Source of the DNA: a virus
DNA: 39,843 nucleotides
IMG/VR virus record: IMGVR_UViG_3300033141_005354
Coordinates: 1-39,843 of that record
Reading direction: 5' to 3' (one strand)
In this document: positions 1 to 39,843 of the stretch, piece by piece
How positions within the stretch are numbered: position 1 is the stretch's first letter
Layout: the number at the start of each line of letters is the position of its first letter
The notes under the pieces: model-generated
Told to the model about the DNA's origin: nothing
What the model saw: only the letters and a program-made list of their open reading frames with translations
Databases searched by the model: none
Made by a program: the position numbers and the translations under genes

Positions 1-114
1 GATGTGAAAGAACTTCCAAAGGAAGAAGATAAGAAAGAAAATCTCGGAAAAATCTCTTATACTTGTCCGATATGCGGTTTTGAAGCAAAAACAAAAGCGG
101 GCTTGTCGGCGCAC
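1..114. repeat. Terminal direct repeat, left copy (circular overlap)
   Basis: Bases 1-114 are identical to 39730-39843. The reading frame of the glycosyltransferase that ends at 132 continues seamlessly from the right end, so the two copies are one genomic segment seen twice. This is the usual signature of an assembled circular or circularly permuted phage genome of 39,729 bp. A true short terminal repeat on a linear virion DNA is less likely because the copies lie inside one gene, but it is not excluded. Confidence 0.95.
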
Positions 115-132
115 AAAAGAAAACACAAATAA
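1..132 (+). CDS. 3' end of junction-spanning glycosyltransferase with C2H2 zinc finger
   Basis: This is the C-terminal part of the gene that begins at 38809. It encodes the last 44 residues and stops with TAA at 130-132. Residues 329-349 of the joined protein form a classical C2H2 zinc finger: C329-x2-C332-x12-H345-x3-H349, ending one residue before the stop. See the entry at 38809 for the catalytic part. The next gene starts 12 nt downstream after an (AAT)n run. Confidence 0.9.
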   Translation, partial: DVKELPKEEDKKENLGKISYTCPICGFEAKTKAGLSAHKRKHK

Positions 133-144
133 TAATAATAATAA

Positions 145-1830
145 TTGAATATCTTGAATACCTTGAATACCTTGAACATTTTATACCTCGGCACATTTAA
201 CAAGCCATACAGGACAGAAGTTTGGGTGATAAAATCGTTAAGCAAGCTTGGGCACAGCGTATCTTTCGCTTACGAAGGGGTAAGCGGAAATGAAGAGATA
301 ATCGCAAAACTAAAAAAAGCAGATGTTTTCTTATACAGCAAGGCGAATACAATTCAGCCGTTATCTGATATTCTTGAATACTGCCGAGGAAAAAACATAA
401 TTTCTGTTTGCTGGCTGTATGACCTTTATTGGGGAACTCCGAGAGAGCACGAGACAAGGCACGATAGATTTAAGGCGGATATTGTTTTGACGACAGACGG
501 CGGACACCAAAGAGAGTGGCAGTCCGTAGGCGTTGACAACAGGGTATTAAGGCAGGGCATATTTCAGGACGAGGCATTTATCGGCAACAAAAAAGATATT
601 CCAGAAGAAATAGTTTTTGTGGCTAATAAGAACGCTTGGCATCCGAAGAGGGAGGAATTGGACGCATTTTTAAGAAATAATTATGGAAGCAAGTATAAAA
701 GATACGGAGACGAGAACCAAATAAGGGGGAAAGACCTTAATGATTTATTCGCCTCGGTTAAAATTGTTGTCGGAGATAACTATCCTTCGCCGAATTATTG
801 GTCTAACAGAGTTTATGAGACATTGGGGCGAGGCGGTTTCTTGGTAACGCCGAGAGTTTCGGGTCTTGAAAAAGAGTTTAGGTATTATAAGCATTTTATT
901 CCGTTTGAGTATGGGAATTACGAACAGCTAAAAGAGATAATTGATTATTATTTGACCCACGACAAGGAAAGGGAGAAGATACGAATGGCGGGACACAGGT
1001 ATTGCAAGGAAAACTATACTTACCTTAAAAGGTGCGAAGAGCTTTGCGGGATATTAAAAGAGGAAATGATAGCCAGAAAAAAGAACCCAGCAAGCAAAGA
1101 TATAGTTGTGTCCCCAGATAACTTGAAAAAAGATGATGGCGGCATAACAACAATACTTCTTAACTACAAGAGACCAGAACAGGTTAAGAGATTGATAAAA
1201 GAGCTTAAAAGGCAGAAAGGCGTAAAGCAGGAAATATGGGTCTGGGATAGTTCTGGAAAAGACAATAACTTCGGTTGCGCGACATTTAAAGACCCGATAA
1301 ATACTGGCGTTGAGAGCAGGTGGGAATTGGCGAGAATGGCGAGAACAAAATATGTTGTAATGTTAGACGACGATGTCCATTTGATGGACGATTATGTGAT
1401 TAAAGACCTTTTAGAAGCGAAAAAGAAAGAGCCCCCGCAAGTTATATTGGGCTGGCGTGGAGTAAGGCAGTTTGTTGACGGGCAGAAATATACAGATTGT
1501 TATCATACCCGCTCGGAGCTGTCAAAAAAAGACCAGTTTGTCCACATAATCAAGGGGCAGATATTCATAATAGACAGAGAACACTTGGAAAGGTCAAGAA
1601 GTTTCCCGCAGGAAATAAAAAATATAGACGACAGGACGCACGGGGAGATATTCTACGGGCTTTATTGGGGAAACAACCAGCCGATACACAAAGTTTTAGC
1701 TTGCTTGTCTGGTAGGGTTAAAAACATTATAGGCGACGGGAAAGGGCTGGAACACAGAAAAGACCACAAGAAAAAGCAAAACGAATACTGGGATTATTGT
1801 ATAAATAGAAAATATATCAAAAATGTTTAA
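145..1830 (+). CDS. Bifunctional glycosyltransferase (CgeB/GT4-like + GT2-like domain)
   Basis: The 561-aa protein appears to hold two glycosyltransferase folds. Residues 1-310 resemble a GT-B enzyme of the CgeB/Glyco_trans_1_2 type, with an N-terminal NILYLGTF strand, a VIVLTTDGG-like segment and a late YETLGRGGFLVTPR nucleotide-sugar-binding segment. Residues 330-480 resemble a GT-A/GT2 domain, with a TTILLNYKRPEQ start and a VVMLDDDVHL motif supplying the DxD metal site. It probably transfers sugars to a phage or host-surface glycan. The start is uncertain: four TTG codons (145, 154, 163, 172) lie in frame in a repeated TTGAATACC stretch, and no ATG or Shine-Dalgarno is present. It is first in a block of tightly packed sugar genes. 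Confidence 0.8.
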   Translation: MNILNTLNTLNILYLGTFNKPYRTEVWVIKSLSKLGHSVSFAYEGVSGNEEIIAKLKKADVFLYSKANTIQPLSDILEYCRGKNIISVCWLYDLYWGTPREHETRHDRFKADIVLTTDGGHQREWQSVGVDNRVLRQGIFQDEAFIGNKKDIPEEIVFVANKNAWHPKREELDAFLRNNYGSKYKRYGDENQIRGKDLNDLFASVKIVVGDNYPSPNYWSNRVYETLGRGGFLVTPRVSGLEKEFRYYKHFIPFEYGNYEQLKEIIDYYLTHDKEREKIRMAGHRYCKENYTYLKRCEELCGILKEEMIARKKNPASKDIVVSPDNLKKDDGGITTILLNYKRPEQVKRLIKELKRQKGVKQEIWVWDSSGKDNNFGCATFKDPINTGVESRWELARMARTKYVVMLDDDVHLMDDYVIKDLLEAKKKEPPQVILGWRGVRQFVDGQKYTDCYHTRSELSKKDQFVHIIKGQIFIIDREHLERSRSFPQEIKNIDDRTHGEIFYGLYWGNNQPIHKVLACLSGRVKNIIGDGKGLEHRKDHKKKQNEYWDYCINRKYIKNV

Positions 1831-1842
1831 AGATGTTTAAAG

Positions 1843-2841
1843 ATGTTTTCGATAGTTCTTACAACAATAAATAACCCGAAGCTTTTGATTGATTACCATA
1901 AGGCGTTAAAAGATGTTTCCCACAACATAATAGTTGTCCCAGACAATAAAACGCCAGAAGAAGCGAGGGAAACCGTTAAAAAGGTGGGCGGCGAATGGCT
2001 GGACAGAAACCTGTTGGGATACGAGAATGACGACGCAAAAAGAATGGAGGGGATAATAAGAGCGATGGAGAGGAAAGACGACTTTGTTGTTCTTTTAGAC
2101 GACGATAATTATTTCAATGACAATTTATGGTATTTGTCAATGTCAAAAGTCGGCGATATAGATAAGTTTTACGCTTGGTATTCAAGGAATAATTGGGTTA
2201 ATTGTTGCGAGGCGTTAAACCGAAGAGACATTTTCCCGAGGGGATTTCCTTACTCGAAAATGAGAGAAGCCGAAATAATCTCCGAAAGGGAAGAAAACGA
2301 CCAAGTAATAGTAAATGCGGGTCTTTGGACGGAAAGCCCAGATGTCGATGCGGTTTTTCATCTGATAAAAGATGTAAGGACAACGGAGCTTTCAGACGAA
2401 TTTATTTTAGGGGAAAACCAGTATTGCCCGTTTAATTCGCAGAACACGGCTATTTTAACGGATACGCTTTGCGGATACTTTTTTAGACCTAAAATGGAGG
2501 GCGAAACAACAAGATATTCGGATATATTCGCTGGGTTGTTCTATGAGAAAATAGCAAACCATTTGGGCGGAAGGATATTTTTTGGAAGACCCCTGTCAAA
2601 ACATATAAGAAACAGCCACGATTATTTGCGGGACGCATTGCAGGAAATAAAAGAAGCTATGATTTTAGAAGATATTTTACCCTCATTTGAGGAAGCGGAG
2701 CTGAAACAAAAAGATTGGGGAGATTGTTTGGCGGAATTGTTAGACCAGCTTAACGGCAAAAACAAAGAAACAAAAACATTTTTAGAGCATTATAAAAAAG
2801 AAGCAAATAAGTATTTAGAAATATGCGAAAAGTATGCATAA
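1843..2841 (+). CDS. GT75-like glycosyltransferase (reversibly glycosylated polypeptide / UDP-arabinopyranose mutase-like)
   Basis: The 332-aa protein starts with a GT-A strand (FSIVLTTINNPKLL), has LLDDDNY as its metal-binding DDD motif near residue 89, and carries segments reminiscent of plant reversibly glycosylated polypeptides: FPRGFPYSKMRE, a following GLW...PDVDA, then CPFNSQNTA and RYSDIFAGL. In plants that family interconverts UDP-arabinopyranose and UDP-arabinofuranose and self-glycosylates. The family resemblance is by eye; substrate is not known here. The start ATG at 1843 follows a repeated TTTAAAGATG. Its 3' end overlaps the next gene by 19 nt, so they are probably translationally coupled. 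Confidence 0.75.
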   Translation: MFSIVLTTINNPKLLIDYHKALKDVSHNIIVVPDNKTPEEARETVKKVGGEWLDRNLLGYENDDAKRMEGIIRAMERKDDFVVLLDDDNYFNDNLWYLSMSKVGDIDKFYAWYSRNNWVNCCEALNRRDIFPRGFPYSKMREAEIISEREENDQVIVNAGLWTESPDVDAVFHLIKDVRTTELSDEFILGENQYCPFNSQNTAILTDTLCGYFFRPKMEGETTRYSDIFAGLFYEKIANHLGGRIFFGRPLSKHIRNSHDYLRDALQEIKEAMILEDILPSFEEAELKQKDWGDCLAELLDQLNGKNKETKTFLEHYKKEANKYLEICEKYA

Positions 2842-3758
2842 CCGGCGCTGGCGGTTTTATAGGACACCACTTGGCGCGATACCTTAAAAATAAGGGATAC
2901 TGGGTTCGGGGAGTTGATATAAAAGAACCAGAATTTTCAAACAAAAACGAAATGGACGAATTCTTAAAAATTGATTTAAGAAACCCAGAAAACTGCCTAA
3001 AAGCGGCAAATGGAGTTGACGATGTATACAATTTAGCCGCAAATATGGGCGGCATAGGATTTATAACATTTCATAAATCAGATGTTCTTTCGGACAATGT
3101 TTTAATAAATACCAATATGGCTCTGGCTTGTAAGGAAAACGGGGTTAAGAGAGCATTTTATTCAAGTTCCGCCTGTGTGTATCCAATATCAAAACAAGTA
3201 AATCCGAATATAACAGCATTGAAAGAAGAAGACGCCTATCCAGCAGAACCAGACAACGAATATGGCTGGGAAAAGCTATTCTCGGAAAGATTATGGGCTT
3301 CATTTAATAAGTTTTTTGAAGTAAGGATAGCAAGATTTCATAACATTTACGGAGAAGAAGGGACATTTGAGGGCGGAAGAGAGAAAGCTCCAGCGGCTCT
3401 TTGCAGAAAAATAGCAAAAGGAGAAGAGGTGGAAATATGGGGAGACGGCAGGCAAACAAGGTCTTTCTGCTATATAGATGATTGCGTGGAAGGCGTATAC
3501 AGGTTAATGAACTCTGATTTTAGGGAGCCGCTAAACATAGGTTCAGACAGATTGGTTGCGATAGACGAGTTGGCGAATATAATAGCTAAAATAGCTGGCA
3601 AAAAAATAACAATAAGGCACAATACAGATAAACCGCAGGGCGTCAGGGGAAGAAATTCCGATAATACTTTATGTAAAAAGGTTCTTAACTGGCAGCCGCA
3701 GATACCATTAGAAAAAGGTCTTTCAAGGACATATAATTGGATAAAACAACAGGTATAA
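2823..3758 (+). CDS. GDP-mannose 3,5-epimerase-like NAD-dependent epimerase
   Basis: The 311-aa protein is an extended SDR enzyme. It has the NAD-binding GAGGFIG at residues 8-14, the NMGGIGFI segment, SSSACVYP containing the family's catalytic Cys, YGWEK with the YxxxK pair, RFHNIYGEEGTFEGGREKAPAA with the second catalytic Lys, and WGDGRQTRSFCYIDDCVEGV. These match plant GDP-mannose 3,5-epimerase closely, so the likely reaction is GDP-D-mannose to GDP-L-galactose (or gulose). Length is a little short of the plant enzyme. It overlaps the upstream GT75-like gene by 19 nt and would supply an activated sugar to the neighbouring transferases. Confidence 0.88.
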   Translation: MRKVCITGAGGFIGHHLARYLKNKGYWVRGVDIKEPEFSNKNEMDEFLKIDLRNPENCLKAANGVDDVYNLAANMGGIGFITFHKSDVLSDNVLINTNMALACKENGVKRAFYSSSACVYPISKQVNPNITALKEEDAYPAEPDNEYGWEKLFSERLWASFNKFFEVRIARFHNIYGEEGTFEGGREKAPAALCRKIAKGEEVEIWGDGRQTRSFCYIDDCVEGVYRLMNSDFREPLNIGSDRLVAIDELANIIAKIAGKKITIRHNTDKPQGVRGRNSDNTLCKKVLNWQPQIPLEKGLSRTYNWIKQQV

Positions 3759-3762
3759 AAAC

Positions 3763-4194
3763 TTGGGCAAGAAATATCGGTATAAACCTTGGAAAAAAAG
3801 AAACAAAGTAGCCGTGTCTGGATACTTTTTATGGCTGCATATCGGGCATATAGAGTATTTTAGGCAAGCCAGCAAACTGGGAAGAGTTATAGCTATTGTA
3901 AATAACGACACGCAGCAGATATTAAAATACGGCAAAATTATAGTTCCGTTGGAAGAAAGGTTAAAAGTAATTCAAAGCATTCGCTATGTGGACAAGGCGA
4001 TACCCAGCATAGACAAAGACAGAACGGTATGCAAAACGCTTGAAATGCTAAAACCAGACATATTCGCCAACGGGGGCGACAGAGACAACAAAAATGTTCC
4101 AGAAAAAGATATTTGCGACAAATGTTTAATTAAAATGGTTTACGGGCTTGGAGACAAAGTCCAATCAACAAGCTGGCTATTCAAAAAAATATGA
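3763..4194 (+). CDS. Cytidylyltransferase-like nucleotidyltransferase (HxGH family)
   Basis: The 143-aa protein has VAVSGYFLWLHIGHIEYF near residue 18, where LHIGH is the HxGH nucleotide-binding motif of the TagD/RfaE/ECT family. It is followed by IVNNDTQQ, PLEERLKVI, the repeated aspartates of SIDKDRTVC, and PDIFANGGDRD. Such enzymes join CMP or AMP to a phospho-sugar or phospho-alcohol. The exact substrate cannot be told. The best start is TTG at 3763, 4 nt after the upstream stop; no Shine-Dalgarno is visible. The stop overlaps the next ATG (ATGA), so coupling is likely. It fits the nucleotide-sugar role of the block. Confidence 0.75.
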   Translation: MGKKYRYKPWKKRNKVAVSGYFLWLHIGHIEYFRQASKLGRVIAIVNNDTQQILKYGKIIVPLEERLKVIQSIRYVDKAIPSIDKDRTVCKTLEMLKPDIFANGGDRDNKNVPEKDICDKCLIKMVYGLGDKVQSTSWLFKKI

Positions 4195-4862
4195 AGGGAT
4201 TAATAATAGGAGCGGGCGAAATAGGGCAAGCGTTATATAAAGTTTTGCGCAACTCGCACGAAACATATATAAGAGACAAGTTAAATATAGATTTAAAGGA
4301 TATAGAAATAATACATATCTGTTTTCCTTATTCAAACAAGTTTGTCGGGATAGTCAAGAAATACCAGAAACAATACAATCCGAAATATACGGTAATTCAC
4401 AGCACAGTTCCAGTCGGCACATCAAGAAAATGCGGAGCAGTCCACAGCCCAGTCAGGGGAATGCACCCGCACCTTGAAAGCGGAATAAGAACTTTTGTAA
4501 AGTTTGTCGGCGGCAAAGACGCAGATGTTATAGCCGAGTATTTTAGAAGGGCGGGATTAAAAGTCCAAATATGTCGGAAATCGGAAACAACGGAGCTGGC
4601 TAAAATACTATCCACGACAAGATACGGAATAGATATTGAGGTTTGCAAGGAGATTGAGAGATTGTGCGGCAGATATGATGTCCCGTTTTCAGAAGCGTAT
4701 ACGCTTTGGACGGAAACATACAATAAGGGCTACCAGAAGCTTAATCGCCCAGAATACACAAGACCCATTTTACAGCCGATACAAGGAAAAATTTTAGGAC
4801 ATTGCGTGTTGCCCAATTTAAAACTAATTAAAACAAAACTCACTCGGTGGGTAAAAAATTAA
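4191..4862 (+). CDS. Rossmann-fold dehydrogenase-like protein (nucleotide-sugar dehydrogenase/6PGDH-like N-domain)
   Basis: The 223-aa protein begins with MKGLIIGAGEIGQAL, a GxGxxG dinucleotide-binding loop at residues 7-12. IIHICFPYS and VIHSTVPVGTSR then resemble the NAD-binding and substrate-facing strands of UDP-glucose/GDP-mannose dehydrogenases, and TTELAKILSTTRYG resembles their central helix. It is much shorter than a full dehydrogenase (about 400 aa) and lacks an obvious UDP-binding C domain. It may be a minimal enzyme or act only on a small substrate. It overlaps the upstream stop by 4 nt and closes the sugar block. Confidence 0.6.
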   Translation: MKGLIIGAGEIGQALYKVLRNSHETYIRDKLNIDLKDIEIIHICFPYSNKFVGIVKKYQKQYNPKYTVIHSTVPVGTSRKCGAVHSPVRGMHPHLESGIRTFVKFVGGKDADVIAEYFRRAGLKVQICRKSETTELAKILSTTRYGIDIEVCKEIERLCGRYDVPFSEAYTLWTETYNKGYQKLNRPEYTRPILQPIQGKILGHCVLPNLKLIKTKLTRWVKN

Positions 4863-4875
4863 AGGGTTCAGCATT

Positions 4876-5145
4876 ATGTTAAAAGATGAAAATAAAAAAG
4901 CTATATTACTGGAATTGATAGCCAGAACGGAAGGCAGGATATTTACGGCTGAAATTGAAGAAAGGTATTTAAATAGAAAAATACTTGCCGGTACTTCAAA
5001 AGAAAAATGGCAAAGGGTATTAGCCGGCGTCCAACAACAAAGAAAATCAGACCAAGAAAGGTTGGATTTCTATAATGAAGTATTAAAAGAATATGACCAT
5101 ATCCGAATTCACGAAAATAAGGAAACTGATAAGGATACTGCTTAA
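4876..5145 (+). CDS. Hypothetical charged protein before the collagen-like fiber
   Basis: The 89-aa protein is strongly charged and predicted helical; no known family is recognised. Lys/Glu-rich helices fill residues 1-80, with [16 protein letters not shown] in the middle. It starts with ATG at 4876 after AGGGTTCAGCATT, with no clear ribosome site. The last 53 nt overlap the start of the collagen-like fiber gene in another frame, so the two are probably co-translated. It may be a chaperone or an attachment piece for the fiber; that is inference from position only. Confidence 0.7.
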
Positions 5146-8100
5146 AAAAGCCGAGGAAGAAGCCCTTAAAGGAGGGGAGATTTTATCAGAGCGGGACAAA
5201 AATAAAATTAAAGCTGAAATAATAAAAGAGGCAGGTTTCACATTAGCGGAATACGACAGATTTGAGATAGAGCGGAAGGCAAAAAGAAGAAAAACTTTAA
5301 GGGGAGAAAAAGGCGAAAAAGGAGACAGGGGACCGCAAGGTCCGCCGGGACCGCCGGGACCCCGTGGTCCGAAAGGAGAAAAGGGCGACAGAGGACCAAG
5401 GGGAGAAAGGGGACCGCAGGGACCGAAGGGCGAACCGGGAAAAGACGCAGACCAGTCCAGAATAGACGAAACCATAGATAATGTAAAGTGGCAAATAGAA
5501 GAGGACATTAAAAACTTAAAAGAAGAGCTTCCAGACCCCAAAGACCTTAAAACCCTAACCGACGGCTCAAACGCTGATAAGCTCCATACCCATAATATAA
5601 AAAATGTGGTTCAGCAAGTTATTCGGGGAGGCGGAGCGGCGCAGGACTGGGTGGAACAGCATTTTTATACAAAAGACGAGATAGACAGCTTGGTAGGAAC
5701 TGGCGGCGGCGTTTGGGGCTCTATCACGGGCAATCTTTCAGACCAGACTGATTTACAAGCCGAATTGGACGCTTTACTGAAATTAGACCAGACATCGCCG
5801 CAAACAATTACAAACGGAATTCCTCTTTTAAATACAACCCCGAGCGGAAGCGCCGATATTAAGAGCTTGGTAAACAAGGAATATGTTGATTTCGCCGTAA
5901 CTTCTCTCGGAGCGAGCTATTATATGTATGACGAAGACGACGCCACGGGATACAAGACCTGTTACCTTAATCCTTCGGCAGACGCAGAGACATACATAGA
6001 GGCGGCAGATTTGACGGATGACGCATATATCGGTGGCTGGATTTCGGCATCGGGAGAAGCACCCTCAAAACTATTAAAGGGAATATATAATTGGTATATT
6101 ACATTAGAAAAAACAACTGGCACAAAGGATTTAAGAGTTTATTGGAAATTAATTGAGAGAAAGTCGGGCGGTTCAGAAACAGTTATCGCCACAAGCTCAA
6201 ATTCAAACATTATTACTGATAAAGCGTCTTACCTTATTCCTCTACAATTGGAAGAAGACTATATTCTTGAGGCGGGAAGCAGAATTGTGGGAAAGCTTTA
6301 CGCAGATGTATCGGGAAGCGGAAATGCCCCAACCGTTAGGATATACTATCAGGGAGACATAAGTTCAAGGTGGGAGATACCAGCAAATTCAGAGATTTTT
6401 CAAAACATTTTTGTCCCTTATGACGGAGCGAAAAAAAATGTTGATTTGGGAGATAAAAACTTAACCACAACGGGAGATATAACGGCTGGAAACCTAAACA
6501 TTTCCAACTGGGATACAGCTTACGGGTGGGGCGACCACTCGGCGGAGGGTTATTTAAAGGATATTACTGGTGAAAGCATAGGAGATTTATCAGATGTGGA
6601 CTTAACGGATATTGCCAATGGCAAAATACTAAAATATAATTCTACTTCTGGAAAATGGGAATGCGAAACTGAAAGCGGCGGCGGAGCTACCCAATTATCA
6701 GATTTGTCTGATGTAAATACCGCAACCCCAACAGCGGGAAATGTTTTAAGAGCCGACGGGGTTGATTGGGAATCTACCACTCTTTCCCATTCGGATTTGT
6801 CTGACGTTAATTCTGACGACCACCACGCAAGGTATGCTTTGACCGAAGATTTATCTTCAAATGAAATAACCCAACTGCAAAACATTGATTCGGTTACTAT
6901 CAGCAATACCCAATGGGGATATCTTGGAGCTATGACCGCACAGCCGTTAGAGGATTTGTCGGGATTAACAACAGATGATTTAAGCGAAGGAAGTTCAAAT
7001 AAATACTATTCAAACGCCTTGGTTGATTCTCATTTATCGGGCGGGACAGGAATAAGCTATTCTTCGGGAACTATCAGCTTGTCTCATTTAGGGTTTGAAA
7101 GTTTAACAGACCCAGGTGCGGATAGAATACCTTTTTGGAACGATACAGCTGGAACTTTTGAGTGGAAAGATTTTTCTAACTGGGACACTGCCTATTCTTG
7201 GGGCGACCACTCAATCGCAGGATATTTTGTAAAGGGAACTGACTCCATAGACGAGGCGAGCGATGTGGACACGACAACAGATACGCCGACGAAGAACGAG
7301 GTTTTGAAATGGAATGGAAGCAAATGGGTTCCAGCGTCTTATGATTACAGTTTTGTTTTCTCAATAGCGTCTTTCAGCGACGGAGAAACAACAACTCAAT
7401 TGATTGGTTCGGGAGTATGGAGGGCAAACGGAACTATGAGTTATTCCGCAACATATAATAATGGACCGCCGACAAACGCTGATGTCAAAATGTCAATAAA
7501 CGGCGGAGCGTATAATTCTGTGGGAAGTATGGCTTCGCCAGATTACGAAAGCGGGACAAACAATCAGGACATTAATTATCCCGCAAGCAAAGACCAGTAT
7601 TTAAGATTTAGATTAGAGGCGACAGACGGGACCGATAACGATACAAGATACGAAGGTGCGATTTATTTCAGAAATTACTTATACTGGGGCGTTTCCGCTA
7701 AGAATTCTGGATTTACCGAAGCAGATATCGAGGGGCTGTCTGGAAGCCAGTTAACAAACGACCATACCCAATCAAAAAGCATAAATGCGGGAAGCGGGGA
7801 ATATCTGGTTTGGGCTTGCCCAGCGAGTTATACTAACTTGCCTACGGGAACGGATTATGAGACAGACGGCGGCGGGACAGGATTTGTCTTTAAGGGAATG
7901 ACTTGTGCGTTTCAGACAAAGGAAACGGTAAGCGTAACAAACTCTGCGGGTTATACAGAGGATTACGAAGTTTATGCTTCTACACTGCCTAACTTGGGAA
8001 GCGGCACTTTAACCACTTATACTTCCCGACAAGCGATAAATAAAATTTATTACGGAGTTACCACAAAAACAAGCGGATATACGGAAAGCGATGTGGAAAA

Positions 8101-8371
8101 CCTTGAAAAATCGGAAATTACCAATGATTCTACGCAGGTTTGGGACGCTTTAACCGCAGGGTCGGGAGAGTATTTATTGTTTGCTTTCCCAAAGAGGTGG
8201 GGCGAAAAAGGAACAAATTATAGTTTTTATGATTATTCAACAGGTTTTGAAGCGGCATTTTTAAATGCGGAAACTGTCAGTATCACAAACCAAAACGGCT
8301 GGACAGAAGATTTTTATGTTTACCGTTCTGAAAACGCCAACCTCGGAACAATAACAATACAAACCAAATAA
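5093..8371 (+). CDS. Collagen-like tail fiber / receptor-binding structural protein
   Basis: The 1092-aa protein has a charged helical N-terminus (1-70), then 16 perfect Gly-X-Y triplets at residues 71-118 (5303-5446) such as [20 protein letters not shown], then a long modular shaft. Shaft modules include [12 protein letters not shown] (near 468) and [12 protein letters not shown] (near 696), DLSDV repeats and a [20 protein letters not shown] block. Two related domains form the C-terminus (about 865-985 and 986-1092), each with YWGV/YYGV, SGEYL and a WTEDF-like motif. Collagen triplets are known in phage fibers, where they form trimeric rods. It is surely a virion surface fiber; which part binds the host is not visible. 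Confidence 0.88.
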
Positions 8372-8383
8372 AACTAAACTAAA

Positions 8384-9868
8384 ATGCCAATAGGATTAAC
8401 AGCAAAAATAGAGCCAAAAAACGACGGATTTATCGGAATTGTAGACGCAGACCAAATTTTAGGAGCTAATGACGGCGGGGGGACAATCCCCGATGACGCT
8501 ATTTCGTCTTCAAGTATTACCCAGCACCAAGGAAGTATAGACCACACCCAGATTTCAAATGTCGGGACAAATACCCACGCCCAGATAGACAGCCATATAA
8601 GCGACAACACAATCCATTTTTCTGATTTGAGCTCTTTTGATACCGATGATTTAACGGAAGGTTCAACCAATCTTTATTATAGCGATGCAAAGGTTGACGC
8701 TCATTTATCGGGCGGAACTGGGATAGGTTATTCCTCGGGAGTTATAAGTTTGTCCCATTTGGGATTTGAGAACTTAACCGACCCCGATGCTGACAGAATA
8801 CCATACTGGAATGATACGGCGGGAACTTTCCAATGGAAGGATTTCAGCAACTGGGACACGGCTTATAGCTGGGGAGACCATTCAATAGAAGGTTATTTAA
8901 AAGACATAACAGGAGAAAGCATTGGCGACCTATCAGATGTATATGACAATAGTCCTTCCGATAAAGATGTTTTGGTCTACAATTCGACGAATAACAGATA
9001 TGAAAACAGAGCTTTGGTCGAGGCGGATATTTCTGATTTAGACCACTATGACTCAGCCGATTTTGATGCGGATTTTTCGGGAAAAGACACAGATGATTTG
9101 AGCGAGGGAGCAAGCCATTTATATTATACCGACGCAAGGGTTGGAACTTACGGAGACAGCAATTATTTAAAGCTTGACGGGAGCAACGCCAATTCTAATA
9201 TAGATATAGGAAGTTATAACTTTTCAACAACAGGAACAATTTGGACAAATGGAAATCTTATCGGCGGTTTTATTTCAGCGATATATGATTTTACCATTAA
9301 CACGATGTCAATTGCGAGCGGTTCTATCACAGATTCAACTGGAAGCATTAGTTTCGGAAATGAAAATTTAAGCACAACGGGCACATTTTCTTCGGGAAGG
9401 TTAACGGCAACTGGTGATGGCACGGCAGGAATAGTTTTAAATCAAGGCGAAGACAGCGTAGGTTTAAAAATAAATGGATATGACGACCAAAGTTCAAAAA
9501 ACATTCAAGCTTATCTTAATTCTGGCGGTTTAGGAATAATAAGAACTTACAACACAGACCTTTATGTAGGTTATGGCGGAAATTTAAACCTTATAGCCGC
9601 TTCGAATAAAGAAGTATCCGTTATTTTGGGCGACGCATTGGGAGCAAAGAAATTCAAGATACTTGATTCTGGCTGGAATGTTAAAGTTTCGGTTGACAGC
9701 GACGGAGATATTGATGTCGGCGGGTCGGTCGTAATAGACGGAAGCGGGTATTTCAGACCAGTCAGCTCCGCAGACGCCTCAGCTCCCAATAATTCTATTT
9801 ATTATTCAACAACCCAGTCAAAACTGGTGTATAAAGACAGCGGGGGAACCGTAAATACGCTGTATTAA
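8384..9868 (+). CDS. Second tail fiber-like protein sharing a module with the collagen-like fiber
   Basis: The 494-aa protein repeats a fiber module of the upstream protein: [52 protein letters not shown] and [15 protein letters not shown] (residues 85-190). The protein match is high while codons differ, so this is an old duplication or gene-family relationship. The C-terminus (NNSIYYSTTQSKLVYKDSGG) resembles ends of other phage fiber proteins. ATG at 8384 lies 13 nt after the previous stop, with no Shine-Dalgarno. It is probably a fiber subunit, possibly distal to the first. Confidence 0.82.
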   Translation: MPIGLTAKIEPKNDGFIGIVDADQILGANDGGGTIPDDAISSSSITQHQGSIDHTQISNVGTNTHAQIDSHISDNTIHFSDLSSFDTDDLTEGSTNLYYSDAKVDAHLSGGTGIGYSSGVISLSHLGFENLTDPDADRIPYWNDTAGTFQWKDFSNWDTAYSWGDHSIEGYLKDITGESIGDLSDVYDNSPSDKDVLVYNSTNNRYENRALVEADISDLDHYDSADFDADFSGKDTDDLSEGASHLYYTDARVGTYGDSNYLKLDGSNANSNIDIGSYNFSTTGTIWTNGNLIGGFISAIYDFTINTMSIASGSITDSTGSISFGNENLSTTGTFSSGRLTATGDGTAGIVLNQGEDSVGLKINGYDDQSSKNIQAYLNSGGLGIIRTYNTDLYVGYGGNLNLIAASNKEVSVILGDALGAKKFKILDSGWNVKVSVDSDGDIDVGGSVVIDGSGYFRPVSSADASAPNNSIYYSTTQSKLVYKDSGGTVNTLY

Positions 9869-9890
9869 AAAAAATAATCTTAATAATCTT

Positions 9891-10109
9891 ATGACGGAAT
9901 TAAGCAAAAAAATAGAATATCTTGGAAAAATATCTGTCCCGGGAGACGACGGGAAAATGGTTGAGCGGGACAGAATTAAAATAACAACAACGCACGAAAA
10001 AACAGAGTTCACGACAATTGAGGAAATGGAGCGGAGAAAGGCGCGATTAGAGCAGGAATTAGCTGAACTCACTGCCGACATAGAAGCCGCAAAGAATAGA
10101 AAAAAATAA
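9891..10109 (+). CDS. Small coiled-coil protein
   Basis: The 72-aa protein is of unknown family. An N-terminal beta-like stretch (KIEYLGKISVPGDDGKMVER) is followed by a heptad-type helix MERRKARLEQELAELTADIE. It lies between the fiber genes and other small structural-region genes. ATG at 9891 follows an A/T-rich gap of 22 nt. It may be a fiber-associated assembly factor; position is the only support. Confidence 0.65.
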   Translation: MTELSKKIEYLGKISVPGDDGKMVERDRIKITTTHEKTEFTTIEEMERRKARLEQELAELTADIEAAKNRKK

Positions 10110-10149
10110 TTATATTTTAAAAAGGTCGCAAACCAAAATAAATAATAAT

Positions 10150-10332
10150 ATGAACACTTTAACATCAGAGCAAATAAGAAACTTATTGGTATTTTTGAAC
10201 AGGGTTCAGCTTCAAGGCAATGAAGCCGAGGCCTTGGTTCAGTTAAAGATAATTTTAAATAATGTTTTACGGAATTTGCCTCCCGCGACAAATAAGGAAG
10301 ACAAAAAAGATCGCAAACAAGAAACTAAGTAA
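10150..10332 (+). CDS. Small hypothetical helical protein
   Basis: The 60-aa protein is predicted all-helical (SEQIRNLLVFLNRVQLQGNE...VQLKIILNNVLRNL) with a Lys/Asp-rich tail. No family is recognised. An AAAGGTCGCA element lies at 10121-10130, 20 nt before the ATG, and a related AAGATCGCAAAC lies near its own end. It sits in the virion-gene block. Confidence 0.6.
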   Translation: MNTLTSEQIRNLLVFLNRVQLQGNEAEALVQLKIILNNVLRNLPPATNKEDKKDRKQETK

Positions 10333-10361
10333 GATAATTTAAATTAATTTAAAACACTCTT

Positions 10362-10550
10362 ATGGCGAGATATTGGATTAAAGGCGTTATAAAGCGAAAA
10401 GGGCGAGTAAGAAGAGCGGCTAAAAGAGCTAAAATGTCAGTTGCTCGTTATTGCTCAAAAAGCAGAGCGGGATATAAAAAACTTTTAAGTTCAATGAAGA
10501 GAGCTTGCGCTTTGGCGAGGAGATTAAAGAAATACGCCAAAAGAAAATAA
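10362..10550 (+). CDS. Small Arg/Lys-rich basic protein
   Basis: The 62-aa protein has about 27 basic residues and almost no acidic ones (KRKGRVRRAAKRAKM, AGYKKLLSSMKRACALARR). It resembles protamine-like or nucleic-acid-binding virion proteins in composition, but no family is recognised. Three cysteine or serine/cysteine positions are spread along it. A second basic protein is at 21425. It may help condense or eject DNA; that is inference from charge and position. Confidence 0.65.
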   Translation: MARYWIKGVIKRKGRVRRAAKRAKMSVARYCSKSRAGYKKLLSSMKRACALARRLKKYAKRK

Positions 10551-10588
10551 TTCTAAAAAGGTCGCAGAAAAAATAACCAAATAATATC

Positions 10589-11320
10589 GTGCAGTTCAAT
10601 AATTCAAGCTCAAAAGAAAATAGCTTATACCACCACACTTTAAGTTTGCTCGGGATAGACGAGTCAGATACCACTACTTTGCCTGTTGACCCGACTTTTA
10701 CCAGATATGCCAACATAGCCGTAAAAGAGATTTCAACCAAGATTTGGATATACAGCAATGATTGGGAATATGATGACAGCAATTATACAAATCTCCCCCA
10801 AGTAACAACGAATTTGGTTGACGGGCAGAAGGATTACGAAATACCAGATACCACCTTTGATATATACAGGGTTGAAGTTAAGGACAGCGGCGGGGATTAC
10901 CGAAAATTAGCCAAATTAGACGAGTTGGAAATTCCCATATCGGAAGCAGAGTTTTTGGAAACCGACGGTATGCCGAGATACTATGATTTGAAATATAATT
11001 CAGTATTCCTTTATCCTTCCCCGAGTTCCAGCGAGGTAACGCTCTCTGCCGGTTTGCGGTTATTTATTAACAGAGAGCCAGACGCTTTTACAAAAACAGA
11101 CACAACCAAAGAACCTGGATTTCCAGAGAACTTTCACGACCTTATTTCTTACAAGGTGGCTTTGGCTTGGAGCGCCCCGAGGGGATTTCCAGAAGCTACT
11201 TTGATATCTTTCGGCAATGTTATAAAAAAGAAAGAGGCGGAGCTGGAAGAATACTATTCAAGGCGGGGCAATAGGAAAAAGGGAGCTAAAATAATACCTA
11301 AAAGATTTAGCAGGATATGA
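10589..11320 (+). CDS. Putative head-tail connector / adaptor-like structural protein
   Basis: The 243-aa protein starts with GTG at 10589. Features include an N-terminal helix (FTRYANIAVKEISTKIWIYS), the segment LVDGQKDYEIPDTTFDIYRVEVKD and FPENFHDLISYKVALAWSA. The pattern of a start helix, a YxIPd strand pair and a closing helix containing a LISYKVAL motif occurs in phage adaptor and connector proteins such as podoviral gp4-like proteins. The identification is from pattern only. An AAAGGTCGC element lies about 30 nt upstream. Its TGA overlaps the next ATG. Confidence 0.55.
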   Translation: MQFNNSSSKENSLYHHTLSLLGIDESDTTTLPVDPTFTRYANIAVKEISTKIWIYSNDWEYDDSNYTNLPQVTTNLVDGQKDYEIPDTTFDIYRVEVKDSGGDYRKLAKLDELEIPISEAEFLETDGMPRYYDLKYNSVFLYPSPSSSEVTLSAGLRLFINREPDAFTKTDTTKEPGFPENFHDLISYKVALAWSAPRGFPEATLISFGNVIKKKEAELEEYYSRRGNRKKGAKIIPKRFSRI

Positions 11321-11472
11321 GTATTAGCAAAATAAAAGTGAAATCAAAAGTAATAAAATACCCAGACGGGAGAAAAAATATAGTAATTAAAATTCCCACA
11401 TTAAAGGTCGCTTCAAAAAGTAAATTAAAACAATACTTACCTTGGTATGGCTACGTTCGTAAAAATAAATGA
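11317..11472 (+). CDS. Small basic protein
   Basis: A 51-aa reading frame starts with ATG at 11317, overlapping the previous stop (ATGA), and ends 26 nt inside the next gene. It is Lys-rich (MSISKIKVKSKVIKYPDGRK) and ends WYGYVRKNK. Overlap at both ends suggests translational coupling and supports it as real. No family is recognised. Confidence 0.6.
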   Translation: MSISKIKVKSKVIKYPDGRKNIVIKIPTLKVASKSKLKQYLPWYGYVRKNK

Positions 11473-11887
11473 TTTCGTCGAACATATAGCAGAAAAAGTC
11501 CACGATTTGAGTTCTGACCAGCTGGCAGTGGCTTTATCAAATACCGCTCCAGCAAGCGAAACCAATAACCCAACCGCTGACGGCAACGGCGTTTTGGCTA
11601 ATGTTACCCAGATAAGTTATACCAATTTATCTTCAAGGAACATTACCACCGCAAGTTCCGCCCAATCAAGCGGGACATATAAGCTGACTTTAAATGATTT
11701 GACTTTAACGGCTTCTGGCGGGTCGGTCGGTCCTTTCAGGTATATTTATATCTACAATGATACCCCGACTTCGCCGGCAGACCCCTTGATAGCGGTATAT
11801 GATTACGGTTCTTCATTGACCCTAAACGACGGAGAGAGCTTGACAATAGATTTTGACGGCTCAAACGGCTTCTTAACAATAGCTTAA
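11447..11887 (+). CDS. Phage structural protein, beta-rich (decoration/tail-like)
   Basis: The 146-aa protein is rich in Ser, Thr, Ala and Gly with alternating beta strands. It starts MATFVKINDFVEHIAEKVH and contains SDQLAVALSNTAPA, SGTYKLTLNDLTLTASGG and a C-terminal YDYGSSLTLNDGESLTIDF. This general form is frequent among uncharacterised phage virion proteins near fiber genes. No catalytic motif is visible. A decoration or tail-attached role is plausible but not proven. Confidence 0.65.
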   Translation: MATFVKINDFVEHIAEKVHDLSSDQLAVALSNTAPASETNNPTADGNGVLANVTQISYTNLSSRNITTASSAQSSGTYKLTLNDLTLTASGGSVGPFRYIYIYNDTPTSPADPLIAVYDYGSSLTLNDGESLTIDFDGSNGFLTIA

Positions 11888-11903
11888 TTAAAACAATAAT
11901 TCT

Positions 11904-12659
11904 ATGGCTTTAGACCCAGTAAAAAATTTCGCAAAAGTTGAGTTATCAACTGGTTACGCCTCTGGAGTTACTTCGGTTAATTTGGTAAGCGGAGACGGGG
12001 CGAAACTGCCAGACCCTTCCTCGGATGGGAGCTTTAACTTGGTTTGGTGGAATTCAAGCGATTACAGCGACCCCGCTGACGACCCCAATGTTGAAATAGT
12101 CAGGTGCACGGCAAGAAGCACGGATACTTTAACAATCATAAGGGCGCAAGAGGGGACTTCGGATGTCAACCACAACACGTCTGGGAAGACCTATAAAATG
12201 GTTTTAGCGCCCACAAAGAAGTTCCGAGATGATATTGAAGCGCGATTGGCTTTTTCCTCCCGAGCGAGAGTTCATTTGTCGAATGAACAGACTATTCCTA
12301 ATAATACATTCACAAAGGTTGAGTTAGACACCGAAGATTATGACGGATTAGGAGAATTTAACACAACTACTCACCGATTTACGGCTCAGCAAGCAGGATA
12401 TTATCAAGTTAATGTTTCAGTGATGTTTAATACTACTAATACTAATACTTACTATCACGCTATTCTTTATAAAAACGGAACTTCATATGCGTGGTCTACC
12501 AGTAATGCGGCAACTACCTTTGATAGATTGACTTTATCGATATCCGATGTTGTTTATTTAGCCGCAAATGATTTTTTAGAAGTATATGTGTATCAACAAA
12601 GCGGAGGTGATGAAACAATAAGAGTGGATACTTATTTTTCAATTCATAGATTAAGTTGA
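11904..12659 (+). CDS. Fiber protein with C1q/TNF-like C-terminal domain
   Basis: The 251-aa protein has an N-terminal domain (1-115) typical of phage adapter or fiber proteins (VKNFAKVELSTGYASGVTSV, IVRCTARSTDTLTIIRAQEG). The C-terminal domain (about 118-251) looks like a C1q/TNF jelly roll: TFTKVELDTEDYD, FTAQQAGYYQVNVSVMF, YYHAILYKNG and a closing FLEVYVYQQSG. C1q-like heads trimerise and bind ligands at the tips of bacterial and phage fibers. It starts at ATG 11904, 17 nt after the previous stop. It is likely a second receptor-binding candidate beside the collagen-like fiber. Confidence 0.75.
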   Translation: MALDPVKNFAKVELSTGYASGVTSVNLVSGDGAKLPDPSSDGSFNLVWWNSSDYSDPADDPNVEIVRCTARSTDTLTIIRAQEGTSDVNHNTSGKTYKMVLAPTKKFRDDIEARLAFSSRARVHLSNEQTIPNNTFTKVELDTEDYDGLGEFNTTTHRFTAQQAGYYQVNVSVMFNTTNTNTYYHAILYKNGTSYAWSTSNAATTFDRLTLSISDVVYLAANDFLEVYVYQQSGGDETIRVDTYFSIHRLS

Positions 12660-12669
12660 TATAAAAATT

Positions 12670-13035
12670 ATGTATGGTTCATTTTCTTATGGTTCAGCTT
12701 CATATGGAGGAAGGGCGGCGGCAAAAACAAGTCATATTCTTACCGCTACCGTTGGAAGTTTTACTCTTACGGGTATAGCGATAAAGCTAAAAAGGGTATT
12801 AAAAGCAGATATCGGTTCATTCGTCTTAACAAGCATAAAAACAGCTCTCAATTTTAAAGGGTGGTTATACGAAAGCAAGAATACGACAAGCTGGGCGGAA
12901 GAAACCAAAAATACAGCTTCTTGGTCAAATGAAAACAAGAATACGGCGTCTTGGGCAGAAGAAACCAAACATACGGCTTCTTGGGCGGAAGAAACAAAAA
13001 ACACAGCCAATTATACCAACGAAACCAAAAACTAA
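12670..13035 (+). CDS. Repeat-containing structural protein (SWAEETKNTA decapeptides)
   Basis: The 121-aa protein has a Gly/Ser/Tyr-rich start (MYGSFSYGSASYGGRAAAK), two related strands (TATVGSFTLTGIAIKLKRVL and KADIGSFVLTSIKTAL), then about five 10-residue units of the form KNTASWAEET (residues 69-121). The DNA is a 30-bp tandem repeat at 12880-13035. The units vary, for example SWSNENKNTA and NYTNETKN. Such repeats are known in phage structural proteins with beta-type packing. Function is unknown; expression within the fiber block suggests a virion role. Confidence 0.65.
   Translation: MYGSFSYGSASYGGRAAAKTSHILTATVGSFTLTGIAIKLKRVLKADIGSFVLTSIKTALNFKGWLYESKNTTSWAEETKNTASWSNENKNTASWAEETKHTASWAEETKNTANYTNETKN
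12880..13035 (+). repeat. 30-bp tandem repeat inside structural gene
   Basis: About five imperfect 30-bp units code for the decapeptide KNTASWAEET and variants. The period keeps the reading frame, so copy number can change without a frameshift. Differences between units show that the array is not very recent. Confidence 0.8.
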
Positions 13036-13048
13036 GATAACCAAACCA

Positions 13049-13672
13049 ATGCCAGAAGATTTAGAACAAAAAATTAAAGAACAAATCAAAGAACAGAGAT
13101 TATTCGGTGAAGAATTAGACCGACGGCTTAAATTATTGGAAGAAAAAATAAAGAAGCTTACACCAGAGCCAGTGTTAGAAATAAAAAAGCCATTTCGGGA
13201 GAAAATTCTTAATAGCTACGGAGAGATTACTCATTTGTATTTTGAGGGAGAGTTGTTGCCGTTAATGATAGGAAAATTTGGTGCTGGACAAACAACCAGA
13301 ACAACAGCGCAAGGAACAGGAACTCAAAATGTGGCTCACGGATTAGGCGTAACTCCCAAACTGATTAAAATTACGGCTTTTTTCCAAAGAAGCGGTGATA
13401 CGGCTGGAGAAGGAGCTATCTGTGTCGGTTCGTCTCTCGGTGCGACGGGAGAAACTTGCAGTTATATGTATTTTGGAGCAGGTTCAACGTTTGGCGGTTA
13501 TCAAAACTCAGGTAATATAATTTATATTAAAGATGAAAGCACTGATACCGAACACATTGTTTGTGATATTAGTGCGGTTGATTCAACTAATTTTACTCTT
13601 AATTTTACAACGTTTTCTGCGTTGGGAACTAATATAAATACATTGTTTATTCAATGGGAAGCGTGGGCTTAA
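13049..13672 (+). CDS. Virion protein with N-terminal coiled coil and beta-rich C-domain
   Basis: The 207-aa protein starts at ATG 13049, chosen over upstream in-frame codons because it follows the previous gene's stop directly. Residues 1-40 form a charged coiled coil (EQKIKEQIKEQRLFGEELDR). Residues 75-207 are beta-rich and Gly/Thr-rich (GAGQTTRTTAQGTGTQNVAH, then VTPKLIKITAFFQRSGD, IYIKDESTDTEHIV). The segment GLGVTPKLIKI resembles tip domains of phage and prophage tail fibers. It is probably another fiber or tail-tip protein. Confidence 0.65.
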   Translation: MPEDLEQKIKEQIKEQRLFGEELDRRLKLLEEKIKKLTPEPVLEIKKPFREKILNSYGEITHLYFEGELLPLMIGKFGAGQTTRTTAQGTGTQNVAHGLGVTPKLIKITAFFQRSGDTAGEGAICVGSSLGATGETCSYMYFGAGSTFGGYQNSGNIIYIKDESTDTEHIVCDISAVDSTNFTLNFTTFSALGTNINTLFIQWEAWA

Positions 13673-13676
13673 AATT

Positions 13677-15176
13677 ATGCCAAAACAAATTTATAACAAT
13701 TTCACAGGGGGAATATCGGATAATGACAGAGAAGGAAATTATGTAATGAGAGACATTGACATTTTTAGAGATTACGGATATTTAGTTCCTGGATTTAAAA
13801 AATCCGATATCACGATTACGGGTCAAAATCAGCATATTATAGAAATTATACACGATTCATTAAATCAGAGAGCTTATTTATTGGGAAATTCGGCAAGAAT
13901 ATATTGTGTAGATACCAGTTCAGATACTGATGTAGGAAATACTTTTGGAGACGGAACTAAAAACTATGTAATAGTGTCAGGAATGTCAGAGGCAAAAGGG
14001 CTTATTACATATATTACACAGGATAGCGCTTACAGAGTTTTATTTGCCTATAACGGGACAAATAAAGATATAGCTAAAGGAGTATTAACAAATAGCTGGG
14101 ACGGAGCAAATTTAGACCGAGATTGGGGTTCTACGGTCCCAACAGGAGGAGCAACCTTACAGGCGGGAAGAAGAGATATAATTAAATGGGGAGGTTATAT
14201 TTGGATAACTAATGGCAGATACGTCGGTAAACTTGATACTCTTGCGGCGACCCCGATATTTGACCCAACATTTTTTGACTTGGGTCCCGATTGGACTGCT
14301 GACAGATTATTTTCTACAAATCATTATTTGGGTATAGTAGCCAGTGAGGCGCAACAAGGCAGTAATTATTTTCCTGTGGTAGCAAGAACCAATAATAAGT
14401 GCAGAATATATTTACACGACGGAGTTTCGAGTTCGGCTACAGAAATTATACCGCTTGAAGGTATAAACCAGATATATGCTATTATAAATAATAACGGAAA
14501 TATTATATTATTCGCAGACAATAGAAGCCGTGCGCATATTCTCGGGGTATTGCAAGAAAATGGAATAGAGGAAATTAAAGAATTACGATTTGAAGTAGAC
14601 GGCACGGTAAGAAACTTTTTATCCCCACTAAGCCAAAGCGCAATAACTATTTATAAAAACAAAGTATTATTTGGAGTAGGGAATAATTATGCTGGGCTTA
14701 TATTCGGGTATGGGAGAAAAGATATAAATAAAAATTATATTTTATACCAGCCATATTCATTATCTACCGCAGTTTCTTCACAAATAACTTCATTAAAGCA
14801 GGTTTATACGGATAAACTTTATGCGGGATATTTTGACGGAACTAATTATAAACTTGCCAAGTTAACTTCTGGTTATTCTACCTCTGCGACTTATAAAGCA
14901 GGGTATACGGACGCTGGTCAGAGGATAAGAATAAATTATGTCAAGTTTTATTTCAAGCCCTTGGTGTCGGGAGACAGCGTAACGGTTTCATTGGATACAG
15001 ATTACGGAACTTCCAATCCGCTGAGAACTATAAGTTATGCGGCGGACGGAGCAATAACTTCTATCAAAAAGGTCAAGAATATAATATGCCATGCCTTTCG
15101 TCCCGTTATCAAGTGGAACGCTGGCGGAACGGCATTTTCAAAAATAGTGGTCGACTTTGATTATATAAACGATTAA
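13677..15176 (+). CDS. Large beta-rich virion protein (propeller-like, tail/stopper candidate)
   Basis: The 499-aa protein starts MPKQIYNNFTGGISDNDREG. It carries repeating strands such as QNQHIIEIIHDSLNQRAYLL, GNSARIYCVDTSSDTD, IIKWGGYIWITNGRYVGKLD and INQIYAIINNNGNIILFADN, each ending in an aromatic or NG turn. That periodicity suggests a beta-propeller, as found in some podovirus tail or stopper proteins. No enzyme motif is seen. It starts 4 nt after the upstream stop, so it is likely co-transcribed with the fiber genes. Confidence 0.6.
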   Translation: MPKQIYNNFTGGISDNDREGNYVMRDIDIFRDYGYLVPGFKKSDITITGQNQHIIEIIHDSLNQRAYLLGNSARIYCVDTSSDTDVGNTFGDGTKNYVIVSGMSEAKGLITYITQDSAYRVLFAYNGTNKDIAKGVLTNSWDGANLDRDWGSTVPTGGATLQAGRRDIIKWGGYIWITNGRYVGKLDTLAATPIFDPTFFDLGPDWTADRLFSTNHYLGIVASEAQQGSNYFPVVARTNNKCRIYLHDGVSSSATEIIPLEGINQIYAIINNNGNIILFADNRSRAHILGVLQENGIEEIKELRFEVDGTVRNFLSPLSQSAITIYKNKVLFGVGNNYAGLIFGYGRKDINKNYILYQPYSLSTAVSSQITSLKQVYTDKLYAGYFDGTNYKLAKLTSGYSTSATYKAGYTDAGQRIRINYVKFYFKPLVSGDSVTVSLDTDYGTSNPLRTISYAADGAITSIKKVKNIICHAFRPVIKWNAGGTAFSKIVVDFDYIND

Positions 15177-15186
15177 CATAACAAAT

Positions 15187-16665
15187 ATGGCAACAAACAT
15201 AGAACAAAGATTAAAAGAAATGGGATTATGGGAAAGGTATCGGGATATTAAAACCCGCCAAGCTTTGATGACCCCAGAAGAGTTAGAGAAATACGGAGCA
15301 TTTCCAGATTATTCCAAGATTACTCCCCCGACCGCCCCGGCGGCAGACATAGACACGACGCAAGCCCCGCCGATAGACAGCGGAGCGGGAGATGTTTTGG
15401 CGGCTGGCGAAGGAGCCAAGGGAGCGGCTAAAACCGCCTTACAGGATTATGAGAAAAGGATAAAAGAGCTGGAAGAAGAAGCGGAAAGGCGGCAAAAAGA
15501 AGCCCAAGAGCAAATGAAAAAACAGCAAAGCTTAATAGATAAACTGCTTAAAAGGGAAAAAGAAGCGAGAGAAGAGCAAAAGCCCCGAGAGGAACTTTTG
15601 AAAGAAGCCAAGACCGCCGCGTTGGAAGAAATGGGTCTTAAACCAGAAGACATACGGCAAATAGGCGGGCTTGTAGACGAAATAACGGAATACCAAAGGC
15701 AGATAGCGAATTTGGAAGCCCAGAAGCAAGCGGCTATTGACCTTAATAGGCAAAGACCCGGCAGAACTATGAGAATGCTCACAGCCGAAGAAGCTATTAT
15801 AGAGAAGCAGTATAACAGCAGGATAGCCGCCAAAGCGGCTCAAGCCGGCGTGGCGAGCCAGAAGCTTCAGTTATTACAGGGAGCGTATCAGGACGCCAGA
15901 AATACGGCAAGAACAATAGTTGAAGCCGCCTTATACGACCAAAGGCAGGAGCTGGAAGACATAGAGTGGTCTTTGTCCGTCCACAGCGATTTGTATAACT
16001 TGGCTTCAAAGGAAGAACAGCAGGCGTGGACGAGAGAGTATAACTTAAAGCGGGAACAACTGGAAAAAGACAGGGCGGAACTTCAAGCCAAGCTGGATTT
16101 GATGACTGCGGCGGCTGAAAACGGAGTAAAGCTCGGCTGGGATATGAACTATATCAAGAGCAAATCAATAGAAGAATTGACGGCAGAGTATGCCCAAGCG
16201 GTAGAGGCGATGCCGGCGGAAGAACCGACTTACGCTCCTTCCGAGCTTGAAAAAGAATGGCAGGCGGCGGGAGGCGAAGCTGGGACTGGAATGCCTTTAT
16301 TTGAATATATTAAGTGGAGAAGGGGATTGCCAGAGCCAGAAAAACCAAGAACATGGACGGATGCGGAAATAAGAAAGGCAGTAAGCGGAATGAAGGCGAA
16401 TAATTTAAGTTATCAAGAAGCTTTAGATGAATTTGAGTTAGACCCGACTGTTTTGAATAAAAATAGAGCAAGAGAAATAATTGCTGAAATGTATGGAGTA
16501 GAAGAAGAAATAGCGCCAGAAGAAATAGGACCACCGACGCCTAAACCTTCTCCAGTTGTAGGACCAGAGAAAGAAAAAGATTGGTGGGAAAAACCTGCCA
16601 CTGGGTTAGAGTTTCTGCCAGGATGGGAAGAAAATTTAAGAATAAATCCATTATATGTTGAATAA
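15187..16665 (+). CDS. Coiled-coil structural protein (internal virion candidate)
   Basis: The 492-aa protein is rich in Ala, Glu, Lys and Gln. A Pro/Ala-rich linker (residues 40-65) leads into a long coiled coil from about 78 to 320 (KRIKELEEEAERRQKEAQEQ, KREKEAREEQKPREELLKEA, REQLEKDRAELQAKLDLM). The C-terminus is Pro/Glu-rich and ends GWEENLRINPLYVE. Together with the 920-aa neighbour downstream it resembles the pair of internal or ejection proteins of podoviruses, and no tape-measure gene exists elsewhere. The role is inferred from architecture. Confidence 0.6.
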   Translation: MATNIEQRLKEMGLWERYRDIKTRQALMTPEELEKYGAFPDYSKITPPTAPAADIDTTQAPPIDSGAGDVLAAGEGAKGAAKTALQDYEKRIKELEEEAERRQKEAQEQMKKQQSLIDKLLKREKEAREEQKPREELLKEAKTAALEEMGLKPEDIRQIGGLVDEITEYQRQIANLEAQKQAAIDLNRQRPGRTMRMLTAEEAIIEKQYNSRIAAKAAQAGVASQKLQLLQGAYQDARNTARTIVEAALYDQRQELEDIEWSLSVHSDLYNLASKEEQQAWTREYNLKREQLEKDRAELQAKLDLMTAAAENGVKLGWDMNYIKSKSIEELTAEYAQAVEAMPAEEPTYAPSELEKEWQAAGGEAGTGMPLFEYIKWRRGLPEPEKPRTWTDAEIRKAVSGMKANNLSYQEALDEFELDPTVLNKNRAREIIAEMYGVEEEIAPEEIGPPTPKPSPVVGPEKEKDWWEKPATGLEFLPGWEENLRINPLYVE

Positions 16666-16667
16666 TT

Positions 16668-19430
16668 ATGCCAGCTTCTGATTATTTAAAACCATCTCTC
16701 CAAAGAGAGATAAAGGGAGCGAGCTTTTATTTGAAGCCATCAAAACCGACTGAACCTACTGAAGTATTAGAGCAGTATGGTTATTCAATTCCTGAAAAAA
16801 AAGGATGGTCTTTACTTGGTAAAAAGTTTTTAAATGTAGTAAGCGGCGTATTAGATGTATTAAGGACTGGAGAGTATGCTATTGGAGGTATATTGGCAGG
16901 CAAATCGCCGATTACAGGAATTAAAGAAAAAATAAGTCCTTCCGAGGTATTGTTTAAAGACAGAGAAGAGGATAGAAAGTTATGGTCCAAAAAAGGAATA
17001 GCTGCTTTGGCGGTTGATATTTTATTAGACCCATTGACTTATCTTACTTTTGGAGCCGGCAATGCGATTAAGTTATCTACCAAAGGAGGGCAAGTTCTTT
17101 TAAACAAATCGGGGCAAAAACTGATAAAAACGATGGTTTCGAAAGGAGCTTCGGAAGCTGCCGCTCGTAGGGCTATGGCAAGAATTATTCAGGAAGGAGG
17201 AGAAGCCGTTGCCAAGAAATATATCGGAAAATCAGGATTAAGGTTTATGGGGCAGGTATTTATTCCAGCTGAATATTTCCAAAGAGCGGGAAAAGTAATA
17301 AACAAAGTTCCTGGAGCTGGAGCTATTAATAGGGTTGGAAATGCTTTTTCAAGAGCTTTTAGACCGTTTAGAGAAATAGATATGATGCCCGCTAAAATAG
17401 GGGGCAAGGGAACATATACTGATTTTTTGTATAAACCGTTTGTTAGAGAAACAAGACAAAAAATATTCAAAGAAATTGATAATACAAAAAAGATTGCCGC
17501 TAAGGCATATAAGGAGTATGGCATAGATGTCGGCAAAACCATTGGCACTAAAATTGAAAGGCGGAAATTAACGGGAGATAAGTTTCTTGATGATATTATC
17601 AAATGGATGAAAAAAGAACAAAAGGAAATGCTGGAAATTGAAAGAGCCACTGGTAAAAAGATAGGCAAAATAAAAGGATATTTACGGCACTATTTAACCC
17701 CAGAGGGTAGAAATTTTATTGCTAAGGGAAATGATTTTATGGGGGCTCTTTCAAAACCCTTAAAGGCAAAATTACCTGTGGCTACCCATAGGAATATATC
17801 AGGAATTATTAGAGATATAAATGCTCATTTTAGAATAAATTATGGAATTAAAAATTTCTTTGAACCAGACGCTTTTAAAGCATTTGCCATAAGGAAAGCG
17901 GAGCATATTAAATATCTCAATACCCACCGATTTTTAGAAGCAACCAAGGCAAGGTTCGGAATTAGAATTGATAAAGCTAAAACTACTATTATAGATGGCA
18001 TTAGGTTTATTGAACCCGCCAATCCTCAATTAAAAGGGTGGCTATTACCAGAACCGATTGTAAAACACCTCGATGACACATTGAAAGTTTTAACAAATGA
18101 AAAATCTATGAGGGGATTTGTCAAGGTGTATGATAAGATATTAGGTATTTGGAAAAAACACGTAACTGGCTGGCATCCAGCTTTCCATACCAGAAACTTT
18201 ATTGGCGGTTCTTTCAATAATTGGCTGGCTGGAGTTAGGGCGGCAGATAGTATTGATACTTTCAGAATATTAAGAGGTTCTGACCACGTTATTAAAACAA
18301 ATATAGGAACTCAATATACGGGAAAGCAGGTGCTTGATTTGGCAGAAAGATTTGGAGTTAGGGGACAGCCAGGAATGATGGATGTGTATAGGCAGGTAAA
18401 TGAAACAATAGAAGAGATTACTTCCCGCAATATTAAAAAGCTGGGAATTAAAGCAAGTAATGCCCCGAGATTCGCTATGGAGTTTGTGGAAGACAGATTA
18501 AGGTTGCCCTTATTTATTAACAGATTAAAAAAGGGATATAGTCCAGCCGAAGCGGCGAAGGATGTATTTAAGTTTCATTTTGATTATTTGCCAGAAACAG
18601 GACTAACCAATTTTGAGCGGCTTTATATGAGAAGAATTATGCCATTTTACGTTTGGACAAGACACAACGTTCCTCTACAAATAGAAATGATGATGAAACA
18701 GCCAGGTAAATACGCTAACCTTGAGAAGTTAAGGCAATCAATGTTTGGACCGAAAGAGAAAAAAGAGTTTAAATCTTTGCCTGATTGGATGAAAGAAATG
18801 TTTATATTCCCTTTACCGTGGAAAGATGAAGCGGGAAAAACTTTATGGGCTCAACTTGATTTACCGTTGGATGATATAAAATATTTGCCGATTACTTCTT
18901 CTGGAATCAGAGAAATTGCTGGACTTCTTACTCCTTTTCTTAAATTCCCCATGGAAAGATATTTTAACAGAAATATGTATTTTGGCGGAGAAATATGGAA
19001 TCCAGATTTGCCAAGAGAAATGCAGACCCGTAAAACCACTGAAGCTCTTAAATACTTGCCCAATCCAATAAAAAAATTCCTCAACTTTCGTGAGGTATTA
19101 TATAGAGATTGGCGTTACCCAGAAGAAAAACGCTTTATTAAGCGTTATGAAATGGATGCCAAGAAGCTACATATTCTTATGACATTTCTCGGTAGATATT
19201 ATTCTACCTTGAGAGGATTGTTTGATGAGGAAATTCCTCCCGAATGGAAAGTATCCAGATATGTCGGCGGTATTCCCGTGAGAGTATTTGATATGCCCGA
19301 AGAAGAAAAAAGAAAAGAATTAGAACAAGAAAAACAAGTAAATGAAATGATAAAATGGCTGAAACAACACAAAATTATTCCTTACAAGGGAGAGGAAAAG
19401 AAAAAAGGGGTAAGCCAATACTTAAAATAG
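16668..19430 (+). CDS. Large internal virion / ejection protein candidate
   Basis: The 920-aa protein is the second largest in the genome. It has a hydrophobic stretch near residues 100-130 (KKGIAALAVDILLDPLTYLT), many basic helices, and a central TGWHPAFHTRNFIGGSFNNW segment that is reminiscent of large phage polyvalent or internal proteins (LPD38-like). A further block reads RMRRIMPFYVWTRHN-like at 650-670. Size, position after the fiber and coiled-coil genes, and absence of a tape measure suggest a podovirus internal protein that helps deliver DNA across the envelope. No lysozyme motif was seen. The start ATG 16668 lies 2 nt after the upstream stop. Confidence 0.6.
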   Translation: MPASDYLKPSLQREIKGASFYLKPSKPTEPTEVLEQYGYSIPEKKGWSLLGKKFLNVVSGVLDVLRTGEYAIGGILAGKSPITGIKEKISPSEVLFKDREEDRKLWSKKGIAALAVDILLDPLTYLTFGAGNAIKLSTKGGQVLLNKSGQKLIKTMVSKGASEAAARRAMARIIQEGGEAVAKKYIGKSGLRFMGQVFIPAEYFQRAGKVINKVPGAGAINRVGNAFSRAFRPFREIDMMPAKIGGKGTYTDFLYKPFVRETRQKIFKEIDNTKKIAAKAYKEYGIDVGKTIGTKIERRKLTGDKFLDDIIKWMKKEQKEMLEIERATGKKIGKIKGYLRHYLTPEGRNFIAKGNDFMGALSKPLKAKLPVATHRNISGIIRDINAHFRINYGIKNFFEPDAFKAFAIRKAEHIKYLNTHRFLEATKARFGIRIDKAKTTIIDGIRFIEPANPQLKGWLLPEPIVKHLDDTLKVLTNEKSMRGFVKVYDKILGIWKKHVTGWHPAFHTRNFIGGSFNNWLAGVRAADSIDTFRILRGSDHVIKTNIGTQYTGKQVLDLAERFGVRGQPGMMDVYRQVNETIEEITSRNIKKLGIKASNAPRFAMEFVEDRLRLPLFINRLKKGYSPAEAAKDVFKFHFDYLPETGLTNFERLYMRRIMPFYVWTRHNVPLQIEMMMKQPGKYANLEKLRQSMFGPKEKKEFKSLPDWMKEMFIFPLPWKDEAGKTLWAQLDLPLDDIKYLPITSSGIREIAGLLTPFLKFPMERYFNRNMYFGGEIWNPDLPREMQTRKTTEALKYLPNPIKKFLNFREVLYRDWRYPEEKRFIKRYEMDAKKLHILMTFLGRYYSTLRGLFDEEIPPEWKVSRYVGGIPVRVFDMPEEEKRKELEQEKQVNEMIKWLKQHKIIPYKGEEKKKGVSQYLK

Positions 19431-19431
19431 T

Positions 19432-19593
19432 TTAATGGTGGGGATAGTTCGGACTTACTTGATAAACGTCGTATCCTTCGGGATAACGGCTGGAGTTCAT
19501 CCAATCAGCATAACCGAAGACAGCATTCCAAATTACCCAGATTAAAAAACCGAAAAATATTGCTGCGAATATAAAGCTTAAAACTTTTTTCAT
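19432..19593 (-). CDS. Small membrane protein on the minus strand
   Basis: A 53-aa protein begins at ATG 19593 (minus strand). It starts MKKVLSFIFAAIFFGFLIWV, one hydrophobic helix of about 20 residues, followed by a polar tail ending YQVSPNYPHH. It could be a single-pass membrane protein, or a signal-anchor with an outside tail. It is one of only three minus-strand genes here and has its own promoter (19601-19629) whose -10 ends 7 nt before the ATG. A longer upstream in-frame start at 19815 would overlap the holin candidate and lacks support. Function unknown; a host-interaction or lysis-control role is possible. Confidence 0.7.
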   Translation of the reverse strand: MKKVLSFIFAAIFFGFLIWVIWNAVFGYADWMNSSRYPEGYDVYQVSPNYPHH

Positions 19594-19600
19594 TGTTATT

Positions 19601-19629
19601 TTATTATCATATTCAAACATTATTGTCAA
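19601..19629 (-). promoter_or_regulatory. Minus-strand promoter, leaderless
   Basis: Read on the minus strand: TTGACA (19629-19624), 17-bp spacer, TGA plus TAATAA (-10, 19606-19601). The -10 ends 7 nt before the ATG at 19593, so transcription would start at or next to the start codon. A TTTTCCAC element (19637-19630) directly abuts the -35. Confidence 0.65.
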
Positions 19630-19642
19630 GTGGAAAACCATT

Positions 19643-19912
19643 ATGCCAAACGAAATCTTACAATTAGGAGCGGTCGCCATTATTTTTCTGTTCGCCATCA
19701 GGGAGTTCTTCGCTTGGCTTAAAAGCAGGAACAACAAGAACGGCTGGGACAAGAAGATGTTTGCGGAGTTAAAACTGCTGAACGAGAACCACCTCAATTC
19801 CATTGAGAAAGCCATTTACGAGGGTAACGAAAGAATGGTTGACGCCATTAACAGCGGCAACCAGAAAATAATTGAGATGCTGGGCAGAATAGAGGGCAAA
19901 CTGAGCAAATAG
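19643..19912 (+). CDS. Holin-like protein (BhlA/UviB-type layout)
   Basis: The 89-aa protein has an N-terminal membrane helix (EILQLGAVAIIFLFAIREFF, residues 4-23), then a charged region with a coiled coil (LKLLNENHLNSIEKAIYEGN, MVDAINSGNQKIIEMLGRIE). An N-terminal TM followed by a coiled coil is the layout of BhlA/UviB-type holins. No sequence identity can be claimed. It heads the lysis region, and its 3' side is followed 7 nt later by the left arm of an inverted repeat. Confidence 0.55.
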   Translation: MPNEILQLGAVAIIFLFAIREFFAWLKSRNNKNGWDKKMFAELKLLNENHLNSIEKAIYEGNERMVDAINSGNQKIIEMLGRIEGKLSK

Positions 19913-19918
19913 CTCTTT

Positions 19919-19938
19919 TAAAATCTGGGGTTGAGCTA
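19919..19938 (+). repeat. Left arm of a 20-nt inverted repeat around gene 19947
   Basis: TAAAATCTGGGGTTGAGCTA at this position is complementary to 20305-20324. The only non-Watson-Crick position is a G-U in RNA. The two arms enclose the whole gene 19947-20297. Confidence 0.85.
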
Positions 19939-19946
19939 AACAAATT

Positions 19947-20297
19947 ATGAAGAAGAAGATTATTTGGCGTTTAAAGGAGCAGCCAACAGCAGAAACGCTC
20001 CAAAGGTTAGTAGAAAATAAAATACTAACAAAAGACGAAGCAAGACAAATTTTGTTTAGCTTCGAAGAAGAAAAAGAGAGAGATGAAAATTCTCTCAAAG
20101 CAGAAATTAAATTCCTTCGGGAACTAATTGAAAAATTAGCAGAATCAAGGTCGCAAATAATTACTACTATTAGAGAAGTAGAAATTCCTTATAAACGGTA
20201 TCCTTGGTTTGAACCATACTCTACTTGGACATTTTCTTCCAAATATAATAACACTACAGGTGGATCTCTTGACTTTTCACAAATAACAACTTGGTAA
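19947..20297 (+). CDS. Hypothetical protein enclosed by inverted repeats
   Basis: The 116-aa protein is charged and helical in its first 80 residues, including KDEARQILFSFEEEKERDEN and LKAEIKFLRELIEKLAES, then turns into an aromatic tail (YKRYPWFEPYSTWTFSSKYN). No family is recognised. It starts at ATG 19947 and is flanked by 20-nt inverted repeats at 19919-19938 and 20305-20324. The repeats suggest insertion as a unit or control through mRNA structure. Location within the lysis region is the only functional hint. Confidence 0.6.
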   Translation: MKKKIIWRLKEQPTAETLQRLVENKILTKDEARQILFSFEEEKERDENSLKAEIKFLRELIEKLAESRSQIITTIREVEIPYKRYPWFEPYSTWTFSSKYNNTTGGSLDFSQITTW

Positions 20298-20304
20298 ATT
20301 AACA

Positions 20305-20324
20305 TAGCTCAACTCCAGATTTTA
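20305..20324 (-). repeat. Right arm of the inverted repeat around gene 19947
   Basis: TAGCTCAACTCCAGATTTTA is the partner of 19919-19938. In a transcript the two arms would close a 20-bp stem around the gene. It begins 8 nt after the gene's stop. Confidence 0.85.
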
Positions 20325-20365
20325 GAAGAATACTTTTGCCAGTTCTTTTAAAGTCAACGGCGGCG

Positions 20366-20374
20366 AAAGGAGGT
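20366..20374 (+). promoter_or_regulatory. Strong Shine-Dalgarno, rare in this genome
   Basis: AAAGGAGGT lies 5 nt before ATG 20380. It matches the anti-Shine-Dalgarno core fully. Nearly all other genes here lack such a site, so this gene may be translated unusually strongly or may have a different origin. Confidence 0.8.
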
Positions 20375-20379
20375 AAAAA

Positions 20380-20658
20380 ATGAAATGGCTGGTAAGAAAT
20401 AAAACGGTTATCCCCCAGTATGGAGTATGGGAGCATATTGTCAATCTGGGGAATGTGGCGGATATTGTTATCTTTTTAAAGGAGAATATGGGAAAACACT
20501 CTATCGAGGTTATTACTATATGCCGCAAGGACATTAGGAAATGGGTATTTCATACCCAGCGGGATATTCTTGCTTTCCAAACATATCTGCGAAACAATGT
20601 GGGGACCGATGATTTAAAACTGAGAGCCAGAATTAAAGAATTAGTCGCCGTTGATTAA
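20380..20658 (+). CDS. Hypothetical protein with a strong ribosome-binding site
   Basis: The 92-aa protein has no recognised family. Features are MKWLVRNKTVIPQYGVWEHI, IVIFLKENMGKHSIEVITIC and a helix near RKWVFHTQRDILAFQTYLRN. It contains no TM or zinc motif. It lies in the lysis region between the inverted repeat and a large hairpin (20664-20735) that starts 6 nt after its stop. Confidence 0.65.
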   Translation: MKWLVRNKTVIPQYGVWEHIVNLGNVADIVIFLKENMGKHSIEVITICRKDIRKWVFHTQRDILAFQTYLRNNVGTDDLKLRARIKELVAVD

Positions 20659-20663
20659 TTAAA

Positions 20664-20735
20664 AAGGGGAAGACACCGATAAACAAATCCCACATATCAT
20701 ATTTAATAAAGCGTTTGTTGAGGCGTCTTCCCCTT
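20664..20735 (+). promoter_or_regulatory. Large RNA hairpin
   Basis: Left arm AAGGGGAAGACACC (20664-20677) pairs with GGCGTCTTCCCCTT (20722-20735), 14 positions with a single A-C mismatch. An inner stem (20682-20687 with 20714-20719) adds 6 bp. No U-run follows, so it is not a simple intrinsic terminator. It may be an mRNA stability or processing element after the preceding gene. Confidence 0.7.
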
Positions 20736-20743
20736 CGCCTTAT

Positions 20744-20875
20744 ATGGATATAGAAAAAACTCTTAAAAAACTAAAAAAGGTCGTTAAGTTTCCATATAAG
20801 CCAAGAAGTAAAAACGATAAAGTATGGAAAAAGATAAAAAGCTTGAGATTTTTCGGGCGTTCGGAAACAAATTAG
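20744..20875 (+). CDS. Small basic protein (overlaps the next gene)
   Basis: A 43-aa frame starts MDIEKTLKKLKKVVKFPYKP and ends FFGRSETN. It begins 8 nt after the large hairpin and its 3' end overlaps the next gene from 20824. The Lys-rich N-terminus looks like a genuine protein, but length limits certainty. No family is recognised. Confidence 0.45.
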   Translation: MDIEKTLKKLKKVVKFPYKPRSKNDKVWKKIKSLRFFGRSETN

Positions 20876-21366
20876 CCCAAAAAGCCCACTGGTTTTTGCA
20901 AAATTCTTTTAAAATAAAGAAAACTGAAATCGGGCGGAGAGAGCTGGAAGATTTCATTTCTCAAAAAACAGGACTGCCAAAAACCTCTATCGCAATGTAT
21001 GACAGAAAATATTATTTAACCGATTGGGCTGTTTGGCAAAAACTGATAGAGTATGATTGGACCAACGAGAAGCAGTATAAAGCCGATATTTTCGATTGTG
21101 ACAACTTCAGCTCTTCTTTCTGCTCCCGAATGGCGGAAATATACGAACTAAATACCGCAGGCAGATTTAGCTGTGAATTAAGAAACCCGATTACTAACAA
21201 GCATATAGGAGACCATAGGGCGGTAATAATTCCCACCCAAGAAACGGACGGGCTTCACCTGTTTGTGTTAGAGAGCCAAAATGACAAATGGACGGAGGTT
21301 AAGAAGGGACAGCCGATTGTTATCGGAAACTGGAAGTATGTGCCCGGGTGGATAGAGCTGAATTAA
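20824..21366 (+). CDS. Papain-like / MOA-type cysteine peptidase candidate
   Basis: The 180-aa protein has KADIFDCDNFSSSFCSRMAE near residues 84-103, a candidate nucleophile Cys in a DCDN context, and a later IGDHRAVIIPTQE with a His, followed by HLFVLESQNDKW. Cys followed by (D)HRAVII in this order resembles lectin MOA-like and other papain-fold peptidases found in phages. A wall-degrading or peptidoglycan-crosslink-cleaving role would fit its position between holin candidates and the transglycosylase. The catalytic assignment is a proposal. Confidence 0.55.
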   Translation: MEKDKKLEIFRAFGNKLAQKAHWFLQNSFKIKKTEIGRRELEDFISQKTGLPKTSIAMYDRKYYLTDWAVWQKLIEYDWTNEKQYKADIFDCDNFSSSFCSRMAEIYELNTAGRFSCELRNPITNKHIGDHRAVIIPTQETDGLHLFVLESQNDKWTEVKKGQPIVIGNWKYVPGWIELN

Positions 21367-21424
21367 AGGTCGGCAAATAAAAAAAATAAATTAAAAATAA
21401 ATTAAAATAAATTAAAATAAAATT

Positions 21425-21532
21425 GTGCCATACGGAAAACCAAGGACAAATAAAGAAAGGCGGGCAAGGCATAAACGCCTTTACGGGAATACAAGAATTC
21501 CCAAGATTAGAAGGGGCAGAAACAGAAGATAA
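21425..21532 (+). CDS. Small Arg/Lys-rich protein
   Basis: A 35-aa frame starts with GTG at 21425 (read as Met) and contains PYGKPRTNKERRARHKRLYG, ending KIRRGRNRR. It is strongly basic, like the 62-aa protein at 10362. AAAGGTCGG elements lie just before (21364) and just after (21534) it, and four A/T-rich repeats fill the leader. No family is recognised. A nucleic-acid-binding role is possible. Confidence 0.5.
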   Translation: MPYGKPRTNKERRARHKRLYGNTRIPKIRRGRNRR

Positions 21533-21574
21533 AAAGGTCGGCAAATAAATAATTTAGTATCTTAACTTAAAACT

Positions 21575-21748
21575 ATGCTATTCTTGAATGCTATAAACGC
21601 TGTTATTAAATTCTTTTCTGGAAAGAAAACATATATTATCGGCGTGTTATTGGTAATTCTCGGCATTTTACAGCAGAATACCGAAGTGATTTTAGAAGGG
21701 TTGGCAATTCTATTTTTGAGGGCTGGCGTAAGCAAAGCGGGCAAATAG
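21575..21748 (+). CDS. Holin-like membrane protein
   Basis: The 57-aa protein has an amphipathic start (MLFLNAINAVIKFFSGKKTY) and a hydrophobic helix (IIGVLLVILGILQQ) followed by a second weakly hydrophobic stretch (VILEGLAILFLRAG). The GKKTYIIGVLLVI pattern is common in small phage holins. It lies just before the promoter and the transglycosylase, as expected for a holin-endolysin pair. Confidence 0.6.
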   Translation: MLFLNAINAVIKFFSGKKTYIIGVLLVILGILQQNTEVILEGLAILFLRAGVSKAGK

Positions 21749-21758
21749 TTTTCCACAG
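21749..21758 (+). promoter_or_regulatory. DnaA-box-like element upstream of the endolysin promoter
   Basis: TTTTCCACAG lies 8 bp before the TTGACA at 21767. The same 10-mer occurs 8 bp before the -35 at 23723 and 7 bp before the minus-strand -35 at 31033. It fits the DnaA-box consensus TT(A/T)TNCACA. Confidence 0.55.
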
Positions 21759-21766
21759 GTTTGTTG

Positions 21767-21795
21767 TTGACAGCTATCCTTGAAAGCGGGAAAAT
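21767..21795 (+). promoter_or_regulatory. Promoter for the transglycosylase gene (weak -10)
   Basis: TTGACA at 21767-21772 is followed at 17 bp by GAAAAT (21790-21795), a weak -10. The ATG at 21802 lies 6 nt further on, so the mRNA would be close to leaderless. The -35 is perfect, the -10 matches at four of six positions. Confidence 0.45.
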
Positions 21796-21801
21796 ATAAC
21801 A

Positions 21802-22266
21802 ATGGAAGAACCCCCATTACCGAAATTACCAAAACAAGCCGTCTGGGGCTTAATTGCGTTGGTAGCAGTAGTAAGTATCATCTTTCCGCCAAAAACCGCT
21901 CCAGAGGGCAATCAGGGCGTTTTAAGGGCATCTCAGTTGTTCCTTTCAGCCCCGAATAAGCCATATTATCCAGAAATCTATACTTCTGGCACAATTATCC
22001 AGATTATCAACTGCGAAAGCAATTGGCGGCACTATGACGAGAACGGAGAGCTCCTAAGGGGAAAACACGGAGAAATAGGCATTGCCCAGTTTCTTCCTTC
22101 CACTTGGGAATACTTTAATAAACTGCGGGGAACTAATCTTGATATCACCAGCAGAGAAGACCAGCTTGATATGATTGAATTTGCGGAAGAAAACAACCTT
22201 TTAAACCATTGGACTTGCTATGCCAAAAAAAGTATGCCAAAGATGCAGGGCTTTCAGAATGATTAA
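21802..22266 (+). CDS. Endolysin: lysozyme-fold transglycosylase with N-terminal membrane segment
   Basis: The 154-aa protein has a membrane or signal-anchor segment at residues 12-29 (AVWGLIALVAVVSIIF) and a lysozyme-fold domain from about 60: IIQIINCESNWRHYD (catalytic Glu in CES), GEIGIAQFLPSTWEYF and LNHWTCYAKK. The E-S-x-W and GxxQFxPSTW pair is typical of transglycosylase/Rpf-like domains, which cleave the glycan strand of peptidoglycan. The membrane segment suggests a SAR- or anchor-type endolysin. Its 3' end overlaps a tiny CxxC gene. Confidence 0.8.
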   Translation: MEEPPLPKLPKQAVWGLIALVAVVSIIFPPKTAPEGNQGVLRASQLFLSAPNKPYYPEIYTSGTIIQIINCESNWRHYDENGELLRGKHGEIGIAQFLPSTWEYFNKLRGTNLDITSREDQLDMIEFAEENNLLNHWTCYAKKSMPKMQGFQND

Positions 22267-22348
22267 AGGGAAAGACATTTACTGCGAAAACTGCAAAATA
22301 GAGATTTACAACGAGCAGAAAAAAAAGAAGAAGCGAGCCCGCCCCTGA
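22259..22348 (+). CDS. Tiny CxxC protein
   Basis: A 29-aa frame begins at ATG 22259, inside the end of the endolysin gene. It reads MIKGKDIYCENCKIEIYNEQ and ends in a Lys/Arg run. CENC is a zinc-type pair but only one is present, so it might dimerise or be inactive. Overlap with the previous stop supports coupled translation. Confidence 0.4.
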   Translation: MIKGKDIYCENCKIEIYNEQKKKKKRARP

Positions 22349-22360
22349 AGGCATTATCGG

Positions 22361-22401
22361 CTATTGGAGAACGGTCCTATACGCTTGGCTTTAGCCAATA
22401 G
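22361..22401 (+). promoter_or_regulatory. Weak stem-loop in intergenic spacer
   Basis: CTATTGG (22361-22367) can pair with CCAATAG (22395-22401). No U-run follows. This is the end of the late/lysis block and may help separate it from the early promoter at 22474, but it is a weak candidate. Confidence 0.3.
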
Positions 22402-22473
22402 GGACAATTCCTTTAAAATTAAAGCCGTAAATGGTAATGTCTTTAATGGACGGGCTGGCTCTTCTTTTAGGTC

Positions 22474-22501
22474 TTGACAGGGTTGCTTGGTTTGTTATAA
22501 T
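22474..22501 (+). promoter_or_regulatory. Strong sigma70-like promoter before the replication gene
   Basis: TTGACA at 22474-22479 and TATAAT at 22496-22501 with a 16-bp spacer, and TGT as the extended -10 immediately before TATAAT. This is the best promoter in the window. It would drive the early region starting with the small ORF at 22524 and the initiator at 22647. Confidence 0.85.
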
Positions 22502-22523
22502 GGAATAATAACTTGAAGTAATT

Positions 22524-22634
22524 ATGAACCACGAAATCGTTGGACAAAATTTAAAAATCGTTAAAAAATTTATTAATTCCAAAGGGAGTAGAATTTGGCT
22601 TCCAACGATGCCAGTGGGTTCTACTCCCTTTTGA
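22524..22634 (+). CDS. Possible 36-aa leader peptide
   Basis: A short frame starts MNHEIVGQNLKIVKKFINSK and ends GSTPF with TGA at 22632-22634, exactly at the end of the hairpin (22581-22631). Translation would run through the hairpin. It may be a leader peptide that controls read-through into the initiator gene, or may be chance. Confidence 0.35.
   Translation: MNHEIVGQNLKIVKKFINSKGSRIWLPTMPVGSTPF
22581..22631 (+). promoter_or_regulatory. Perfect 13-bp hairpin between promoter and initiator gene
   Basis: AAAGGGAGTAGAA (22581-22593) pairs perfectly with TTCTACTCCCTTT (22619-22631). An inner 5-bp stem (TTGGC/GCCAG) extends the structure. Only four T follow, so it may be a weak terminator or attenuator rather than a full stop. 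It lies between the promoter and ATG 22647. Confidence 0.7.
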
Positions 22635-22646
22635 GTTCGTAAAACT

Positions 22647-23408
22647 ATGGAACAACAAACATTATTCAAAGTAAGAGATAAAAGAAATAAAGGTTGGTTT
22701 TGGGTTGAAAATGATTATTTTAATGGTTTTGGAAAGATTTTGGGGGCGAAAGCAATAGCTGTATATGTTTCTCTTTGCCGCCACGCTGATAACGAACAGA
22801 AATGTTTTCCTGCCCAAAAGACAATTGCCGAAGAAACTAAATTGGGAGAAAGAACGGTAAGAAATATTATCAGAGAGCTTGAAAAATATAAAATTATTGA
22901 AACAACTAAAGAACGAAACTCCCGAGGGCAATGGCTTAATAATGTTTATTGGTTATTAGATAAAAGTGAATGGATATATCCACCAGAGGCAACCAGTGCC
23001 GATGGTAAGCCAGAGGCAAAAAACGACATATCCAGAGGCAAAAAACGACATATCCAGAGGCAACCAGTGCCGCTTAACAATACTAATAGGAACAATACTA
23101 ATAATAATATTATATTACATACAAAACAAAGTTTTGATGACCTTAATTCATTAATTTATTTATTTAAAAATGTTAATCCTTCTTATAAACAACTATTTAA
23201 AAGAAAAACAGAACGAAATGCTTTGGAACGCCTTATTAAGGAGCACGGCGTAGATAAAATTACTAAAATTATTAAAATACTTCCTAAGAGCAACCAAATT
23301 AAATATGCCCCAATTATTACTACGCCCATTCAATTAGAAAATAAACTCGGTGTTTTATTAGCTTTTTTTAAACAAGAAAGCGGTAAAAGCCGAAAAATCA
23401 AATTATGA
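22647..23408 (+). CDS. Phage replication initiator, lambda O-like organisation (HTH_36 domain)
   Basis: The 253-aa protein has an N-terminal winged-helix region (residues 32-92: LGAKAIAVYVSLCRHADN, PAQKTIAEETKLGERTVRNI, IRELEKYKIIETTKER), typical of phage O-like or DnaD-like initiators. The linker (113-142) is coded by a DNA repeat array (22983-23072), followed by an A/T-rich stretch and a basic C-terminal domain. Iterons within the initiator gene followed by A/T-rich DNA is the organisation of lambda ori in gene O. It probably binds these iterons and recruits host helicase. The stop overlaps the next ATG. Confidence 0.75.
   Translation: MEQQTLFKVRDKRNKGWFWVENDYFNGFGKILGAKAIAVYVSLCRHADNEQKCFPAQKTIAEETKLGERTVRNIIRELEKYKIIETTKERNSRGQWLNNVYWLLDKSEWIYPPEATSADGKPEAKNDISRGKKRHIQRQPVPLNNTNRNNTNNNIILHTKQSFDDLNSLIYLFKNVNPSYKQLFKRKTERNALERLIKEHGVDKITKIIKILPKSNQIKYAPIITTPIQLENKLGVLLAFFKQESGKSRKIKL
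22983..23072 (+). repeat. Four iterons (candidate replication origin)
   Basis: Four copies of a CCAGAGGCA core begin at 22983, 23010, 23032 and 23054. The spacing between the last three is exactly 22 bp, two turns of the helix. The outer two copies share CCAGAGGCAACCAGTGCCG, the inner two share CCAGAGGCAAAAAACGACAT. As 22 is not a multiple of 3, the repeats are in different reading frames, so selection must be on DNA. A/T-rich DNA follows at 23073-23175. Confidence 0.85.
23073..23175. other. A/T-rich tract next to iterons (possible DNA unwinding element)
   Basis: About 80% A/T over 100 bp, including many AATA and TTAATTTA steps, directly after the four iterons and inside the initiator gene. 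This matches the layout expected of a melting region in an iteron origin. Confidence 0.55.
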
Positions 23409-23692
23409 GAGAGATTTCTAAAAATTTAATGTGTATTTGTTTAAGAAACGGGATAGAAATTTGGGTGGAAAAAGAAAAAGCCCAACGCTTGATTGATTTA
23501 TTGGGAACAACAAAAACTAAATTTGTGGAAATAGGAAATGAAATAATTAATTCGGTAGATGTATTGGGAGTTTTTAATGCCGCAACTATGGCTGATTTAA
23601 AAATGAGAAAACAAGGTAAATGGCAATGTAAATGGGGGACTTGGCATTATAATGGGGATACTTGTGAGTGTTGGAGATTAGAAAAAAACTAA
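23405..23692 (+). CDS. Hypothetical protein downstream of the initiator
   Basis: The 95-aa protein starts with ATG overlapping the initiator stop (ATGA). Its C-terminus has several Cys/Trp residues (WQCKWGTWHYNGDTCECW), and the N-terminus is beta-like (NLMCICLRNGIEIWVEKEKA). No known family. In position it resembles a lambda P-type partner gene, but its small size argues against a helicase loader. Confidence 0.6.
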   Translation: MREISKNLMCICLRNGIEIWVEKEKAQRLIDLLGTTKTKFVEIGNEIINSVDVLGVFNAATMADLKMRKQGKWQCKWGTWHYNGDTCECWRLEKN

Positions 23693-23704
23693 AAACAAAA
23701 AGAG

Positions 23705-23714
23705 TTTTCCACAG
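23705..23714 (+). promoter_or_regulatory. DnaA-box-like element, second copy
   Basis: TTTTCCACAG 8 bp upstream of the TTGACA at 23723. Same sequence and spacing as at 21749. Confidence 0.55.
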
Positions 23715-23722
23715 GTTAGCTC

Positions 23723-23750
23723 TTGACAAAGCCCTTGGCTATGCTAAAAT
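23723..23750 (+). promoter_or_regulatory. Promoter upstream of the small membrane peptide
   Basis: TTGACA (23723-23728), 16-bp spacer, TGC extended -10, then TAAAAT (23745-23750). It lies 20 nt before ATG 23771 and would transcribe the small early genes that follow. Confidence 0.75.
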
Positions 23751-23770
23751 GATAAAAAAAGGATAAAATT

Positions 23771-23860
23771 ATGACCCAAGTTATTTGTATCATTATCGGA
23801 TTATTAGCGGGGCTTATGATAGGATTTGTTATATGGAAATTAGAAGAGCCGCATTTTTAA
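23771..23860 (+). CDS. Small single-pass membrane peptide
   Basis: A 29-aa frame with one hydrophobic helix (VICIIIGLLAGLMIGFVIW) and a short charged tail. It has a promoter 20 nt upstream, which supports expression. No family is recognised. Small membrane peptides are frequent in phage early regions. Confidence 0.55.
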   Translation: MTQVICIIIGLLAGLMIGFVIWKLEEPHF

Positions 23861-23867
23861 GAAATAT

Positions 23868-24050
23868 ATGAAAAAAGAAAAAATAAAAAGATTAAGAGAC
23901 AAAATGGTTTATGATATGTGGCAGCAAAAGAAGAGCGATTGGGCAATGCAGGATTTGGCGGTGTTCTTCAATCTAAGCTTGCCGCATATCTATCGCATTA
24001 TTAGAAGAGAAACCGCAAACCAAAGGTCGGTAAAAAAAATAAGAAGCTAA
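23868..24050 (+). CDS. Small helix-turn-helix-like basic protein
   Basis: The 60-aa protein is basic and helical. Residues 22-50 (WAMQDLAVFFNLSLPHIYRI) look like a helix-turn-helix with LSLPHIYRII as recognition helix. Its start MKKEKIKRLRDK resembles the repeated start cassette used further downstream. It may be a small transcription regulator of early genes. An AAAGGTCGG element overlaps its 3' end. Confidence 0.5.
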   Translation: MKKEKIKRLRDKMVYDMWQQKKSDWAMQDLAVFFNLSLPHIYRIIRRETANQRSVKKIRS

Positions 24051-24054
24051 AATT

Positions 24055-24279
24055 ATGACCGAGGAATCAAAAAGGTTAAAGATTGACATTATGATTACCC
24101 GTGACGGAGAAGAAGTAATTAAAGGTTCGGCTTATGGTTTTGAGGCGGCGGAGGAAGAGCTTGGAAAATTGGAGCGGTTTTGTAAGAATCATACTTTTTG
24201 CGGCAAATGCGGAGATATTGTCCGAAGTGAAATAGGGTTTGAGGAAGGCGATACTCTATGCGGTCGTTGCGCTTATTAA
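24055..24279 (+). CDS. Zinc-ribbon protein
   Basis: The 74-aa protein carries two CxxC pairs: CGKC (residues 49-52) and CGRC near the C-terminus, typical of a zinc ribbon. The N-terminus is a beta-type stretch (RLKIDIMITRDGEEVIKGSA). It ends CGRCAY. DNA or RNA binding is possible; the family is not identified. Confidence 0.65.
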   Translation: MTEESKRLKIDIMITRDGEEVIKGSAYGFEAAEEELGKLERFCKNHTFCGKCGDIVRSEIGFEEGDTLCGRCAY

Positions 24280-24283
24280 ATTT

Positions 24284-24676
24284 ATGGCGATTAAACAAAA
24301 AAGCCCTGCCGAATTGGGGCTTGACCGAAAAATTAAAGCTTGGGAGAAAAAGGATTTAGGGGCTCAAATAGGCGGTCTTATCCACGATGCGGTAGCCCTA
24401 ACCGTGGCGGAGAAGAAGCTAAAACCCGAGAGAATTAAATTCTGGCTTAATACCTTATACAATATATCGGAGAGCAAGAAAACTGAATTAACCGCCCCCA
24501 AGCCAATTCCAGACCCTTTTAAAATAAATGAGGAGTGGGAAAGGCGAATGAAGCAGGACAGGGCTGAGGCGCTGGCGGACGAAGCTAACCGCCAAGCTAT
24601 GGAAGCGGCAGAATACCAAAAAGAGAACCCTCCCGACGAAGAGGATATACCAATAATAGAGAAAGAAAATAAATAA
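24284..24676 (+). CDS. Hypothetical charged protein
   Basis: The 130-aa protein is chosen with ATG 24284, 4 nt after the upstream stop, rather than an in-frame codon at 24239 that overlaps the zinc-ribbon gene. It is helical and charged: IKAWEKKDLGAQIGGLIHDA, ERIKFWLNTLYNISESKKTE and an acidic tail DEEDIPIIEKENK. No family is recognised. A gene without canonical start follows in another frame. Confidence 0.65.
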   Translation: MAIKQKSPAELGLDRKIKAWEKKDLGAQIGGLIHDAVALTVAEKKLKPERIKFWLNTLYNISESKKTELTAPKPIPDPFKINEEWERRMKQDRAEALADEANRQAMEAAEYQKENPPDEEDIPIIEKENK

Positions 24677-24878
24677 AAAGAGTAAAAAGAAAGACATATA
24701 TATAAAAAACTGGGAAAAGAAAAGAGATGAATTATTAGATAAAATAAAGTTAGTTGTTCATTGCTGGAGCGAACCGGGGGAAAACAATAAACATATTTAT
24801 TATGCCGAGGGCTATAACCAAGCCATTAAGGATTTAGAAGAAATCAAAGAGGAAATTAAAAAAGAAAACCTAAGATGA
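24669..24878 (+). CDS. Coding frame without a standard start codon
   Basis: An open frame from 24660 to the TGA at 24876 reads like a small phage protein (YIKNWEKKRDELLDKIKLVV, then GYNQAIKDLEEIKEEIKKEN) but has no ATG, GTG or TTG. Possible starts are ATA 24669, or a +1 shift of ribosomes at the stop of the previous gene (24674). Its TGA overlaps the ATG of the next gene (ATGA at 24875), which supports real coding. Coordinates assume ATA. Confidence 0.5.
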   Translation: MNKKSKKKDIYIKNWEKKRDELLDKIKLVVHCWSEPGENNKHIYYAEGYNQAIKDLEEIKEEIKKENLR

Positions 24879-25198
24879 CCTTAACTAATCAAGTCCCGCA
24901 GCAATGCCCAAAGTGCGGGAGCTCCATAAAATTAGTGCCCGCAGGCGTGAGTAAACGCACGGGGAAGCCGTATAACGCTTTTTATGCTTGCTCAAATAGG
25001 GATTGCGATTATATTTTTCGGCAACCCTCAAAACAGGACAAAATTGTAGAGGCGTTAAAGCAAATCCTTAAAAATCAGGTTGCGATTTCGCAAAAGATTG
25101 ATAAATTGGCGGGCAGTTTTGAGGCATTTACCTTAATTTTTACCAAACAAGATGACCCACAAGGAACAAGCCAAGATGATACTTCGGAAATATCCTGA
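24875..25198 (+). CDS. Zinc-ribbon protein (topoisomerase-type zinc finger)
   Basis: The 107-aa protein has CPKCGSSIKLVPAGVSKRTG followed by FYACSNRDCDYIF, i.e. CxxC...CxxxxC spacing like the zinc ribbons at the C-terminus of topoisomerase I. The C-terminal half is a helical region (QDKIVEALKQILKNQVAISQ). A single-strand DNA or RNA binding role is plausible. The last 47 nt overlap the next gene. Confidence 0.65.
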   Translation: MTLTNQVPQQCPKCGSSIKLVPAGVSKRTGKPYNAFYACSNRDCDYIFRQPSKQDKIVEALKQILKNQVAISQKIDKLAGSFEAFTLIFTKQDDPQGTSQDDTSEIS

Positions 25199-25511
25199 AA
25201 GTAGATATAACAGGGGCAAGTTTATGTATTACTGGTGTCAGGAGTTTTTAGGGGTGGGCGAGTTCGGCATAACTAAGAGCAAGTTTCTGGAATTCTGGGA
25301 GCACGAGGCGGCTCTGGAAAGAACCTTGCGGGACCTCTTAAAAGAACCAGAATTTAAACTTCAGCCCGAACAGGAAGCCAAGCGGCGGGAAAAACAGGCG
25401 GAATTCAGACGCTGGAAACAGAACCTAAAAGATAAAGAAGATTTTGAGAAAGTTTTCGGCGAGAAAACCTATGACGAGGAAATAGAGGAAGAGGACGAAA
25501 TTCCATTTTAA
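25152..25511 (+). CDS. Hypothetical protein with an SSB-like acidic C-terminal tail
   Basis: The 119-aa protein is helical and charged (REKQAEFRRWKQNLKDKEDF) and ends KTYDEEIEEEDEIPF. A final acidic stretch with terminal I-P-F is the hallmark of bacterial SSB C-termini, which recruit SSB partners. The rest of the protein does not look like an OB fold. It may recruit host SSB partners or replace SSB contacts in phage replication; that is inference. Confidence 0.6.
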   Translation: MTHKEQAKMILRKYPESRYNRGKFMYYWCQEFLGVGEFGITKSKFLEFWEHEAALERTLRDLLKEPEFKLQPEQEAKRREKQAEFRRWKQNLKDKEDFEKVFGEKTYDEEIEEEDEIPF

Positions 25512-25530
25512 AAATCTAAAAAACTTTATT

Positions 25531-25866
25531 ATGAAACAATTATATCAAGGGGACATAGTTCTTCTCCCCCTAAAAGAAGAACCAAAAGGTCTTAAATTTT
25601 CAAAGCTGAAAGAAGATTTAGTCGTGGCGGAAGGCGAAATAACTGGACATCGGCATATCTTAAAAGTAAAAGAAGGGAGATATAGAGCCGATTTAGAAAT
25701 AGCCAGAGACGAAAACGGCTTTTATTTGAAGATAAACAGCGGCAAAGCCGAGTTGTTTCACGACAAGCACAAAGTTCAGACGATTACACCAACCCCGAAA
25801 ATCTGGTTTATCGGTCAGCAGGTTGAATATGACGAAATTAAGGAAATAAGGCGGGTTCAAGATTAA
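25531..25866 (+). CDS. DUF6745-associated conserved phage/MGE protein
   Basis: The 111-aa protein begins LYQGDIVLLPLKEEPKGLKF and contains VVAEGEITGHRHIL. The pattern QGDVxLxPv...xxxxGEvTGHxH...YDxxxIRRVxD is known from genes that sit next to DUF6745 proteins in phages and mobile elements. The C-terminus here fits (YDEIKEIRRVQD). The next gene, 2 nt downstream, is the DUF6745-type partner. Function of the pair is unknown. Confidence 0.65.
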   Translation: MKQLYQGDIVLLPLKEEPKGLKFSKLKEDLVVAEGEITGHRHILKVKEGRYRADLEIARDENGFYLKINSGKAELFHDKHKVQTITPTPKIWFIGQQVEYDEIKEIRRVQD

Positions 25867-25867
25867 A

Positions 25868-27127
25868 ATGAAGAAAATAACCAAACTTACCCCAGAGCAA
25901 GAAGCTAAAATCCCAAACTATATCAAAAAATGGGTTGATTTGGCGTCTCAGCCGATTGATAGGGGAAAAATTAAGGAACTTGTAAGAAGAGTTTTCAAGG
26001 AAGATAAGTTGGTGATTATGGGAGAGTCAATTGAAAATATTTGTGGGTTAATAAAAGTAGCAATGAAAAAAACACCAAGAAGGATAGCCGTTTCCCAGCT
26101 TTACTCCCAGCTTCACTCCCAGCTTGACTTCCAGCTTCACTCCCAGCTTCGCTCCCAGCTTTATTCCCAGTTTTGCTCCCAGCTTGACTCCCAGCTTTAC
26201 TCACAGCTTCACTCCAAGCTTTATTACCAGTTTTACTCCCAGCTTGACTCCCAGCTTCACTCCCAGCTTCGCTCCCAGCTTGACTCCCAGCTTTACTCCC
26301 AGCTTCACTCCCAGCTTGACTCCCAGCTTTATTACCAGTTTTACTCCCAGCTTGACTCCCAGCTTGACTCTCAGCTTGACTCCCAGCTTCACTCCCAGCT
26401 TTACTCCCAGCTTCACTCCCAGCTTCACTTTCAGCTTAGCTCTCAGCTCCGCCAACAACTTATTAATATCAAAAACAACGAGTTATCTATTTCTTTTTAT
26501 TTAACTTATTATCTATACGATTGGGCCGGTTATTATGATTATGCGAGATATATCGGGGTAAAATTTGATGAGGAAAAATTAAATCTTTTCTTTGATATAT
26601 TGTTAAACCTTTCTATATCGGTGTTTGTGGGAAATGTAATTTTTGTTTGCGAGAAGCCCCAAATTTCTTGGCTTGAAGGCAAACTTCATTCTTCCACCGA
26701 TAAAGCTATCAAATGGAAAGATGGGACAGGATTTTATTATTTTCACGGAATTTATTTTGAAGACCCGCTGGCAGAGAGGATTATAAGTAAAAAAATCTCA
26801 GCTAAAAAGATATTTAAATTAGAAAATAGTGAGCAAAGAGCAATAGCAATTAAAATGTTGGGGGCGGAGAAACTAATTAAGGAGCTTGGCGGAAAAGTAA
26901 TAGATAAACGCAAATATAACTATGGCATTGATTATTTAATAGAGTTGAAGGGATTTAAGGACGGGATGGGCGAACCATATAAGTTTCTTAAAGGATACGA
27001 CCCGGCGGAGAAAGATTATGTATACATCAGAACCCACCCAAGGGTAAAGAATGTTCAGGAAGCCCATAATTTCTGCTATCGGCTCCAAATGTTTAATGTG
27101 GATTACAATCCTTCTTTGAGAACTTGA
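25868..27127 (+). CDS. DUF6745-type protein with long tetrapeptide repeat
   Basis: The 419-aa protein has a short N-terminal domain (LTPEQEAKIPNYIKKWVDLA), then roughly 30 four-residue units of form SQL[YHDR] (residues about 75-195), then a C-terminal domain with WLEGKLHSSTDKAIKWKDGT, YYFHGIYFEDPLAERIISKK and LGAEKLIKELGGKVIDKR. The C-domain pattern (x-HS..-AI-W-DG-G-Y-FHG) matches DUF6745, whose members commonly hold WDSL-type tetrapeptide repeats in the same place. It overlaps no neighbour; the partner gene is 2 nt upstream. Cellular role unknown. Confidence 0.7.
   Translation: MKKITKLTPEQEAKIPNYIKKWVDLASQPIDRGKIKELVRRVFKEDKLVIMGESIENICGLIKVAMKKTPRRIAVSQLYSQLHSQLDFQLHSQLRSQLYSQFCSQLDSQLYSQLHSKLYYQFYSQLDSQLHSQLRSQLDSQLYSQLHSQLDSQLYYQFYSQLDSQLDSQLDSQLHSQLYSQLHSQLHFQLSSQLRQQLINIKNNELSISFYLTYYLYDWAGYYDYARYIGVKFDEEKLNLFFDILLNLSISVFVGNVIFVCEKPQISWLEGKLHSSTDKAIKWKDGTGFYYFHGIYFEDPLAERIISKKISAKKIFKLENSEQRAIAIKMLGAEKLIKELGGKVIDKRKYNYGIDYLIELKGFKDGMGEPYKFLKGYDPAEKDYVYIRTHPRVKNVQEAHNFCYRLQMFNVDYNPSLRT
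26088..26450 (+). repeat. 12-bp tandem repeat array
   Basis: About 30 copies of a 12-bp unit (TCCCAGCTTNAC and close variants) lie inside the DUF6745-type gene. The unit stays in frame. Other frames over the array are also open, which is a result of the repeat and not real coding. Confidence 0.9.
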
Positions 27128-27149
27128 TTATAACCCTTAACCAAACCCT

Positions 27150-27335
27150 ATGAAGAAAGAAAAGAAAATTAAAATAGAATATCAAGTTAGCTACGAAAGT
27201 TTAAAAAGATTAGTAATGGCGGCTTTTCTATTAGGACAGGAAACAGGGTTGAAAGGAATGACATTTGAGCATTTAAAAGCAAAGCAATATATGAAAAACC
27301 TAATTGATTTAATTATTAACCCTTTATTAAAATAG
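27150..27335 (+). CDS. Small MKKEKK-type protein
   Basis: The 61-aa protein starts MKKEKKIKIEYQVSYESLKR with the shared start cassette (CCCTATGAAGAAAGAAAA at 27145). It is helical (LVMAAFLLGQETGLKGMTFE). No family is recognised. Confidence 0.6.
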   Translation: MKKEKKIKIEYQVSYESLKRLVMAAFLLGQETGLKGMTFEHLKAKQYMKNLIDLIINPLLK

Positions 27336-27339
27336 AGAT

Positions 27340-27678
27340 ATGAGACCAAGTAAATTTCAATTAGCAAATAAAATAGTAACGGATTATCTTAAAAAAAATT
27401 ACAATCGAGATTATTTATATTTTGGTTGGACTAAAAAAGGATTAAAAATAAAAAAAGCAGAAAGTGGAGGGTTTTGGAGTTTAATTCCTATTTCACAGGC
27501 AGGTGATCTCCGTTTTATTCCTCCTTTTGGATTAAAAGATATTGATGTATTAGAAAGGATACAGAAATTAGCCAAAGAAAAAAGTTGGCGGGAATTAAGA
27601 AAATATCAATTATCTAAGCAATACTCTTCTGATTATTTAAGGAAAGAAAAGTCTAACCCACCCAAAAAACCTAAATAA
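27340..27678 (+). CDS. Hypothetical basic protein
   Basis: The 112-aa protein is basic and rich in aromatic residues: FQLANKIVTDYLKKNYNRDY, LYFGWTKKGLKIKKAESGGF, WSLIPISQAGDLRFIPPFG. The tail is Lys/Pro-rich (KSNPPKKPK). No family is recognised. It starts 4 nt after the upstream gene. Confidence 0.6.
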   Translation: MRPSKFQLANKIVTDYLKKNYNRDYLYFGWTKKGLKIKKAESGGFWSLIPISQAGDLRFIPPFGLKDIDVLERIQKLAKEKSWRELRKYQLSKQYSSDYLRKEKSNPPKKPK

Positions 27679-27683
27679 AACCT

Positions 27684-27800
27684 ATGAAGAAAAGCAGCAT
27701 TTCTGGGGGCGGACTACACAGAATTCAATGCCAACCTCTTGACAATGTTGGTGAGTGTAGCCAACCCCCAAAAGTGCTGTTAACCAACCAAAAACCCTAA
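27684..27800 (+). CDS. Possible 38-aa peptide within structured RNA
   Basis: A frame starts MKKSSISGGGLHRIQCQPLD and ends LLTNQKP with TAA. It uses a start similar to the shared cassette, but its body is the strongly paired element 27693-27781. RNA structure is a better explanation of the conserved-looking pairs than coding. It is listed for completeness. Confidence 0.25.
   Translation: MKKSSISGGGLHRIQCQPLDNVGECSQPPKVLLTNQKP
27693..27781 (+). ncRNA. Structured RNA candidate (three nested stems)
   Basis: Outer stem: 27693-27709 pairs with 27765-27781, 17 positions with one mismatch and two G-U. Middle stem: CTACAC (27714-27719) with GTGTAG (27755-27760). Inner stem: CCAAC (27731-27735) with GTTGG (27747-27751), extended by G-U pairs. 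It sits between two short genes. No known RNA family is recognised. Confidence 0.55.
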
Positions 27801-27808
27801 ATAACCCT

Positions 27809-27991
27809 ATGAAGAAAGAAAAGAAAATAAAAGAAATAGAAATTGACACACTTTGGGATATGTTTTTTAGATGTTTCCCACCTGATATGGAAAATCTATC
27901 AACAATAACGCCCGACCAAGCATATAGATTATTGAAATGTTTTATTCATAAATTAGAAACTTATGACCAAAAACCAACCAAAACTAAATAA
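27809..27991 (+). CDS. Small MKKEKK-type protein
   Basis: The 60-aa protein starts MKKEKKIKEIEIDTLWDMFF with the same start cassette as 27150 and 28287. Middle: RCFPPDMENLSTITPDQAYR, then a helix (LLKCFIHKLETYDQ). No family is recognised. Confidence 0.6.
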   Translation: MKKEKKIKEIEIDTLWDMFFRCFPPDMENLSTITPDQAYRLLKCFIHKLETYDQKPTKTK

Positions 27992-28014
27992 ACTTTATTT
28001 TGAAATCAAATAAT

Positions 28015-28251
28015 ATGACAAAAGTAATAAACACAAAAATAGGACTTTGGCGTGGAAAACCAGTAGAAAATTTATCAAAAAGAGAACTTTTAGATGTTAT
28101 TAAGTTTATGTCAGATGAAATTAAAAATCTTAGAAAAGAAAAGAAAACACCAGAACAGAAGGCGAGAGAAGTATTAGGAGAACTACCAAAATTACCTGTT
28201 GATGTTTTTGATTTATTTTTTAATTTTTCTGGTTGGAAAGATGATGTATAA
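28015..28251 (+). CDS. Hypothetical helical protein
   Basis: The 78-aa protein is taken from ATG 28015 (a TTG at 28000 is possible). It reads MTKVINTKIGLWRGKPVENL, then a helix (SKRELLDVIKFMSDEIKNLR) and ends in an aromatic tail (DLFFNFSGWKDDV). No family is recognised. Confidence 0.55.
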   Translation: MTKVINTKIGLWRGKPVENLSKRELLDVIKFMSDEIKNLRKEKKTPEQKAREVLGELPKLPVDVFDLFFNFSGWKDDV

Positions 28252-28286
28252 AGAAATGACCTCAACCAAAACCCTAAAATAACCCT

Positions 28287-29234
28287 ATGAAGAAAGAAAA
28301 GAAAATTGAAAACCAAATTCATTCCTTTCCTAAAATATTTCATATTGGAGAAAGTTTTATAAGCAATCTTTTTGAAGGAAGGGTGGAAATAAGCGAAAAA
28401 ATAGATGGAAGCCAATGGGGCTTTGGAATTACCAATGAGGGAGAAATAGTTTATAGAAGTAAGGGACAAGAACTGACTTATAAAGATGTTCCAAAGATGT
28501 TTCAAAAAGCAAAGAAACAAGTAGAACGATTACAGCCCATTCTGAAAAAAAAATTTAGAGATGTGTTCTTTTATTGTGAATTTTTAGAACAACCCTGTCA
28601 CAATATTCTGAAATATAAGAGAATACCCAAAAATCATTTATATCTTTTTGGGGTAATGGAAGGAAGAAATTTTGTGAGTGATTATAAGAAACTTTGGGAA
28701 TACGCCGACTTATTGGAAATAGAAAGAGTAAATATTCTTGATTATAAAGAAATTAAGGAGGTTGCTAAGTTAGAGGAATATTTAAAAGAAGAAAGTATTT
28801 TGGGGAATGAGAAAATAGAGGGGATTGTTGTTAAAAATTATAATCAACCAAGCGGAAAAGGAAGTTTTATTATTCCGATTTCAATGGGGAAATATGTAAA
28901 AGAAAATTTCAAGGAACGGCTCAAAAAAGAGTGGAAAGGTAAATTTACAAGCAGGGGAAAATTAGAGCTTTTGATTGAAAGCTTTCACAGTGAGGCAAGA
29001 TGGAAAAAAGCGATTCAACATCTTAAAGAAAGGGAAGAATTGGAAAATGCCCCACGAGATATAGGAAAACTAATGAAGGAAATAGAAAAAGATTTAATAG
29101 AAGAGGAAAAGGAGAATATTAAAAATGAATTATATAAGATTTTTATTGGAGATATTATAAGAAAAGCCAGAGGGGGTTTTCCAGAATGGTATAAAAAACA
29201 ATTATTAAAAAGAAGTTTTAGGGGGAATAAATAA
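28287..29234 (+). CDS. RNA ligase (Rnl2/RNA_ligase family)
   Basis: The 315-aa protein has nucleotidyltransferase motif I EKIDGSQWGF with Lys38, Asp40 and Gly41 (K-x-D-G), a YRSKGQ element near 56-61, motif III-like FFYCEFLE (94-101), motif IV EGIVVKN (178-184) and a motif V-like KYVKENFKE (202-210). Order and spacing match the RNA_ligase fold, in which Lys38 would carry AMP. The C-terminal helical region (215-310) is longer than the catalytic core. It starts with the shared MKKEKK cassette. It may repair host tRNA or mRNA breaks made as antiphage defence. Confidence 0.8.
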   Translation: MKKEKKIENQIHSFPKIFHIGESFISNLFEGRVEISEKIDGSQWGFGITNEGEIVYRSKGQELTYKDVPKMFQKAKKQVERLQPILKKKFRDVFFYCEFLEQPCHNILKYKRIPKNHLYLFGVMEGRNFVSDYKKLWEYADLLEIERVNILDYKEIKEVAKLEEYLKEESILGNEKIEGIVVKNYNQPSGKGSFIIPISMGKYVKENFKERLKKEWKGKFTSRGKLELLIESFHSEARWKKAIQHLKEREELENAPRDIGKLMKEIEKDLIEEEKENIKNELYKIFIGDIIRKARGGFPEWYKKQLLKRSFRGNK

Positions 29235-29330
29235 TCTACGATAAGCCGACCCAAAAACCAAATAACCCTATGAAGCAAAAAAAGAAAATTAAAGAAGATA
29301 GAAAATCACAATGAAAATATCCTACTTTGA

Positions 29331-29353
29331 AGTATACTACTTTAGAGTATACT
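29331..29353 (+). promoter_or_regulatory. Two tandem palindromes (operator candidate)
   Basis: AGTATACT occurs at 29331-29338 and 29346-29353 (15 bp apart) inside two tandem near-copies of ACTTTGAAGTATACT. Each octamer is a perfect palindrome. The layout is typical of a binding site for a dimeric repressor. The gene starting at 29418 follows after 64 nt. Confidence 0.5.
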
Positions 29354-29417
29354 AAAAATTGATTGAAATAGTAAAATCTGGGTTAGAAGATATTAAGCAA
29401 TTATTAAACCAAACCCT

Positions 29418-29606
29418 ATGAAGAAAGAAAAGAAAAAATCAAATAAACTTACTTGTGATGTTGAAATGAGTTTTGTTGACGGCTGGGCAAGGAAAGAATT
29501 TGCGGGTTTGACTCCAGTAGACTCGGCTAGCAACTTAATATACAAAGTAAAAAGGTATAAAGAATGTCCTAATTGTTGGGTAGTTTTCCCTCATTTAGAT
29601 TGTTGA
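29418..29606 (+). CDS. Small MKKEKK-type protein with Cys pair
   Basis: The 62-aa protein starts MKKEKKKSNKLTCDVEMSFV from the shared cassette. It contains CPNC in RYKECPNCWVVFPHLDC, perhaps zinc-binding together with the final Cys. No family is recognised. Confidence 0.6.
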   Translation: MKKEKKKSNKLTCDVEMSFVDGWARKEFAGLTPVDSASNLIYKVKRYKECPNCWVVFPHLDC

Positions 29607-29647
29607 GGAATAATAACAAAGGCAATATTAAATCAAAAAAAATCATT

Positions 29648-29929
29648 ATGAAAGAAGTTAATCTAAAAGAATTATCAATTAAATATTTAATAATGGAACA
29701 ACTTTATTTAGACCAGCCAACCGACAAAGAAAGAGAAGAGGTGGCAGAAAGAATTTGTGAATTATTAAAAGAAAGAATTTCAAAAATGAAATTTCAGCAT
29801 AATCATAAAAACATAGATGAAGAATATAAATGCGGTTGTGGTTGGCGGAATGAAGTAATTGATGATATTTGTGAGGATTTAGATTATAAGAAAAAATATA
29901 TTAAAGTTCGTATAAGTTATCCTGAATAA
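29648..29929 (+). CDS. Hypothetical protein
   Basis: The 93-aa protein is taken from ATG 29648; an upstream frame start at 29573 would overlap the previous gene. Helical first half (LKELSIKYLIMEQLYLDQPT, REEVAERICELLKERISKMK), then KCGCGW. It could be metal-binding through the Cys/His residues (FQHNHKN, CGCG). No family is recognised. Confidence 0.6.
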   Translation: MKEVNLKELSIKYLIMEQLYLDQPTDKEREEVAERICELLKERISKMKFQHNHKNIDEEYKCGCGWRNEVIDDICEDLDYKKKYIKVRISYPE

Positions 29930-29981
29930 ACCTTATGAAAAAAAAGATAATTAAAGAAGAAAACTGATTAGAAGACCGCTT

Positions 29982-30350
29982 ATGACTAAAAAAACCCTTA
30001 AATACTATCGCAGTAAAGCCGACAAATTATGCCTTCAGAAGTATTTAAAACCAAGGTGCGAGGTCTGCGGCAAAAAAGCCGTCCATCTTCATCATATCTT
30101 CCCCAAGGGATTATACGGGCATTTAAGATATACCCCTGACAATTTGGTTTCTTTGTGCTTTAAATGTCATTTTAGGCATCATCATAGAGCCGACCCGAGC
30201 ATTCACGATACCATAATAGCCAAGCGGGGCAAAAAATGGTATAGATATTTACAATCCCTTGCGACAAACCCGCCCAAAAATTACAAACAATCAATCAAAT
30301 GGTATAAGTTTAATATAGAGGTTTTAGAAAAAAATGAAGAAGATTACTAA
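29982..30350 (+). CDS. HNH endonuclease-like protein (NinG-like context)
   Basis: The 122-aa protein has CEVCGKKAVHLHHIFPKG (CxxC then H-x-H-H) and DNLVSLCFKCHFRHHH, i.e. N-x-x-x-L-C-x-x-C-H. This is the HNH zinc-finger layout. The N-terminus (MTKKTLKYYRSKADKLCLQK) is basic. Phage NinG-type recombination proteins and free HNH enzymes share the pattern. Nickase or recombination function is likely but not proven. It overlaps the next gene by 17 nt. Confidence 0.75.
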   Translation: MTKKTLKYYRSKADKLCLQKYLKPRCEVCGKKAVHLHHIFPKGLYGHLRYTPDNLVSLCFKCHFRHHHRADPSIHDTIIAKRGKKWYRYLQSLATNPPKNYKQSIKWYKFNIEVLEKNEEDY

Positions 30351-30525
30351 AAAACCCCCAAGAATTGATATTTATCTTACTGCCGACCTCAAAGCGAAGG
30401 TCAAGTTTTGGGCGAAAGAGCTCGGCATCAACCAAACAAGGCTGGTCAGCCAAGCAATCGAGGCATATTTAGAAGAAATAAAAAAGAGCATAGATTTTAA
30501 TTCACAAAATACCTCTACCGTATAA
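30334..30525 (+). CDS. Ribbon-helix-helix DNA-binding protein
   Basis: The 63-aa protein has an N-terminal beta-strand (RIDIYLTADLKAKVKFWAKE) and GINQTRLVSQAIEAYLEE, the strand-helix-helix layout of Arc/MetJ-type regulators. It is the best transcription-repressor candidate in the window. It sits directly before the promoter at 30530 and could bind the tandem palindromes at 29331 or its own neighbourhood. Confidence 0.7.
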   Translation: MKKITKKPPRIDIYLTADLKAKVKFWAKELGINQTRLVSQAIEAYLEEIKKSIDFNSQNTSTV

Positions 30526-30529
30526 GGTA

Positions 30530-30558
30530 TTGACAATTCCTCAAAAATTTGCTATAAA
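30530..30558 (+). promoter_or_regulatory. Strong leaderless promoter
   Basis: TTGACA (30530-30535), 17-bp spacer, TGC extended -10 and TATAAA (30553-30558). The next ATG is at 30565, 7 nt further, where transcription should begin. It may also drive the packaging block beyond 31059, since no + strand terminator was seen between them. Confidence 0.8.
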
Positions 30559-30564
30559 GGGAAA

Positions 30565-30636
30565 ATGAAACTTGAAGAGAAAAGCTTCCCAAAGTTTTGC
30601 TATGCTTGCGGAAAGAGCAGGTTTGTTTTTATGTAA
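30565..30636 (+). CDS. Tiny CxxC peptide after a leaderless promoter
   Basis: A 23-aa frame reads MKLEEKSFPKFCYACGKSRF and ends VFM. CYAC is a zinc-type pair. ATG coincides with the expected transcription start. Short length makes it uncertain. Confidence 0.4.
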   Translation: MKLEEKSFPKFCYACGKSRFVFM

Positions 30637-30673
30637 AAAAATCCCCCTTTTACATTAACCCGTGAAAAGAGGG
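30635..30673 (-). terminator. Minus-strand intrinsic terminator
   Basis: On the minus strand, CCCTCTTTT (30673-30665) pairs with AAAAGGGGG (30651-30643), 9 bp including one U-G, followed by ATTTTTTT (30642-30635). This is a good intrinsic terminator for the 44-aa gene at 30729-30863. On the + strand the same position has a C-A mismatch and no U-run, so it acts in one direction. Confidence 0.75.
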
Positions 30674-30728
30674 AAAAAAGCGGAGGTTTAACACCAGTTA
30701 TTATTAAGACGGGCAATTCTCAGAGTTA

Positions 30729-30863
30729 TTACAGGCACCGGCAACCATACCAAAGCGGGCAGAAATCATAAGTTGAAGCCCATATCAGCACCTTAACTAA
30801 CCAATAAGCGGCGGTAATTACTCCGAGAAACCAGAAAAACCTAATTATTGTTATCTTTTTCAT
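30729..30863 (-). CDS. 44-aa membrane protein on the minus strand
   Basis: ATG at 30863 (minus strand) starts MKKITIIRFFWFLGVITAAY, continues WLVKVLIWAS and ends in a Cys-containing tail (CPLWYGCRCL). One hydrophobic helix, three Cys at the C-terminus. It is the only gene of a unit with its own promoter, structured leader and terminator. A single membrane-bound host-interaction (moron-like) role is plausible. No family is recognised. Confidence 0.7.
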   Translation of the reverse strand: MKKITIIRFFWFLGVITAAYWLVKVLIWASTYDFCPLWYGCRCL

Positions 30864-30999
30864 AGTTTTAGAGGGCGGTTTATTCCAAGCGATAACCGCC
30901 CAGAAAACGTTATATAATTAAAGAGCCGCTTAGCGGAGGTAGCCCGCCAAGCGGCATATAAATCGCGGCTACCTCGCGGGAGAGTTATTCACACTCTCT
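30864..30999 (-). promoter_or_regulatory. Structured 5' leader with pseudoknot potential
   Basis: In minus-strand RNA the leader of about 136 nt contains: GAGAG/CTCTC near the 5' end (30994-30998 with 30980-30984), a 9-bp stem GAGGTAGCC/GGCTACCTC (30975-30967 with 30944-30936), a 7-bp stem GCCGCTT/AAGCGGC (30955-30949 with 30931-30925) that interlocks with it in H-type order, and an 8-bp hairpin GGGCGGTT/AACCGCCC (30901-30894 with 30880-30873) 9 nt before the ATG. It looks like a riboregulator or riboswitch. No known class matched. Confidence 0.55.
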
Positions 31000-31005
31000 A
31001 TTATC

Positions 31006-31033
31006 AGTATAGCATACCCAAAAACCCTGTCAA
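31006..31033 (-). promoter_or_regulatory. Minus-strand promoter of the 44-aa gene
   Basis: On the minus strand: TTGACA (31033-31028), 16-bp spacer, TGC extended -10 and TATACT (31011-31006). Expected start near 30999. The spacer closely resembles those of the promoters at 22474 and 23723. Confidence 0.8.
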
Positions 31034-31040
31034 GAGGCGG

Positions 31041-31050
31041 CTGTGGAAAA
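31041..31050 (-). promoter_or_regulatory. DnaA-box-like element, third copy (minus strand)
   Basis: TTTTCCACAG on the minus strand, 7 bp upstream of the -35 at 31033. Same 10-mer as at 21749 and 23705. Confidence 0.55.
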
Positions 31051-31058
31051 CTAAAAAT

Positions 31059-31406
31059 ATGCCTACTTTAAAACAGATAAAAACAGCGGAAAAAACATTG
31101 GAAAATATAGGAAAACCTAAGCCCTTGACCAAAGGAGCGATTTTGGCTCAGGTCGGCTACTCAAAAGCTATCCAGAAGAACCCCAAGGCGGTTTATGATA
31201 CTGCCGGCTATAAACAGGCGGAGCAGGAGATTTTAATAAAATACAGGATAGATAAGAACAGCAGATTAAAGCGCTTGGCGGAGATATTTTATGATAAAGA
31301 TAAAAGAGCGGCAATCGCGGCTAATCAAGAAATAAGCAAAATGCAGGGAGATTACAAGGACAAAGAAATTAAGGCCATAGGATTATTCAAGGATTTAGAG
31401 GAATAA
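31059..31406 (+). CDS. Terminase small subunit candidate
   Basis: The 115-aa protein has KPLTKGAILAQVGYSKAIQK (residues 21-40), a helix-turn-helix-type region typical of terminase small subunits, then helical ENISKMQGDYKDKE-like C-terminus. It recognises packaging sequence in related phages. It precedes the large subunit by about 800 nt, with a zinc-finger gene and repeat DNA between. Confidence 0.65.
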   Translation: MPTLKQIKTAEKTLENIGKPKPLTKGAILAQVGYSKAIQKNPKAVYDTAGYKQAEQEILIKYRIDKNSRLKRLAEIFYDKDKRAAIAANQEISKMQGDYKDKEIKAIGLFKDLEE

Positions 31407-31690
31407 CCCTCCCCGGGCGGAAATATATAAATAATAAACGGCGGGTAATAAATAAAGATAGATGATATAAATAATAAAGTAGGTAATAGGTGATATAGAC
31501 GGGTAATAGGCGATAGATGATAATATAGGGATATAGATAATAATATAGATAATGTAGGATATAGATAGTGGATTAGGTGATAAATAGTAGGTGATAGTAG
31601 GTGATAGTAGGATATAGATAGTTATCCCCCCACACACACAAGCAAAAAGACACAAAATTAGCTTAAAAACCCTTAAATTAGCTTAAAAAT
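31407..31690. repeat. Low-complexity spacer (GATATAGATA / TAGGTGATA repeats)
   Basis: Between the terminase small subunit and the next gene, 31425-31626 is filled with degenerate repeats of GATATAGATA and TAGGTGATA/GTAGGTGATA. No credible gene is here; the minus-strand open frame is a by-product of the low complexity. It may be a packaging-recognition (pac-like) site or a spacer. Confidence 0.7.
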
Positions 31691-32092
31691 ATGAAATGTT
31701 TAAATTGCGGCAAAGAATTTATATCTAGAAGAAAAGATGCTGTTTTCTGTTCCTCTAAATGCCGCAAACAAGCGTTCTTGGAACGCAAAAAAGGGAACGG
31801 AACGGATAAATTAACAAGGAACGGAACGGATAATGGAACGGATAATGGAACGGATAAATTAACTTATACAGTAGTAGAAGGCAAAAAAGTTTATGGCAGG
31901 CGGGCTGTAATATATGAACACGAAAAAAACGGCATAACCAATTCTCTCGGAGCTGTTTGGAAGATGAGGCCAGAACCAGAGAACCCCGATGATATTCCAG
32001 ATGAGGACAACCGCTGTATTTATACGAGAAAAGACGGTTCACGGTATCTGATTGATGCTCTGGGAAAACAGGCGGAGATAAGCGTAGAATAG
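31691..32092 (+). CDS. Zinc-finger protein with NGTD repeat
   Basis: The 133-aa protein begins MKCLNCGKEFISRRKDAVFC and has CSSKCRKQAF, i.e. two CxxC/CxxxC pairs of a zinc ribbon. A short NGTD repeat (RNGTDNGTDNGTDKLT) is coded by a 12-bp tandem repeat. The C-terminus (YTRKDGSRYLIDALGKQAEI) is beta-like. It lies between the terminase subunits; role unknown. Confidence 0.65.
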   Translation: MKCLNCGKEFISRRKDAVFCSSKCRKQAFLERKKGNGTDKLTRNGTDNGTDNGTDKLTYTVVEGKKVYGRRAVIYEHEKNGITNSLGAVWKMRPEPENPDDIPDEDNRCIYTRKDGSRYLIDALGKQAEISVE

Positions 32093-32180
32093 GGGGGGGA
32101 GTGAGGCGAGTTGGGGAGAAGGGATTTAGGTATATATCCTCCCCACAGAAAAAACCCAAATTTGACAACTTTTGATAAGA

Positions 32181-32210
32181 GAATTCAAGAGAATTCAAGA
32201 GAATTCAAGA
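32181..32210 (+). repeat. Three perfect 10-bp direct repeats before the terminase large subunit
   Basis: GAATTCAAGA is repeated three times without a gap (32181-32210) and a fourth partial copy follows. It ends 10 nt before ATG 32220. A terminase binding site is conceivable from position. Confidence 0.8.
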
Positions 32211-32219
32211 GAACTACTT

Positions 32220-33551
32220 ATGATTTCAGACGCTAAAATACAGGAAAAACTGAAATGGCGGCCCCATTCTGGACAGCAGGAGGTGCTTGATTGCCAGAAC
32301 AGGGAGGTGATAGTAGCCGCTGGAAGGGGCTGGGGAAAGAGCCAGCTGATGGCGTATATCGTTTTTAGGGAATTAGCCCGCTATCTGCTGGATAAGAAGT
32401 CCTTCAAATCGTTTATAATAGCGCCTACTTATCAGTTGACGGAAAAAGTATTTGAGCATTTTTTGGGAACATTTCTCTTAAAATACAATAAAGGATTGGG
32501 AAGGTTTGTCTCGGGCGGCTCAAATAGACCTTACGAGTTCAAGTATTCGGCGGATACTTGGATACAATGCAAGTCTACGACTGAGCCGAATTCTATGCTT
32601 GGAGAAAGGGTGGATTTGGAGATAGTTGATGAGGCGGCGAGGATACCGGCCAAGATATACCGCCAGAATATCAGACCGGCTTGCCCAAAGGGAAGAGTTT
32701 ACTACATTTCCACGCCGAGGGGAAGAAACTGGTTTCAGGACAAATTTTATGCTTTAAGGGAAAAGAACGCTTCCTTCCAGTTTTCTTCAACGGACGGGGT
32801 TTATTACACAGAGGAGATGATAAACGAGGAGAAAAAAGAGACGCCAGAATTATTGTTCAGGCAGGAGTATTTGGCGGAATTTGTTTCTAATGCCGGCTCG
32901 GTATTCCAGAACATAGATAAAATAATCAGGGATAACATACAGGAAGACGCTGTCCCGAACAGAAACTATATCATAGGCATAGATATGGCGGAGACCCACG
33001 ACTGGACGGTTATGGTCGTGATAGATACCTCAACCCATAATGTTGTCCATATAGACAGGTTTAAGGGAAGGGATTACCCGCTGCAGAAGCAGCATATTAT
33101 AGCTAAAGCCAGAAGATACAATAACGCTCGGATAGTTATGGATGCCTCTGGCGTGGGAAAGCCGATATACGAGGATTTGAGGCAATCGGGCTTAATGGTG
33201 GAAGATTTCGTTTTCACGGGGCGGAGCAAGAAAGAGCTTATAGGAAAGCTGATAGTGGCGGTTGAGAACCAGTATATCCAAATTCCCCGCTATCAAATCT
33301 TGATAGATGAGCTGAAAGCGTACGAGTATAAGTGGGTAAACGAGAAAACTGGCTTGCCGTTAAAGGAAATACAGTATGGACATCCTATCGGATTTACGGA
33401 CGATTGCGTGGACGCTCTGGCTCTGGCGGTCTGGGACTTGCCCTCCTTTAAGCCGAGAATTAAAACCCCCGTGGAGGAAGAAATAGAGAGGATAGGGAAG
33501 GCCGCAAAATACGGGGGAAAAAGAAGATTAAGAAAATTTTCAATGATATAA
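32220..33551 (+). CDS. terL: Terminase large subunit
   Basis: The 443-aa protein carries Walker A GRGWGKS (35-41), Walker B-like LEIVDEAA (133-140) with catalytic Glu, the coupling STPRGRNWFQ motif, and the nuclease acidic cluster: GIDMAETHDW (about 257), MDASGVGKP and TDDCVDALALA. It pumps DNA into the prohead and cuts it. ATG 32220 was chosen over an in-frame TTG at 32172 because the latter lies in the 10-bp repeats. Length is normal for Terminase_6-type subunits. Confidence 0.92.
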   Translation: MISDAKIQEKLKWRPHSGQQEVLDCQNREVIVAAGRGWGKSQLMAYIVFRELARYLLDKKSFKSFIIAPTYQLTEKVFEHFLGTFLLKYNKGLGRFVSGGSNRPYEFKYSADTWIQCKSTTEPNSMLGERVDLEIVDEAARIPAKIYRQNIRPACPKGRVYYISTPRGRNWFQDKFYALREKNASFQFSSTDGVYYTEEMINEEKKETPELLFRQEYLAEFVSNAGSVFQNIDKIIRDNIQEDAVPNRNYIIGIDMAETHDWTVMVVIDTSTHNVVHIDRFKGRDYPLQKQHIIAKARRYNNARIVMDASGVGKPIYEDLRQSGLMVEDFVFTGRSKKELIGKLIVAVENQYIQIPRYQILIDELKAYEYKWVNEKTGLPLKEIQYGHPIGFTDDCVDALALAVWDLPSFKPRIKTPVEEEIERIGKAAKYGGKRRLRKFSMI

Positions 33552-33557
33552 AATAAT

Positions 33558-33701
33558 ATGCCTTTACCAAAAAAACGTAAAAATGAGGATAAGCAGAAAT
33601 TTATATCCAGATGTATGTCTTCGGAAGTTATGAAGCGGGAATTTCCCGACCCGAAGCAGAGAATTGCCGTTTGCCTTTCGCAGTATAGAAGAAAGAGATA
33701 A
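33558..33701 (+). CDS. Conserved small protein between terminase and portal
   Basis: The 47-aa protein starts MPLPKKRKNEDKQKFISRCM and ends QRIAVCLSQYRRKR. The pattern ISRCM...PDxKQRIAVCxSQ is common in a tiny phage protein coded near terminase or portal. Function is unknown. Confidence 0.7.
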   Translation: MPLPKKRKNEDKQKFISRCMSSEVMKREFPDPKQRIAVCLSQYRRKR

Positions 33702-33735
33702 GCCGCGAAATAATTTAAAACAAGAAAATTATATT

Positions 33736-35451
33736 ATGAATATAGCGGATATAAAAAACGAAATTAAAATTTATGAGGAAACAGAGCTGGAAGGAAACCC
33801 TTCTTACGCCAAAACCCAGCCAGAGCTTTTAGATTTGATTGAGAAGTATTCCAATTCGCAGTTTAGGGATGCGGAATATGACGCTCAGGGCTATAAAAAG
33901 CTGTTTTACAATGTCTCGGACAATCCGAGAGATATCGGAAAAAAGGAGACAGACCTGAATTTGGGTAATGTTCATATCGAGACGGAGTCGGGGCATAATT
34001 ACTACATAGGATGGCTTTACGAAAAAGAATTGCGGTTTTGGATGAAGGAAAATGATATCAGCGTAAAACTGAACCAGCTGAGAAACCATTTTATAGATTA
34101 CGGGACCTGTATCGCCAAAAAAGTTAAAGACAAGGTTTATATAGTTCATCCCAAGAACTTGATATCTGACCCAGAAGCCGAAAACCTTGAAGACTCTGAA
34201 TTTATTATAGAAGTTCATCAGTATGCGCCCAAGACATTGATAGAAATGGGAAGGAAGAAGGGCTGGTATATGAATAAAATTATTGATATTGTAGAGAAGA
34301 GCAAGGGCGGAAAAATCAAGGTTTACGAGAGATACGCCGAGGAAGACGAAAACGGCAACAACTTCTTTTTAATAGCAAAGATAGGCGAAGAATTTTCAGA
34401 AGACGGGATAATATACGAAGGAAGGAGAGAGCCCCAATACAAGGTGGCTAAAATGGAAGAGGTATTCGGAAGATTTCTCGGGAGGGGAGTTATTGAGAAG
34501 CTTTTAGAGCCCCAAATAGCCAAGAATGACATCAATTACTATCTCCAAAAGGGATTAAGAATATCGTCTCTTCATCTGTTCCAGAGCAAAGACCCGAATA
34601 TCGGCAAGAATACCTCGCTTTTAGAGGAAGAAGACGGAGCTATCCTTCACGTTTTAGACGACATAAATGCAGTTCCGCTGGAAGAAAGAAATCTGCCCGC
34701 TTACAGCTATTTAGACCAATTATGGGAAAAAAACATAGAAGAGAGGTCTTTCTCTTACGAGGCAATGGGAGGACAAAGACCGCCCGCGGGGCTTACTCTG
34801 GGAAGCCACCAGTTATCAATAATGAAGGCAGGGGGATATTTTGAGGACAAAAAGGATTCTCTCGCCATACTATTTAGAGACATTATTACCGACTGGGTAA
34901 TCCCCGGCTTTAAGAAAAAGAAGAAGAAACTCCATAAGCTTCCAATATCCAAACTGCTTGGCGGAAAAGAAGATTCAAGCCGCTTCTTCAATGCTTTATT
35001 AGCCGAAAGGATGAGGAAAAAACGGCTGGAAATGATGAAAAAGGGCAAATATCTTATGGGGGCTGACTGGGAAATAATCAGAGGAATACAGGCGAAGATA
35101 CTCAAAGAAGAAGACATAATCGTTCCCGACGAAATTTATGAGAATATCAATGAGAAGGTAACGGTTGTCATTACGGGCGAGCAAATCGGAGGGCAAGCAG
35201 AGATAACCGTGCTGAACCTTATTCTTAATATGGCTAACAACAATCCCGCCGTTTTCAATAACCCGACAACAAGAAGGATAATTTCTAAGATATTAGACAG
35301 GTATGGGATAAATCCTGTCGAAATACTGCCAGAAGAAACGCCAGAGATGGAAGAATCGTTAGCGATGGCAAGGGGTATGGAAATGGGCGGTTCGCTTCCC
35401 GCCCCGAATATAACAACTCCCACGATGGTTAGGGCGGGAGCAAGAGTATAG
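33736..35451 (+). CDS. Portal protein
   Basis: The 571-aa protein is taken from ATG 33736, since upstream in-frame codons overlap the preceding gene. It has the length and location of a portal. Segments typical of the wing and stem are present: GRGVIEKLLEPQIAKNDINY, EERSFSYEAMGGQRPPAGLT and WVIPGFKKKKKK. The portal forms the dodecameric DNA gate at one capsid vertex. Flanks: terminase and scaffold. Confidence 0.82.
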   Translation: MNIADIKNEIKIYEETELEGNPSYAKTQPELLDLIEKYSNSQFRDAEYDAQGYKKLFYNVSDNPRDIGKKETDLNLGNVHIETESGHNYYIGWLYEKELRFWMKENDISVKLNQLRNHFIDYGTCIAKKVKDKVYIVHPKNLISDPEAENLEDSEFIIEVHQYAPKTLIEMGRKKGWYMNKIIDIVEKSKGGKIKVYERYAEEDENGNNFFLIAKIGEEFSEDGIIYEGRREPQYKVAKMEEVFGRFLGRGVIEKLLEPQIAKNDINYYLQKGLRISSLHLFQSKDPNIGKNTSLLEEEDGAILHVLDDINAVPLEERNLPAYSYLDQLWEKNIEERSFSYEAMGGQRPPAGLTLGSHQLSIMKAGGYFEDKKDSLAILFRDIITDWVIPGFKKKKKKLHKLPISKLLGGKEDSSRFFNALLAERMRKKRLEMMKKGKYLMGADWEIIRGIQAKILKEEDIIVPDEIYENINEKVTVVITGEQIGGQAEITVLNLILNMANNNPAVFNNPTTRRIISKILDRYGINPVEILPEETPEMEESLAMARGMEMGGSLPAPNITTPTMVRAGARV

Positions 35452-35462
35452 TAAAGTGTAGT

Positions 35463-35660
35463 ATGGATTTTGTAACCCAAAACAAAAAAGAGATAACAGA
35501 TTTCCTTAAAAGCTGGAGAGACGCGATTAAGGAAGAAATATATATGCTTCCCAGAGGAGAAGAAAGGGACGCAAAGATAGATTTCTGCCATTTAATAGAC
35601 GGCAAAATTAAGGAAATTAATTTAGAGCCGAAAGAAAGAGAGCCAGAGAGTATGATATAG
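35463..35660 (+). CDS. Hypothetical small protein after the portal
   Basis: The 65-aa protein (MDFVTQNKKEITDFLKSWRD ... EPKEREPESMI) is charged and helical. It starts 12 nt after the portal stop. No family is recognised; a small head-assembly role is possible. Confidence 0.6.
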   Translation: MDFVTQNKKEITDFLKSWRDAIKEEIYMLPRGEERDAKIDFCHLIDGKIKEINLEPKEREPESMI

Positions 35661-35742
35661 GTTGGGCAACCGTAAGCCCAGAGGCAGGCAAACCTCTATA
35701 AAAACCGTAAAGGTCGGAATCGTTTAATCCGTAAAAACGCAT

Positions 35743-36339
35743 ATGGAAGACGAAAAAGAATTAACATCTCAGGACTCGTCCCCCGAGAAAAACGATACCG
35801 AGGAAGAGGAAGATAATCCTTCTGAAGTATCCGAGGATACAGCCGAGGAACAGATAACGCAATCTTCTTCTTCGGGAGAATTAGCCGAGGGTGGCGGAAA
35901 ACCCTCATCTGTTCCTTACAAGCGTTTCAAGGAAGTGGTCGATGAACGCAATAGGTTGAAGAAACAGATGGAAGGCAAATCCCAGACCACGCCCAAAACC
36001 TTTACAGACGAGCAATGGAAGGAAAGGGTTGATTTCGCCATTAGGCATAGGGATGTTTCCGAAGACGAAATGGATTTCATCTCAAGCTATGCCGCGGGAA
36101 AGGGCATAAGTATGGAAGAGGCATACAAGACCGAATCCATAAAGGATTATTTGAGCTACCAGAGAGAGAAGGCGAAACAGGAGGAGGCGGTCCCCGAACC
36201 TTCGTCAAAGGGGGAAACCTTCAATAAAAAACCCCTTTCTGAACTTTCAAAAGAGGAAATAAGGGAAAATTGGGCGGAAATAAGGGATAAAGCCATTAAA
36301 GAAGGCAAAAGAAAAAGGAAAAAAGACCTCGGTTTATAG
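35743..36339 (+). CDS. Scaffold protein
   Basis: The 198-aa protein has a highly acidic N-terminus (TEEEEDNPSEVSEDTAEEQI), a middle helical region (YKRFKEVVDERNRLKKQMEG) and a basic C-terminus (DKAIKEGKRKRKKD). An acidic, coiled-coil, basic-tail layout immediately before the capsid gene is typical of phage scaffolding proteins, in which the basic end binds the coat. The stop codon lies inside a hairpin (36327-36358). Confidence 0.75.
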   Translation: MEDEKELTSQDSSPEKNDTEEEEDNPSEVSEDTAEEQITQSSSSGELAEGGGKPSSVPYKRFKEVVDERNRLKKQMEGKSQTTPKTFTDEQWKERVDFAIRHRDVSEDEMDFISSYAAGKGISMEEAYKTESIKDYLSYQREKAKQEEAVPEPSSKGETFNKKPLSELSKEEIRENWAEIRDKAIKEGKRKRKKDLGL

Positions 36340-36358
36340 TTTAGCGATTAAGCCGAGG
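36327..36358 (+). promoter_or_regulatory. Hairpin across the scaffold stop, before the capsid gene
   Basis: CCTCGGTTTA (36327-36336) pairs with TAAGCCGAGG (36349-36358), 10 bp including one G-U. The capsid ATG is at 36369, 10 nt after the stem. It could modulate the ratio of capsid to scaffold or protect the mRNA end. Confidence 0.55.
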
Positions 36359-36368
36359 TTGATAAGAT

Positions 36369-36913
36369 ATGGCGTTTACACCTTTTACTGGAACGTACAG
36401 CAGCGGCGACTTGCAGTATGTCATTAACACCCTTTACAGCCCCAAGGTAGAGAGAGAATATCGAGCTAATCTGGTTGCTGGCGATTTCTTTGACAACTTG
36501 TCTGGAATGTTCGCGGGCGGAGGAGGTCATCTAAGCATACCCGACATTTTTACAAACCAGTTTACCGCTCAGGATAAGAGCACTGGTTCAAATGTCACCG
36601 AGCAGTCCCCCGCCGAAGCGGAACTGACCTTGACCGTTGACACTTGGAAGGAGGTCTCCTACGTAATTGAAGACCGCCAGCTGAAACAGATTATGGCAGG
36701 TTCAGATGTTTTGGACGCTTACGCTTCACAAGCGAAGTATTTAATCGCCAAGGCATTAGACACCAGCTTAATGGCTCTTTATTCAGGGCTTTCCCAGACG
36801 GTTAATGACACGGCTTCAGATGTAACCGACGCAGATGTCAGGCAAGCTATTGAGAGCATTGTTGACGGCGATGTTCCAATGCAGAGGTTGGCTTTCTTCT
36901 TTCATCCGACGGT
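36369..36913 (+). CDS. Major capsid protein, exon 1
   Basis: Codons 1 to 181 plus two bases of codon 182. The protein starts MAFTPFTGTYSSGDLQYVIN and exon 1 ends in RLAFFFHPT followed by GT of a Val codon. Continuing into the intron gives SKLPPLTAML and an unrelated basic tail. Joining 36913 to 37692 yields HPTV-IWHDLFGISKYTGVYD, a smooth capsid sequence, and an intact frame of 915 nt (304 aa). The coat is a HK97/P22-type fold by position and length; it directly follows the scaffold gene. Confidence 0.88.
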
Positions 36914-37108
36914 AAGTAAATTGCCGCCATTAACAGCAATGTTAATTGGAAAATTCTGTAAATTGCAGGGAAAACTCAAGAAGTTTATCTGCAGGCAAGC
37001 AACGGCAATAAAAAAAGCCGTTGAAGCTTCAACGACCATAATCAGAACACCCCTTGTGGGTGAAGGAATGGTCTGAACTCTATAGCGATATAGAGAGGCA
37101 ATAAGAAA

Positions 37109-37612
37109 TTATTGTCCGCCTTGATAAGAATTAGCTCTTTTACACTCTAACCACCAGTTATCTATCAGAATCCTGTCCTGTTTTGTATATTTTTTACGAA
37201 GACCCTTCTTAATACGCCAGTCAAGAAAGTTATACAAAACAGAAACAGCCCTAACTTTTTTGTAGGGTATGGAAGTATCTAAAAAGATTTTACATAGTTT
37301 GTGGCATATTATCACATTTGTGCAAGTCCAAACATAACCCTTTTTAGTATTTCCTATTTTGTAAGGATTTGGTAGGTGACCGAGATAGTTATGGTCTGAA
37401 CGAACCCAAATACTGCCACCATATCTATTTTTAATCCACTTAAGAACTGATAAATCATCATCTCTTAAGCCAATAGATATTTGTGGACGGTATAGATAAT
37501 ATGATGTTGGACCATCTGATTTCTTGTATGTTTTATGGTATCTGACTAAAGAGGCAGAACCATCAGCATAAAAGAAGCCACGAAATTCAGCGTCATTTAT
37601 AGAGTGTTTCAT
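37109..37612 (-). CDS. LAGLIDADG homing endonuclease encoded antisense in the intron
   Basis: The 167-aa protein has the LAGLIDADG-type motif FRGFFYADGSASL at residues 10-22, followed by YRPQISIGLRDDDLSVLKWI, YGGSIWVRSD and a helical DNA-contact region LDWRIKKGLRKKYTKQDR. It has one motif, so it would act as a homodimer. It lies wholly in the intron after the P7/S element but on the opposite strand to the capsid gene. A minus-strand TTGACA at 37670-37665 may drive it. It would cut intron-less capsid alleles to spread the intron. Confidence 0.85.
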   Translation of the reverse strand: MKHSINDAEFRGFFYADGSASLVRYHKTYKKSDGPTSYYLYRPQISIGLRDDDLSVLKWIKNRYGGSIWVRSDHNYLGHLPNPYKIGNTKKGYVWTCTNVIICHKLCKIFLDTSIPYKKVRAVSVLYNFLDWRIKKGLRKKYTKQDRILIDNWWLECKRANSYQGGQ

Positions 37613-37641
37613 ATTTTATATGATTATTTATTACTATCTCT

Positions 37642-37670
37642 ATGGTAGGGTGGAAGAGATAATTTGTCAA
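37642..37670 (-). promoter_or_regulatory. Possible promoter of the homing endonuclease gene
   Basis: On the minus strand TTGACA (37670-37665), 17-bp spacer and TACCAT (37647-37642), a weak -10. It lies 30 nt before ATG 37612 and inside the intron's 3' part. Confidence 0.35.
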
Positions 37671-37691
37671 GGTCATAAAAGCAACAGATTG

Positions 37692-38061
37692 AATTTGGCA
37701 CGACTTATTTGGAATTTCCAAATACACGGGCGTCTATGATTCAGACCCAGTAGTAACTGGTATGCTTGGCGGAGGCGCTACCGAAGCCAGAAAGAATGCT
37801 GTGCGCGGTCGGCTCTACGGCGTACCCGTGTACGAAACCACGCAGGTTCAGGCAGACGGAGCTTCGTCCGCTTACTACAACTTGCTGGCAGCCCCAGAAG
37901 CATTTATGTTCGCTGTCCAAATCGGACCGAGAAGCCAAGCCAATTACATTCCCGAGCAATTGGGAACGCTTTGGACAACCGATATCCTTTACGGAGTCGC
38001 TGAAAAGAGAGACGCAGCAGCCGTTGTTATCAGGTCCAGACAGACAGGGGTAGTATCTTAG
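37692..38061 (+). CDS. Major capsid protein, exon 2
   Basis: Completes codon 182 and runs to TAG at 38059-38061. It reads IWHDLFGISKYTGVYDSDPV and continues with MLGGGATEARKNAVRGRLYG, VPVYETTQVQ and AAVVIRSRQTGVVS. An internal ATG at 37762 could yield a short in-frame fragment, but the upstream exon and the splice joint show it is part of the coat. Splicing must occur for virion formation. Confidence 0.88.
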
Positions 38062-38114
38062 TATAAGATAACCTCGGTTTGAGAGCATTTATTAAGAGTC
38101 CTTGTGCTTAAAGT

Positions 38115-38140
38115 CCTCCCAGCCCTTTTGGGCTGGGGGG
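38115..38140 (+). terminator. GC-rich hairpin after the capsid gene
   Basis: CCCAGCCC (38118-38125) pairs with GGGCTGGG (38130-38137) around a TTTT loop, extended to 11 bp with one U-G. No U-run follows, so it may stop transcription weakly or stabilise the capsid mRNA. Confidence 0.55.
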
Positions 38141-38161
38141 CATAACATAAACTAAAAAAAT

Positions 38162-38614
38162 ATGGAATTACGAGAATTAAGGAATTTCGGAGTAAAAAAG
38201 AAGAGACCCCCGACTTATTATTACAGAAACCAGCACGGGAAAGTTATATCTCTTACAGAGGAGATAGCTTTGGAGCAGCATAAACAGCACCCAGAATATC
38301 TGGGGAGTTCGGAAGATTTAGACAAAACGGGCTTTAATATGCTGGAAGCGATTGCTTCTCATTTGAAGAAGAATGTGTCCAATCCAAAGCCGCCGCCAGA
38401 CAAAAGGCGGGTCGGAAATGCGAAGAATACTTTATCCAGCACTGGGAATGTTGAAGTAAAAGCCCTAAAAAAAGAAATAGAAGAATTAAAGAAAATAATA
38501 AAAAGCGGTTTAAAAAGCGGTTTAAAAAATGGTTTATATAATCAAAAGCCAGAAACAAAAATTGAAGGAAATAGCGGAGACGCTGGAAAAGCACCACAGG
38601 GGAATACTCCCTAA
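38162..38614 (+). CDS. Hypothetical charged protein after the capsid gene
   Basis: The 150-aa protein starts MELRELRNFGVKKKRPPTYY and includes LTEEIALEQHKQHPEYLGSS and a C-terminal Lys-rich helix (VKALKKEIEELKKIIKSGLK) with a repeated SGLK/NGLY motif. It could be a head-completion or tail-attachment protein, from position. No family is recognised. Its 3' part overlaps the next gene by 86 nt. Confidence 0.6.
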   Translation: MELRELRNFGVKKKRPPTYYYRNQHGKVISLTEEIALEQHKQHPEYLGSSEDLDKTGFNMLEAIASHLKKNVSNPKPPPDKRRVGNAKNTLSSTGNVEVKALKKEIEELKKIIKSGLKSGLKNGLYNQKPETKIEGNSGDAGKAPQGNTP

Positions 38615-38864
38615 ATCCGCTTATTCTCCAGACGGAAACCTTTATCCGAGCTCTATTCTTTATGGCGGAAACAAATCCGCCAAAGACAGAATAAATAGAA
38701 AGAAGAACAGGGAAGCGGAAGAGAGGGGGATAGAAAAAATTAAAGAAAAGGCGAAGAACCTTAAAAAGGAAAAAATAGTTTTAACCACCGAAGACCTTAA
38801 AAAAAACCTTGAAAAAAACTCAAAAAACGAAAATATGGGGATTTATCACCGTAGGCGAGGGTGA
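38529..38864 (+). CDS. Hypothetical Lys-rich protein
   Basis: The 111-aa protein is Lys/Glu-rich (KNREAEERGIEKIKEKAKNL). It starts with ATG 38529 inside the previous gene, and its 3' end overlaps the glycosyltransferase start. Its N-terminus MVYIIKSQKQKLKEIAETLE suggests an amphipathic helix. No family is recognised. Confidence 0.55.
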   Translation: MVYIIKSQKQKLKEIAETLEKHHRGILPKSAYSPDGNLYPSSILYGGNKSAKDRINRKKNREAEERGIEKIKEKAKNLKKEKIVLTTEDLKKNLEKNSKNENMGIYHRRRG

Positions 38865-39843
38865 AGTCCACAGATACCTTAAAAACGCCTTAGAACGGCT
38901 CTCAGAGCTCACAGACGGCATTGTAATAGCTTGCAACGCCTCCGATAAAGACACCAGAAGCTATTTGGCGAAAATAAAGAAGGCAAAGGTTTATGATTTT
39001 TCGGAAAGAGAACGCTATGAGTGGGGCAGAAAGCAGAATATAATAAAGCAAAAGCTGTTTTATCTTATGGAAAGGGAAAGCGTGGAAGATGCGTTTTGGG
39101 TGGTCTGTATAGATTCAGATGAAGTATTGGATAAGCGGCTTACGAGGGAAAAACTTGAAGAGCTGACAACCAGAGACGAGATAGCGTATACCTTTTATTG
39201 CGTTCAGTTATGGGACAGCGAAAAGCAGATGAGGGTTGACGGCGGTTGGGGAAATTTCAGGAACGTAAGATTTTATAAATACATTAAAAACGCAGACCAT
39301 TCGTTTCAGAATTCTCCCCTTCATTGCGGATTAGCTCCAATATACGCCTATAAATGGGCGGCAGACGCCGAATATCTGTTCAAGCATTACGGCTATATGA
39401 AGTTAGAGGACAGAAAAAGGAAAGTCCAAAGGTATAACAAGTATGACCCGAACGGAAGGTATTTCAGCAAGAAGTGGTATAACAGTATACTCGGCAAGCC
39501 GACGATTAAGCCGTTTGATGAAGACAAACTGGGCGAGAAACTAAAATACAAGCCCAAAAAACCATTAAAAGACAAATACATATTAAAAGAAATGAAGCAG
39601 AAAATATATTTTATAAAAAATAAATACGGGAAAGTGTTTTCTGTGTCCGAGTCGCAAATTGGAGACCACAAAAGAAAGGGCATTGAAATTATAGGAGAGA
39701 GAGACATAACGGAAATCGGTAAATTCGTTGATGTGAAAGAACTTCCAAAGGAAGAAGATAAGAAAGAAAATCTCGGAAAAATCTCTTATACTTGTCCGAT
39801 ATGCGGTTTTGAAGCAAAAACAAAAGCGGGCTTGTCGGCGCAC
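38809..39843 (+). CDS. Glycosyltransferase family 2 with C-terminal C2H2 zinc finger (continues at position 1)
   Basis: A TTG start at 38809 opens a 350-aa protein that runs past the right end and continues to 132; an alternative ATA start at 38833 is less likely. It begins LKKTQKTKIWGFITVGEGEV and has VIACNASDKD, a YEWGRKQNII region and CIDSDEVLD, whose DSDE would bind the metal and nucleotide-sugar. GWGNFRNVRFYKY is the typical middle. It ends in a C2H2 zinc finger (C329, C332, H345, H349). A Zn finger fused to a GT2 enzyme is unusual. It opens the glycan block that continues at 145. Confidence 0.82.
   Translation, partial: MKKTQKTKIWGFITVGEGEVHRYLKNALERLSELTDGIVIACNASDKDTRSYLAKIKKAKVYDFSERERYEWGRKQNIIKQKLFYLMERESVEDAFWVVCIDSDEVLDKRLTREKLEELTTRDEIAYTFYCVQLWDSEKQMRVDGGWGNFRNVRFYKYIKNADHSFQNSPLHCGLAPIYAYKWAADAEYLFKHYGYMKLEDRKRKVQRYNKYDPNGRYFSKKWYNSILGKPTIKPFDEDKLGEKLKYKPKKPLKDKYILKEMKQKIYFIKNKYGKVFSVSESQIGDHKRKGIEIIGERDITEIGKFVDVKELPKEEDKKENLGKISYTCPICGFEAKTKAGLSAH
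39730..39843. repeat. Terminal direct repeat, right copy (circular overlap)
   Basis: Identical to 1-114. See the entry at position 1. The glycosyltransferase frame crosses without a break, so one copy should be removed when the genome is closed. Confidence 0.95.

Follow-up and report, generated by a model that had tools for sequence, protein, structure and literature searches.

A group of four direct repeats (iterons) lying inside the gene at 22647-23408 is very probably the replication origin of this phage, and the product of the same gene is in all probability its initiator. The reading as an iteron origin is strongly supported by the statistics of the repeats, the A/T minimum of the genome, the family of the protein, a disordered linker within it and a survey of relatives. 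Of what defines this general kind of origin, the traits that a sequence can show, namely repeats that are not due to chance, a product belonging to a DNA-binding initiator family and an adjoining A/T-rich element, were all found. A phage that is known only from its sequence gains a probable origin, a probable initiator and a probable replication strategy. The architecture as such is already known from lambda O/ori, SPP1 gp38/oriL and pSK41 Rep, and the more interesting by-products are a spacing rule and layout seen across the class and a second repeat of 12/15 bp. The window (the whole stretch of DNA that was analysed, 39,843 nt) ends with the same 114 bases with which it begins and therefore represents a closed circular unit of 39,729 bp, the genome of a tailed phage, which has a mean GC content of 39%. 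The features in and around the gene are:

22474-22501, + strand: candidate sigma-70 promoter (TTGACA-N16-TATAAT, extended -10) upstream of the initiator operon, from consensus match only
22569-22643, + strand: leader hairpin, an inverted repeat with the core stem AAAGGGAGTAGAA/TTCTACTCCCTTT, between the promoter candidate and the initiator start
22647-23408, + strand: initiator gene, 253 aa; winged helix, disordered linker and helical C-terminal domain (HTH_36, phrog_186, AlphaFold2)
22740-22898, + strand: HTH_36 winged-helix DNA-binding domain, aa 32-84, the predicted reader of the iterons
22983-23001, + strand: iteron 1, CCAGAGGCAACCAGTGCCG (repeat search)
23010-23031, + strand: iteron 2, CCAGAGGCAAAAAACGACATAT (repeat search)
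23032-23053, + strand: iteron 3, CCAGAGGCAAAAAACGACATAT (repeat search)
23054-23072, + strand: iteron 4, CCAGAGGCAACCAGTGCCG (repeat search)
23074-23223, + strand: predicted DNA unwinding element, 18.7% GC, the lowest-GC 150 bp of the closed genome
23076-23105, + strand: tandem 15-mers AACAATACTAATAGG/AACAATACTAATAAT, which open the unwinding element and encode NNTNRNNTN
23091-23381, + strand: helical C-terminal domain, aa 149-245 (AlphaFold2 helices, modest confidence)
23405-23692, + strand: 95-aa gene, overlapping the initiator stop, in the position of lambda P

The repeat array and the protein encoded around it

Only four matches of the 10-mer CCAGAGGCAA exist in the window, all of them within the gene 22647-23408, at an expectation of 0.08 in shuffles and a maximum of one in any shuffle. 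The copies of CCAGAGGCA start at 22983, 23010, 23032 and 23054, which gives spacings of 27, 22, and 22 bp and places the iterons at codons 113-142. Iterons 1 and 4 share 19 nt and iterons 2 and 3 share 22 nt without a mismatch, and iterons 2-4 contain a perfect self-match of 32 nt at a shift of 22. Among 2000 synonymous-codon shuffles of the gene, which preserve the protein sequence and the codon use, there was none in which the longest repeat exceeded 14 nt or the copy number exceeded two, compared to the observed 32 nt and four copies, and a chance repeat is excluded by this result. Since no shuffle came near the observed array and the reading frames of the iterons differ, the repetition is a property of the DNA and does not simply follow from the encoded protein. 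RNA folding of the array is unremarkable (z -1.6).

The initial annotation had described four copies in a gene with an N-terminal HTH domain, the last three of them 22 bp apart and followed by A/T-rich DNA, and this description was confirmed by exact matches, by HTH_36 and by a GC scan of the genome. It had also argued that the 22-bp period makes the repeats encode unrelated peptides and that they must be selected as DNA. The selection as DNA is well supported by the shuffles, whereas the argument from the peptides applies to iterons 3 and 4, which lie in other frames (SRGKKRH and QRQPVP), but not to iterons 1 and 2, which are 27 bp apart, share one frame and both read PEA. The outer and inner copies do differ in their right halves, as had been noticed, a difference that was proposed to set the order of binding and may do so: iterons 1 and 4 form a GGCA-N5-TGCC dyad, and iterons 2 and 3 carry an A-tract and have no dyad. 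An inverted-repeat scan with arms of at least 6 found none within any iteron.

The N-terminal part of the protein matches HTH_36 (Pfam, E 5e-16). The best PHROG is phrog_186, a DnaD-like helicase loader (E 2e-17, aligned over aa 8-221). Replication initiation proteins come next, and then the O-like PHROGs 678, 345, and 391 at E 1e-9 to 1e-11. In the AlphaFold2 model, which was built from 18 aligned sequences, the winged helix comprises approximately aa 31-110 (pLDDT >90), and aa 123-159 are disordered (pLDDT <50). Structure matches of the winged helix include 4pt7, 4pql, and 5kbj (“Structure of initiator,” Rep-DNA) as well as the N-terminal domain of DnaD (2v79) at Z 7.9-8.6; since transcription factors tie at the same Z, these matches support the fold, not the function. 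A phmmer search of the PDB with the initiator found nothing, and the RepA_N domain (PF06970) has no Pfam match in it at E 0.1. Given the location of the iterons at codons 113-142, what the origin DNA encodes is for the most part the linker that joins the two domains. As the protein made from the iterons and from the first part of the unwinding element is disordered, selection at the DNA level costs the protein little.

The predicted unwinding element, the proposed mechanism and its alternatives

Directly 3' of the array lies the A/T-richest DNA of the genome, in which the lowest-GC 100 bp (15% GC) begin at 23099. From this arrangement we infer how binding, melting, helicase recruitment and the direction of replication may be set. 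The winged-helix N-terminal domain would bind the four CCAGAGGCAA iterons. Three of them would lie on one face of the helix, since 22 bp correspond to roughly two turns. The nucleoprotein complex formed in this way would strain and open the A/T-rich DNA at 23074-23223, and the C-terminal helical domain, which presumably recruits a helicase or a helicase loader, would bring in the replicative helicase of the host or its loader. A scan of the phage proteins, which did not extend to every small ORF, recognised no replicative helicase, primase, or polymerase, and this suggests reliance on the host replisome.

The promoter candidate at 22474-22501 agrees with the consensus at 12 of 12 positions and has a TG preceding the -10 element. 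The leader hairpin downstream of it is very stable, has a perfect stem of 13 bp and an RNA fold of -38.1 kcal/mol (z -3.9), overlaps a 36-codon ORF at 22524-22634 and may be an attenuator or another leader control of the initiator. The 95-aa gene at 23405-23692 is without a Pfam or PHROG match, and just beyond it, at 23723-23750, there is a second strong promoter-like site (TTGACA-N16-TAAAAT, extended -10). Elsewhere in the genome, an RNA ligase gene (28287-29234; PF09414, E 5e-13; phrog_548) lies within an unusually A/T-rich stretch, and a weak LAGLIDADG endonuclease match (E 0.006) at 37109-37612 on the - strand, one of the few minus-strand gene candidates, points to a possible homing element. 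The GC skew, for which the initial annotation had expected a minimum at the array, is positive almost throughout, and after detrending it has its minimum at 31.2 kb and its maximum at 5.5 kb with modest amplitude. Although the minimum is thus not at the array, nearly all genes are on the + strand, and the skew therefore neither supports nor refutes the array as origin.

Other explanations of the repeats are all improbable to different degrees. The repeats could be operators by which the same protein controls its own expression or incompatibility, with replication starting elsewhere, as plasmid iteron arrays often have control roles in general and as a promoter of perfect consensus is found upstream at 22474. 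However, the array lies about 480 bp downstream of this promoter, within the gene, and abuts the A/T-richest DNA of the genome, and there is no CCAGAGGCAA at the promoter, so that we consider this very unlikely. Similarly low is the probability that the initiator acts also on a second origin elsewhere and that the array is one of two: SPP1 provides the precedent, where gp38 binds not only oriL, which lies in gene 38, but also a separate oriR (PMC6316719), but no second CCAGAGGCAA cluster is present in the genome of this phage.

Less probable again is that the array is a recent and functionless product of replication slippage in a tolerant linker. The identity of iterons 2 and 3 over their full length and the disorder that AlphaFold2 predicts for the linker are in line with slippage, but the separated iteron 1 matches iteron 4 over 19 nt while the intervening DNA differs, a duplication of 22 bp shifts the frame, and in most homologues iteron sequences that are unrelated to those of the window occur with the same spacing in the same place. 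Least credible of all is a packaging (pac) or partition site that lies in the gene by chance; such sites can generally be short direct repeats inside phage genes, but none of the results obtained here points to one, this gene is a replication initiator and is far from the terminase, which is located at 32172, no ParB-like protein was found among the proteins scanned, and an A/T-rich neighbour is not expected for a site of this kind. A replication origin read by its own initiator is by far the preferred explanation of the array.

In-gene repeats among relatives

A close relative carrying the gene was not found; the protein scan yielded one distant homologue in viral contigs (L001) and none in genomes. 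The nearest phage in the terminase scans, L006, has a terminase that is 66-67% identical and is a fragment without the initiator gene. Its terminase large subunit (3512-5905) contains an in-frame, intein-like insertion relative to the terminase of the window. A pattern scan for two copies of CCAGAGGCA at a distance of 22 bp matched three unrelated loci only, hence the iteron array of the window was not seen in other viral contigs. L001 has, near its homologous initiator gene and at the end of the contig, an array of 12-bp direct repeats, GGCCAGTGTTAG (3982-4057).

Homologues were collected more widely with the pattern C[FY]PxQxT[IL]A of a conserved turn, which was scanned in viral contigs and bacterial genomes. 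Together with L001 and the C. difficile phage AR1074-1 (L007), the hits amount to 49 non-redundant homologues besides the window. The set is selected by the motif and includes related phages, so percentages describe this sample only. In 38 of the 49 homologues the best repeat within the gene surpasses each of 40 synonymous shuffles, compared to six of 131 control ORFs (220-350 aa, same contigs) that beat 30 shuffles. The significant repeats centre about 54-106 aa past the CFP motif. Layouts like that of the window are 28/22/22 (L047), 31/22/22 (L065), 36/23/23 (L055), and 34/23/23 (L100, L094), and a further layout is 25/23/23 (L118, L080). When spacings were pooled and compared to synonymous shuffles, 22 bp occurred in 16 genes vs. 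1.8 expected and 23 bp in 15 vs. 2.0, with further peaks at 44-46 bp, and the peaks are absent from the N-terminal part of the same genes. In the comparison with related phages, which the initial annotation had suggested, arrays of the same spacing thus recur in most homologues, but 11 of the 49 have no significant repeat, with two clear groups, the L016 type and L069 (L048/L053 type), so that an in-gene origin does not follow from the fold by itself. A description of the HTH_36 layout as a class was not found in the open-access literature; subscription journals were outside this search, and a prior description is possible. Going by the survey, origins could be called in many uncultured phages from this layout within the gene.

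Shifts of 12 and 15 bp are in excess among the homologues as well (14 and 15 genes vs. 4.8 and 4.6 expected), which stems partly from in-frame tandem repeats located in the A/T-rich part, 3' of the iterons, such as AACCGTTAAGAG in L066, AACCAGTAAGAG in L100, AACAAGACTAATATT in L007, and AACAATACTAATAGG in the window. Tandem repeats of this type (AACCNGTAANNG or AACAANACTAATNNN) start the A/T-rich part in many homologues (L007, L066, L027, L100, L094, L117). They may belong to the melting signal, and they may also have a cause at the protein level, the amino-acid repeats being in frame. A k-mer common to the melting regions was rejected: 7-mers such as CCAGTAA reach z values of up to 5.6 vs. 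3.7 in shuffles, with many of them from related phages, and 6-mers were within the range of the shuffles.

Among the 33 genes with iteron-like arrays, the similarity of the iterons correlates with the similarity of the winged helices (Spearman 0.25, Mantel r 0.24, p 0.001), a correlation that linkage or common descent of the N-terminal half could produce alone, since the array and the winged-helix part lie side by side in the gene; no such relation exists with the similarity of the C-terminal parts (rho -0.02). For example, L080, L090, L118, L100, and L077 have a common GCCGTGTC core and winged-helix similarity scores of 0.68-0.85, whereas their C-terminal parts are mostly unrelated. These comparisons are only suggestive of an iteron sequence that tracks the winged helix and not the C-terminal domain. 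They suggest that changes in recognition can be studied by pairing the sequences of iterons and winged helices. A tentative and rather doubtful extension is that phage initiators of the HTH_36 type are built as modular cassettes: a winged helix would move together with its own iterons and be swapped onto unrelated C-terminal helicase-recruiting domains. The cassettes would share a layout of one separated iteron, two or three iterons at 22-23 bp, and then in-frame 12/15-bp tandem repeats in the melting region as a second class-wide origin signal. If this were true, the pairs of winged helices and iterons would make recognition readable as a code, and the origins of uncultured phages could be found from sequence alone.

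Comparison with known in-gene origins

The origin of lambda is similar in its working layout. The annotated lambda iterons inside O begin at 39034, 39054, 39078, and 39101, at spacings of 20, 24, and 23 and in codons 117-145; the phage described here likewise has four mid-gene direct repeats at nearly the same codons (113-142), at spacings of 27, 22, and 22. In both cases a DNA-binding N-terminal part precedes the repeats and an A/T-rich stretch follows them (PMC7466680). The lambda iterons carry an A-tract, as do the inner copies here, and it is the inner iterons 2 and 3 that lambda O binds most efficiently (PMC7466680). In contrast, the lambda iterons are 18-bp palindromes, whereas a dyad is present here in iterons 1 and 4 only, and downstream no P gene is recognisable by Pfam or PHROG. 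BLASTP of the initiator against lambda O gave no similarity. Therefore, of the lambda-type origin proposed in the initial annotation, the layout of four iterons in the middle of the gene followed by A/T-rich DNA stands, but membership of the O family is not established, and since the similarity is indirect (the best PHROG is another one), the inner iterons have no palindromic form, and P is not recognised downstream, the protein should not be filed in that family.

In SPP1, gp38 binds the direct repeats of oriL inside gene 38, beside an A/T-rich element (PMC6316719), and by this description the likeness lies in repeats and an A/T-rich unwinding element inside the own initiator gene. SPP1 differs by its second origin, the separate oriR that gp38 also binds (PMC6316719), and by a phage-encoded helicase loader and helicase, none of which was recognised among the proteins scanned here. 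The Rep protein of TP901-1 is annotated as a DnaD-like helicase loader as well, and its gene has a repeat at aa 103-113 and, after it, the 60 bp of highest A/T content; however, this repeat is spaced by 15 bp and is not significant in the same test (16 of 200 shuffles), and BLASTP revealed no similarity of note between the two proteins. The Rep of pSK41, one of the RepA_N plasmids, belongs to a plasmid and not to a phage, and the initiator has no RepA_N Pfam match. The N-terminal domain of pSK41 Rep binds four Rep boxes in the centre of rep, the middle part encoded by the ori is a linker, and both its N- and C-terminal domains resemble DnaD (PMC5703833). The phage initiator resembles it in having four mid-gene repeats over a linker and a winged helix that matches 4pt7, 4pql, and 5kbj.

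Follow-up and report, generated by a model that had tools for sequence, protein, structure and literature searches.

A minus-strand unit with an interleaved-stem leader, a candidate RNA switch, in a phage with a probable Falkowbacteria host

In textbook transcription attenuators and riboswitch expression platforms, the helices share one strand. P4 CI RNA and P1 C4 RNA are immunity leaders with internal complementary segments and premature termination, and phage morons carry their own promoter and terminator in an orientation opposite to that of their neighbours. Patescibacteria have tiny genomes and are mostly uncultured, and, on a brief literature search, gene regulation in their phages is not known to have been studied experimentally. 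Previous studies described the IsrK locus of prophage Gifsy-1, where a short RNA ending at an early terminator is found together with a read-through mRNA carrying small ORFs, with alternative structures (PMC4825925), and the HK022 put RNA, a structured RNA of ~70 nt from an early phage promoter, which is present in two copies per phage and exerts control at the level of termination (PMC9378689).

The virus record analysed here over its whole length of 39,843 bases (the window) contains a minus-strand unit (Table 1) which, like bacterial attenuators and riboswitch platforms, sets a promoter-proximal early helix against a later U-tailed hairpin. However, its core stems interleave (a-b-a'-b'), overlap with a' is confined to the upper part of the second hairpin, and it has no leader peptide, T-box or known aptamer (no match in Rfam). 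P4 CI and P1 C4 resemble the phage leaders in being associated with a replication or early operon and in having a specificity that is exchanged between relatives, whereas no trans pairing partner was found for the unit (in a search of the phage, no leader word of at least 12 was complementary to it outside the leader itself), and the processed immunity RNA and the lysogeny genes belong to P4 and P1. With morons the unit shares its own promoter and terminator, its opposite orientation and the presence of different cargo in the same slot of a relative, but no relative with an empty slot turned up and its cargo protein is putative. IsrK is similar in its prophage promoter and in its short versus read-through RNA, although it acts in trans, with its own read-through mRNA as the target (PMC4825925); for the unit, a search of the phage gave no target of this kind, and the two loci are not known to be related in sequence. 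The unit and put are both structured early-promoter RNAs, two per phage, with control at the level of termination (predicted for the unit), whereas put consists of two stem-loops in similar copies and acts in cis on RNA polymerase, and the copies of the unit have no common stem sequence and a U-rich end (PMC9378689).

Table 1. Features of the minus-strand unit and of the related leaders (window coordinates)
Feature	Position	Strand	Basis
TTTTCCACA box (DnaA-box-like), 8 bp upstream of -35	31042..31050	-	sequence match
Sigma-70 promoter TTGACA-16-TATACT, extended -10 (TGC)	31006..31033	-	11 of 12 score
Predicted transcription start	30999 (+/- 2 nt)	-	spacing to -10
5' hairpin GAGAGT/ACTCTC, contains TTATTCACA box (30985-30993, + strand)	30980..30998	-	fold
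Strand a (GAGGUAGCC), 5' side of 9-bp stem	30967..30975	-	stem search, folding
Strand a' (GGCUACCUC), 3' side of 9-bp stem, within second hairpin	30936..30944	-	stem search, folding
b/b' 7-bp stem	30955-30949 / 30931-30925	-	perfect pairing
13-bp hairpin (GCCGCUUGGCGGG/UCCGCUAAGCGGC), -23.7 kcal/mol; lower 7 bp are b/b'	30955-30943/30937-30925	-	predicted fold
U-rich tail UCUUUAAUU after 13-bp hairpin	30916..30924	-	terminator scan
8-bp hairpin GGGCGGUU/AACCGCCC before ATG	30901-30894/30880-30873	-	stem search
44-codon ORF MKKITIIRFFWFLGVITAAYWLVKVLIWASTYDFCPLWYGCRCL, one predicted membrane segment, putative coding	30729..30863	-	ORF and hydrophobicity
Intrinsic terminator, 10-bp stem, 13-nt loop, seven T	30635..30674	-	minus strand only
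Convergent promoter TTGACA-17-TATAAA; its transcript would be antisense to the unit and head for terS	30530..30558	+	sequence
Second promoter of the same type, TTGACAGGGTTGCTTGGTTTGTTATAAT	22474..22501	+	sequence match
W_plus leader: a 22536-22544, b 22581-22593, a' 22601-22609, b' 22619-22631	22536..22631	+	stems, folding
L086 leader stems: a ACATCTTCGCA, b AGCCCGCC, a' TGCGAAGATGT, b' GGCGGGCT, then TTTCTTTAATT-ATG

The phage genome and the slot of the unit

Contig L066 aligned to positions 32,806-39,842 of the window and continued into 58-5,525, in pieces of 76-85% identity, and its segment 4345-10690 spans the window end and the window start. Therefore, the ends join and the 39.8-kb genome is circular or circularly permuted. 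Contig L047, from a Candidatus Falkowbacteria MAG, was 97% identical over 32,087-36,511, and L086, a second contig from the same MAG, was 97% identical over 23,700-25,758 and 96% over 22,437-22,509. These 97% DNA matches point to Candidatus Falkowbacteria (Patescibacteria, Parcubacteria group), a tiny uncultured bacterium, as the most likely host.

Nearly all apparent genes of the window are on the plus strand, and the minus-strand unit is placed between the early region (RHH, HNH and RNA ligase) and the genes for the two terminase subunits, small and large. The original prediction had described an autonomous, RNA-controlled unit between early and packaging genes, with a minus-strand promoter, a structured leader of about 136 nt with interlocking 9-bp and 7-bp stems in H-type order, an 8-bp hairpin just before the ATG and a one-way intrinsic terminator, and each of these features was recovered, the seven T following the terminator stem on the minus strand only. 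Judged by its sequence, the autonomous unit is real, and its control by RNA is supported by the recurring leader architecture described below.

Relatives sought by TerL, TerS and portal (L002, L047, L066, L057 and L068) cover no leader orthologous to that of the unit, and the closest two, L047 and L066, do not reach its slot. In L002 (66% TerL identity over the best segment), the same slot upstream of terS holds an unrelated minus-strand cassette of three ORFs, which has a promoter of its own (1954-1926) and hairpins that resemble terminators and carry U-runs. One of its ORFs specifies a 47-aa protein, hydrophobic in a segment near the C-terminus, that does not align with the 44-aa protein of the window. 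Such a different cassette in the same slot indirectly supports a cargo or moron-like site. Of the proposed moron, the independent orientation, the promoter and terminator of its own and a slot that is replaced in a relative were found, whereas the cargo protein is putative only.

The predicted 44-aa membrane protein itself did not gain support: an ORF with one hydrophobic segment is present and its start is A-rich and SD-less like those of most other window genes, but an ATG ORF of at least 44 codons also occurred in 12% of unit shuffles and 13% of 365-nt minus-strand windows. Its codon score lies inside the non-coding range, its synonymous codon choice fits both phage usage (13%) and neutral choice (21%), and no homologue of the protein was found in the searches made. 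It is possible that the ORF is coding, and the product of interest of the unit may be RNA.

Elsewhere in the genome, 36904-37612 holds a group I intron (Rfam RF00028) and, behind it, a 167-aa ORF on the minus strand; the ORF gave a weak LAGLIDADG match below the Pfam cut-off, and L066 is without 37132-37643, which suggests that this presumed homing-endonuclease ORF was gained or lost recently. The large terminase of L002 (3512-5905, 797 aa) carries an intein-like insertion before its C-terminal part. Virion-region proteins at 5093-8371 and 11904-12659 have collagen-like repeats and a C1q-like domain (probable fibres). In addition, a long, nearly perfect hairpin, AGCAGCATTT...AAAGTGCTGTT, lies at 27690-27785 (plus strand) ahead of a run of small genes with the common start context ccaaaccctATGAAGAAA.

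The interleaved leaders

The unit leader (31000-30864, hereafter W_minus, the leader at 22.5 kb being W_plus) folds at -55.9 kcal/mol (z -5.4), an energy as low as none of 200 shuffles reached, and ranks within the lowest three by z when 137-nt windows from both strands (1324 in all) are compared; its part 31000-30917 alone gave z -4.6. The loop and upper stem of the 13-bp hairpin use most of a', and GUUUU/AAAAC pairing extends the ATG-proximal hairpin to the start region. Against Rfam, at gathering and permissive thresholds, the leader gave only chance matches. No sequence homologue of the unit was found in phages, plasmids, viral contigs, 380 ABY1 genomes and 15 related viral records, the search giving only short promoter or start-codon matches, and the case for the leader therefore does not include column-wise covariation. 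Thirty viral contigs with GAGGTAGCC...GGCTACCTC were chance palindromes.

Both stems are perfect and in the order a-b-a'-b', which was equalled in 3 of 300 leader shuffles; when the entire genome was searched, 9+7 interleaving appeared somewhere in 22% of whole-window shuffles. That last frequency, together with an ORF at chance level, would suit a plain intergenic region in which the promoter is spurious and the inverted repeats arose by chance. We hold this explanation to be very improbable, since a z of -5.4, an extended promoter scoring 11 of 12, a strong one-way terminator and the recurrence described below make joint chance very unlikely.

The recurrence involves two further leaders. W_plus, 142 nt long (z -5.1), follows the second promoter of the window and is followed by UAAAACU-AUG of a DnaD-like replication initiator (ATG at 22647), and in L086 a promoter 96% identical to the 22.5-kb promoter precedes a different leader; for both, 0 of 300 shuffles equalled the interleaving. 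With wider loop limits, three places qualified in the window on both strands against a shuffle mean of 0.6, two of them directly downstream of its two near-identical promoters. The layout was absent at the phage's other promoters and at the L002 minus-strand promoter, most host promoters tested had no interleaving or only the shuffle level (L079 reaches 3/300), and 2 of 119 other viral promoter+TTTAATTAT matches, taken as controls from a loose promoter-plus-tail scan of viral contigs, qualified, weakly. In both W_minus and L086, b' is followed by a U-rich tail, and the two leaders have the tail TCTTTAATTAT in common. Five host-type promoters were found in the phage and two of them have a long leader, both with the interleaved architecture, so the earlier remark that a long leader is unusual holds within this phage.

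The locus G018/L048, picked out by eye as a fourth interleaved leader, has overlapping arms and did not qualify. Used as a family marker, the promoter gave two host-class matches only, one of them L086 itself, and no viral contig, and a search for further L086-type leaders gave nothing useful in 285 genomes. The interleaved evidence consists of three leaders from two close phages, in an architecture found after looking, and across these predicted leaders it is the layout that recurs with replaced stems, not column-by-column covariation. We consider the layout meaningful, and its recurrence elsewhere (W_plus and L086) is the strongest evidence.

At 22.5 kb, the sister phage L086 has a different block, comprising leader and replication-initiator genes, between conserved flanks (window 22509-23700 versus L086:2059-3109), which resembles the exchange of replication or immunity modules. 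A strongly structured intergenic RNA (22330-22465, plus strand, z -5.6) immediately precedes the 22474 promoter; it has a long closing stem, inner hairpins and a U-rich end, and Rfam gave no match for it.

The original prediction had called the leader a pseudoknot, and the H-type helix order is indeed present. A stable or ligand-stabilised H-type pseudoknot could protect the 5' end or control translation of the 44-aa gene: the interleaved order is found in three leaders, the loops of W_plus (36/7/9 nt) allow both stems fully and those of W_minus (11/4/4) nearly so, and the second and ATG-proximal hairpins cover the start region. However, in W_minus the nested 13-bp hairpin (-23.7) beats the pseudoknot stems (-16.0 and -10.9 before penalties) on any ordinary loop penalty, and a full pseudoknot needs a 4-nt loop across the 9-bp stem and loses the upper 6 bp of the hairpin. 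In L086, loop 3 is 0 nt against an 11-bp stem and both stems cannot form in full, and control of translation would concern an ORF that is only putatively coding. The stable pseudoknot is not the predicted minimum-energy state and a:a' is displaced in the computed folds, so this part of the prediction is not supported, and we regard a stable or ligand-stabilised pseudoknot as distinctly unlikely. Because the 13-bp hairpin beats the stems and the pseudoknot costs its upper 6 bp, we read the element as two competing states.

Competing structures as a switch

The a:a' hairpin of W_minus has an energy of -16.0 alone and -21.4 with its best nested additions. In growing-chain folds of W_minus and W_plus, a:a' is complete once a' is made and is replaced by b:b' after b' emerges, the folding order being that of minimum-energy prefixes, a crude stand-in for co-transcriptional kinetics; in L086, the two states are about equal (-15.1 and -14.3). 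A mutually exclusive early helix and later hairpin are therefore present energetically in all three leaders, L086 being balanced. The U-score of the later hairpin is 2.55 in W_minus (tail UCUUUAAUU, weak to moderate), 3.75 in L086 and 1.29 in W_plus, against 4.79 for the terminator at the end of the unit (stem 30674-30665/30651-30642), and because of its score W_plus is not a convincing intrinsic terminator. The fit to a mechanism is uneven: in L086 the U-tract is good and the loops are too short for a full pseudoknot, in W_plus the U-tract is poor and the loops would permit one, and W_minus is intermediate.

The leader of the unit is most likely a co-transcriptional RNA switch, probably an attenuator. 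We propose that the unit is a minus-strand transcript driven by host sigma-70 whose leader acts as a two-state switch of the attenuator type, a tentative proposal to which we would give a little less than an even chance. While RNA polymerase is in the leader, a would pair with a' (9 bp) and mask the middle of the second hairpin; once b' emerges, the 13-bp hairpin would displace a:a', and this hairpin with UCUUUAAUU would weakly terminate transcription or make polymerase pause, yielding a short, ~80-nt RNA. If a:a' persisted, or strand a or the hairpin were bound by some signal, transcription would continue past the ATG hairpin and across the 44-codon ORF as far as the 30635 terminator. The same promoter-plus-switch cassette, with other stem sequences, would stand ahead of the DnaD-like initiator and the matching L086 operon. 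An attenuator is the best single reading of the leaders, a switch acting on translation or stability coming close behind.

Such a switch predicts short and long transcripts from one promoter, shifted by swapping a or b'. Further, we speculate that phages of Patescibacteria have a modular RNA switch linked to a promoter, to be recognised from the a-b-a'-b' layout and not by sequence, before different operons (replication initiator, minus-strand cargo), which is exchanged between sister phages with both stems fully replaced and might serve as an immunity-like or timing device; in this general form the idea is possible and rather unlikely. If true, the recurring cassette would be a first handle on how these phages time replication and cargo genes, and it would represent a class of regulatory RNA that sequence-based RNA families do not see, only the layout being kept.

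Some of the same observations would suit a stand-alone regulatory RNA, comparable to IsrK or the P4/P1 immunity leader RNAs, in which an ~80-nt RNA with its 3' end at 30916-30924 would be the main product, acting in trans or antisense to the convergent terS transcript, and the 365-nt read-through form would be a by-product. The compact fold with its terminator-like end (31000-30917), the convergent promoter at 30530, which would make the two transcripts mutually antisense, the weak support for the ORF, and a leader swap between sister phages that resembles an exchange of immunity specificity are in keeping with it. Yet no convincing trans target was found, the longest phage-complementary words being A+T-rich 12-15-mers in the ORF part and none in the leader, and the leader tail is a modest terminator. 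We consider this explanation unlikely, and the two-state switch remains our preferred reading.

Promoters and DnaA-box-like sites

The promoter at 31033-31006 ranked best among 10 promoter-like sites in 29.0-32.5 kb. It has 83-90% matches at host promoters and an 84% match to the L086 promoter, and promoters of the type CTTGACAGGGTT..TGGGTTTGCTATAATG are also present in host-class genomes. The arrangement TTTTCCACA-N6-11-TTGACA gave 16 matches in 115 ABY1 genomes, whereas a reversed control gave 0 and a second, scrambled one 2; the phage uses it three times (21749, 23705 and 31050). Going by these matches, TTTTCCACA at 6-11 bp ahead of TTGACA is a host-class promoter module.

The box TTATTCACA is rare, occurring once in the window and twice in the 19.4 kb of L002, where both copies bracket the minus-strand promoter in the same slot; in the window, the minus promoter has TTATTCACA on one side and TTTTCCACA on the other. 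Moreover, the density of TTWTNCACA near ABY1 dnaA genes (0.60/kb) is 4 times that of other ABY1 loci (0.16/kb), and in view of this density DnaA control of the unit or a DNA-level role is possible. The repeats might then act as DNA, as a binding site or a replication or packaging site made of DnaA-like boxes and inverted repeats upstream of terS, with transcription secondary, and the boxes around both minus promoters, the density near dnaA and the position of the unit next to terS of a circularly permuted genome would agree with that. However, the interleaved stems follow promoters without such boxes (22.5 kb and L086), L002 has boxes without such repeats, and TTTTCCACA belongs to the promoter module. 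We regard a DNA site as the main function as quite improbable, and prefer the RNA switch here too.

The plus-strand promoter at 30530 may drive terS by antisense passage through the unit. The region 30530-30635 (plus strand) comprises this consensus-like promoter together with a 23-codon ORF (MKLEEKSFPKFCYACGKSRFVFM) that runs head-on into the minus-strand unit.

Tiny hydrophobic ORFs follow the TTTTCCACA module in the phage (29 aa at 23771-23860) and at the host loci L075 and L083. The host-class locus G018 (L048:1501-2083) has the promoter that best matches the one of the unit (83% over 59 nt); overlapping inverted repeats come after this promoter, and a LOOT RNA (RF03000) lies 400 nt downstream. 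In the host class we also observed, at L076:1501-1750, a TTTTCCACA promoter with a 16-codon ORF behind it and then CCAAGCGG/CCGCTTGG and a hairpin with a U tail, an arrangement that looks like a leader-peptide attenuator.

Follow-up and report, generated by a model that had tools for sequence, protein, structure and literature searches.

The window, the whole 39,843-base stretch of a virus record analysed here, carries a tailed-phage major capsid gene interrupted by what is, with a probability of about 90%, a mobile, self-splicing group I intron with an antisense LAGLIDADG gene that drives its homing. The evidence is best explained by an ordinary selfish mobile intron whose splicing leaves the capsid unaffected. 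In the capsid pre-mRNA, the 5′ and 3′ portions of the intron would fold into a ribozyme that excises itself, and ligation of codons 1–181 and GT to A-ATT-TGG would yield the normal 304-aa capsid protein, as homology and the ribozyme model suggest. During coinfection of a cell by two phages, the antisense LAGLIDADG enzyme, encoded in an extension of P9, would cut a capsid allele lacking the intron at its conserved HPTVIWHDL codons, and repair of the cut allele would copy in both the intron and the enzyme gene. Through splicing, the insert would be nearly neutral. A related locus, L005, has this intron in a form without the enzyme gene.

The interrupted capsid gene and its splice joint

The capsid gene is composed of two exons, with both splice sites set by intronless relatives:

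36369–36913, plus strand: exon 1 of the major capsid protein gene, 545 nt, codons 1–181 and two bases, 3′ end ...CATCCGACGGT
37692–38061, plus strand: exon 2 of the major capsid protein gene

When joined, the exons form a coding sequence of 915 nt (304 aa plus stop) that reads FFFHPTVIWHDLFG. The gene is uninterrupted in four viral contigs, L001–L004, which read FFFHPTVIWHDL across the joint position. Because these contigs read HPTVIWHDL unbroken at the joint, homology fixes the two splice sites, and the splice joint and 915-nt frame proposed in the initial annotation are exact against them. L001–L004 encode three distinct capsid proteins, two of the contigs having identical ones, with 61–68% protein identity to the window capsid; a further empty allele, L015, reads HPTVVYHDLF at the joint. 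Since exon 2 and the intron both start with AA, three cut positions are equivalent and lead to the same mRNA; only the one chosen in the initial annotation leaves exon 1 with a terminal U and the intron with a terminal G. Without splicing, the capsid frame (36369–37076) would extend over 54 codons of intron before its stop and encode a truncated product of 235 aa; the same is true of L005. Standard gene calling would thus truncate the gene, and the capsid here would be annotated as a 235-aa protein. An intein was rejected as an identity for the insert, as the frame reaches a stop at 37074–37076 within it.

Residues 12–300 of the joined product match PHROG 267 (major head protein) with an E value of 3.3e-18, a profile match that identifies the product as the predicted major head protein and upholds the earlier designation of the interrupted gene as a capsid gene. 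Weakly similar capsid proteins are present in Anabaena phage A-4L, Podophage Lau218, and a Pelagibacter phage, and a search of cellular genomes for the capsid family found none. The predicted structure of one intronless capsid relative (pLDDT 29.6) is too poor for fold searching or for recognising an HK97 fold. The large terminase gene, at 32172–33551, lies just upstream of the interrupted capsid gene, with a probable portal gene (33664–35451, weak profile matches) between the two. The source of the interrupted gene is a tailed phage, a virus of bacteria.

Several features elsewhere in the window are also apparent. Positions 5093–8371 encode a probable tail protein of 1092 aa with a collagen-like stretch, and an RNA ligase gene (PF09414, E 4.9e-13) occupies 28287–29234. 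In the ORF at 25868–27127 (419 aa), a 12-base unit is repeated approximately 30 times at 26093–26448, resulting in a long (YSQL/HSQL/DSQL) repeat. A perfect extended sigma-70-type promoter-like site (TTGACA, 16 nt, TG, TATAAT) is located at 22474–22501, before an HTH_36 gene at 22647.

The ribozyme and the antisense reading frame

The initial annotation had assigned the insert to the group I introns and proposed a covariance search. That search bears the assignment out: Rfam family RF00028 matches positions 36904–37095, a region containing the conserved P3–P8 core, with 70.0 bits (curated cut-off 50) and an E value of 6.4e-16. The intron comprises the following parts:

36914–37691, plus strand: group I intron, 778 nt, RF00028 70 bits, with a 267-nt form at the same site in L005
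36918–36926, plus strand: internal guide sequence AAAUUGCCG
36929–37095, plus strand: ribozyme core P2–P9, RF00028 match
36929–36946, plus strand: P2
from 36953, plus strand: P3/P4
37000–37023, plus strand: P6a
ending at 37039, plus strand: P7 5′ strand, GACCAU
37048–37062, plus strand: P8
within 37063–37078, plus strand: P7 3′ strand, AUGGUC
37078–37095, plus strand: P9, with a GCGA loop
37096–37691, plus strand: P9 extension housing the probable endonuclease gene, closing with the terminal G at 37691

The 5′ end of the intron is AAGTAAATTGCCG and its 3′ end is CAGATTG. The internal guide sequence forms P1 (CGGU/GCCG, with U-G at the cut) with the final 4 nt of exon 1 and P10 (AAUUU/AAAUU) with the initial 5 nt of exon 2. 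The window intron also contains P2, P3, P4, P5, P6a, P7, P8, and P9 as well as the terminal G, and the P1, P10, core elements, and terminal G described earlier are all present. The pairing of P9.1/P9.2 is ambiguous: a hand-drawn P9+P9.1+P9.2 arrangement has an energy of −18.2 kcal/mol versus −25.5 kcal/mol for an alternative hairpin, and the hand-drawn assignment was not adopted because this alternative is more stable. There is no P7.1/P7.2 between P7 and P3, which argues against subgroup IA.

The main content of the insert, an antisense ORF that probably encodes an endonuclease, is absent from the initial annotation, as is the comparison with L005. The features on this strand are as follows:

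37109–37612, minus strand: antisense ORF P0001, 167 aa, probable single-motif LAGLIDADG homing endonuclease, inserted after P9; weak LAGLIDADG_1 match
37642–37670, minus strand: candidate antisense promoter TTGACA-17-TACCAT, upstream of the endonuclease ORF, 10/12 consensus match
37016–37037, minus strand: candidate intrinsic terminator of the antisense transcript, nine pairs followed by TTTTTTATT

P0001 is the longest antisense ORF, and an ORF of equal length is seen in 0/20000 shuffles of the intron. Residues 12–75 match Pfam LAGLIDADG_1 with an E value of 0.006 and 17.9 bits, under the curated cut-off of 23.1, and the same N-terminal stretch weakly matches a LAGLIDADG fusion protein (PDB 6bcg, E 0.66). 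The predicted structure of P0001 (pLDDT 41.9) is too poor for fold searching. No relatives of the endonuclease were found in viral contigs, genome contigs, phages, or plasmids, and no clear palindromic endonuclease target was seen at the insertion site or joint. From its sequence, P0001 is probably a single-motif LAGLIDADG homing endonuclease.

The antisense promoter is a candidate that is suggestive only. The candidate terminator corresponds to the P6–P7 part of the ribozyme read backwards, with a T run after the hairpin. Counts of promoter-like and terminator-like sites around the antisense gene are at chance level for the region.

The antisense ORF could alternatively be decaying or inactive, with splicing retained and the element no longer self-mobile. 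This alternative is unlikely, although it is the most serious of those considered. The weak LAGLIDADG score is in keeping with it, as are the failure to recognise a ribosome-binding site before the P0001 ATG and the absence of the gene from L005; losing the endonuclease gene is a recognised step in the homing cycle. However, the ORF is open for 167 codons, the motif FFYADGSASL is intact, and the near identity of the window and L005 introns argues for recent movement.

Probable movement of the intron between phages

The L005 locus, on a contig shared with L006, contains an intron of 267 nt (RF00028 67.2 bits) at the identical capsid site. The L005 intron differs in missing one segment of the window:

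37133–37643, no strand assigned: endonuclease cassette, 511 bp, missing in L005; boundaries accurate to one or two bases

Because the intron recurs in L005 at an identical position, the window intron is not an assembly artefact. The endonuclease-bearing form is observed in one contig only, as would be seen if the insert were an assembly chimera or an unspliced, gene-breaking insertion, but such an origin is extremely improbable given an independent contig with the same intron in the same place, the precise fit of the ribozyme, internal guide sequence, and P10 to the joint, an exon 2 that is in frame, and a capsid protein approximately 92% identical to that of L005.

The shared intron is identical between the window and L005 at 265/267 positions (99.3%, 2 differences), as compared to 789/915 positions of the exons (86%, 126 differences) and 211/305 third codon positions (69%, 94 differences). 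These contrasts are strong for both intron versus exons (Fisher p 1e-12) and intron versus third positions (Fisher p 2e-26). Since ribozyme constraint poorly explains the identity of the loops as well, the near-identical intron between diverged exons most likely reflects recent transfer of the intron between the window phage and the L005 phage. Intron-bearing and empty alleles are also unlike in the bases beside the joint: P10 can form 5/5 pairs in the window, 4/5 in L005, and 3/5 in all empty alleles tested; better pairing in the intron-bearing alleles is as expected if flanks were co-converted or had coadapted. The cassette does not include the final codons and the stop of the antisense ORF, which lie in intron sequence common to L005. 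Two histories would fit: loss of the gene from L005 with a vestige left behind, or gain of a cassette whose end was supplied by sequence already present. Together, the alleles represent a natural series at one capsid site: empty (L001–L004 and L015), intron alone (L005), and intron with antisense endonuclease (window).

The initial annotation also suggested that splicing could be a regulatory point for virion formation. Every capsid protein of this phage would depend on splicing, and the unspliced frame ends in the truncated product, so the rate of splicing could conceivably set the timing or amount of capsid protein. Such a role is nevertheless very unlikely: four intronless relatives do without the intron, and the pattern of presence, absence, and near identity is that of a mobile element. 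The regulatory proposal is unsupported, and the comparisons fit a selfish mobile element.

Comparison with known introns

Approximately 50 nt of P7–P9 are common to the window intron and Pseudoalteromonas phage J2-1 (Qingdaovirus) and its relatives, with 86% identity. In contrast to the window, the introns of J2-1 and its relatives are located in another gene, have an HNH endonuclease on the sense strand, and occur several in tandem. In J2-1 (L008 2791–4560), two group I introns are positioned back to back, followed by an apparent third with an HNH gene. This stretch is unannotated, follows the gene for a 453-aa hypothetical protein, and is variable among the related viral contigs L021–L024. 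An antisense endonuclease gene is also found in the P9.2 extension of the group I intron Dsq.L2066 of Didymium squamulosum (PMC9548176), although this intron resides in myxomycete nuclear rDNA and its His-Cys endonuclease gene is split by a spliceosomal intron (PMC9548176).

The closest architectural counterpart is mycobacteriophage LittleE, whose major capsid gene (gp13/gp14) is interrupted by a group I intron that carries a LAGLIDADG gene on the bottom strand (Pope et al. 2013; PMC3706429). Splicing of this capsid intron was demonstrated by RT-PCR and N-terminal sequencing, and lactococcal phage Tuc2009 is also cited in the same work (PMC3706429). The rarity of capsid introns emphasised in the initial annotation is thus weaker than claimed. 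Similar to the window intron, the LittleE intron (approximately 819 nt, 30.7 bits with RF00028) has its antisense gene, encoding a 177-aa I-CreI-like LAGLIDADG protein, just after P9. The two introns differ in that the LittleE insertion site is elsewhere and its intron DNA has no significant similarity to that of the window; BLASTP gives no alignment between the LittleE endonuclease and P0001. A smaller relative of the LittleE intron, in phage BAKA, lacks the endonuclease, as does the L005 form here. The LittleE and BAKA forms are found in different genes, whereas those of the window and L005 are found at one site. The combination of capsid intron and antisense endonuclease is therefore already known from LittleE, and the window provides a second, independent example from a phage unrelated to LittleE. 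A matching antisense terminator was looked for in LittleE and not found. Speculatively, and with low confidence, placement of an antisense LAGLIDADG gene after P9 in two unrelated introns (n=2) could represent a recurrent solution in very highly expressed late genes, one that would provide the endonuclease with its own promoter, keep it off the ribosome-loaded capsid message, and, in the window, possibly use the reversed ribozyme core as a terminator.
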